Shown: piece after piece, positions 1-41,839 of the stretch
Layout of the letters: each line of letters opens with the position of its first letter
How positions within the stretch are numbered: the stretch's first letter is position 1
From: Comamonadaceae bacterium
GTDB taxonomy: Bacteria; Pseudomonadota; Gammaproteobacteria; Burkholderiales; Burkholderiaceae_C
Assembly: GCA_947378275.1 (NCBI GenBank)
Contig: CANCJD010000002.1
Location: 1-41,839 of the forward strand
Direction of reading: 5' to 3'
DNA length: 41,839 nt
The notes under the pieces: generated by a model
What the model was told of the DNA's origin: nothing
Database searches by the model: none
Seen by the model: the letters and a program-made list of their open reading frames with translations, nothing else
Made by a program: the position numbers and the translations under genes

Positions 1-23
1 AACAGGCTGGTGGATATCTGCAT
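1..23 (-). CDS. flgL: Flagellar hook-associated protein 3 FlgL, first codons only (runs off window)
   Basis: Reverse complement of 1..23 reads ATGCAGATATCCACCAGCCTGTT = MQISTSL, typical FlgL N-terminus, directly downstream of flgK. Confidence 0.65.
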
Positions 24-39
24 GGTGGTGTCTTCGGGT

Positions 40-2826
40 TTAGCGGATTTGCAGCACGCTGTCGAACAGTTGGCTGGCGACTTGCAGGGCTTTGGCTGCG
101 GCCTGGTAGGCCTGCTGGTAGCGGATCAGGTCACCGGCTTCTTTGTCCAAGCTCACGCCGGCCACCTGGTCGCGTGAGGTGACAGCCTGGTCATGCACCA
201 CGGTCAGCGCGGTTTGCGAAATGGTCGCCTGGTGGGCAATATTGCCCATTTCATTGACGTGGTCGATGTAGGCGTTGGACAAGGTCTTGTTGCCGACCAC
301 CGCCTTGCTTTCCAGGGCGTTGAGGGCGAGCATGTTCTCGTTATTGCCCACGCCGTCCGAGTTGCCGTCCATGGTGAACTGGTCGCCTTGTTTAGGCGGC
401 GAGGTAAACGTGAGCTGCAGGCCCTGGTAGCTGATGCCCGGGTCCAGGTGGCTTGGATCAAGCACGCGGTCGGCCACCACGGTGTTGGTGAAGACGTCGG
501 TAATTTGGTAGTGGGTGTCCGACAAAAACTCCACTTTCATGGGGTTGGTACGCAGCGCCTGTTTGGCGTCGATGGGCTGGCCAGAATAGCTGGCCGACAC
601 GGTGGCAACCCCTGCGGAACCCGTGACCAAAACGACCAAGTCATCTTTGGTCTGACCGCTCATGAACGCGCCAGTGCGAAAACCCAGTTGCGCCAAATCG
701 GCCGGGCCGCCAGCGCTGCCAAAGCCGAGCTGAATGGGCTTGGTAACCGGCGCGCCATTGGCGTCGGTGAGTGGCTGGGTCAGGCTGATCTGGCCGCGGT
801 AGATTCCCCCGGCAATGCCCAGGCTGTTGGGCGAACCCGTGTTGACCAGGTTGGAGATGGTGATGTTCTCACCTTCGTGGCCTGCGGCGTTGGACAGCAC
901 GAACTGGCCACTGTCCGTCAGGGTGGCCACTACATTGCTGGTGGGCGCTGCGTTGATGGCAGCGACCAGGTCTTGGGGTGTACCCAAACCGGCGGTGTTG
1001 ATGCTGACGCCATTGAGCACCAAGGACGAGGTCGTGAGGTTGAGCTGCCTGGCGTCAATCCGAATGTCGTTGAACGCGCTGGCGCTCACACCGGTCTGCG
1101 TGCTGACCTTGACGCCGGGTGTCGTTTCGGCATTGTTGATCCAGTAGGCGACCGCCGCTGCGTCTGCAACCGGCCCGGCCAGCGCAGGCAGGGCAACGCC
1201 GTCGAGCGTGAGCGCATTGGCCGCAATCCCGTTGGACAAATCCTGCACGCGGCCACTTTGCAGCTGGGCGGCAAAAGGCTTGGTACCGGAAATCTGGTCC
1301 TTGCTGTTGTAGATGGGCTGGAGCTGGACGCTGGCTTGGGCGCCGTAAAACACCTGCATGCCTTTGTAGCCGTTGTTGGCCCCGTTGAGGTAAGCGTCGC
1401 TGTAGCTGGCGCCTGCCGCAAAGCCGTTGTCCTGGGTCATGACGCTTCCGAGCAGCGCGCTGTCATTGGCCATGGACTGACCGATGAGCTGGCGTCCGTC
1501 GCGCGTCAACACCTGCAGCTGTTGTCCCGGCTGCAGGCTGTCGAGGTAGATGCTTACATCTTGCATGCCGCTGGGAATGACTGCCACAGCCGTGGCAGGA
1601 ATGCTGCGCGAGACGGTCACCGTTTTGGCTGCACTGGGGTTGTCGTTGTTGACCAGTGCGCTGGTCAAGCTTGGGGGGGACGCGCCTGGAACAGAAGCCG
1701 GGTCGGTGTAGGCCAGGGTCGCGTTGGTGCTGCTGGTGTTGTTGGAGCCTTGGGTGACCCGAAACTGCGCGGCGGCAGACACCAGCAGGGGATCGTCAAA
1801 AGCCACCGTCATGCCGGCGGCGGCATAGCTTGCAGTCGGGTCAATCTTGAACAGGGCCTGCCCGGGGTTTCCGTAAGCGTCCACGCCTTGTTCATGGATG
1901 GTGTTGGTCTGGTCTACAAAGGTTTTGGCCAGGTTGTCCAGCGCGCTTTGGGAGTTGCCCAGCACCTGCGCACGAAAGGCCATCAGGCCCGACAAGGTGC
2001 CGCTGGTAATGCCTGCCAAGGGCGTGGCTTTGCCATAGGGGTCCAGCATCAGGGCCGCTTTTTCAGAGGATGCAGCGTTGTAATTGGCACCGATGGGGGT
2101 GACCGTCGTGGCACTGACCACCACGTCTTGGTTGACCGTGGGCCCCAGGCTCACGGTGACTTGGCCGTTGGTGCTAAAGCGCGTGTTGACATGCGCAAAA
2201 GTGGACAAGTCCTTGAGCAACAAGTCGCGCTGGTCCAGCAGGTCGGGCGGTTGGGCCGCCTCCGTCAATTGCTTGGTGAGCTGGCCGTTGACCACGCCGA
2301 GCTGTTTGGTCAGCGTGTTCACCTGCGAGACGGCGTTGTCGATCGCGCTTTGGGTTTCGTTCTCGATCAAACTGAGCTGCTGGGACAATTGCCCAAACCG
2401 TTGCGCCACGCCTTGGGCGTCACGCACAAAGCTGCTGCGCAGCACGGTGGACGAGGTGTCGGCCGACAGCGCGCGTGCCGAGGTAAAAAATTGGTCCAAG
2501 GCCGTGTTCAGGCCCATGGTTTGGCCGCCCATCACATCGACCACGCGGTTGGCATAGTTGACCATGGGTCCTTGGGCGGACACGTCGCTGTTGGTGTTGC
2601 GCAGGTTGGATTCGACAAATGCGTCGTACTGCCGTTTGACGCTGTTGACCACGACGCCCGAGCCCAAAAACAGGCCGCCCGACTTGGTAACGGGCAGGGC
2701 TGCTAGCGATACGTCCTGGCGCGAATAGCCGTCGGTGGCGACGTTGGCGATGTTGTTGCTGACGGTGGACAGCGCGTTTTGGTAGGCCGATACCGCGTTG
2801 CCTGCAATGCCTGCGATGTCGCTCAT
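40..2826 (-). CDS. flgK: Flagellar hook-associated protein 1 FlgK (928 aa, long)
   Basis: N-term SAYQNALSTVSNNIANVATDGYSRQDV; C-term VSLDKEAGDLIRYQQAYQAAAKALQVASQLFDSVLQ; gene order. Confidence 0.95.
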   Translation of the reverse strand: MSDIAGIAGNAVSAYQNALSTVSNNIANVATDGYSRQDVSLAALPVTKSGGLFLGSGVVVNSVKRQYDAFVESNLRNTNSDVSAQGPMVNYANRVVDVMGGQTMGLNTALDQFFTSARALSADTSSTVLRSSFVRDAQGVAQRFGQLSQQLSLIENETQSAIDNAVSQVNTLTKQLGVVNGQLTKQLTEAAQPPDLLDQRDLLLKDLSTFAHVNTRFSTNGQVTVSLGPTVNQDVVVSATTVTPIGANYNAASSEKAALMLDPYGKATPLAGITSGTLSGLMAFRAQVLGNSQSALDNLAKTFVDQTNTIHEQGVDAYGNPGQALFKIDPTASYAAAGMTVAFDDPLLVSAAAQFRVTQGSNNTSSTNATLAYTDPASVPGASPPSLTSALVNNDNPSAAKTVTVSRSIPATAVAVIPSGMQDVSIYLDSLQPGQQLQVLTRDGRQLIGQSMANDSALLGSVMTQDNGFAAGASYSDAYLNGANNGYKGMQVFYGAQASVQLQPIYNSKDQISGTKPFAAQLQSGRVQDLSNGIAANALTLDGVALPALAGPVADAAAVAYWINNAETTPGVKVSTQTGVSASAFNDIRIDARQLNLTTSSLVLNGVSINTAGLGTPQDLVAAINAAPTSNVVATLTDSGQFVLSNAAGHEGENITISNLVNTGSPNSLGIAGGIYRGQISLTQPLTDANGAPVTKPIQLGFGSAGGPADLAQLGFRTGAFMSGQTKDDLVVLVTGSAGVATVSASYSGQPIDAKQALRTNPMKVEFLSDTHYQITDVFTNTVVADRVLDPSHLDPGISYQGLQLTFTSPPKQGDQFTMDGNSDGVGNNENMLALNALESKAVVGNKTLSNAYIDHVNEMGNIAHQATISQTALTVVHDQAVTSRDQVAGVSLDKEAGDLIRYQQAYQAAAKALQVASQLFDSVLQIR

Positions 2827-3362
2827 GGCGTGTCTCCGTCAGGCGCTTGGCTGCTGGCTTGTGTGGGCCCAAAGCGCTGCGTCAGTGGTATGGGGCCACC
2901 CACGCGCGGCAAGGGGGCCAATACGGGTGGCGCTGCGTTCAGGGACATGGCCTTGGCCGGTTCGGCCTGCAAGGACATGCCTTTGTTGTTGCGGGCTTCG
3001 AGCATGGCCGCCGTGCTGGGCTGGGCCGCAGTCGTGTCGGGCATGTGCTTGACCAGCATGTCGGCCAGTCCCAGCGCATTGCGCTTGGCCATGGACACGG
3101 ACACCTCTTTGTCAAACATGCCTTCAAACGTGTCTTTGGCGGACGATTCGACCAAGTCGGCCTTGGGCGTGGCGTCGCGCATGGTCTTCATCATCATCTG
3201 CAGGAACATGGCCTCAAACTGCTGCGCGGTTTCGCGGGTGGCAGCCTTGGCGTCGGTGCGGGCCTGGCCCTTGAGGGCGCCCAAGCCGCCGAAGTCGAGG
3301 TAGGAGCCGGTAACGCCCGTGCTGGCAGGGGCGGGGGGCAGGGCGCTGGGGTTCGTTTCCAT
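2823..3362 (-). CDS. flgJ: Rod-binding protein FlgJ, N-terminal domain only (179 aa)
   Basis: AAKATRETAQQFEAMFLQMMMKTMRDATPKADLVESSAKDTFEGMFDKEVS; ATGA overlap with flgK start; no muramidase domain. Confidence 0.9.
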   Translation of the reverse strand: METNPSALPPAPASTGVTGSYLDFGGLGALKGQARTDAKAATRETAQQFEAMFLQMMMKTMRDATPKADLVESSAKDTFEGMFDKEVSVSMAKRNALGLADMLVKHMPDTTAAQPSTAAMLEARNNKGMSLQAEPAKAMSLNAAPPVLAPLPRVGGPIPLTQRFGPTQASSQAPDGDTP

Positions 3363-3373
3363 GGCGATGGGCT

Positions 3374-4510
3374 TTAAATCACCAGCAGCTCGGCGCGCAG
3401 GCTGCCAGAACTTTTGAGCGCTTCCAAAATCGCGATCAGGGCCGACGGCGTGGCGCCCACTTGGTTGACGGCGTCCACGATCTGGCGCAGGTCGACACCG
3501 GGCTGGAACAGGAACATGGGTTTGTTGGGCTCGGACACTTTGACGTCGGCGTTCTGAACTTCTTTGGTCGTTCCGTTGGACAACATGCCTGGCTGCGATA
3601 CATCGTTGGTCATGGCCACCGAGACACTGATGGTGCCGTGGCTTACGGCGGCGGCGAGCACCCGTACATTGCGGCTGATCACCACCGTGCCGGTGCGGGC
3701 GTTGACCACAATGCGTGCCGGTGGTTCGCCGGGCTGCACATCGATGTTTTCGATCATGCTCATGAACGACACCCGCTGGCTGCTGTCCATGGGCGCGCGC
3801 ACTACGATGGACACGCTGTCCAAGGCGCTGGCCACGTCACCGCCAAACTTGGTGTTGATGGCTTGGATGATGCTTGACGCGGTGGTGAAGTCGCCGTCGC
3901 GCAGGTTCAAAAGTACGTTGTCGGCTTTGTCAAACGAGTTATCTACCGCTTTTTCGACGGTGGCGCCGCCCGGAATACGGGCCGAGGTTGTCACGCCGGT
4001 GGACACTTTGGAGCCTGCAGCGCCAACATCAATGCCGGTGGCCGTGAGTGAGCCTTGGGCGAGCGCATAGATTTGTCCGTCCACACCACGCAGGCTGGTC
4101 AGCAGCAAACTGCCGCCGCGCAAATTGGTGGCTTTGCCAATGGCGGAGACATTGATGTCAATGCGCTGGCCGGGCTTGGACATGCCCGGCAGGTCGGCGG
4201 TGATCATCACCGCGGCCACGTTTTTGAGGTCAATCTTGCCGCCGCTGGTGGCCGCTTCATAGTCGCTCAAGGGGTTTTCTTGGTTCACGCCCATGCGGTT
4301 GAGCAGGGTTTTCATGCTCTGGGTGGTGAACGACAGGTCAGAGCCGTCACCCGTGCCTTGCAAACCAACGACCAGGCCGTAGCCGATGAGCTGGTTGCCG
4401 CGCATGGCGGCCATGGTGGTCAGGTCTTTGATGCGGTCGGCATGCGCCAGCGAGAACGGCAACACCCACAGCAAGACCGCCAAGGGCAGGGAGTGGAGGA
4501 GTTTTCGCAT
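3374..4510 (-). CDS. flgI: Flagellar P-ring protein FlgI
   Basis: ADRIKDLTTMAAMRGNQLIGYGLVVGLQGTGDGSDLSFTTQSM; start set at MRKLLHSLPLAVLL (signal peptide). Confidence 0.95.
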   Translation of the reverse strand: MRKLLHSLPLAVLLWVLPFSLAHADRIKDLTTMAAMRGNQLIGYGLVVGLQGTGDGSDLSFTTQSMKTLLNRMGVNQENPLSDYEAATSGGKIDLKNVAAVMITADLPGMSKPGQRIDINVSAIGKATNLRGGSLLLTSLRGVDGQIYALAQGSLTATGIDVGAAGSKVSTGVTTSARIPGGATVEKAVDNSFDKADNVLLNLRDGDFTTASSIIQAINTKFGGDVASALDSVSIVVRAPMDSSQRVSFMSMIENIDVQPGEPPARIVVNARTGTVVISRNVRVLAAAVSHGTISVSVAMTNDVSQPGMLSNGTTKEVQNADVKVSEPNKPMFLFQPGVDLRQIVDAVNQVGATPSALIAILEALKSSGSLRAELLVI

Positions 4511-4530
4511 GGTGGTGGAGCTTTCAGCCT

Positions 4531-5187
4531 TTAGAAAGGCCAGAGTTTCAACAGGCCGCTGGTGGCCCAACCGGCGCGGCTGGCCGCAGCCATATCGCCT
4601 GTGCCGCGGTAGGTGATTTGTGCATTGGCCAAACGGCGCGATGCAACGGTGTTGTTGGGTGCAATATCGTCGGGGCGCACGACGCCGGCGACCTGGATGA
4701 TCTCGGCGCCTTCGGTGAGTGCGAGTTGCTTTTCGCCACGCAGCACCAGGTTGCCATTGCTCATGACGTCAATTACCGACACGGCGACCGAGCCCTTGAG
4801 CGTGGCGGTCTGGTCGGCGGTGCCGCTGCCTTCGTTCTTGATGGAGCCGCCCAAGAGGTTGGCACCCGAGAGCAATCCGCCACCCATGCCCGAAGGCACG
4901 ACGTCGTTGCTGGAAGTGCGCTTGACCACGCCGCTTTGGGTGCGACCGGCTTGCGTTGACTCGTCCAGGATCACGGTGATCACGTCACCCACCTGAAAGG
5001 CGCGGCCCCGGCCAAAAAAAGCTTCGCTCTGTGAACCGTTGTAAATCGCACCGGTGGCCATTTGGGGCTGGGCAAGCGCTACCGGGTACACCGGACGAAA
5101 ACCTTCGGAGTGCGCCAGCGGCTCGCGCGGCAAGACCGAGCATGCGCTCAAGGCGAGGGCGGTCAGGGCGAGCAAAACATGTTTCAT
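4531..5187 (-). CDS. flgH: Flagellar L-ring lipoprotein FlgH
   Basis: MKHVLLALTALALSAC lipobox; AFQVGDVITVILDESTQAGRTQSGVVKRTSSNDV. Confidence 0.93.
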   Translation of the reverse strand: MKHVLLALTALALSACSVLPREPLAHSEGFRPVYPVALAQPQMATGAIYNGSQSEAFFGRGRAFQVGDVITVILDESTQAGRTQSGVVKRTSSNDVVPSGMGGGLLSGANLLGGSIKNEGSGTADQTATLKGSVAVSVIDVMSNGNLVLRGEKQLALTEGAEIIQVAGVVRPDDIAPNNTVASRRLANAQITYRGTGDMAAASRAGWATSGLLKLWPF

Positions 5188-5199
5188 GGGGTTGGCCAA

Positions 5200-5985
5200 T
5201 TACATGTTCTGGTTGATGTATTTCAGCATGCCGTCCACCGCAGAGATCGCCTTGGAGTTGATCTCGTAAGCGCGCTGGGTTTCGATCATGTTGACCATTT
5301 CTTCCACCACGTTGACGTTGGATGCTTCCAGCGTGCCCTGCATCAAGGTGCCTGCGCCTGCGGTGCCTGGTGGCACCACTTGCGGCACGCCGCTGGCGGG
5401 GGTTTGCAGCATCATGTTTTGACCGGCGGCTTGTAGACCGGCGGGGTTCATGAAGCGGGCGATCAACACTTGTCCGAGAACCTGCTGGCCTGCGCCACCT
5501 TGCAATTCCACGGACACAGTGCCGTCGCGGCCGACCGTAACGCTGGCGGCCGTGGGTGGAATGGTGATGGCTGGCTGCAGCGGCGCGCCGTTGGAGGTGA
5601 CCAGTTGTCCGGTTGCCGACACCTTGAAGTTGCCGTCGCGCGTGTAGGCAGTGGTGCCGTCGGCCTGGGTGATCTGGAAGTGTCCGTCACCCGCAATCGC
5701 CAAATCCAGCGGATTTTGGCTGTTGATCATATTGCCCTGCACGTTGAGCTTTTCGGTGGCGACCACGCGCACACCGGTGCCCAGCATCAAGCCGGTGGGC
5801 GCTTGTGTGGTGGCGCCGGTTTGGCCGCCGGCCTGGCGCACGTTTTGGTACAGCAAGTCTTCAAAAACCGCGCGATCGCGCTTAAAGCCCGTGGTGTTCA
5901 CGTTGGCCAAGTTATTGGAAATCACATTCATGCGCGTCTGCTGCGCGTCGAGGCCTGTTTTGGCCACCCACATTGATGCGTCCAT
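5200..5985 (-). CDS. flgG: Distal rod protein FlgG
   Basis: MWVAKTGLDAQQTRMNVISNNLANVNTTGFKRDRAVFEDLLYQN; C-term VEEMVNMIETQRAYEINSKAISAVDGML. Confidence 0.95.
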   Translation of the reverse strand: MDASMWVAKTGLDAQQTRMNVISNNLANVNTTGFKRDRAVFEDLLYQNVRQAGGQTGATTQAPTGLMLGTGVRVVATEKLNVQGNMINSQNPLDLAIAGDGHFQITQADGTTAYTRDGNFKVSATGQLVTSNGAPLQPAITIPPTAASVTVGRDGTVSVELQGGAGQQVLGQVLIARFMNPAGLQAAGQNMMLQTPASGVPQVVPPGTAGAGTLMQGTLEASNVNVVEEMVNMIETQRAYEINSKAISAVDGMLKYINQNM

Positions 5986-6021
5986 TGACTGCTCCAGGGA
6001 TTGTTAAGTTATAGGGCTATA

Positions 6022-6038
6022 AGCAAGGCGCGTGCCTA
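6022..6038 (-). promoter_or_regulatory. Candidate sigma-54 (-24/-12) promoter for flgG and downstream genes
   Basis: Reverse complement TAGGCACGCGCCTTGCT: GG-N10-GC, close to YTGGCACG-N4-TTGCW; about 37 bp before the flgG start. Confidence 0.7.
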
Positions 6039-6047
6039 GAAAAACCG

Positions 6048-6812
6048 TCAGCTGGCTTTCATCATGGTTGCACCAGATTCGTCACAAGTCTTGCTTTCTT
6101 TAATCAGGTTGACTTGCTGCTCAAACGAGCGGCTCTGGTCCATGAGCTTGACCATGATGGACAGGGCGTTGACGTTGCTGCCCTCTAGCGCACCGGGCGT
6201 CAGGTTGGGTGGCACCGGGCCAGGGGTGATGTCAGTGCCCGGATCGGTTCCGGAGACGGCGAACAGGCCGTCCTCACGGCGCTGCAAGGGTGTGGTGCTG
6301 GCGTCACGCAGCAGCAATGCGCCAATCTGCAATGGGGGCGTGTTCGCAGGCTGGGCCGGGTCGCTGCCAAACACCGTGCCGTCCGAGCGAATAGTGACCC
6401 GCACGCCCGGTGGGATGGTGATGGCGCCGCCGTTTTGACCGCGCACGAGAATTCCTGCGCCGTTTTCAAGCACGCCGCTGGCGTTGATCCGCAGGTCGCC
6501 GCGCCGGGTGAATGCCAGTGCGCCGTCGCCCGCCGTTACGCCCATGACGGTGCTGCCACTCAAGGCCACGTCCAGGTCGTTGCCAGTGGCCACCACCGGG
6601 CCGGCCTTCATGCTGATGTAATCCTCGGCAAATGTCTGCGGCTGAAAGCGGCTTTTCATACCGGGACCGTCCACCGCCACGGTGCGCATGGCGGCTTCAA
6701 AACTGCGCTTGAAGCCCGTGGTGGTGACGTTGGCGAGCTCATTGACGGACATTTGCCGGCCAATGGTGTGCTCGCTCATCGCCACTGAGGCGTTAAAGGC
6801 CATCCGATCCAT
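6048..6812 (-). CDS. flgF: Proximal rod protein FlgF
   Basis: NELANVTTTGFKRSFEAAMRT; DVALSGSTVMGVTAGDGALAFTRRGDLRINASGVL; between flgG and flgE. Confidence 0.9.
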   Translation of the reverse strand: MDRMAFNASVAMSEHTIGRQMSVNELANVTTTGFKRSFEAAMRTVAVDGPGMKSRFQPQTFAEDYISMKAGPVVATGNDLDVALSGSTVMGVTAGDGALAFTRRGDLRINASGVLENGAGILVRGQNGGAITIPPGVRVTIRSDGTVFGSDPAQPANTPPLQIGALLLRDASTTPLQRREDGLFAVSGTDPGTDITPGPVPPNLTPGALEGSNVNALSIMVKLMDQSRSFEQQVNLIKESKTCDESGATMMKAS

Positions 6813-6844
6813 GGTGCTCGCTCCTTAAGGGGGTGTCAGTTGGC

Positions 6845-9800
6845 TTATGAGCGCAGGTTGATGATGGCCGAGGTCATCGTCGAACTGGTTTCAATCGCCT
6901 TGGCATTGGCCTGGAAGTTACGCTGGGCGGTGATCAAGTCCACCAGCTCTTGCGTCAAGTCCACGTTGGCACGTTCTGTTGCACCGGCACGCAAGGTACC
7001 GAAACCGGCAGAACCTGCGTTACCCAGTGTGGCCTTGCCCGAGGCAGCCGAAGCCAAGAAGGTGGAGTCACCCATCTGGCGCAAGCCCACGGGACTGGAG
7101 AAGTTGGCGAGCAAAATTTTGGCCAGCGACTTTTGCGTGCCGTTGGAGAACGAGGCGCTGACCAATCCATCATTGCCAATCGTCACACCCACCAGGTCAC
7201 CTTCCGGTGCGCCGTCTTGCGACTGCGACAACACGGCAAAGGGCGATGTGTACTGGGTAGACGCGGAGTAGTTGACGTTGATCGTCAACACACCCTTACC
7301 ACCTGCAAGGTAGACGGGCTCCAATTGCGTGCCTTGCACTGGCGAGACCAATTTACCCGCCGTGCTAAAGGTCAACTCGCCTTTGGTCAGGTAAACCGGT
7401 GACCAGGTGGGCAGGTTCACAAAACCGTCGCCACTCGTTGTCTCATTGCCTTGGCCGTCGATGTATTTGGGCTGGGATACGCCAGAGACGGAATCAGCGT
7501 GTTGCGTGGGCTTGATCCAAGTGGAGTCGGTGCCGCGTGCAGCTTCCACCTGGTCCATACCCCAGTCTGCGCTGCCCGAAATTTTGATGAAGGAGTTGGA
7601 CCCTGTGGTGCCGCTGGTGAAGGTGAAGCGCTTGTTCACGTCATCGTAGGCGACTTTCACACCGTTGACGGTGAGGGGTTGGCCGGTCGGACTGTTGGCG
7701 CCCATGGCGTTGATGCCTTTTTGCAGCTCGGCCTTGAAGGTGTCGAGCGAATAGTCGGGCCGGGGTGGAATCACCACCGTGGCCTTGACGCCGTCGACCG
7801 TCACCACAAAGGAGTTGTTGGTGTTGTCCACCGCAAAGTTGCTGGAGATGTTTTTCAGCGGGGTGGTGCCCACGGCGGTTGCCGGGGTGGACGCAATACC
7901 ACGCAGTGCCACGGCCGAGGTGGTGACCAGGTTGACGGGGGCATCGGTGGCACTGCCGTTGGCGGTAAAGCCAAAGACTTGTTCACCCACGGAGTTCGAC
8001 GCTACGCCCGTGATCGCGATGCTGGACTTGTCGCCGGTGGTACCTGACTGCAGAGTGAACATCTTGTTCACCGAGTCGTAGGTCATTTGCATGCCGTAGC
8101 GCTGCTCGGTGGGCAGGCGAATGGCCAGGCCGTTGGGAATGACCTTGGCGTCATAGTGGCCCGTGGTGGAATCCAGCACGGTCGGTGTGGGAGTCAGCTG
8201 GAACAGGTCGTTCTTGAGAACGGTGTTGGGCGTGCTGAGTTTGATCGTTTGGAGTCCGTCCGTAAATTTGAAGCTCGAGGTGCTGTAGTCGTAGCTGACT
8301 TTGATAGTGTTGGTCGTTTTTGGTGTGGTTGCCGCGTCAATCGGGTTGCTGTCGAGTTGCGCTTGCATAGCTGCAACCATCTGTTCCGTGGTTACTTGCT
8401 TAGGGTTCGCAGGTAGGCCATCTTGTCCCGGTACCAGGTTAATTTGAATAGGGTGTTCCGTGGTGGTCACCGTGGTTGTTCCGGTGGTGGTGTTCAGCCG
8501 GCTGCTGGTTACCTGCAGAGTGCGGCTGTTGGGGTCGGTGAGGTCAAAGTAGGACTCATCGCCAAACTTTTTGTTCAGTTGGTTGGTTACTTCCGCGGCC
8601 ATTTCAGCCCCGTTGATCTTCGAGTCGGCGCCGACCAAATAGCTCAGGTCGACGTTCACGGGGTTGCCGCTGCCGTCGATGTCGACCTTGAACATGGTTT
8701 GCAGGTCTGTCGTGAGCTTGTCGTAATAGGTCACAGCACCCGCTGCGGCCGTTGCCGCTGCCAACTGAACAGCGCTCGGTGACGTGCCGAGCGCGGCAAT
8801 CGCATTGGCCGTGGCCAGCACGTTGGCGGTTGCTGCTTTGGTGGCGTCGGCGATTTGGGCGTCCGTGGGCGTTCCGGTCAGGGCGGCAACGGCGGTGGTG
8901 ATGGCTGCGCTTAGACCTGTCACGGTGCTTGGGTCTGCCATTGCCGCTGCAATGTCCGAATCGCTAGGATAGGTTTTGGCCATCACTGCGGTGGTGGCCG
9001 CGGCAGTAGCAGCGGCAGTGATTGCGGCCTGGGTTCCAACCTGGGGTGTGATGGCCAATGCCGCTGTCACCGCTGCGGTAACCCCGGCTGCGACAGCCTG
9101 CGTGTTTGCGGTGTCATTCATGGTTTTGAAGTTGACACCATTGCTGAAGTCGTACGCCGTAACTGCCGTTCCCTTGATCCCTGCGGGGATGGAATTGCGC
9201 TTGTCGGTCAGGTCATTGAGTGAAAAGAGTTCCGTCTTGGCCGTGGTCAATTCGTCTTTGACCTGGCTGTAGGGCGCGAGCTGACCGTACTGGTTGACAT
9301 AGAGCTTGGAGCCATTGGAGTCCGTGGCTTGTTGCAAGGATGCGTTCACCGCGTCTTCACCCACAAACACGTGCGTTTGCCAGGTGTTGGTAGGGCTGGT
9401 CGAGTCGGCGTTTTTGGTCTTGGTGTAGTACACCGTGGCCAAGTAGCCGTTGCCGCCGGCGTCGTACACGGTAAAGGCGGTGCTCTTGTTGTAGGTAGCA
9501 GGGTTGGTGCGGTTGAAGGCGGCGGTGATCACGCTGGCGTCGGCCGGAAAGTTCAGGCCCAGTGACACTTGCGAGGTTTGCTTGGCTTCGCCCGTGGTTT
9601 TTTGCGGGATGGTCAAGACCACACGGTCGTTCACGTTGGCGCTGCCGGTCGAGTCCACCGTCGCTGCCATCAAGCGCTGGCCCGCCGAGTTGACCACGTT
9701 GTACTGCTCGTTGAGCAAGAACGAGCCGTTGCGGGTGTAGGTTTCTTGCAGGCCATCGGCCGAGCGCATGGGGAAGAAACCGTCACCGGTAACCGCCAAG

Positions 9801-10042
9801 TCCAGCGCGTTGGACGAGAACGAAATATTGCCCTGGCTGAACTCTTGGCTCACCTGTTTCAGCGACACACCTTGACCGACGGTGCTGGAGGCCTTTTGCA
9901 GTGGCGAGGTGGCAAAAATGTCACCGAAGTCAGCGCGTGAGCGCTTGAAGCCGGTGGTGCCCACGTTGGCAATGTTGTTGGCGGTCACGCCGAGCATGGC
10001 GGTGGCAGCGTTCAGGCCGGTCAGAGAGGTATAGAAGGACAT
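6845..10042 (-). CDS. flgE: Flagellar hook protein FlgE (1065 aa, strongly enlarged)
   Basis: MSFYTSLTGLNAATAMLGVTANNIANVGTTGFKRSRADFGDIFA; C-term VDLTQELVDLITAQRNFQANAKAIETSSTMTSAIINLRS. Confidence 0.93.
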   Translation of the reverse strand: MSFYTSLTGLNAATAMLGVTANNIANVGTTGFKRSRADFGDIFATSPLQKASSTVGQGVSLKQVSQEFSQGNISFSSNALDLAVTGDGFFPMRSADGLQETYTRNGSFLLNEQYNVVNSAGQRLMAATVDSTGSANVNDRVVLTIPQKTTGEAKQTSQVSLGLNFPADASVITAAFNRTNPATYNKSTAFTVYDAGGNGYLATVYYTKTKNADSTSPTNTWQTHVFVGEDAVNASLQQATDSNGSKLYVNQYGQLAPYSQVKDELTTAKTELFSLNDLTDKRNSIPAGIKGTAVTAYDFSNGVNFKTMNDTANTQAVAAGVTAAVTAALAITPQVGTQAAITAAATAAATTAVMAKTYPSDSDIAAAMADPSTVTGLSAAITTAVAALTGTPTDAQIADATKAATANVLATANAIAALGTSPSAVQLAAATAAAGAVTYYDKLTTDLQTMFKVDIDGSGNPVNVDLSYLVGADSKINGAEMAAEVTNQLNKKFGDESYFDLTDPNSRTLQVTSSRLNTTTGTTTVTTTEHPIQINLVPGQDGLPANPKQVTTEQMVAAMQAQLDSNPIDAATTPKTTNTIKVSYDYSTSSFKFTDGLQTIKLSTPNTVLKNDLFQLTPTPTVLDSTTGHYDAKVIPNGLAIRLPTEQRYGMQMTYDSVNKMFTLQSGTTGDKSSIAITGVASNSVGEQVFGFTANGSATDAPVNLVTTSAVALRGIASTPATAVGTTPLKNISSNFAVDNTNNSFVVTVDGVKATVVIPPRPDYSLDTFKAELQKGINAMGANSPTGQPLTVNGVKVAYDDVNKRFTFTSGTTGSNSFIKISGSADWGMDQVEAARGTDSTWIKPTQHADSVSGVSQPKYIDGQGNETTSGDGFVNLPTWSPVYLTKGELTFSTAGKLVSPVQGTQLEPVYLAGGKGVLTINVNYSASTQYTSPFAVLSQSQDGAPEGDLVGVTIGNDGLVSASFSNGTQKSLAKILLANFSSPVGLRQMGDSTFLASAASGKATLGNAGSAGFGTLRAGATERANVDLTQELVDLITAQRNFQANAKAIETSSTMTSAIINLRS

Positions 10043-10083
10043 GGTGAGTTACTCCGGTATTGGGTAGAGCGAAAAGGGAGGGC

Positions 10084-10812
10084 TTAGCCGAAAATTTTGG
10101 TGACGTCAGACAGCTTGATGGTCTTGCCACCCGTCACTTGCAGCAACATCGATTTGTCGGGCTGCTGGCTCACACCGAGCACGGTGGCCATGGTGCTCAC
10201 GCTCGGCGTAACGGTCTTGCCCTGCACTACGGCGCTGGCCACAAAACGGTAGGTGCCAGCAGGCAGCGCGTTGCCGGTGTCGTCTTGTCCGTTCCAGTTG
10301 AACAGCATGTCGCCAGCCGTCTGGGCTCCGGCAGTTTGCGTGCTCACCAAAACGCCGGTGGAGTCATACGCCTTGAGTTGCACGCCATCGGCGCCGTTGG
10401 GCAGGGAAATGGTGGCGGGCACGGTCTGACCCGAGACCAGCACTGCCGGGCCGTCGGGCACCGCGACTTTGGCGCCGATCAAACCGGCGCTGCTCGTGAT
10501 CTGGCTGCTGGCCATGGACGTGGTGAAGTTCGTCAGGCTCGACGCCATGTTCGTGGTTGCTTCAAGTTGCGAGAACTGTGCAAGCTGTGCCACGAAGGCC
10601 TCGTTTTTCACCGGGTCCAAGGGATCCTGGTTTTTCAGTTGGGTAGTAAACAGCGTCAGAAAGTCGCTCTGCCCCATCGAGGACTGGCCGGTGTTTGCAG
10701 TGAGCGCTGCTTGCGCCGCGCCTGCAGTGGTCTTGATGCCGCTGGGCACAGCCGATGCCCAAGCGGTGTTCGTCAGTGCCGATGAGGAGTTCAGAAGGTC
10801 GAGGTTTGCCAT
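10084..10812 (-). CDS. flgD: Hook capping protein FlgD
   Basis: MGQSDFLTLFTTQLKNQDPLDPVKNEAFVAQLAQFSQLE. Confidence 0.94.
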   Translation of the reverse strand: MANLDLLNSSSALTNTAWASAVPSGIKTTAGAAQAALTANTGQSSMGQSDFLTLFTTQLKNQDPLDPVKNEAFVAQLAQFSQLEATTNMASSLTNFTTSMASSQITSSAGLIGAKVAVPDGPAVLVSGQTVPATISLPNGADGVQLKAYDSTGVLVSTQTAGAQTAGDMLFNWNGQDDTGNALPAGTYRFVASAVVQGKTVTPSVSTMATVLGVSQQPDKSMLLQVTGGKTIKLSDVTKIFG

Positions 10813-10833
10813 AGGGGTGTGTTTCCGAGGTAA

Positions 10834-11259
10834 TCAGCTTTTGATGATGTCCAACGTACGCAGCATCAGTTGGCGCGCGGTGTTGACGACTTCAACGTTG
10901 TTTTGGTAGGAGCGGGCCGCAGCCATCATTTCGACCATCTCGGACATCTCATTGACGTTGGAGAGGTAGATGTAGCCGTCTTTGTCGGCGGCAGGGTTGC
11001 CCGGGTCGGACATGCGGGAGATCGATTTGGGGTCGTCGGAAATAGCCGCTACCTTGACGCCGCCTTTGTTGTCAGCGTTTGCGCCATTGGCTTGCGCGTC
11101 CATGATGGCCTTGAAGGTGACGCGCTTGCCGCGAAAGGCGTCTTTGTCGGAACTCGCCACCGTGCCGGCATTGGCCAGGTTGGAGGCGGTGGCGTTCATG
11201 CGCACCGTTTGCGCATTCAGGGCCGAGCCGGCGATGCCGAAAATATTGTCAAGTGCCAT
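10834..11259 (-). CDS. flgC: Proximal rod protein FlgC
   Basis: IFGIAGSALNAQTVRMNATASNLANAGTVA; NEMSEMVEMMAAARSYQNNVEVVNTARQLMLRTLDI. Confidence 0.95.
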   Translation of the reverse strand: MALDNIFGIAGSALNAQTVRMNATASNLANAGTVASSDKDAFRGKRVTFKAIMDAQANGANADNKGGVKVAAISDDPKSISRMSDPGNPAADKDGYIYLSNVNEMSEMVEMMAAARSYQNNVEVVNTARQLMLRTLDIIKS

Positions 11260-11262
11260 TGC

Positions 11263-11646
11263 TTAGTCTCCGCGCAGTGCTTTGCGAATGCCGCTGATGC
11301 GGTTTTCCAAAATGCTCAGGGTGGTCTGGTAGTCGGCGGCGTACTGGCCGAACTTGGCCTGTTCCACGGGCAATTCGACCGTGTTGCCGTCGAAGGCCAC
11401 GTTAAAAGGGGTGCGGTATTTCAGGCCGCTGGCGTCACCCGGGTCGCCCACGGGGATGTGCGCTGCGTCGGTGGTGCGCATGCTGGTGTCTTGCGTGTCT
11501 TTGAGAACCTGGCGGAAATCAATGTCCTGGGCTTTGAAGTTGGGCGTGTCGGCATTGGCAATATTGCGCGACAGCACTTCCATGCGCTGGCTGCGCATGC
11601 CCAGCGCCTTCTCATGCAGGCTAAAGGTGTTGTCAATGATGTTCAT
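11263..11646 (-). CDS. flgB: Proximal rod protein FlgB
   Basis: MNIIDNTFSLHEKALGMRSQRMEVLSRNIANADTPNFKAQDIDFRQVL. Confidence 0.94.
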   Translation of the reverse strand: MNIIDNTFSLHEKALGMRSQRMEVLSRNIANADTPNFKAQDIDFRQVLKDTQDTSMRTTDAAHIPVGDPGDASGLKYRTPFNVAFDGNTVELPVEQAKFGQYAADYQTTLSILENRISGIRKALRGD

Positions 11647-11723
11647 GCGCTCTCCATTGCTCCAGGTTGACTTGCCGGTTTGCCGACACCGTTGCCGCAA
11701 AACCCGCTTGTGATGACCTTTAC

Positions 11724-11739
11724 TGCAACTTGCATGCCA
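11724..11739 (-). promoter_or_regulatory. Candidate sigma-54 promoter for the flgB operon
   Basis: Reverse complement TGGCATGCAAGTTGCA: GG-N10-GC; about 80 bp before the flgB start. Confidence 0.7.
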
Positions 11740-11897
11740 TGCCTGGATTGCCGCTTTTTTCAGGGCCGGCAAGGGGGTGAAATGGCACCAAAGGGCAAAG
11801 CGCAGCAGGGCTCAAGCGCAGGGGGCTGCCGGGGCGGCAAACTTTTGCCGCTGTCGGGAAATTGCGCTGGGCCACCACCCGCCACGCACCTGGCAAG

Positions 11898-13088
11898 TTA
11901 AGGCAGGTTGTTTTCGACGTATTGCTTCGCGCGCTGTGCCTGCACGCGCAGCGTGGGAGGCAGCATCTCGCCCAAACGGGTCGCTGCGTTTTGCAGCAGC
12001 CCTTGTCGGATGGACTGGCGGGTAATGGGGGCGGCAGTGTCACTGCCCACGTGCAGGGCGCGGGCCTGTTGGCCCTGGATATTGAGTGGCGCGTTGCTTT
12101 GGGCCTGCGCACGCGAGGCCGGGTTGAGCACTGAGAGGTACAGGTCTTCCAAGCCGGCGGGGCCCTGGCTTTTCAGGCCTACGTCGTCGAAATACTTGTC
12201 CACCAAGCTGAGTTGCTTGTGCACGCTCAGGTCCAGGATCGCTTTCGGATTGGCGCCGTAACCGGCAGACGCCGCACCGCGCGACGGGCCGTCGCAAAAC
12301 TGGATGATGCCGTGGCAGCGCTGGTTGCTGGCGCGCGGGTTCATGCCGTCGCTTTCCATGAGCGTCATGCGGGCAAAGTCGTCGGGCGAAAAGCGGTGGT
12401 TGTCCGCCATTTGCAAAATCTTGTCGTAGACGGCCGTTTTTTCGGCTGCAGGAATAAAACCCTTGGCCACAGCGCGGTCCAGGGTTTGCTGCAAGACCGG
12501 ATGGGCGGATGCCGCGGCGGGACCCGCCAGGCCGGCTTTGGCCACGGCCTGGGCCGCCGGTGTGAACTGGGGCGAGCGCACGTCGTAGCCCATAGGCGCA
12601 TTGCGCACCGCGGCCTTTGCGGGGAGGGCAAGGGCGAAAGGGGTTTTGACAGGCACGTTGCTGGGTTGAAGCCTTGCAACGCCCAGGTGTACCGCAGCCG
12701 CCTGCAGGGTTTGCAAATCGGCGTGGATGGACGACAAATCAATGCTTTGGCCCGGATAAACCAAGTCGGCGTTGCCAATGCCGTTGGCGCTTGCCAGTTG
12801 CTGGGCCAAGCGCATTTCCTGGGTGCCACTGAGCCGCACACCGCGCGCCTGGGCTTGGTCGCGGACCACGCCAATCAAGGTTTCGCCCGTTGCAATGGCG
12901 TGCTCACTTGGGCTCTGGCGCGGTAGCGCTTGGGGCGTGGCCCCGGTTGCCGTGCCCTGCGCTTGTTGCAAAACTTGCGAAAACGGCTTGCCTGTGCCAC
13001 CCGTGTTCGCCGCAACGGGCACGGCGGCGCCCGTTGCCGGCAAAAGCGGCAAGGTCGAGCTGGCTTGGGCTGCGTTAGGGGTCCACAT
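11898..13088 (-). CDS. Flagellar-locus lytic transglycosylase (SLT-like) with LysM-like N-terminal part
   Basis: FARMTLMESDGMNPRASNQRCHGIIQFCDGPSRGAASAGYGANP resembles SLT ESxxNPxAxS..G..QF; GETLIGVVRDQAQARGV...VYPGQSI LysM-like; no signal peptide. Confidence 0.75.
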   Translation of the reverse strand: MWTPNAAQASSTLPLLPATGAAVPVAANTGGTGKPFSQVLQQAQGTATGATPQALPRQSPSEHAIATGETLIGVVRDQAQARGVRLSGTQEMRLAQQLASANGIGNADLVYPGQSIDLSSIHADLQTLQAAAVHLGVARLQPSNVPVKTPFALALPAKAAVRNAPMGYDVRSPQFTPAAQAVAKAGLAGPAAASAHPVLQQTLDRAVAKGFIPAAEKTAVYDKILQMADNHRFSPDDFARMTLMESDGMNPRASNQRCHGIIQFCDGPSRGAASAGYGANPKAILDLSVHKQLSLVDKYFDDVGLKSQGPAGLEDLYLSVLNPASRAQAQSNAPLNIQGQQARALHVGSDTAAPITRQSIRQGLLQNAATRLGEMLPPTLRVQAQRAKQYVENNLP

Positions 13089-13150
13089 GGGTAGTTAGGC
13101 TTGCCTTGGTCATTCGGATGTCTGCAACAAAAGGAGCAATGGGCGCTGCA

Positions 13151-13166
13151 TGGCACTGTTCTTGCG
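13151..13166 (+). promoter_or_regulatory. Candidate sigma-54 promoter for flgA(-flgM-flgN)
   Basis: TGGCACTGTTCTTGCG: GG-N10-GC; about 55 bp before the flgA ATG at 13220. Confidence 0.7.
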
Positions 13167-13219
13167 CTGCAGTGTCAGGGCCTGCGCCCCTGTCATTTTT
13201 TCAACAGATAAGACCCTTC

Positions 13220-14032
13220 ATGCAATTGCTGTGCCACTCACGCCGATCCCCTGTCCACCGCGGCTTGGGTGCCTGTGTGCGGCGCTGGGCTGCTTTGCTG
13301 CTGTCGGTTTTTTGCATGGGCACCGCTGCCCACGCGCAAAATTCGGTCGTGTCGGACAAGCTTTTGACCGAAGTGGGCCAGTGGGTGCAGCAATCCCAGC
13401 AGCTTGACGCCAGTCAATTCAGCTTCGCGGCCTTGGACGGCCGGGTTCAATTGCAAAGCTGCGACCGGCCTTTGGTGATGGATACGCCCTTTGCGGCCCG
13501 CGAGACGGTTCGGGTGCGCTGCCTGGGCAATCCGAGCTGGCAGCTCTACCTGCGTGTGCTGCTCAAGCCCGGTGTGGCGCCCGGATTGCCTGCGCAAAAC
13601 AGCGCAGCCCCCATCCCCAACACCAGCAGCCCAGCGGCAACGGGCGCAACGCGCCGGGTCGTGGTGGCCAGTCAGACGCTGCGTGCAGGCAGCATTGCCA
13701 CGCGCGACCTGCTGCGGGAGGTGGACGTCCCAGCGCAAGGGGTGGAATTGCAGGCCCTTGGCTCTATCAAAGAGGTGGAAAACAGTGAACTGGTGCGTGA
13801 CGTGCAGGCGGGCGTGCCCCTGCGTGCCTTCGATGTGCGCCGCGCCGTGGTGGTCAAGCAGGGCCAATTGGTCATGCTGACGGTGGGGCAGGGCAACGGC
13901 TTTAGCATCACCGCCCGGGTCGAAGCCATGCAGGACGGAAAAATAGGTGACCAAATTCGCTTAAAAAATCCCGAGTCGGGTCGATTACTAACGGGCATAG
14001 TGACCGGACCGAACGCCGCACGCGGCCTTTGA
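13220..14032 (+). CDS. flgA: Flagellar P-ring assembly chaperone FlgA
   Basis: RRVVVASQTLRAGSIATRDLLREVDVP...VVKQGQLVMLTVGQGNGFSITARVEAMQDGKIGDQIRLKNPESGRLLTGIVTGPNAARGL (SAF/FlgA C-terminus). Confidence 0.9.
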   Translation: MQLLCHSRRSPVHRGLGACVRRWAALLLSVFCMGTAAHAQNSVVSDKLLTEVGQWVQQSQQLDASQFSFAALDGRVQLQSCDRPLVMDTPFAARETVRVRCLGNPSWQLYLRVLLKPGVAPGLPAQNSAAPIPNTSSPAATGATRRVVVASQTLRAGSIATRDLLREVDVPAQGVELQALGSIKEVENSELVRDVQAGVPLRAFDVRRAVVVKQGQLVMLTVGQGNGFSITARVEAMQDGKIGDQIRLKNPESGRLLTGIVTGPNAARGL

Positions 14033-14063
14033 AAGTTTTTTTCAATATTTTTCCGATTTGCCC

Positions 14064-14090
14064 TCAAGTTCTTATCTGTCGATCCGATTC
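14064..14090 (+). promoter_or_regulatory. Candidate sigma-28 (FliA) promoter for flgM
   Basis: TCAAGTTC-N11-TCCGATTC versus TAAAGTTT-N11-GCCGATAA; about 50 bp before the flgM start. Confidence 0.5.
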
Positions 14091-14141
14091 TGTGAGTAAT
14101 AAACCCTTTTGACCGACTGAAGTTACCAAAGCGAGCCCACC

Positions 14142-14483
14142 ATGACCGATGCCATCAATCCCCTTTCCCGGCAGGTACCGTCAGATACCCTGGCCCGCAA
14201 GGCTATGGACAAGTCGACCAAAGCGGCGACCCTGGCACCCTCAGCTGCCGGTGTGGCGGCGATGCCCGAAGCAGAAATTGCCGCGAGCAAATCGGCTGCG
14301 GCAGCCAAGGGTGCGGATGTGGCCGGCTTTAACGCGATCAATGCGCGCCTCAAGCAAGAGCCCGACTTTGACCGCGCCAAGGTCGACGCCATCAAGCACG
14401 CCATCGAAAACGGGCAGTACCCCCTGAACCCGCGCCGCATCGCCGAGAGCTTTGTGGCCCTGGAACAGATGATTAGCAACTAA
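14142..14483 (+). CDS. flgM: Anti-sigma-28 factor FlgM
   Basis: MTDAINPLSRQV...DRAKVDAIKHAIENGQYPLNPRRIAESFVALEQ. Confidence 0.9.
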   Translation: MTDAINPLSRQVPSDTLARKAMDKSTKAATLAPSAAGVAAMPEAEIAASKSAAAAKGADVAGFNAINARLKQEPDFDRAKVDAIKHAIENGQYPLNPRRIAESFVALEQMISN

Positions 14484-14505
14484 GCGCTACCAGCGAGACC
14501 GCCCT

Positions 14506-14895
14506 TTGAACGACACCGTTGCCTTTGCCGCACAACTGGCCGACCAGCTCTCGCAGATGCTGGAGCAGGAGTTTGAGGCTTTGCGCAAGCAGGAAATCGA
14601 CCAGTTCGAACAGCTCCAGCCGGTAAAAACCGAGCTGCTGGCCGAAATCACCCGCCTGGCGCCCTCAGCGGCCGACATCCAGGTGCTGCCTGAGTGGCAA
14701 GATTTCCGAAACACCATGGTCCATTGCCGCGATCTGCACCGGCGCAATAGCGTGCTGATAGAGCGCAAGCTCGAAGCCATCCGCGGCACCTTGCAAAGCC
14801 TGCGCGTGGACGACGCGGCCAGCCCGGTCGAGGTCTATGACCGGCTCGGCCACATTTCCCGCTTCGGTCGCAATTCCGGTTACAGCGACGCCTGA
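14506..14895 (+). CDS. flgN: Flagellar export chaperone FlgN (TTG start)
   Basis: 129-aa coiled-coil protein after flgM; VLIERKLEAIRGTLQSLR...VEVYDRLGHISRFGRNSGYSDA. Confidence 0.75.
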   Translation: MNDTVAFAAQLADQLSQMLEQEFEALRKQEIDQFEQLQPVKTELLAEITRLAPSAADIQVLPEWQDFRNTMVHCRDLHRRNSVLIERKLEAIRGTLQSLRVDDAASPVEVYDRLGHISRFGRNSGYSDA

Positions 14896-15200
14896 ATTTC
14901 CTCGGGCGCGTCCCCATCCGGCGACGCAGTCGCCTTTTCGTCGCCGGGGCGCATGCCCTTGAGCCAATACACCCAAGACAGAATTACGGCTACGGCGGTA
15001 AATAGCTCTGGCGGTACCTCTTGGTCCACGTCCAGGCGGCTGAGCAGCGCCAGCAGCGCCGGGTCTTGCGTGATGTAAACCCCGTGCGCTCTGGCTTCGG
15101 CAATCATTTCCAGCGCCAAATCGTCTTCCGCCTTGGCCGTGACCATGGGCGTGGCGTAGTTGCCGTACTCCAGGGCGATGGCTTGGCGGCGCTGGCTCAT
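14880..15200 (-). CDS. FlhB C-terminal-domain-like protein (FhlB/FlhX-type)
   Basis: AIALEYGNYATPMVTAKAEDDLALEMIAEARAHGVYITQDPALLALLSRLDVDQEVPPELFTAVAVILSWVYWLKG matches the FlhB cytoplasmic tail. Confidence 0.85.
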   Translation of the reverse strand: MSQRRQAIALEYGNYATPMVTAKAEDDLALEMIAEARAHGVYITQDPALLALLSRLDVDQEVPPELFTAVAVILSWVYWLKGMRPGDEKATASPDGDAPEEIQASL

Positions 15201-16492
15201 ACCCGAAAGTCCAGTACCGTGCCGGGCCGCGCCTGGGGCTCAATGGCCGCAGGTACTGTCGGGCGCGCGCCAGGGTGGGCGTGAAAGCTGCGCATAGACA
15301 GGCCTACTTCGCGCAGGTTCTCGCGCAGCGCCTGCGCGCCCTCTTGCGCCAGTGCCACGACAGCCGGGCGCAGTGCCCACATGGACAAATCGAGGTCGCT
15401 GTCTCCGTGCAGGTCTGCCTTGAGCCACAGCTCGCCATAGTCTGGGCTGTTGGAATGGGCGTTGACCGTGTAGACCGATTCCTGGCCCGGCGCCTGGGGC
15501 TGGCGTTCAAAGCGCAGCTCCACCGGGGCTTGGTTGGCAAAAGGCAGCACGACGGACAGCGCCATCGCGCCGTCGGCCTGGGCCTTGACGGCGCCAATTT
15601 GCGCGGCGTCCAGGTCGCCCAGCGCGCGTTTGATGTGCTGCGCCTCCGGGCCGTCTTCCTCGCCCGCGTCGTTGACCGCCTTGAGCAGCTGGTGAAGGAG
15701 CTGCTTGGGGTCCAGCGGCGCAGGGTTGCGGATGCGGCCGATGCTGGTTTCTGAGCCCATGGCGCTGAGCACGGCCATGCGAATGCCCTCGGGCGTGAGC
15801 CGCTCGGCGGACAGGCGCATGGCTTGCCACTGGGCCTGCATCTGCATTTGCGCCTGGGCCTGCATTTGCGGTGCACTGGAAATCTTGGCCAGCACCGCGT
15901 CCAAGCCCTCGCCGGGCTCAAACAGTTGGCGCAGGTCGGGCATGCCGGGTTCGCGGTAGAGCAGGCTGCCCAGGCGCGAAAACACCCCGGCAAATCCGGC
16001 AAAAGGCAGGCCGGCCGCAGCGCTGGCGCCCCCTAGCCCTTGCAGTGCGATGGCAGTCACCGCAGTGGTGGCCGGCGTGGGCACTGCGACCGCGGTGGGG
16101 GATGTGGGCGATTTGGCGCTGAGCTCTGGCGCGTAGGGCGTGGCAGTTTGGGCTGTGGGCGTGCCCGGGGCGTTGCTGGCCAGAGGAAAAGGCGTCTTGG
16201 CGCCGGGCCCGAGCAGCTGCAAGGTCACGCTGCCGTCGGCGTGCGACTGGACCTGGAAGCTCAGGCGCTGGCCCACCTCCCAGCCGTTGGCACGCGGCAC
16301 GCCAATTTGCCGGCCGCGCAGCATGAGAGCAAGCTGCTCGCCCTGCGACTGCACCGTGGCCTGCACAATTTGGCCATCTTTGAGCTCCAGCGCGCGCGCT
16401 GTGACCGCCTCGACCAGCGGCACCGAGGCCTGGCCCTGCAAAAACAGCGGGCTGGGCCGGGCGGGTGCCGTGCTTTCGGCGACTGCGATCAC
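15197..16492 (-). CDS. Second FliK-like hook-length-control family protein
   Basis: C-term ELRFERQPQAPGQESVYTVNAHSNSPDYGELWLKADLHGDSDLDLSMWALRPAVVALAQEGAQALRENLREVGLSMRSFHAHPG; paired with the FhlB ORF by an ATGA overlap. Confidence 0.7.
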   Translation of the reverse strand: MIAVAESTAPARPSPLFLQGQASVPLVEAVTARALELKDGQIVQATVQSQGEQLALMLRGRQIGVPRANGWEVGQRLSFQVQSHADGSVTLQLLGPGAKTPFPLASNAPGTPTAQTATPYAPELSAKSPTSPTAVAVPTPATTAVTAIALQGLGGASAAAGLPFAGFAGVFSRLGSLLYREPGMPDLRQLFEPGEGLDAVLAKISSAPQMQAQAQMQMQAQWQAMRLSAERLTPEGIRMAVLSAMGSETSIGRIRNPAPLDPKQLLHQLLKAVNDAGEEDGPEAQHIKRALGDLDAAQIGAVKAQADGAMALSVVLPFANQAPVELRFERQPQAPGQESVYTVNAHSNSPDYGELWLKADLHGDSDLDLSMWALRPAVVALAQEGAQALRENLREVGLSMRSFHAHPGARPTVPAAIEPQARPGTVLDFRV

Positions 16493-16962
16493 GGGAACTG
16501 GACCCAGCGCTTGCGTTCTTCGCTGGTGGAGGGGCTAAAGCGGGCGTTGGCTGGGGCGGCTTCGACGGGTGCGGCCAGGCTACCCAAGTGCATGCGCAGC
16601 AGCGCGTCATGGTCGGGCACCAGCAGCGGCACGCCCTTGCGCAACTTGGGCACCTTGCCCGGGGTGATGGACTGCGGGTTTTGCGCGATAAAAGCCTGGC
16701 GCAGCAGCTCTATCTTGAGCGGGCTCTCGGGCAGGGTGTGGGCAATCACCTGGTCGAGCGTCTCGCCGGTCTTGGGCAGGTAGCTGCGCGCAGGGGCCGG
16801 GGACGCAGCGCTGGACGCTGCAGGCTCGGGTGTGCTTTGGGCGGCATGGCCTGGCGCGGGCAGGGCCAGCCAGCAGGCGGCCATGAAAAGCAAGGCCCCG
16901 GCACGGTGGCTGCAAACGCCGCGGTGCATGGCGGGCAAGGACGGGCGGCGTGTGGCGGGCAT
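16489..16962 (-). CDS. FimV/LysM-like exported protein
   Basis: Signal-like GALLFMAACWLALPAPGHAAQ then SYLPKTGETLDQVIAHTLPESPLKIELLRQAFIAQNPQSITPGKVPKLRKGVPLLVP; overlaps the downstream FliK-like ORF. Confidence 0.6.
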   Translation of the reverse strand: MPATRRPSLPAMHRGVCSHRAGALLFMAACWLALPAPGHAAQSTPEPAASSAASPAPARSYLPKTGETLDQVIAHTLPESPLKIELLRQAFIAQNPQSITPGKVPKLRKGVPLLVPDHDALLRMHLGSLAAPVEAAPANARFSPSTSEERKRWVQFP

Positions 16963-17003
16963 GGCTTGTTTCCAGAAAAAAGAGGCGCTTGGAGCGCGGC
17001 GCC

Positions 17004-18194
17004 CTAATGCGAGGCCTCGGCCGACCAGGCGGTCCAGGTGTTGCTGACGTTTTGGGCGTTGCCGCTTACGGGGCGCAACTGGGCGTAGTACTCGCCCACC
17101 GATTGCACCCGGGCCAGCACCGTTTGCGCTGCCGCGCCGGGCTCCAAGACGCGCTGCACGCCGTTTTGGTCGTGCGCGATCACCCATTCGTCCCCCACGC
17201 GCACCCCCGCGGCGCTGCCGGCATTGATACGTAGCTGCGCACCTGCGGCCTGGGTCACATCGGCCATGACGGTTTGGCAGGCCAATTGGCGTTGCAAGGC
17301 CAGGCTCCAGGCCTGTATTTGTTTGGCCACCTGGGCCTGTGCTGCCACGCTCAGGCCGGGGCTGGCCCAGTTGTCGTCGGTGATAGTCAGGTTCAGGGTG
17401 GTGGTGGACTGCAGCGCGGGTGTGGGCTGTTTGCGTGCGGTCAGCGACATGCGCACCTGCACTTGCAGCACGGCGGGCTCTAAGACGGGTCCGATGGGAG
17501 GCTGCACTGTGGGGCGCCCGGACTTGGCCTGCGGTGGCAGGGGAACATCCACGGCGGGGCTGCTTGCGCCGGGGCCCATGGCGAGCAACTGAAACTGGAG
17601 TTGCCAAGGCATTTCGTCCTGACTGGAGCCCAGCAGCGCCTGCTGGTAGCTCGAGCGCCCCTCCGTGCGGGCGCGCTCCACCAGTCGCCACTGCGCTGTT
17701 GCTGCGCCGGCTTGCTGCAATTGCGCCAGCACGCTGGCTTGCAATGCGTCCAAGACGGGCGCGTTGTCGGCGCTCAAGGGGGTTTGGGTCGTCCAGTTCC
17801 AGCCCATGACGTGTTGCAGGCGTCCGCCCACAGGTGCCTTACACGCAGCCGCCGCTTTACCGTTGCCGGTGGGGTCGGATCCGTCAGCGCTTTGCCACTG
17901 CAGTTTGGCCGTCGCTTCGCCCTGGGCGTCGGCGCCGTAGGCCAGTACGCGCACGCCGCGCACTTTCATGCCCGAGCGAAAGGCGCTGAGCTCTTGCAGC
18001 GCACCATTGCCGTCAATCCATTGGGTGGCCGATACCTGGGTCGGGCCCTCGAGTGCGGCTTGCACCAGGCCTTTGCGGATGGCCGCGAGTTTTTCATCCG
18101 GCGAAAGCGTGTCCGCCCACAGCGCGCCCGCGCTCAACAGCAGCGCTGCGGCAGCCGTGGCACGCCAGGCTTGAGGGGGGGCAAAACGCGTCAT
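17004..18194 (-). CDS. flgT: FlgT-like flagellar assembly / H-ring protein
   Basis: Signal peptide, then NLTITDDNWASPGLSVAAQAQVAKQIQAW...INAGSAAGVRVGDEWVIAHD...VLARVQSVGEYYAQLRPVSG, similar to the FlgT middle/C-terminal region; adjacent to flgP-like. Confidence 0.65.
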   Translation of the reverse strand: MTRFAPPQAWRATAAAALLLSAGALWADTLSPDEKLAAIRKGLVQAALEGPTQVSATQWIDGNGALQELSAFRSGMKVRGVRVLAYGADAQGEATAKLQWQSADGSDPTGNGKAAAACKAPVGGRLQHVMGWNWTTQTPLSADNAPVLDALQASVLAQLQQAGAATAQWRLVERARTEGRSSYQQALLGSSQDEMPWQLQFQLLAMGPGASSPAVDVPLPPQAKSGRPTVQPPIGPVLEPAVLQVQVRMSLTARKQPTPALQSTTTLNLTITDDNWASPGLSVAAQAQVAKQIQAWSLALQRQLACQTVMADVTQAAGAQLRINAGSAAGVRVGDEWVIAHDQNGVQRVLEPGAAAQTVLARVQSVGEYYAQLRPVSGNAQNVSNTWTAWSAEASH

Positions 18195-18200
18195 GGTGGT

Positions 18201-18740
18201 TTATTTGTTTTTGGATGCCAGTTGGCCGAGGTACAGCATGCGCAGGTCTTGCACCGTCGCTTTGTCCAAGGACAAGGTGGTCTCGTAGGTGTCGTCGCCC
18301 GAGGGGGTGATGCTCACCAGCGTGGCGCCATAAATCACGCCTTCAACCCGGCTGCGGAAGGTGTCGTTTTGCACCACCATGTCGGCCACGGTCGCGGTGG
18401 CGTCCATGCGCAGTCCGTAGACCTGTTCGGTCAGCGAGCGGTAGGCGTCAAGCTTGGCCGCGCGGATCGCCAGCAGGCGTTGCTGCGCGGGCAGGCGGTG
18501 GTTTTGCACGCTGATGACAGCGTAGCCCGTGGCGGTGAGTGACTCGCGTCGCTCCACCAGCGGCAGACTGGCCATGGGAATTTCAACGTTGGCTGCGGCC
18601 GCGCCAGTTGTGCTGGCTGCAGCCGTTGTAGCCGTTGCGGGTGCCGCGCCAAAGCCTGACAGCGTGGGCAGTGCCTGGCAGGCGCAAAGCAGGGCCACAG
18701 GCAGGCAAAGTGCCAGTTTGAGGGGGAGGATGCGATTCAT
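18201..18740 (-). CDS. flgP: FlgP/LPP20-like outer-membrane lipoprotein
   Basis: MNRILPLKLALCLPVALLCAC lipobox; TGYAVISVQNHRLPAQQRLLAIRAAKLDAYRSLTEQVYGLRMDATATVADMVVQNDTFRSRVEGVIYGA. Confidence 0.75.
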   Translation of the reverse strand: MNRILPLKLALCLPVALLCACQALPTLSGFGAAPATATTAAASTTGAAAANVEIPMASLPLVERRESLTATGYAVISVQNHRLPAQQRLLAIRAAKLDAYRSLTEQVYGLRMDATATVADMVVQNDTFRSRVEGVIYGATLVSITPSGDDTYETTLSLDKATVQDLRMLYLGQLASKNK

Positions 18741-18769
18741 AGCGGTGTCCTTAGAGGTAGTCCATAGCA

Positions 18770-18796
18770 GTATCGGCAGCAAGCGCGAAAGCTTGA
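18770..18796 (-). promoter_or_regulatory. Candidate sigma-28 promoter for the flgP-flgT-LysM-fliK2-fhlB unit
   Basis: Reverse complement TCAAGCTT-N11-GCCGATAC versus TAAAGTTT-N11-GCCGATAA; 30 bp before the flgP start. Confidence 0.7.
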
Positions 18797-18881
18797 GCCA
18801 CCGCTTTGATTGCCAGTTTTGCTACCGCTGTGGCTGCTTTGCGGGTCGCCGATCTGCTTGGCGCGCGCTGCACGCCGACTT

Positions 18882-21518
18882 TCAGGCGGCGCGGCGCAGG
18901 TCTGCGGGCGCGGTTGCGTCAGGGGCAGGCGCCGCTTCAGGCGCTGAGCCCAGCGCAGGCGTCGCACTCGGGGCCTGGCCGGCAGCGGCCTGGTACCAGC
19001 GCAAGGCCAGCGCATAGTTTTGCGCCGTGCCTTGGCCGTTGGCATACATCGAGCCCAGGTTGAACTGCGCTGCGCTGTCGCCCAGTTCAGCAGCTTGCAA
19101 ATAGCAGTGCAGGGCCTGGGCGGCATCTGCGGCCACGCCGTCCCCCAAAAAGTACTTGCGCCCGAGCTGGGCCCATGCGTTGGCGTCGCTCAATGCGCTG
19201 GCCTGTTGCAGCAGCGCCAGGGCCTGGGCCGGGTCGGCCTCGCAGCCCTCGCCCGTACTGAGTAGGTAAGCGCGCTGCACCATGGCGGGTGCATAGCCCA
19301 GGCTTGCGGCGCGCGCAAAGTGGGCCACGGCCTCGTGCGGCGAAGCCGCTACCGCCTGCCCGTGAAGGCGCAACTGGCCCCAGTTGAAGTGGGCCAGGGC
19401 GTCGTCTTGGTCGGCAGCAGCTTGCAAGTGTTCCAGCGCCTGGCGCGTGGCTGCGCCGTCCGTGGCGCTGGCGGGGTTTTGCAGCGCAAGAGCGGCCAAA
19501 TTGTTATGGGCCTGCGCAATACCGGCTTGCGCGGCGCGCTCAAAGCACCGAGCGGCCAAAGCCAAGTCGCGCGCCGTGCCCAGGCCTTGCGCATGCAGCA
19601 GGCCCAGATTGAAGGCGGCGCTGGCGTCGCCCTGGTCGGCGGCTTGTTGGTAGGCCAGTAACTGGCGGCCATAGTCGGGCGCGCTTTGCAGGCCCTGGGC
19701 TTGCAGCAAGCGCAATTGGTACTGGGCGGCGGGATGGTCTTGGGCGGCGGCCTTTTGCAGCCAGAGCAGGGCGCCCATTTCGTCGGTCGGCACGTCGCCA
19801 CCGGTGTGCAACAGCATGCCTGCGGCATATTGCGCCAGGGCGTCGCCTTGTTCGGCCGCTTGCAGGTAGCAGGCCAGCGCCGCGCTCAGGTCTTGCGCTA
19901 CGCCTACGCCCTGGGCGTGCATCACGCCCAGGTTGTGCTGGGCCCAGGCGTTGCCCAGGTCGGCGCTGGCCTGGTAGTAGGAGAGTGCGCTATCGCGCGG
20001 CGAGGGCGCAGCATCGTTGGCGTTGGCGTTGGCGGCGTCGGCCACAAAGGCCAGACGCGGTGTGTTTTGCGGCTGCAGCGATGGGTCTTGCTGGCAGCCC
20101 AGGTTAAAGAGGGCGTCGCTGTAGCCGTGTTCGGCGGCACTGTGCAGCCAGTCCAGGGCTTGCGCAGTGTCCTCAGGGCTAGAAGCGGGTGCGCCCCAGA
20201 CATGGGCCATCGCAGCATTGAACTGGGCCAGGGTATTGCCTTGCTTGGCGGCCAACACAAAGTAGTGGCGCGCGCGCGCCAGATCGGCTGCGGCGCCCTG
20301 GCCTTGCAGGTGCATCAGGCCCAGGTTGTACTGGGCCAGCGCGTCGCCCTGGTCGGCGGCAAGCTGGTACCACTGGCGCGCCAGCGTGAAATCTTTGCTC
20401 ACGCCCAGGCCGCCCTGGTACATCACGCCCAGGTTGCACTGCGCGCGCGCGTCGCCCTGGTCAGCAGCGTGGTGAAACCACTGGCGCGCCTGGGCATTGT
20501 TTTGCGCCACGCCCTGGCCTGCGCTGTACATGGCGCCGAGCTGGAACTGGGCAATGGCCAGGCCCCGGTCGGCAGCCATTTGGTACCACTGCAGGGCTTC
20601 GGCATAGTCTTGTGCCACGCCAAAGCCGTTGGCGCTGAGCGTGCCCAGGTTGAACTGGGCCGGCGCGTGGCCCAGGGCTGCCGCCGTACGGTAGTGGTTG
20701 AGTGCGCGGTCAAAGTCCGCACCTGCGCCGTGGTCTTGCGCGTACCAGACGCCCAGGTTGTAGTGCGCGTCGCCGTGGCCTTGGGCTGCGGCCAGGCCAA
20801 AGTAGTGCAGCGCGCCTTCGTCGTCGGTAATGCCGCCCTGGCCTTGCGAGAACATGAGCGCCAGGTTGTACTGGGCCGGGGCGTCGCCCTGTTCGGCGGC
20901 GAGCTGGTACCACTTGCGCGCCAGTATCGGGTCGTGTTCGGCACCTTTGGGGTCGGCGAGCAAGAGGCCGAGGTTGAACTGGGCGTAGGTGTGGCCTTGC
21001 GCGGCGGCCGATTCAAACCATTTGCGCGCGCTGGCGCCGTCGTGGGCCACGCCTTCACCGGCGGCGTACATGCAAGCCAGGTTGAACTGTGCGGTGGCGT
21101 GGCCTTGCACGGCGGCGCGCTCAAACCAGACGGCAGCTTGGGCCTGGTCTTGTGCCACGCCCTGGCCGTTGGCAAACATAAAGGCCAGGTTGGTCTGCAC
21201 ATCGGGCAGACCCTGGGCGGCGGCCAATTGGTACCACTCCAGTGCCTGGGCATAGTCTTGGGCCACGCCCTGGCCGTTGGCGTACATAAAGCCCAGGTTG
21301 TACTGGGCGGCAGCGTAGTCTTGTGCGGCGGCCAGGCGGTACCACTTCAGGGCTTCGGCGTAGTCTTGCTCCACGCCCTGGCCGTTGGCGTACATAAAGC
21401 CGAGGTTGTTTTGCGCCGCCGCGTAGTCGAGCGAGGCCAGCGGGCGCGAGATGCGCAGCGCATTGGCGTAGTCGCCCCGGCGGTAGGCGGCGTCGGCGTC
21501 GGCCAGCAGATTGTTCAA
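18882..21518 (-). CDS. Large Sel1-like repeat protein (878 aa, TTG start)
   Basis: Roughly two dozen 36-aa repeats such as AAQYNLGFMYANGQGVAQDYAQALEWYQLAAAQG. Confidence 0.92.
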   Translation of the reverse strand: MNNLLADADAAYRRGDYANALRISRPLASLDYAAAQNNLGFMYANGQGVEQDYAEALKWYRLAAAQDYAAAQYNLGFMYANGQGVAQDYAQALEWYQLAAAQGLPDVQTNLAFMFANGQGVAQDQAQAAVWFERAAVQGHATAQFNLACMYAAGEGVAHDGASARKWFESAAAQGHTYAQFNLGLLLADPKGAEHDPILARKWYQLAAEQGDAPAQYNLALMFSQGQGGITDDEGALHYFGLAAAQGHGDAHYNLGVWYAQDHGAGADFDRALNHYRTAAALGHAPAQFNLGTLSANGFGVAQDYAEALQWYQMAADRGLAIAQFQLGAMYSAGQGVAQNNAQARQWFHHAADQGDARAQCNLGVMYQGGLGVSKDFTLARQWYQLAADQGDALAQYNLGLMHLQGQGAAADLARARHYFVLAAKQGNTLAQFNAAMAHVWGAPASSPEDTAQALDWLHSAAEHGYSDALFNLGCQQDPSLQPQNTPRLAFVADAANANANDAAPSPRDSALSYYQASADLGNAWAQHNLGVMHAQGVGVAQDLSAALACYLQAAEQGDALAQYAAGMLLHTGGDVPTDEMGALLWLQKAAAQDHPAAQYQLRLLQAQGLQSAPDYGRQLLAYQQAADQGDASAAFNLGLLHAQGLGTARDLALAARCFERAAQAGIAQAHNNLAALALQNPASATDGAATRQALEHLQAAADQDDALAHFNWGQLRLHGQAVAASPHEAVAHFARAASLGYAPAMVQRAYLLSTGEGCEADPAQALALLQQASALSDANAWAQLGRKYFLGDGVAADAAQALHCYLQAAELGDSAAQFNLGSMYANGQGTAQNYALALRWYQAAAGQAPSATPALGSAPEAAPAPDATAPADLRRAA
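21263..21401. repeat. Representative 108-bp periodic DNA repeats inside the Sel1 gene
   Basis: ccacgccctggccgttggcgtacataaagcc occurs at 21263-21293 and 21371-21401, exactly 108 bp apart. Confidence 0.85.
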
Positions 21519-21530
21519 AGCAGGCCTGGC

Positions 21531-21746
21531 TTATTGCTGCGGTTCACGCAGTTGCGCCAGCGCGTGGTGTTGTACCGGGTGGGCTTGGTGTTCGACGGCG
21601 TAGAGCTTTTGACCATGGGGCACATGCGCCTGGTGGGTAACGATGGGCGCGGTATGCGACACCAGGCCCGTGCGGGGCGCACGCAGGCCGTGGGCGGCAG
21701 CTTCGAGGTGCTGGGCGCCGCTGGGGCGGTGTTTCACATCATTCAT
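21531..21746 (-). CDS. Candidate 71-aa leader ORF in frame with, and just upstream of, the large Sel1 ORF
   Basis: ATG...TAA ORF with GC-rich third positions, AGGAC before the ATG, and a sigma-54-like element upstream; stop is 12 bp from the Sel1 start. Confidence 0.35.
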   Translation of the reverse strand: MNDVKHRPSGAQHLEAAAHGLRAPRTGLVSHTAPIVTHQAHVPHGQKLYAVEHQAHPVQHHALAQLREPQQ

Positions 21747-21830
21747 GGGCAGGTCCTGGTGCGGTCGGGGCGGCGGGTGCGGAGTTCGAATGGTCTGAAT
21801 TCTGACGATTTTCGCGGTATTTTTGGATTA

Positions 21831-21846
21831 CGCAAACTGTGTGCCA
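21831..21846 (-). promoter_or_regulatory. Candidate sigma-54 promoter for the leader ORF and large Sel1 gene
   Basis: Reverse complement TGGCACACAGTTTGCG: GG-N10-GC, in an AT-richer intergenic stretch. Confidence 0.6.
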
Positions 21847-21872
21847 CTTTTCTTTTGGGCTTGCATGCGGCG

Positions 21873-23306
21873 TCAGGCCGCAGCCATCGCGCCCAGCAGG
21901 CCGTGCACCTCGCTCTGGGACAGCGTGGCCACGCCAAAGTGCTGGTGCTCGCACAGCAGGGGCACAAACCAGTGTTGGGCAAAGGCGCTAAAGAGTTCGG
22001 CGTTCCAGGGCAGCTGCTTTTGGCTGCTCAGGGTGGCCCAGTTCCAGCGCGCAGCGTGCGGGGCAATCCAGGCCGCGCTCCAGGGCAGGTGTGGGTTGGC
22101 GCTCAGGCGCTCCCAGTCCCAGGCAAAGTCGGGGTGCAGCAAAAGGGACGCGCTCCAAGGCAGTTGCGCACTGCTGGAGAGGCCCGCCCAGTCCCAGTCG
22201 GCGGCAAATTGCGCGATCAGCGCTTCGCTCCAGGGCAGGCCGGGATTCCAGCTCAGGCCGTCCCAGTCCCAGTGGTTTTGGTAGCGCGCAATCAGGTCGA
22301 CAGACCAGGGCAGGGCCGGGTTGGCGCTCAGGGCGTCCCAATCCCAGTCGTCTGCCGGTGTGGCGGCCAGCAGGGCGTCCGTCCAGGGTACGGCGGTGTT
22401 TTTGCACAGGCCCGCGTGGCTCCAGCGGCTGCTCCAGCTTTGCAGCAAGGCGTCGTTCATCGGCAGGTGGGGGTTGGCGCTTAGCGCCGGCCAGTCCCAG
22501 TGTGCGGCGTAGCGGGCAATCAGCGCTTCACTCCAGGGCAAGTGGGCGGCGCTGCTCAGTGCTTTCCAGTCCCAGCGCTGCACATGGGCGTCGAGCAGGC
22601 CGTCGCTGTAGCGCAGGCTGGCGTTGCCGCTGAGCCAGGGCCAGTTCCAGTGGTCGGCAAAGGCCGTGACCAGCGCCGCGTCCAGGGGCAAGGACACATT
22701 GGCGCTCAGCCCGGTCCAGTCCCAGCGCTCGGTGTAGGCGCGCAGAACCGCGGCCGTCCAGGGCACGCCGGTGTTCCAGCTCAGGCCGGTCCAGTCCCAG
22801 CGGTGGGCGTTGCTGTGGATGAAGGCCGCCGTCCAGGGCAGGTCGGCGTTGCTGCTGAGCACCGCCCAGTCCCAGCGGTAGGCGTTGGCGTCTAACAGCT
22901 CGGCGCTCCAGGGTAGCGCCGGGTTGGCGCTCAGGGCACGCCAGTTCCAGCGCGCTGCGTGCTGCTCCAGGAGCGCTTCGCTCCACGGCAGGCTGGGGTT
23001 TTTGCTCAAAGCGTCCCAGTCCCAGGCGTCAGCGTGCTGGGCCACGAGCTCGGGCGTCCAGGCCAGCGCGCGGCTGGCGCTCAGGCGTTTCCAGTCCCAC
23101 AGGGAAGCAAAGTCTGCGAGTTCGGCGCCAGCGAGCGGGTAATGGGTTTGCAGGCACCCCAGAAACAGCGCCGGGTGCGCGCGGAAAAACGCCAGCGTGT
23201 GCGCTTCTTGGATCAGCGCCAGCGCGCCCGAGGCGGCGTCCAGCCGCTGCTGCGTGGCCAGCGTGAGGGCCTGCGGCGCCAGGGCTTGGACGGTGAGCTG
23301 GTTCAT
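21873..23306 (-). CDS. WDW-repeat protein: 15 tandem ~25-aa repeats, consensus WDWxxLSxNPxLPWSxxLIxxxxxx
   Basis: Repeats visible by eye, e.g. WDWDALSANPALPWSVDLIARYQNH / WDWDGLSWNPGLPWSEALIAQFAAD; 75-bp DNA period; start MNQLTVQALAPQ overlaps the upstream stop (ATGA). Confidence 0.85.
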   Translation of the reverse strand: MNQLTVQALAPQALTLATQQRLDAASGALALIQEAHTLAFFRAHPALFLGCLQTHYPLAGAELADFASLWDWKRLSASRALAWTPELVAQHADAWDWDALSKNPSLPWSEALLEQHAARWNWRALSANPALPWSAELLDANAYRWDWAVLSSNADLPWTAAFIHSNAHRWDWTGLSWNTGVPWTAAVLRAYTERWDWTGLSANVSLPLDAALVTAFADHWNWPWLSGNASLRYSDGLLDAHVQRWDWKALSSAAHLPWSEALIARYAAHWDWPALSANPHLPMNDALLQSWSSRWSHAGLCKNTAVPWTDALLAATPADDWDWDALSANPALPWSVDLIARYQNHWDWDGLSWNPGLPWSEALIAQFAADWDWAGLSSSAQLPWSASLLLHPDFAWDWERLSANPHLPWSAAWIAPHAARWNWATLSSQKQLPWNAELFSAFAQHWFVPLLCEHQHFGVATLSQSEVHGLLGAMAAA

Positions 23307-24583
23307 GGCGTGGGGCGGTCGTTTGGCGTGGCCAAGTCGGCCTTGCTTGGCGTGCTGCTGGCGCCCAGCGCCTGCGCGTAGCGCTGCATTTCGGCGTGCA
23401 GGTAGCTGGCTTGCTGGCTGAACCACAGGGTCCAGTTGCTTTGGGTGCTCAGGGTTTGCCAGGTGGCGCTGCGCAAAATGCCGGCGCGCTCACGCTGGTG
23501 CTGGGCCAGGCGTTCTTTGAGTGCGGCGGCTTGCTGCGCCGGGCTGCGCCGCTCGCCTGACTTGCTTGCACCCGTGCCAGGGATGGACTTGGGCGCGAGC
23601 AGCACTTGCTGCTCTAGCACTTGCAGGGCCGCAAAGTCGTTGTTTTCGTATCCTGCCTGCAGGCGCTGGAACAGGGCTTGGGCCTCGGCTTTGTCGTCGT
23701 CTTCCACCCGGTCCGGGTGCAGGCGCATGGCGAGCTTGCGGTAGAGCTGCTTCATCTGGGCCTGGGCTTGCGGATCCAGCGCCGGGGTGGGGATCAGTTT
23801 GCCGTCCTGGGCTTGGGTGTAGCGCTCAAACTGGTCTTGCGCCTGTTCGGCCTGGGTGCGGGTCTCGTCGCTGCCCGACTGCGCATGCAGGGCTTGCAGG
23901 TGCTGGCGCTTGGCGTCCAGGCAGTCGCGCAGCAAGGGGCCGATGGCCGCGTCCTGGGCCTGGTCAAACGCGTTGATGGTGCGGTGCATCTCGGCCAAAT
24001 CGGCTTGCAAGGCCAGCGCGTGCGCTTGCAGCAAAGCGGTTTGCCAGGGCGGGGCCCATTGCTGGGGGTCGTCAAAGGTGGCCAGCGCGGTGGCGGCTGT
24101 GGCAGGCGCTGCGGACAAGCCTTCGGGTGCAGCAACTTGCGCCTCGGCGTGTTGGACGGCGAGCTGGCTCAGGCCGCGCGCGCAGTCGTCGGCCAGGCTG
24201 GCGCTGGTTTGCAGCAGCACGCCGGCCGATTGCGCGTCGGGCAGCACTTGCAGGCGCGCCAAGTCGCCACTGAGCACGACAAAGCCGTCCACCACGCAGA
24301 CCGAGGTGTGCAAGCGCGGCGCTCCGGGGCGCAGCCGGTGCAGCGTGGCGCCCAAGGCACTCAGCCGTTCCCAGGCAATGCCCGGCGCCTGATCTTGGGC
24401 CTCGCCCGACACCACCAGCGTGAGCGCCACGCCTTTGCGGCAGCAGCCCAGCAGCAACTCAAACAGGGGCCGGCCGCAGGGCCCGGCCAAGGCGCATAGC
24501 ACCTGCTGGCGGGCGCTGCCGAGCCGCTGCGCCACCACGGTGTGGGCGTCAGCAAAGTGCAGCGAATCAGAAACGTCGGTCAT
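23303..24583 (-). CDS. PLD-like N-terminal domain plus J-domain protein
   Basis: J-domain MKQLYRKLAMRLHPDRVEDDDKAEAQALFQRLQAGYE (HPD intact); N-terminal RLHTSVCVVDGFVVLSGDL resembles a degenerate PLD HxK region. Confidence 0.7.
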   Translation of the reverse strand: MTDVSDSLHFADAHTVVAQRLGSARQQVLCALAGPCGRPLFELLLGCCRKGVALTLVVSGEAQDQAPGIAWERLSALGATLHRLRPGAPRLHTSVCVVDGFVVLSGDLARLQVLPDAQSAGVLLQTSASLADDCARGLSQLAVQHAEAQVAAPEGLSAAPATAATALATFDDPQQWAPPWQTALLQAHALALQADLAEMHRTINAFDQAQDAAIGPLLRDCLDAKRQHLQALHAQSGSDETRTQAEQAQDQFERYTQAQDGKLIPTPALDPQAQAQMKQLYRKLAMRLHPDRVEDDDKAEAQALFQRLQAGYENNDFAALQVLEQQVLLAPKSIPGTGASKSGERRSPAQQAAALKERLAQHQRERAGILRSATWQTLSTQSNWTLWFSQQASYLHAEMQRYAQALGASSTPSKADLATPNDRPTP

Positions 24584-24684
24584 GGCGGGTGGGTCGGAGC
24601 GGGCGGCAAAGGCTAGGGGAGGGCGGGCGCAGGGCGTTCAAGCGCGGGCGCTTGCGGCAGTGGCCTACGTTGCGGCCACAGCCC

Positions 24685-26010
24685 TTAGTCAAAGTCCTTG
24701 AACTGGTTGTTCTGGCAGGCGCGCGCCATGTCTTGGGCCTGGGCGATTTGGGCGGGCGTCATTTGCTGGGTGACAAAGTCGCGCCCGCTGGCGGCTGCCG
24801 CGTGGCCGCCCACGGCGCCCAGGTTGAACCACATATGGGCACGTACAAAGTCTTGCAGCACGCCCGCGCCATTGGCATACAGCCAGCCCAGCGCGGCCTG
24901 GCCGTCGGCGTGGCCTTGCGCCGCAGCCAGGCGGTAGCAGGCCAGGGCCTGCGCGTAATGGGGGGGCGTGCTGGCCTGGTGCAAGGCGCCCAGGTCGTAC
25001 TGCGCTTGGGCGTCGCCCTGGTCGGCGGCCAGTTGCAGCCACTGCATCGCCACTTCGGCGCTGGCAATCGTGCCCTGGCCGTTGGCAATCATCACGCCCA
25101 GGTTGTACTGCGCCAGCGCGTCACCCTGGTCGGCGGCAAGCTGGTACCAGGCCAGGGCCACCGACGCGTCTTGTTCGATGTCCTGGCCGGTGGCGTACAT
25201 CAGGCCCAGGTTGTACTGGGCGGCGGCGTCGCCTTGGTTGGCTGCGGCCAAATACCAGTGCAGCGCTTGCTTGGGGTCTTTGGGCGTGCCCTGGCCCAGG
25301 CTGTACATCACGCCCAGGTTGTACTGGGCGGCGGCGTCACCGGCGTTGGCAGCGCGGCTGTACCACTGCAGAGCGCGATCGGGGTCCAGCGGGCCGTCCT
25401 GGCCACTGGAAAACATGAAGCCCAAATTGAACTGCGCATGGACATGGCCTTGTTCGGCCGCCAGCGTGTACCAGTGCTCGGCTTGGGCCGGGTCGCGCGG
25501 CACGCCGTGGCCGTTGGCGTACATCACGCCCAGTCCGTATTGCGCAGCTGGGTCGCCGCTGGCCGCACCGGTTTCGTAGCAGTTCAAGGCCTGGCTGAAG
25601 TCTTGGTCCACCCCCTGACCGTTGGCGTACATCACGCCCAGGTTGCGTTGTGCGGTGGTGTCGCCCTGCGCGGCGGCGGCGCCATACCAGTGCAGGGCTT
25701 GGGCAAAGTCCACTTCGCCACCCTGGCCGTTGGCGTACAGCGCTGCCAGGTTGGACTGGGCGTAGGCCAGCCCCTGGGCGGCGGCGGCGCCATACCACTT
25801 GCGCGCTTGCACAAAATCTTGCGCCACGCCCTGGCCGTGGGCGTACATCACTGCCAGGTTGGACTGCGCCTGCGCCGCGCCGCGCTCAGCCGCTTGCTGG
25901 TAACACTGCAAGGCTTGGGCGAAATCCTGTGGCACGCCCTGGCCGTTGGCATACATCAGGCCCAGGTTGTTGAGCGCTGCGAGTTGAAGATCGGGGGCGT
26001 TGTCGGTCAC
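24685..26010 (-). CDS. Second Sel1-like repeat protein (441 aa, GTG start)
   Basis: About 11 Sel1 repeats, e.g. AAQYNLGVMYSLGQGTPKDPKQALHWYLAAANQGD. Confidence 0.92.
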   Translation of the reverse strand: MTDNAPDLQLAALNNLGLMYANGQGVPQDFAQALQCYQQAAERGAAQAQSNLAVMYAHGQGVAQDFVQARKWYGAAAAQGLAYAQSNLAALYANGQGGEVDFAQALHWYGAAAAQGDTTAQRNLGVMYANGQGVDQDFSQALNCYETGAASGDPAAQYGLGVMYANGHGVPRDPAQAEHWYTLAAEQGHVHAQFNLGFMFSSGQDGPLDPDRALQWYSRAANAGDAAAQYNLGVMYSLGQGTPKDPKQALHWYLAAANQGDAAAQYNLGLMYATGQDIEQDASVALAWYQLAADQGDALAQYNLGVMIANGQGTIASAEVAMQWLQLAADQGDAQAQYDLGALHQASTPPHYAQALACYRLAAAQGHADGQAALGWLYANGAGVLQDFVRAHMWFNLGAVGGHAAAASGRDFVTQQMTPAQIAQAQDMARACQNNQFKDFD

Positions 26011-26316
26011 GGGCTCAGGCTTGGGTGTGGCGTGGAATTGCGGCAGCGCACAGGCGCGACCGTGGCGAAAACGCCCTGCGCCATTATGCCGTTTGCACCC
26101 GGATTTAGGTCAAATCCACATGAAGAAACTAAATTACATGCTTGTGGTGTTTTTCACGAAAAAATTGAAAACATCTGTGTACTGTCTGAAAAACGACACT
26201 TTTTATGACCATAATGGCCGCGTCTGCTTGTCTGTCCCTGTGGCGCACCAGCCGGCCACCTCGCCTCTCGCCTGCGGCTTGTCGTCCGCCAACCCTTTTT
26301 TGCACCGATCAACACC

Positions 26317-27459
26317 TTGTCCACGTCCAGAGTTCCGCTGCGATTTATCGGTGAAAGCGACGCCATCCGCGCCATACGCGATTTGCTGCCCGTGGTGGCG
26401 GCGTCGAGTTCGACCGTCCTCATCACGGGCGAGAGCGGCACGGGCAAGGAAATTGTGGCGCGTTCGCTGCACGATTTGTCGCACCGCGCGGGCGCCAACT
26501 TTGTGCCGATCAACTGCGCGGCCATCCCCAAAGACCTGATCGAGAGCGAACTCTTTGGCCACCGCAAGGGCGCCTTTACCGGGGCCGTGACCGACCGGGT
26601 AGGGCGCTTTGAGCTGGCGCAAAACGGTTCGATCTTTCTGGACGAAATTGGCGACTTGCCGCTGGAGCTGCAAGTCAAGCTGCTGCGCGTACTGCAAGAG
26701 CGCGTGGTGGACCCGGTCGGCAGTACCAAACCCGTCCCTGTGGACGTGCGAGTGATCGCTGCCACCCACCGCGACCTTGAGGCCGAAATTGCCGCTGGGC
26801 GCTTTCGCGAAGATTTGTACTACCGCTTGAACGTGTTGCCTCTGAACATGCCGCCGCTGCGCGAGCGCGCCACCGACGTGCCGCTGCTGCTGAGCTTTTT
26901 TGCCAAACAGCATGCCGCCACCGGCGAAAAACCCATTACCTTTGGTCCGGACTTTGCCTACGCTTTGCAGGCCTACCCTTGGCCGGGCAATGTGCGCGAG
27001 CTGTCCAACCTGATTGACCGCTTTAGCACCTTGTTTTCGGGCCAGTGCCTGCAGCTCAAAACCTTTTCTTCTTCGCTCTTGCCCAAGGGCCTGGCAGCGT
27101 TCAAGACCCAGGCCGAGGCGGGCGAATTGCCCTTTATTGACCCGTCGATGCAAAGCACGGCCGGGGCCTGGGTGGATTCGCCGGGCACGGGCGGCATGTT
27201 CGACGACAGCGTGGACGACGAATCGGGCGAAGACGCACCCAATGCGGTGGAGCAGATGACTTTTATGTCACAAGGCCTGCCCGTGTTGCCGCCCGAAGGC
27301 TTGTCGCTCAAGCACCGCTTGGCTGAAATTGAGCGCGATCTGATCTCGCAGGCGCTCAGTCGCACCAATGGCAATGTGTCGCAAACGGCGCGCATTTTGA
27401 ACGTGCAGCGCACCACGCTGATCGAAAAAATCCAGAAATTCGGCCTGCGCGAGGGCTAG
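26317..27459 (+). CDS. FleQ/FlrA-like sigma-54-dependent activator lacking an N-terminal regulatory domain (TTG start)
   Basis: Walker [45 protein letters not shown], Fis-type [30 protein letters not shown]. Confidence 0.9.
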
Positions 27460-27501
27460 CCCGCCGCGCTGGGCTCCCCTAAGCGCGCCAGGCGCTCTGG
27501 A

Positions 27502-28599
27502 TCAGGGGTTTTCTTTGCCTTGGGGCTGGGTGCGCGGATATTGCACCAGCGTTTCCTTGGGCTTAGGTGGCGGCGCCGGTGGCGCAGGCGGTGCCACCAC
27601 CACCGGTTTGGCTGCGGCCTCGGCTGCTTTTTGCTGGCGCAGGGCGGCTTCGATCTCACGTCGCACGGCGGCCGGGTCGGGCCGCGGTGCCGCGGGCGCT
27701 GCGCGCACTTGGGAACTGAGGGCGTTCAAGGCCGTGGACTGGCTTTGGATCTTGGCGTCGAGTGCCTGGATCAGTTTGGCCAGGTCGGGTGCGCCTTTGC
27801 TGTCGGCGGGCTTGGACGCTGCCTGGGCAGCGGCTTGCGCCATGGCGCTCACTACCTCGTCCAAGCGGGTGTCAAGCTTGGCCTGGCCGCCCACGATGGT
27901 GTCCTGGCGTGAGGAAATGTCCCGCAGGGTTTCGCCCGCACCCGTGATCAGCTCCATGGCCTCGTTCATGGCCACAATGCGTTTGCCCACGGCCAACAGC
28001 ATTTCGTCGGCCTGGGAAATGCGCGACTGCAGGCGATACGACATGATGCCAAACAAGGCCATGGATGTCAGCATCAAGGCGCCAAAGGTGGCCAGTACCA
28101 CGATGCCGTTAAGACGCTGTTTGCCGTGTGACTCCACCATGGCGGCAGACGCGGTGTGCATTTCGCCCGTCACGTGCTGCATGTCGGTGGTCACACTGTG
28201 CATCTCCGCAGCAGCCTTGGCGGCCATGCCTGCAGCGCGGTTGGCCAACTCGGCTGAGTCCAGCATGGCCGAGCGCATGGCAAGCATGTCGGCGTCGTCG
28301 GCGACTTGCGTTTCGCCCTGCGCTTCATGGTGCGCAACTGGTTCGCCGTGTTCGCCATGCACATCGTGTTCGCCAGCAGGTGCATCGGCCGCGCTGATGA
28401 AGCCCTGGGACGCAGGGCCGTCGACTGGCAGGTCAAACTGCGCATCGACCGCATGATCGGCGTCTACTGCGGTAGTTCCCGCCATGGCATCGGTCGTGGT
28501 GGCGGAAGAAGTCCCTTGCGGCGCGGGCGCGGCAACGCCCGAGATGGCTTCAATGGCCTGGGCCTCTTCGGCAGAAAGTTTGGATGTGGTGTCAGTCAT
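27502..28599 (-). CDS. Uncharacterised single-TM coiled-coil protein (365 aa)
   Basis: One TM segment (LNGIVVLATFGALMLTSMALFGIMSY) followed by coiled-coil and Ala/Pro-rich tail; last gene in the fliK...flhB direction. Confidence 0.75.
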   Translation of the reverse strand: MTDTTSKLSAEEAQAIEAISGVAAPAPQGTSSATTTDAMAGTTAVDADHAVDAQFDLPVDGPASQGFISAADAPAGEHDVHGEHGEPVAHHEAQGETQVADDADMLAMRSAMLDSAELANRAAGMAAKAAAEMHSVTTDMQHVTGEMHTASAAMVESHGKQRLNGIVVLATFGALMLTSMALFGIMSYRLQSRISQADEMLLAVGKRIVAMNEAMELITGAGETLRDISSRQDTIVGGQAKLDTRLDEVVSAMAQAAAQAASKPADSKGAPDLAKLIQALDAKIQSQSTALNALSSQVRAAPAAPRPDPAAVRREIEAALRQQKAAEAAAKPVVVAPPAPPAPPPKPKETLVQYPRTQPQGKENP

Positions 28600-28629
28600 G
28601 GCGGGTACCCGGTTGGCTGTGGTGTAGGG

Positions 28630-29073
28630 CTAGGTGGGGTCTTGCAGCATGGACTGCAGGGATTCAAGTTGCGTACGCACGGCGTCGTTCTCAACCTTGA
28701 GGTGAATCAGGCGGGCCGGGAAATTCATCTCGGGCATGTCGGTGTCATACGCCGCTTGTTCGGCCGCTTGCGGGTCTTGTGCGGCAGACGCAGCGGTGGG
28801 CCCATTGGCAGCGGCGCCTGGGACCAGGGGCTTAGAGGCGCGTTCAATGTTGTCGCTGCGCGGTACTTTGACCAGGTTGTCGGCCACGGCCGTGCTGGTG
28901 AGAAGCACCTGGTTGGCATCGACCGCGATTTCTTGGTCTTGCGCAAAGTGGTCTTGTTCGTTGCGGCGCACTTCGGTTCCGGCTTGGCCGGACCGACTTT
29001 TGGCAACGTGGCTTCCCTCGGGCATTTCGACCGAGTGGGGCACGCTGCTGGGGATGAATTGGGGTTCGCTCAT
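28630..29073 (-). CDS. Uncharacterised small protein (147 aa), C-terminal helix FPARLIHLKVENDAVRTQLESLQSML
   Basis: Open frame filling the space between two collinear genes. Confidence 0.65.
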   Translation of the reverse strand: MSEPQFIPSSVPHSVEMPEGSHVAKSRSGQAGTEVRRNEQDHFAQDQEIAVDANQVLLTSTAVADNLVKVPRSDNIERASKPLVPGAAANGPTAASAAQDPQAAEQAAYDTDMPEMNFPARLIHLKVENDAVRTQLESLQSMLQDPT

Positions 29074-29077
29074 GGTG

Positions 29078-30529
29078 TCAGGGGTTGCGTCGGGGCAGCT
29101 CTGGGGTGCCGGTCTCGGGCGCGAAATGGTCTTTCATTGAGCGCGCCGAGCGGATTTGCGGGTCTTTGGGAATGCCACTGCCTGCGGCAAAGCTGTTGGC
29201 TTCGGCGAGCGAGGCAAAGGGGCCTGACACCACGGCGAATTGCACTGCGGCCTGGCCGTTGAGGTAGGTGGCCACAATGCGTGCCCGGCGCAGGTTGGCG
29301 TGGGCTTGCAGCCACATCGTGGCTTCACCGTAGCTCGGCACGATGGTGTGCTGAACCATGAACGTGCCCGGCGGCATTTGCTTCACCCACGACTGACCAA
29401 CTTGCGCTTGCGCCGGGGTGGAGATGATTTCTTCTACCTCGGTGGGCGGCGCGGCGCTGATGCTGCGCTGAGGGCTGGCCACTACCAGCTCTGCCGCTTT
29501 GGCCGGCACTGCTGCGGGGGTCATGCCTGCGCCCAGGGCGTTGGTAGCAGAGGCCGGCGCCATCGCCGATGCGGGGTTGGCTGCAGGCAGTGCACCACTG
29601 GCGTTTGGCAAGGGGGCGGCCTCCGGGCTGGGCGCACTGGCCGCAGGCAGCGGTTCGGGCGCTTTGCGCGGGCCTATCCCCAGCAGCGCTGCGGTTTGTT
29701 GGGTGCCGTAAAGCGTCAACACGCCCAACGCACAGGCGATCAGCAAGGCGGTGATGCCTGCGAGCCACAGCAGGGTCTTGCGCACGCTGCCCTTGGTTTT
29801 TTGCGGTTTGGGCGTTGCTTCTGGGGCCGCAAGCGGCGCGGGGGGCGCAGGCGACTCGGCGCTGACAGCGGCCGCAGGTGCAGGGCGGGGTGGCGCGGCC
29901 ACCACCGCTGTAGTGGCTGCATGCCAGGGGGTGATCTTTTTTAGCAAGGCGCTGACCGCGCCTTCACGCCCTTGGGCGCGGGCTTGTTCGAGCAGTGCCT
30001 GGGCCTGTTCGTCGCTGGGCGGCTCAATCTCCCAGTTCAGGATGCGTCGGCCAAACGAGGCCAGCAAACGTTGTTTTTTGCTGGCCGTGGTTAAGAGCAT
30101 GACCACGCGGATATTGGCCGCCGGGAAGTGCTGCACCAGGCGCGCGAGCAGTTGGATCTCGTGGTCGGGCAGGGCGGAGGCGTCGTGCACGATCCAGATC
30201 TTGGGGGGCGCCACCGGCGCTTTGGTGCCCATGGCGTCTTCGATGGAATAGGCTTGCAACACCTCGTTAAAGCGCGCAATCAGCGCTTCGGCGCTGGCGG
30301 GGAAATACACCTCCAGGCCCATGTGCGGCGCGGCTTCGCGCAGGCGGGCCACCAGTAGCTTGCCGTAGTGGTCCAGGATGGCGTCGTGGCTGCTGACCAC
30401 CGACAGGCTCATGTTGTCGTCGATCAGGGCGGCGACATAGCCTTCTAGGCGCATGCGGTCGGCCACCCGGAAAAACAGGGGCTGCACGCCGGTGATGGCT
30501 TCGTCGCCGTAAGAGTGGAAGTCGTTCAT
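29078..30529 (-). CDS. DamX-like protein: degenerate ATPase-like N-domain, TM, Ala/Pro linker, SPOR-like C-domain
   Basis: IWIVHDASALPDHEIQLLARLVQHFP (Walker B-like region, altered); TM LLWLAGITALLIACALGVLTLYG; C-term QAAVQFAVVSGPFASLAEANSFAAGSGIPKDPQIRSARSM (SPOR-like); start overlaps flhB stop. Confidence 0.7.
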   Translation of the reverse strand: MNDFHSYGDEAITGVQPLFFRVADRMRLEGYVAALIDDNMSLSVVSSHDAILDHYGKLLVARLREAAPHMGLEVYFPASAEALIARFNEVLQAYSIEDAMGTKAPVAPPKIWIVHDASALPDHEIQLLARLVQHFPAANIRVVMLLTTASKKQRLLASFGRRILNWEIEPPSDEQAQALLEQARAQGREGAVSALLKKITPWHAATTAVVAAPPRPAPAAAVSAESPAPPAPLAAPEATPKPQKTKGSVRKTLLWLAGITALLIACALGVLTLYGTQQTAALLGIGPRKAPEPLPAASAPSPEAAPLPNASGALPAANPASAMAPASATNALGAGMTPAAVPAKAAELVVASPQRSISAAPPTEVEEIISTPAQAQVGQSWVKQMPPGTFMVQHTIVPSYGEATMWLQAHANLRRARIVATYLNGQAAVQFAVVSGPFASLAEANSFAAGSGIPKDPQIRSARSMKDHFAPETGTPELPRRNP

Positions 30530-31683
30530 GCGGCAGCCGCCGTGGTTTGTTGTTTGCCGTCGGCGTCAAACAGCATGGTTTCGGGAATTTTCGGGTTGGG
30601 CCGCGCCATGGGTTCCACCCCGGGCTGCACCTGCGCCAGGCTAAACACATAGGCGATCACCTGCGCCACCGCAAAGTACAGGGCCTCAGGGATAGGTTGG
30701 TCCAGCTCGGTGGTGAAGTACAGGGCACGCGCGAGCTGCGGCGCCTGGAAGATTTCAATATGGTTGTTTTTGGCCTCTTCGCGAATGCGCGCCGCCACAA
30801 AGTCTGCGCCCTTGGCCAGCAAAATGGGCGCGCCGTCGGCGGTCGGGTCGTAGGACAGGGCGATGGCGAAATGCTCGGGGTTGGTGATGATGACATCGGC
30901 GTCCTTGACCTTTTGCATCATGCGCACCGTGGCCACTTCGCGCTGGCGCCGGCGAATCTGGGCTTTGACCTCGGGCCGGCCTTCCATGTCCTTGTGTTCG
31001 TCGCGGATTTCCTGCTTGGACATGCGCATGCGCTTCATGAAGGAATAGCGCTGGTAGGGTGCGTCAATCAGGGCAATGAGCACCAGGCTCAGGGTCAGCC
31101 ACAACAGCGACTCCGAAATCAACGAGCCAGCAATCGCCAGCGCGGGCTCTAGCGCCATGCCACCGAGCGACATCAGAGCCTCAAAATGGCGGTTCAGCAT
31201 CATCAAAAGTACCACCGCGATCAGTGTAAATTTGAGCACCGACTTGAGCAGCTCCACCACCGCATGGCCGCCAAACATGCGCTTGACACCGGCGATCGGG
31301 TCCAGTTTGGACAGCTTGGGCAAGATGGCGTCCCAAGAGAACAAAAAGCCGCCGGTGGCGCCCGAGGCCAGAATGGCCACCACCATGGTCACCAGCATGA
31401 GCGGCAGCACCAGCAAAAAGCCGTGGCTGGCCTGAAGGGCAAAGGCCTGGGGCAGCAGCGCGGGCGTGTCCAAGAATTTGCGGTCCAGGGTAAAGCCCGC
31501 AGCAAAATACACCGAAAGCTGGTGAAACCAGACGCCGCCCAGCGACATCAGCATGAGCACGGCGCCAATCATCACACCAGCGGCCGGCAGTTCGGCCGAG
31601 CGCGCAACCTGGCCTTCGTCGCGGGCGCGTTTGAGGCGCCTGGCGGTCGGTTCTTCGGTGCGTTCGGCGCTGTCGTCAGACAT
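30526..31683 (-). CDS. flhB: Flagellar export-gate switch protein FlhB
   Basis: MSDDSAERTEEPTARRLKRARDEGQVARSAEL; DADVIITNPEHFAIALSYDP. Confidence 0.96.
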   Translation of the reverse strand: MSDDSAERTEEPTARRLKRARDEGQVARSAELPAAGVMIGAVLMLMSLGGVWFHQLSVYFAAGFTLDRKFLDTPALLPQAFALQASHGFLLVLPLMLVTMVVAILASGATGGFLFSWDAILPKLSKLDPIAGVKRMFGGHAVVELLKSVLKFTLIAVVLLMMLNRHFEALMSLGGMALEPALAIAGSLISESLLWLTLSLVLIALIDAPYQRYSFMKRMRMSKQEIRDEHKDMEGRPEVKAQIRRRQREVATVRMMQKVKDADVIITNPEHFAIALSYDPTADGAPILLAKGADFVAARIREEAKNNHIEIFQAPQLARALYFTTELDQPIPEALYFAVAQVIAYVFSLAQVQPGVEPMARPNPKIPETMLFDADGKQQTTAAAA

Positions 31684-31697
31684 GGTGCGTCACTGCC

Positions 31698-32468
31698 TTA
31701 TTGCAGGCCAAACTGGCCGCGAATTTCAACAAAACCCTGCAGCCACAGCCACTGGATGCGCGCGCCCATGCTGGGAAGGGCGACCATCAATATGCCAAAG
31801 CCAGCCACGATCATGACGGGCAAGCCGAGGGAAAAAATGTTCAGGCTCGGTGCGGCGCGCGTGGCCACGCCCAGGCCGATGTTGATGAACAGCATGGTCA
31901 CCATCACCGGCAAGGCCAGCAACAAGGCACCCAAAAACATCATCGAACTCCACTGCACAAAATGCGCCCAGGCCCCGGCCGTGACCAAGCCCTTGCCAAT
32001 GGGCATGGTGGCGAAGCTGTCAATCACCAGGCCCAAGAGCATGGCGTGGCCGCCCATGCCGACAAAAATCAGGGTCGACAAAATCAGCAGGAACTGCGCC
32101 AGCACCGGCACATTGCCCAGATTGGGGTCCATCAGATTGGCCATGGACAGGCCCACGGCGGTGGACACCGACTGGCCTGCCAGCAAAATCGCTGCGGTAA
32201 TGATTTGCAGCGTCAGCCCCATGACCAAGCCAATGCTGATCTGGTTAAAAACTTCCACCAGGCCCGAGGGCGACACCGGGTCAATCACCGGCCAGGTGTA
32301 CACGGGGTAAACCATCCAGGTAAGCGCCACGGCCAGCAGCACGCGCATGCGCACATTGAGCGCGCGCAGCGAGAAAATCGGTGCCGACATCAGCAGCGCA
32401 GAGATGCGCAGCATGGGCCACAGGAACGTGTAAAAACGCTCAATGATGTCGCTGGCCAGAAGGTTCAT
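31698..32468 (-). CDS. fliR: Flagellar export protein FliR
   Basis: FLWPMLRISALLMSAPIFSLRALNVRMRVLLAVALTWMV; start at MNLLASDIIERF. Confidence 0.94.
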   Translation of the reverse strand: MNLLASDIIERFYTFLWPMLRISALLMSAPIFSLRALNVRMRVLLAVALTWMVYPVYTWPVIDPVSPSGLVEVFNQISIGLVMGLTLQIITAAILLAGQSVSTAVGLSMANLMDPNLGNVPVLAQFLLILSTLIFVGMGGHAMLLGLVIDSFATMPIGKGLVTAGAWAHFVQWSSMMFLGALLLALPVMVTMLFINIGLGVATRAAPSLNIFSLGLPVMIVAGFGILMVALPSMGARIQWLWLQGFVEIRGQFGLQ

Positions 32469-32502
32469 GCGGCGTTCGGTTCTTGGCGGCGTACAGCGGC
32501 GT

Positions 32503-32772
32503 TCAGGCAAACAGCGTGGGAATGCGCTGAAACAGGCTGCGCGTGTAGTCCACCAGCGTGGCGAGCTGCCAGCCGCCCACCACGGCCAGCGTAATAGCCA
32601 GGGCCGCGAGCTTGGGGATAAAGCTCAGGGTGGATTCGTTGATCGATGTGGCGGCCTGAATGATGCCGATGAACAGGCCCACGGCCAGCGATACGCCCAA
32701 CAAGGGCGCCGAAATCAGCACAATCATCCACAGTGCCTGGTGTCCGATGTCTACGACGGCTGCAATGTCCAT
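32503..32772 (-). CDS. fliQ: Flagellar export protein FliQ
   Basis: LGVSLAVGLFIGIIQAATSINESTLSFIPKLAALAITLAVVGGW. Confidence 0.95.
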   Translation of the reverse strand: MDIAAVVDIGHQALWMIVLISAPLLGVSLAVGLFIGIIQAATSINESTLSFIPKLAALAITLAVVGGWQLATLVDYTRSLFQRIPTLFA

Positions 32773-32811
32773 AGTGGGTTTTCCGTTAAAGAGTGGGGCG
32801 CGGTGCGGACG

Positions 32812-33555
32812 CTAGTGCACAAAGCTGGCGGCCAGCGAGCCCATGATCAGGCTCCAGCCATCCACCAGCACAAACAGCATGAGCTTGAAGGGCATGGAAA
32901 TCATCATGGGCGACAACATGGCCATGCCCATGGACATCAGCACGCTGGCTACGATCAGGTCGATCACCACGAAGGGGATGTAGATCAGAAAGCCGATGGT
33001 GAAGGCGCTTTTGAGCTCGGACGTGATAAAGGCGGGCACCAGCGTGGTGAACGGCACCTGGGTGGCGTCGGTCACATCGGCCTTGCGCGCCATTTGCATG
33101 AACAGGCCGATATCGTCCTCGCGCGTTTGCTTGAGCATGAAGCTGCGCAGCGGCGCCTCGGCGGCGGCCAGCGCCTTGTCAAACTTCATGCCGTTTTCCA
33201 TGTAGGGCACCACGGCGTTGGTGTAGACGTCGGTGAGCACCGGCGACATGATGAACAGCGTCAAAAACAGCGAAATACCCACCAGCACGTTGTTGGGCGG
33301 CGTCTGGCCGGTGCCCAGGGCTTGGCGCAGGATAGACATGACGATGATGATGCGCACGAACGAGGTCATCATCAGCAAGAGCGAGGGCAGCAGGCTCAGC
33401 GTGGTCATCAGCGCGAGCAGTTGCAAAGACAGGCTGTACTGCGAATCCTTGCCGCTGCCGGTCACGTTGACCATGGGGATGCCCTGGCTCCAGGCGGCGG
33501 CCGGCACCACAAGCAGCATGGCCGCAACAGCGGCCCATATCCATTTAGTTTTCAC
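32812..33555 (-). CDS. fliP: Flagellar export protein FliP
   Basis: SLLPSLLLMMTSFVRIIIVMSILRQALGTGQTPPNNVLVGISLFLTLFIMSPV. Confidence 0.96.
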   Translation of the reverse strand: MKTKWIWAAVAAMLLVVPAAAWSQGIPMVNVTGSGKDSQYSLSLQLLALMTTLSLLPSLLLMMTSFVRIIIVMSILRQALGTGQTPPNNVLVGISLFLTLFIMSPVLTDVYTNAVVPYMENGMKFDKALAAAEAPLRSFMLKQTREDDIGLFMQMARKADVTDATQVPFTTLVPAFITSELKSAFTIGFLIYIPFVVIDLIVASVLMSMGMAMLSPMMISMPFKLMLFVLVDGWSLIMGSLAASFVH

Positions 33556-33844
33556 GCACGGTTTCCTGTTGCGGGCCGGGGTCGTCCCATTGGCCCAAGG
33601 CGGTAAATTGGCTGGCGGTCATGCCCACAAGCACTTGGCGGGCGCCCACGCGCACCAGTGCCATTTTTTGGCGGGGCCCAACGCTGATGGTTTCCAGCAC
33701 TTCGAGCATGGGCGGCCCCTTGTGCGAGACCTGCAGGCTTTTCATGCGCTTGAGCGTCCACAACAGCGCGCCCAGCAAGCCCAGCACCAGCAGCATACTG
33801 GCGCTCACGCGCAGCCAATCGATGCTGGTGGCGGCCGTGCCCAT
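33545..33844 (-). CDS. fliO: Flagellar export protein FliO
   Basis: Single TM then KGPPMLEVLETISVGPRQKMALVRVGARQVLVGMTASQFTALG. Confidence 0.88.
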   Translation of the reverse strand: MGTAATSIDWLRVSASMLLVLGLLGALLWTLKRMKSLQVSHKGPPMLEVLETISVGPRQKMALVRVGARQVLVGMTASQFTALGQWDDPGPQQETVREN

Positions 33845-33850
33845 GGCCGA

Positions 33851-34159
33851 TTAGAGGTTTTTCATCCGCTCGGAGGCGGGCACCACACGGGTCAGGCGAA
33901 TGCCATAGCGTTCGTTGACCAGCACCACTTCGCCCTGGGCGACCACGGTGTTGTTGATCAGCAAGTCCAGCGGCTCGCCGGCAATGCGGTCCAGCTCGAC
34001 AACGCTGCCTTGGGTCAGGCGCATCAGGTCCTTGATCTTGATCATGGCGCGGCCCACCTCGATGCTCATCGTCACGCTGATGTTTTGCAGCACTTCGGGG
34101 TTGATCTGGTTTTCCGGGTCTTTGGGGCCGGACAGCATGGGGGTATCGGTGTCGCTCAT
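33851..34159 (-). CDS. fliN: Motor switch protein FliN
   Basis: VTMSIEVGRAMIKIKDLMRLTQGSVVELDRIAGEPLDLLINNTVVAQGEVVLVNERYGIRLTRV. Confidence 0.95.
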   Translation of the reverse strand: MSDTDTPMLSGPKDPENQINPEVLQNISVTMSIEVGRAMIKIKDLMRLTQGSVVELDRIAGEPLDLLINNTVVAQGEVVLVNERYGIRLTRVVPASERMKNL

Positions 34160-34178
34160 GGCGTAATTCCTCTGAGAT

Positions 34179-35171
34179 TTAGTGGTTGCCGGGAACTACG
34201 GCGCGTTGTATTTGCACGGCAGTCTGGGCGCCCAGGGTGCCGACTTGCACATCAAAGGCCGGAATGCCGTTGGGTTGCAGGCTGGCAAATTCGGGTTTTT
34301 TGAAATACAGAATGTCGCCGGGCTGCATGGTTTCCACCACGCGCAAAGTAGTGCTGACCTGGCCCAGGATCACATTGGCTTCCAGGCAGGCGCCGCCCAC
34401 CGCTTCTTCCAAGTTTTCACGCCACACGCGGTCGGAGTCTTCGTTGCCGTCGCCGGTTTGCACCCGGCTGCGCAGTAGTTCGCGCACAGGTTTGAGCGAG
34501 GCGTAGGGGTGGATCACGTCGATGAAACCCAGGTTCTGGGTGGCGGTTTCGGTCTCGAAGCGGCTCAGGATGACCAGGTCGTTTTCGTCGGCGATCTGCG
34601 CAAACTGGGGGTTGATCTCGGAGCTGACAAATTCAAATTCCAGCGGCATGACCGGGGCCCAGGCCTCGCGCAGGTTGCGGAAGGTCACGTCCAAGATCAT
34701 GTTGATGATGCGCGTTTCCATCGGCGTAAACATGCGCCCAGAAGAGAGCTGGCCCACGGCGCCTTGGCCGAAGCCACCAAAAAAGCTGTCCAGCGAGCTA
34801 AACACACTGGTCGGGTCAATCACCACCATGGAGTAACCGCGCAAGGGGTTCATGCGAATCACATTGACCGACAAAGGCGCGCGCAGCTCTTTGATGTAAT
34901 CGCCAAACTTGACGATCTGCACCTTGAGTGGATTCACACGCGGGCTGCTGCGCAGTACTTCGAGCAGTCCGGGGCGAAACAAGCGGATAAAGCGCTCGTT
35001 GATCATGTCAATCGAGGTGACGTTGACGCCCAGGCTGCTGTCTTCGCTGGCGATGTCGTGCTTGCGCACGCGCGCAGCGGTGTTAAAGCCGGTGTCAACC
35101 GCGATGGAGCCGTCGTTGACGCCTTCAGCCAGGGCCGAAAGCTCGTCGGCTGAAAGAAGGTTATCTGCCAT
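34179..35171 (-). CDS. fliM: Motor switch protein FliM
   Basis: LLSADELSAL; MINERFIRLFRPGLLEVLRSSPRV; gene order. Confidence 0.95.
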   Translation of the reverse strand: MADNLLSADELSALAEGVNDGSIAVDTGFNTAARVRKHDIASEDSSLGVNVTSIDMINERFIRLFRPGLLEVLRSSPRVNPLKVQIVKFGDYIKELRAPLSVNVIRMNPLRGYSMVVIDPTSVFSSLDSFFGGFGQGAVGQLSSGRMFTPMETRIINMILDVTFRNLREAWAPVMPLEFEFVSSEINPQFAQIADENDLVILSRFETETATQNLGFIDVIHPYASLKPVRELLRSRVQTGDGNEDSDRVWRENLEEAVGGACLEANVILGQVSTTLRVVETMQPGDILYFKKPEFASLQPNGIPAFDVQVGTLGAQTAVQIQRAVVPGNH

Positions 35172-35201
35172 AGGGGATTGCGTGTGCGTAGTCAGACCAG
35201 A

Positions 35202-35876
35202 TCACTGGACGATGAAGGACGTGAAATAAATCTCTTCAATGCCACCGAAATCTTCGTATTTTTCGAGCAGGGTGTTCATGGCGTCACGGATCTTGATGGC
35301 CAGGTCTTTGCGGAAGTCGGGCTTTGCCAGGTCAGGTTCTGTGGTCATACGCATGGCATCCATCACGACCGAGCGCAGCGCAAATTCGTGCTTTTTGATA
35401 TTTTCGACCACGCGTTCGTCGTAGCGTGTCATGACGGCAATCTGTACCGACATCACCTTGCGCGAACCCGCCAGGTTGACCAAAAACTCGCGTTCAAGCT
35501 GGCTGTAGGTGTACTCAAAGCGCGGGCTGTCGGGTGACTTTTTGTTGAGCTTGGGTGGGCCGCCAGCGTCTTTGCCCCCTTCGGCTTTCTTCTCGCCATG
35601 GCCTTCGGCAGCAGGCGCGCCGTGGCCGCCTTCGGCTTTTTTCTCTCCGTGGCCTTCGGCGGCAGGAGCGCCGTGGCCGCCGCCTTCGGGCGCTGCGCCT
35701 TCCGCCACCATTTGGTCGGCCGTAGGGGCGGGTTTATTGAAAAAACCGGTGATGAACAAGGTGCCGACCATGGTGCCGGCGATCAGGACCACCAGTGCGA
35801 CCACCGCAAGAATGATCTTGACGATGGGCTTTTTCGGCTTTTCTTCTGCTTCCGGGGCTGCTGCTGCATCAGACAT
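35202..35876 (-). CDS. fliL: Flagellar basal body protein FliL with a repetitive His/Glu/Lys/Gly-rich linker
   Basis: Single TM then YTYSQLEREFLVNLAGSRKVMSVQIAVMTRYDERVVENIKKHEFALRSVVMDAM. Confidence 0.93.
   Translation of the reverse strand: MSDAAAAPEAEEKPKKPIVKIILAVVALVVLIAGTMVGTLFITGFFNKPAPTADQMVAEGAAPEGGGHGAPAAEGHGEKKAEGGHGAPAAEGHGEKKAEGGKDAGGPPKLNKKSPDSPRFEYTYSQLEREFLVNLAGSRKVMSVQIAVMTRYDERVVENIKKHEFALRSVVMDAMRMTTEPDLAKPDFRKDLAIKIRDAMNTLLEKYEDFGGIEEIYFTSFIVQ
35580..35681. repeat. Two tandem 51-bp repeats within fliL (17-aa unit GGHGAPAAEGHGEKKAE)
   Basis: 35580-35630 and 35631-35681 align with a few mismatches. Confidence 0.9.
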
Positions 35877-35926
35877 GGGGCACCTTTTTTTCGTGGTTCA
35901 TTTTAAATATTCGCATGTGCTTAGGC

Positions 35927-37699
35927 TTATGCCAGCACATTCAATCCGTCGGCGCCTGCGCTTGCGCCACCCTGGGGTGCTGCGACCGCTGCGCTTGCCA
36001 AACCGCTGACCGGGCGCGCTCCAGAGGGAAGGCTGCGTCCTTTACCGGGTGTCGAGTTTCCGCCGGATTGGCGACTTTGCTCTCCGTTTACGCTGACTGA
36101 AGCAACTGTCATGCCAGCCTGAGTCAGCGTGTCGCGCAGTTTGTTACTGCCTTGCGCCATCAGTTCACGGGTGACTGCATTGTCGGTGCTAAACAGCGCG
36201 TCCAAGCCGCCGGCGTGCATATCGAGTTCCACATTGACGCTTCCCAGCGCGGCAGGCTGCATGCGCATCTGCATCTTCCACTGGCCGCGCTCAATTTGGG
36301 AGATCAGGCGTTGCGCTGCTGCCTGGCCCATTTTGTCAGCCAATTGCTGGAATTGTTGTGCGCGTTGGTCGGCCTGGGCTTGGGCGGTGTCGCCGTTATT
36401 GCCGCCGCTGGCGCCTGCTGCTGCGGCAGAGCCGGACAAGGGGCCCGCGGCCCCGGCTTGCGCGGACAAGTCGCTGGGTTTGGGGTTGCTGGTATCGGTG
36501 GTGGCGGCCAAGAGGTCGGGGTCAAAGCCTGCGGGCAGCTCCACGGTCACTGTTTCAACGGCGCTGGGCAGGTCTTTGGACACGGGGCCCGAGGCCAGCA
36601 GCGCAGCCCAGGTCGCCTCTTTGCCCGTGCCAGACATTTGCGCCAGGCGTTTGGTGATTTCGGGTGCGGGCATGGCCAGCGTCAGGCGCACGGCGTCGTG
36701 TGGTGCCAGGGGCAAGGCGGGTGGATTGGCTTCGACTTGCGCCACTCCGGCGTTGCCAATCCAGGCTTGTGCCGTCATGGGCATCAGATCCGTTGGCGCT
36801 GCGTTGGTGGCCGCACTGACCACCGCGGGCACTGCCGTGCCCACGGTCGCGCCTAGCTCCGCAATCCCAGGGGCGGCAGTGAGGACGGCAGTGAGGGCGG
36901 CGTTTGGCATCGGTGCCGCTGTGACCCGTGGCGTGGTGAGGGCGGGTACGGCGGCGCTGACCGTAGTGGCAACCACGGGTGCGAGCACAGGCGCGGGGAT
37001 CAGCACGGCATTGACTTGGACGGCCAGAGCGTTCAGGTCTGCCAAGGTTGTGGCGCGGGTGTCGTCAAGCACGCGTGCATCGTCTGGCGCAGTCGCTGCG
37101 TCGCCTTGCGCTGAGGCAAGCGTGGGCAGCGCGGTGCCCACCAGTGAGGGAGCCAGTGCACTTGCCAGCGGCGCAGCGCTGGCAAGTGCACTGGTGGATG
37201 TGACAGCCAAGGGCAAAGCATCGTCACTGGGGGCGGCTTTGGCCAGTCCGGCCGCGGGGCTGGCGCTCAGCGCCGTTGCCAGTGCCTGGGATACGGTACT
37301 TTGCGCGGCCAAGTTAGCGGCTGTCAGTGCGTCGGCGGCCACGCCAGTGGCTGCCAAGGCGCTGGTTTTGGCCACACCAGGTGTGCCGAACAGGGCTTGC
37401 ACCGCGCCTTCGTCCAGGCCCTGCATGCGGGCAAATTGCGCCAGGCTGTCCATGTCAGGCAGTGGGGCGTCGCTGGTAATGATGTTGAGCTTGCTGCCCA
37501 AGGGCACCACCTGCAGGCCCTGGCCGGGCGCGTCCAGGGCGGCAAGGTGTTGCCGCTGGGCCTTGAGGGTTTGCCCGTTCAGGACCTCGGCAAAGTCGCC
37601 CGGGCTCGCAGGCGTCTGTGCGGGCGTTGGCGCCGGGTTGGCATCGGCTGCCGGGGTAGAAGCGACACGGCTGGCCAAAAAACTGAGATTCGATTCCAT
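35927..37699 (-). CDS. fliK: Flagellar hook-length control protein FliK
   Basis: C-term RGQWKMQMRMQPAALGSVNVELDMHAGGLDALFSTDNAVTRELMAQGSNKLRDTLTQAGMTVASVSVN. Confidence 0.9.
   Translation of the reverse strand: MESNLSFLASRVASTPAADANPAPTPAQTPASPGDFAEVLNGQTLKAQRQHLAALDAPGQGLQVVPLGSKLNIITSDAPLPDMDSLAQFARMQGLDEGAVQALFGTPGVAKTSALAATGVAADALTAANLAAQSTVSQALATALSASPAAGLAKAAPSDDALPLAVTSTSALASAAPLASALAPSLVGTALPTLASAQGDAATAPDDARVLDDTRATTLADLNALAVQVNAVLIPAPVLAPVVATTVSAAVPALTTPRVTAAPMPNAALTAVLTAAPGIAELGATVGTAVPAVVSAATNAAPTDLMPMTAQAWIGNAGVAQVEANPPALPLAPHDAVRLTLAMPAPEITKRLAQMSGTGKEATWAALLASGPVSKDLPSAVETVTVELPAGFDPDLLAATTDTSNPKPSDLSAQAGAAGPLSGSAAAAGASGGNNGDTAQAQADQRAQQFQQLADKMGQAAAQRLISQIERGQWKMQMRMQPAALGSVNVELDMHAGGLDALFSTDNAVTRELMAQGSNKLRDTLTQAGMTVASVSVNGEQSRQSGGNSTPGKGRSLPSGARPVSGLASAAVAAPQGGASAGADGLNVLA
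37153..37194. repeat. Perfect 18-bp inverted repeat with 6-nt loop inside fliK
   Basis: ccagtgcacttgccagcg-gcgcag-cgctggcaagtgcactgg. Confidence 0.95.
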
Positions 37700-37750
37700 G
37701 AAAACACCGCTCTAATAAAGACCACACGTCGTGGCGAATGCCAGCAATGA

Positions 37751-37766
37751 TGCAAGAACCGTGACA
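37751..37766 (-). promoter_or_regulatory. Weak candidate sigma-54 promoter for fliK (altered -24)
   Basis: Reverse complement TGTCACGGTTCTTGCA; -12 TTGC intact but the -24 GG reads GT. Confidence 0.3.
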
Positions 37767-37823
37767 GGACAAAGCTTGCCACCCGGGCGAACGCCAAGGC
37801 CCTGGTTTTCTGTCGGAAAAGAG

Positions 37824-37839
37824 TGGCATGGAGCTTGCA
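37824..37839 (+). promoter_or_regulatory. Candidate sigma-54 promoter for flhA-flhF-flhG
   Basis: TGGCATGGAGCTTGCA: GG-N10-GC; about 73 bp before the flhA ATG. Confidence 0.75.
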
Positions 37840-37911
37840 TTCAAGGCGTCTATGCAAGCGCATTTCCACCATATCCCGACGTAAGGTCCTGATTTTCATG
37901 AATATCCGTCC

Positions 37912-40032
37912 ATGAGCACGATGACCCTGTCAAACATTCGACAAAACCTGTCGAAGTTCAACTTCAATGACCTGAGCATTCCGGCTCTGGTGTTGTTGAT
38001 CATGGGCATGCTGGTGATTCCACTGCATCCGATGCTGCTGGACGTGTTGTTCACCTTCAATATTGCGTCGAGCGTGCTGATCATCATGATCGCCATCAAG
38101 ATCCGCAAGCCGCTCGAGTTTTCTGCCTTTCCCTCGGTGCTGCTGTTTGCCACCATGCTGCGCTTGGCGCTCAATGTGGCGTCCACCCGCGTGATTCTGG
38201 TCAACGGCCATGAAGGCCACGAGGCTGCGGGCAAAGTGGTGGCGGCCTTTGGCGAGTTCGTCATTGGCGGCAACTATGTGGTGGGTTTCATTATTTTTGC
38301 GATCCTGATGATCGTGAACTTCTTTGTGGTGACCAAGGGCGCAGGCCGCGTCTCTGAGGTCAACGCCCGCTTCACCCTGGACGCCATGCCCGGCAAGCAA
38401 ATGGCCATTGACGCCGATCTGAACGCCGGCGTGATCGACCAAGAAACCGCCAAGATTCGCCGCTCCGAGCTGGCGCAAGAGTCGGACTTCTTCGGCTCCA
38501 TGGACGGTGCCTCCAAATTCGTCAGCGGTGACGCCATTGCCGGCCTGATGATTCTGATCATCAACTTGGTGGGCGGCCTGGCTATTGGCATTGGCCAGCA
38601 CGGCCTGTCCCTGAGCGACGCCGGTCGTATTTATTCGCTGCTGACGATTGGCGACGGCCTGGTTGCGCAAATCCCATCCTTGTTGTTGTCGCTGGCCACC
38701 GCCATTGTGGTGACCCGTGTCACCACCACCGAATCCATGGCCGAGCAGGCTGGCACGCAGTTGGGCAACCCTACGGCGCTGTTTGTCACCTCGTCCATCA
38801 TGGCCATTTTGGGCCTGGTGCCTGGCATGCCGCACCTGGTGTTCATCGTTTTGTCGGCGGGTGCGGCCGGCCTGGGCTTCATGGTGCTGCGCCGCTCGGC
38901 AGCCGCCGGTGATTCGCCGGAGCAACTGGCTGCTGCCGCTGCCGCCATGCCCGAGCAACCCAAAGAACTCGACTGGGAAGACCTGGACCAGGTGGACTTG
39001 GTGGGCCTGGAAATTGGCTACGGCCTGATTCCCCTGGTCAACGCCGAGACCGGCGGCCAACTGATGACGCGCGTCAAGGGCGTGCGCAAGAAACTCTCGG
39101 CCGAACTGGGCTTTTTGATCCAGCCGGTGCGCATCCGCGACGCCCTGAGCATCGACCCCGACAGCTACCACATCGTGCTCAAAGGCGTGATCCGGGGCCG
39201 CGGCAAGGTCAAAGTGGGCCGCGAAATGGCCATCAACCCCGGCCAGGTCTACGGCCCGCTCGAAGGCACACCCACCCAGGAGCCCGCGTTTGGCCTGGAA
39301 GCCGTGTGGATCGAACCCTCGCAGCGCGACCATGCCCGCGCCCTGGGCTACACCGTGGTCGATGCCGCCACCGCCGTAGCCACCCACCTCAATAAAGTGC
39401 TGCGCGACAACGCCTCAGACCTGCTCAGCCACGACGAAGTGCAGCAGCTGCTCGACAAATTGACTGCCAAGTCGCCCAAGCTGGTGGAAGACCTGGTGCC
39501 GGCCAAGCTTTCCCTGGGCGTGTTGACCCGTACCCTGCAAAGCTTGCTGGGCGACGGAGTCTCGATCCGCGACATGCGTACCATCGTTGAGACCCTCTCC
39601 GAAGTGGCTGCCCGCACCCAAGACCCCGAACAACTCACCTCGCTGGTTCGCCCCCGCCTGGGCCGCATGATCGTGCAAGGCCTGGTGGACGACAAAGAAA
39701 CCTTGCAGGTCATGACGCTGGACCCGGGCCTGGAGCAACTGCTGCACAACGTCTTACAGCAACAAGGCCAGGGCCAAAGCATGGTGATCGAACCCGGACT
39801 GGCTGAGCGCTTGTTTAGCGCACTGCGCGATGGCGCCAAGGCGGTGGAAGACCTGGGCCACAGCGCCGTGCTGGTGGTGTCGCCCGCGATCCGCCCCTGG
39901 TTGTCCAAGTCGGTCCGCCACCGCGTAAGTGAACTCGTCATCTTGTCCTACGGCGAAATCCCGGACGACCAGTCGGTCAAGGTGATTCACACCGTGCACG
40001 CCGAAACCAAATCCAACGAGGTTCGCCGCTAG
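37912..40032 (+). CDS. flhA: Flagellar export-gate protein FlhA
   Basis: LVLLIMGMLVIPLHPMLLDVLFTFNIASSVLIIMIAI; LRLALNVASTRVILVNGHEGHEAAGKVVAAFGEFVIGGNYVVG. Confidence 0.97.
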   Translation: MSTMTLSNIRQNLSKFNFNDLSIPALVLLIMGMLVIPLHPMLLDVLFTFNIASSVLIIMIAIKIRKPLEFSAFPSVLLFATMLRLALNVASTRVILVNGHEGHEAAGKVVAAFGEFVIGGNYVVGFIIFAILMIVNFFVVTKGAGRVSEVNARFTLDAMPGKQMAIDADLNAGVIDQETAKIRRSELAQESDFFGSMDGASKFVSGDAIAGLMILIINLVGGLAIGIGQHGLSLSDAGRIYSLLTIGDGLVAQIPSLLLSLATAIVVTRVTTTESMAEQAGTQLGNPTALFVTSSIMAILGLVPGMPHLVFIVLSAGAAGLGFMVLRRSAAAGDSPEQLAAAAAAMPEQPKELDWEDLDQVDLVGLEIGYGLIPLVNAETGGQLMTRVKGVRKKLSAELGFLIQPVRIRDALSIDPDSYHIVLKGVIRGRGKVKVGREMAINPGQVYGPLEGTPTQEPAFGLEAVWIEPSQRDHARALGYTVVDAATAVATHLNKVLRDNASDLLSHDEVQQLLDKLTAKSPKLVEDLVPAKLSLGVLTRTLQSLLGDGVSIRDMRTIVETLSEVAARTQDPEQLTSLVRPRLGRMIVQGLVDDKETLQVMTLDPGLEQLLHNVLQQQGQGQSMVIEPGLAERLFSALRDGAKAVEDLGHSAVLVVSPAIRPWLSKSVRHRVSELVILSYGEIPDDQSVKVIHTVHAETKSNEVRR

Positions 40033-40092
40033 GGCGCCAAGCCCGCGCCGCGGCCCTGAGCCAGACCCCTTACATTCCAACGGAAGACTGCC

Positions 40093-41379
40093 ATGGAACT
40101 CAAACGCATCCTCGCCAACGACACCAAGAGCGCCACCGAGCGCGCCATGGCGCTGTACGGCCGCAATGTGCTGGTGATCTCCAACCACACCGTGGGCGGC
40201 CAGACCGAGCTCGTGGTGGCCCTGGACATCGACGAGCAAAGCCTGGACTCCACGGTCGCGCCTGCGCTCCAAACCGCCCCGTCGCCTGCGGCCGGTGTGG
40301 CGTTTTCGCAGCACCTGGCGCAAGCCCAGGCGCCCGGCAAGGAACTGCAGACCAGCGCGCGCCAAGAGCCGGCGCTTGCCAAGGTCGACGACGAGCGCGA
40401 CTACCTGCGCAGCCGTGAAATCATGGACCTGATCCGCGATGAGCTCGCCAGCCTGCGCCGCGAAATCAGCCTGAGCCAGAAAACCACAGGCTGGCAAGCC
40501 AGCCTGAATCTGTCCGCCGAAGTCGAGGACCTGATGACCTCGTTCACCCAGGCCGGCATGCCCACCGGGCTGCGCACCTTGCTGCTCGATACCGTCAAGG
40601 ACATGCGCAGCGAGCACGAGGCGCTCAGCGCCGTGCGCAGCCAGCTCGAAGACATTGCCCGGCGCCCTAGCCTGGCCCTGCCGCAAACCGGCGTGCACCT
40701 GATTGCGGGCCCTTCAGGGTCGGGTAAAACCATGATGGTCATGCGCCTGGCCAGCCAGGCCGCCGCCCAACTGGGGGCGGACAAAGTGGCGGTGATCAGT
40801 TACCGGGACGAGCGCACAGGCGCCTGGGCCCACACCCAAACCCTGGCTGAACAGTCGGGCGTCGAGTGCTTTCGCGCCGATACCCCGGCAGCGCTGTTGG
40901 CGGTGCTCAACCGTCTGAGCGCCCGCACCATGGTGCTGATTGACAGTTCGAGCAGCCAAATGGCTGAGCGCATTACCGAAGTGCAGACCGCCTGTCCCGC
41001 TTGCGAAACCCACGCTGTGGTGTCGGCTGACGCATCGTCTGCCACCTTGCGCCGCGTGTTGCGCAGCTCGGGGATCCGCTGGAACAGCCTGATGGTGAGT
41101 AAATTGGACGAGTCGGTCCAGCCCTGGCCTCTGGTCGAATTTCTCTGCGATAATTTTTTATCGCTTTCTGCAGCGAGCGATGGGCCCTCAGTCCAGGCGC
41201 TCAAGCGGGATCTGAGCACCAGTGCTTTGGTTGAGATGGCGGTGGCCCAGCTGTCCCGAGTACCCGAGTCGATTGCCCCCATTCAAGTGGCAAAACCCAT
41301 GCCCCTTAAGCTGCAGCCACCGACACCACGACTTTCTGCGCCCGCAAGCCCCCGTGGTTTGCGTGGGCCGTTCAATTGA
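40093..41379 (+). CDS. flhF: SRP-type GTPase-like flagellar positioning protein FlhF, with altered G motifs
   Basis: HLIAGPSGSGKTMMVMRLASQAA; N-term MELKRILANDTKSATERAMALYGRNVLVISNHTVGGQTELVVA; between flhA and flhG. Confidence 0.88.
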   Translation: MELKRILANDTKSATERAMALYGRNVLVISNHTVGGQTELVVALDIDEQSLDSTVAPALQTAPSPAAGVAFSQHLAQAQAPGKELQTSARQEPALAKVDDERDYLRSREIMDLIRDELASLRREISLSQKTTGWQASLNLSAEVEDLMTSFTQAGMPTGLRTLLLDTVKDMRSEHEALSAVRSQLEDIARRPSLALPQTGVHLIAGPSGSGKTMMVMRLASQAAAQLGADKVAVISYRDERTGAWAHTQTLAEQSGVECFRADTPAALLAVLNRLSARTMVLIDSSSSQMAERITEVQTACPACETHAVVSADASSATLRRVLRSSGIRWNSLMVSKLDESVQPWPLVEFLCDNFLSLSAASDGPSVQALKRDLSTSALVEMAVAQLSRVPESIAPIQVAKPMPLKLQPPTPRLSAPASPRGLRGPFN

Positions 41380-41396
41380 GAAACTAGAAAAACACA

Positions 41397-41839
41397 ATGC
41401 AAAAGTCAGTTCGTACAGAAGTCATTGGCATCGCCAGTGGCAAGGGCGGTGTGGGCAAAACCACCGTGGCCGTGAATCTGGCCATTTCCCTGAGCATGAT
41501 GGGCCACCGCGTGATGCTGTTTGACGCCGACCTCGGTCTGGCCAATTCGCAAATCGCCCTAGGCTGCGCTTGCCCCTTCAACCTGAGCCACTTCATGAGT
41601 GGCCAAAAGACGCTGCAAGAGATCACCGTCACCTCGCGCCACGGCGTCATGCTGGTGCCCGGCGCCTCGGGCGTGAAAGAGCTCGCGGCCCTTACGCGGG
41701 TGCAAGCCTCGCGCATCGTGCAGGCTTTTAGCGCCCTGGAAGACGATATTGACTACCTGATTGTGGACATGGCCGCGGGTATTTCGCCCTCGGTGCTGGC
41801 CTTTATGGGCGCCTGCCAGCGGCGTTTTATCGTGGTGCG
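41397..41839 (+). CDS. flhG: MinD-like ATPase FlhG/FleN (partial, runs off window)
   Basis: MQKSVRTEVIGIASGKGGVGKTTVAVNLAISLSMMGHRVMLFDADLGLANSQIALG; no stop before the window end. Confidence 0.9.
   Translation, partial: MQKSVRTEVIGIASGKGGVGKTTVAVNLAISLSMMGHRVMLFDADLGLANSQIALGCACPFNLSHFMSGQKTLQEITVTSRHGVMLVPGASGVKELAALTRVQASRIVQAFSALEDDIDYLIVDMAAGISPSVLAFMGACQRRFIVV

Follow-up and report, generated by a model that had tools for sequence, protein, structure and literature searches.

Flagellar motors diversify through lineage-specific parts, and most of the known additions are periplasmic rings. Relatives of FlgP and FlgT form motor rings in Vibrio and Campylobacter, and MotX, PflA and PflB all have their site of action in the periplasm. 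Where repeat proteins are encoded beside flagellar clusters, they frequently serve as scaffolds of the motor (PMC11870540), and the DnaK/DnaJ/GrpE chaperones are reported to regulate flhDC positively (PMC2782266). Outside the flagellum, the vertebrate FAM83 proteins (DUF1669/SACK1) illustrate how a dead phospholipase D (PLD) domain can act as a scaffold, having lost its catalytic residues and PLD activity while the Asp was kept (PMC6008594). The locus described here comprises four neighbouring genes, Sel1B, PLD/J, WDW and Sel1A, carried on the minus strand of the window, that is, the whole stretch of 41,839 nucleotides analysed, which shares both ends with its contig. Canonical flagellar genes surround them:

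17004–18194, minus strand: flgT-like gene, downstream of flgP (weak match, FlgT_C E 0.007)
18201–18782, minus strand: flgP, LPP20-type lipoprotein (Pfam LPP20 E 9e-8)
18882–21518, minus strand: Sel1A, 878 aa, at least 19 Sel1 repeats; flgP is next downstream
21873–23306, minus strand: WDW, 477 aa, 16 repeats of 25 aa, predicted all-helical solenoid
23303–24583, minus strand: PLD/J, 426 aa, assigned by DnaJ match, AF2 model and Foldseek
24685–26010, minus strand: Sel1B, 441 aa, solenoid of Sel1 repeats; the operon starts with this gene
26177–26200, minus strand: conserved dyad box AGTGTCGTTTTTCAGACAGTACAC, candidate operator in the activator/Sel1B intergenic region, from alignments
26317–27459, plus strand: divergent sigma-54-dependent activator (Sigma54_activat E 6e-71, HTH_8 E 5e-14)

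The sequence-only reading had placed the four genes correctly, and the overlap it pointed out between the PLD/J stop and the WDW start is real (ATGA, 23303–23306). It had further described three of the four products as almost pure repeat proteins, which holds for Sel1A, Sel1B and WDW. By the PF08238 criterion, tandem 36-aa Sel1 repeats exceeding the gathering score of 30.7, Sel1A reaches 448.9 bits (E 3e-139) and Sel1B 321.1 bits (E 7.8e-99). The start codon of Sel1A is conserved among orthologues. Hydropathy analysis found neither signal peptides nor transmembrane segments in the four proteins, and a hydrophobic N-terminus was looked for and not found in Sel1A or Sel1B (maximal KD hydropathy in the first 40 aa of Sel1B, 0.55). 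MotX, the Sel1-repeat T-ring protein of Vibrio, and PflA/PflB, the TPR scaffolds of Campylobacter, resemble them in their helical repeats and in serving polar flagella with FlgP/FlgT-type rings. However, those proteins are periplasmic or membrane-bound, whereas the cassette proteins are predicted to be cytoplasmic and are much larger. A MotX/T-ring identity for Sel1A/Sel1B was rejected on the scores against NCBIfam NF047621 (120.4 and 81.2 versus a cut-off of 330 bits) and the missing export signal, and Sel1 matches to the MerG, AlgK, ExoR and PtuA models reflect generic Sel1/TPR similarity.

In a scan covering about 85,000 genomes, 42 flagellar loci were recovered, and in all 42 the genes share strand, order and place between the sigma-54 activator and flgP-flgT. 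The order activator, divergent from Sel1B-PLD/J-WDW-Sel1A-flgP-flgT, is fixed as far as the contigs reach, and the position of the flgT-like gene is unchanged in all loci compared. The sequence-only reading had held that recurrent co-occurrence would mark a system, and that genes never found together again, or placed at random, would speak against one; the recurrence was found, in a fixed place. Nearly all genomes compared are MAGs. Of the 16 genomes sampled from the genus that carry this flagellar cluster, 13 have the cassette, each with a Sel1B orthologue, and two (G017 and G027), in which the activator directly adjoins flgP, lack all four genes; the one truncated contig, which stops at the activator (G036), was left out of the cassette-less count. 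The four genes are likewise missing from this flagellar cluster in three related genera, and flgP adjoins the activator in the cassette-less loci L150/L151 and L169–L175. Since two congeners and three related genera lack it, the cassette is dispensable for the construction of a flagellum of this kind.

In a rooted tree the whole block was gained once (UFBoot 98) and lost once, the loss being nested. Pairwise distances of the cassette proteins follow those of FlhB (r 0.90–0.95) and FlgT (r 0.87–0.97), and the cassette stays complete in 42 loci even where protein identity falls to about 32–40%. Purifying selection acts on each of the four genes (dN/dS 0.05–0.28): Sel1B is as strongly conserved as the activator (0.05–0.07), Sel1A and WDW are intermediate (0.13–0.15 and 0.14–0.18), and PLD/J evolves fast (0.23–0.28; 32–90% identity). 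The four genes thus form a cassette linked to and co-inherited with the flagellar cluster, gained once in freshwater Comamonadaceae, where it heads a flagellar operon and has been maintained by selection. The earlier description of an accessory island is borne out as to the four-gene unit, but sporadic acquisition is not, given one gain inherited with the flagellar cluster. Literature searches found no published account of such a cassette.

The cassette lies between flgP and the conserved dyad box, also written AGTGTC-N8-GACAGTACAC. The exact 23-base pattern occurs in 26 loci, some of them overlapping stretches of one genome, and always in this intergenic region; the same box stands upstream of flgP in the cassette-less L150/L151, so that box and promoter region are common to cassette loci and cassette-less flgP. 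One sister clade conserves a convincing -24/-12 element, TGGTACGCAAACTGCA, some 70 bp ahead of Sel1B; the window's own clade retains only GGCATAAT and the upstream box, and a sigma-54 promoter scan of the window scored at background. The activator, which marks this flagellar cluster type, comprises 380 aa in which only AAA+, lid and HTH domains were found. The sequence-only reading was right about the flagellar surroundings of the four genes, but its label "FleQ-like" was too loose because a profile search found neither a FleQ domain nor a receiver domain before the AAA+ domain, which is joined only by a Fis-type HTH.

PLD/J is composed of a degenerate single-HKD PLD-like domain (residues 1–145), a long helix or coiled coil (179–261) and a J-like domain with helices II–III and HPD (271–313), followed by C-terminal helices. 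Although its PLD profile match is weak (E 0.065), the AF2 model (pLDDT 85) matches Nuc, NucT and Zucchini in Foldseek (Nuc 1byr, E 1e-5, TM 0.74 over the target), and at the level of this predicted model the PLD fold is confirmed. The catalytic HxK(x4)D motif is lacking in the window's copy, which reads LHTSVCVVD with Ser for Lys; across 39 flagellar copies the His/Lys are lost, with Lys kept in none and Asp in all. Judged from this motif loss, the catalytic site is dead in the flagellar copies. A single PLD-like domain with a kept Asp is likewise found in FAM83, but FAM83 anchors CK1 kinases, lacks a J-domain and is not a homologous system. The DnaJ match (E 3.7e-6; 27.4 bits against a Pfam cut-off of 27.8) covers profile positions 14–51 of 63. 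PLD/J shares the YRKLAM-x-HPD core of helices II–III with DnaJ and class C J-domain proteins; it differs from them in an unmatched helix I, in the fusion to a pseudo-PLD and in that no G/F or zinc-finger domains were found. Not every J-like domain binds Hsp70; the invariance of HPD (H289 P290 D291) in 55 PLD/J sequences suggests real Hsp70 co-chaperone activity.

WDW contains 47 Trp in 477 aa, arranged in 16 units spaced 25 residues apart (once 26) with the consensus W-D-W-x-x-L-S-x-N-x-x-L-P-W. The predicted helical solenoid (pLDDT 92.7) had no match in the PDB, the protein had none in Pfam, and tblastn against phage records gave none. In BFVD, its fold matches viral tryptophan-repeat proteins, with E 2e-17 to MSV205, both structures being predicted. 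This entomopoxvirus family and related proteins of giant viruses and Bacillus phage G share the predicted fold (for named members of the family, BFVD E down to about 1e-17) but differ in their viral context and in an identity of only about 15–25% at fold level. Through WDW, a high-confidence solenoid unmatched in the PDB is connected with the tryptophan-repeat proteins of viruses, and PLD/J emerges as a genomic partner for a large family of such proteins in bacteria.

This partnership also exists outside the flagellum. Free-standing PLD/J-WDW pairs occur sporadically across phyla in unrelated bacteria, including Chromatiaceae, Competibacter, Volucribacter, Moraxellaceae and Bacteroidota, and no published description of them was found. 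They resemble the cassette in gene order, adjacent or overlapping genes, PLD-coiled coil-J architecture and 25-aa W repeats, whereas they adjoin neither Sel1 partners nor flagellar genes and have an intact PLD motif (HHKFCVID...GSYN; H, K and D in 16/16 copies). A stand-alone PLD/J relative matches Pfam SACK1 weakly (E 3e-4), and in PADLOC the stand-alone PLD domain shows weak similarity to defence proteins that contain a PLD domain, DrmC among them. When plasmids and phages were searched with the stand-alone pair, no record matched both proteins; the matches were mainly to the PLD domain, spanning roughly one quarter of the query, or to WDW-like proteins alone.

Taken together, the cassette very probably assists this particular flagellum from the cytoplasm. 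The reading we prefer, at a probability of about 0.5, is that the four genes form one scaffold module, built on a domesticated pseudo-PLD/J protein, which brings in DnaK for cytoplasmic assembly of the flagellum; complex formation, DnaK recruitment and a client are the steps we infer. An ancestor of these Comamonadaceae, its flagellar cluster already established, would have gained the cassette between the promoter region and flgP; inserted ahead of flgP, the cassette genes would therefore be promoter-proximal in the flgP-flgT operon. The cassette's core, PLD/J and WDW, would derive from the widespread free-standing module, whose PLD domain is of the Nuc type with a single HKD. When this module was recruited, loss of the catalytic His/Lys may have turned the enzyme into a pseudo-enzyme scaffold, as in FAM83, while the J-domain retained HPD and two Sel1 scaffolds joined the pair. 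Sel1A, Sel1B and the WDW solenoid would then hold a flagellar client within a cytoplasmic complex, and the J-domain would bring DnaK to that client; the process would serve the assembly of this polar flagellum or its quality control. Candidate clients are an export substrate, FlhF, or a subunit of the export apparatus or of the C-ring. Giant FlgE was rejected as the specific client: it does not explain the presence of the cassette because cassette-less outgroup genera share it (about 990–1330 aa). The scaffold/chaperone role that the sequence-only reading had suggested remains the best reading, supported by HKD loss, the invariant HPD, the lack of signal peptides and the shared regulatory region.

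Other roles were weighed against this one. Sel1A, Sel1B, WDW and the dead PLD/J could instead build a permanent or transient cytoplasmic ring or collar at the base of the polar motor, a counterpart of the PflA/PflB or MotX scaffolds in which the J-domain is merely an interaction module. Three large solenoids sharing an operon with FlgP/FlgT, and a weak match of Sel1B to MotX chains, are consistent with such a structure; we nevertheless consider it rather unlikely, as HPD, invariant in 55/55 sequences, suggests genuine co-chaperone activity and the proposed counterparts are periplasmic, whereas the cassette proteins carry no signal sequence. J-proteins are able to remodel regulators, and the complex might sequester or mature the sigma-54 activator or FlhF/FlhG, thereby setting flagellar number or timing. 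The divergent control region common to cassette and activator, and the conservation of Sel1B at the activator's rate, fit this role, but activator and box are unchanged in L150 and L151, which lack the cassette, and it appears quite improbable.

Defence, which the sequence-only reading had also raised, is disfavoured. A PLD-nuclease/J system located in a flagellar operon could counter flagellum-dependent phages or stress, and the sporadic stand-alone pairs with their intact catalytic motif and DrmC similarity would suit it. The flagellar copies speak against it, since the catalytic Lys is gone in 39/39, the window's WDW and PLD/J match no PADLOC family at E 0.1, and inheritance is vertical, in a fixed place, under purifying selection and with no turnover; we judge a defence or stress function very improbable. 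That a mobile PLD/J-WDW pair and Sel1 genes were simply trapped in the operon as functionless passengers is hardly credible: loss in one lineage shows dispensability there, but purifying selection on every gene, and persistence in 42 loci across deep divergence, in essence refute it.

The cassette may, with a likelihood somewhat short of even, represent a hitherto undescribed kind of flagellar sub-machine, a cytoplasmic co-chaperone scaffold made from a domesticated free-standing PLD/J and tryptophan-repeat module with a catalytically dead PLD, and committed by way of DnaK to one flagellar system. Living genomes provide a before-and-after record, with the flagellar cluster without the cassette in outgroup genera, with it, and with it secondarily lost, and a free-standing module of the ancestral type with an intact enzyme survives beside the flagellar version. 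The recruitment of a chaperone scaffold into a flagellum is therefore directly testable.

A polar-type flagellar cluster (flgB-K, flgP/flgT, fliK, fliL, fliM, fliR, flhB, flhA and flhF) fills the window. The four minus-strand genes that the sequence-only reading had described within it are present at the positions it gave, and its ATGA overlap between the PLD/J stop and the WDW start is real.

18882-21518, minus strand: Sel1A, Sel1-repeat protein (878 aa)
21873-23306, minus strand: WDW, protein of W-D-W repeats
23303-24583, minus strand: PLD/J, PLD-like and J-domain protein
24685-26010, minus strand: Sel1B, Sel1-repeat protein (441 aa)
26317-27459, plus strand: divergent sigma-54-dependent activator

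Domain searches assigned Sel1A and Sel1B unambiguously to the Sel1-repeat proteins, the only Sel1-matching genes in this 70%-complete MAG, and recovered a J-domain core and a weak PLD match in PLD/J. Hydropathy revealed no signal peptide or membrane segment in any of the four proteins. Elsewhere in the window, an ORF of ~100 aa lies downstream of the FliK-like gene (14880-15200); its positional counterparts in relatives share 27-39% identity with part of FlhB, and it is perhaps an FlhX-like paralogue.

Among 60 relatives, WDW and PLD/J are adjacent in every genome having both. Gene maps were drawn for relatives' loci and for those from a scan of ~85,000 genomes, and revealed a single constant order: fliR flhB, three uncharacterised genes, activator (opposite strand), Sel1B, PLD/J, WDW, Sel1A, flgP, flgT. 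The predicted recurrence of all four genes as a system was borne out, as this fixed arrangement held, to the extent of the contigs, in 42/42 flagellar loci of the scan, where three seeming gaps were annotation artefacts. These loci came from genomes named as Comamonadaceae, Rhodoferax or uncultured betaproteobacteria, the majority of them MAGs from fresh water. One 99%-complete MAG (G004) carries two complete cluster versions, each with the cassette (WDW 87% and 72% identical to the window's), which may reflect duplication, transfer or co-binning of two species. The three genes between flhB and the activator (27502-28599, 28630-29073 and 29078-30529) are as constant in this cluster type as the cassette and also occur in cassette-less genomes; none matches a Pfam family, and NCBIfam gives the third a weak hit to the SrfA family.

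Called by the activator at E < 1e-110, the cluster was found in 16 congeneric genomes, 13 of which carry the block. In two (G017 and G027), the activator directly adjoins flgP on an unbroken contig, and neither genome encodes WDW or Sel1B anywhere; in the 16th (G036), the contig ends at the activator. Three related genera have the same cluster minus the block. In a 42-taxon tree of FlhB, FliR, activator and FlgP rooted with these genera, block-bearing clusters group together (UFBoot 98), with the block-less pair nested within them. The simplest history would be one gain, after which the four genes were lost once, together. Distances for the four cassette proteins follow those for FlhB (r 0.90-0.95), and dN/dS is 0.05-0.28. 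The genes themselves stand, and the earlier label "accessory island" is better reworded as "co-opted operon cassette".

A near-invariant box, AGTGTC-N8-GACAGTACAC, containing a TGTC/GACA dyad, lies upstream of Sel1B and is presumably bound by the activator. The exact pattern occurred in 26 fetched loci, including overlapping fetches of one genome, without exception in the activator intergenic region. In two block-less loci (L150 and L151), the box is upstream of flgP, which places the block between control region and flgP. A good sigma-54 element precedes Sel1B in one sister clade and not in the window's clade. A partial box copy, TGTCATTTTTTCAACA (13191-13206), just upstream of flgA, recurs there in relatives and may be another site for the same regulator.

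WDW comprises 16 units at 25-residue spacing, with no family match in Pfam, NCBIfam or PADLOC. Its predicted structure (pLDDT 92.7) is a continuous solenoid with two short helices per repeat; no PDB structure matched (best E 2.3). Against predicted structures of viral proteins, matches came from giant viruses, Bacillus phage G and the "tryptophan repeat" family of entomopoxviruses. Further WDW-repeat proteins, some tandem and some without PLD/J, occur in Bacteroidota, Chromatiaceae and Pseudomonas (L094, L097, L110, L113, L099, L115, L117 and L131); two members tested had no Pfam match. WDW-repeat proteins are a large bacterial family.

WDW and PLD/J are also paired in Gammaproteobacteria, Bacteroidota and a few Betaproteobacteria, at loci that have neither Sel1 nor flagellar genes as neighbours. 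The predicted structure of PLD/J (pLDDT 85) shows a PLD fold similar to Nuc, a pair of long helices and helices resembling those of a J-domain. All 16 aligned stand-alone PLD/J proteins retain an intact single HKD motif, whereas flagellar copies keep Lys in 0/39, His in 16/39 and Asp in 39/39; the PLDc_2 match falls from E 2.8e-18 in a stand-alone copy to 0.065 in the window's. The J-domain HPD motif is invariant in both groups. Such changes are those expected of an enzyme that has become a scaffold. They resemble the FAM83 pseudo-PLDs, anchors that in most cases have lost His and kept Asp (PMC6008594). At another locus (L111, 2541-6434), Sel1B, on the opposite strand, PLD/J and WDW lie beside an oxidoreductase-like gene, with a half-decayed PLD motif (LQQRFCLID...GSFSW); its genome, G723, has no close orthologue of the flagellar activator. 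This arrangement is possibly an intermediate preceding entry into the flagellar cluster.

The defence role offered by the sequence-only reading is disfavoured, because the PLD site is dead in flagellar copies, the window's WDW and PLD/J have no PADLOC match and inheritance is vertical. A structural cytoplasmic ring formed by the cassette proteins is possible, as is a regulatory role. At 1065 aa, FlgE (6845-10042) has more than double the normal length, and in related genera it has ~990-1330 aa; it was rejected as a discriminating client since block-less genera also have a giant FlgE. For the cassette's function, we infer that its products fit a co-chaperone platform: three scaffolds and a J-protein, encoded at the head of the flagellar operon and produced in the cytoplasm, would serve as a dedicated platform carrying DnaK to a flagellar client.
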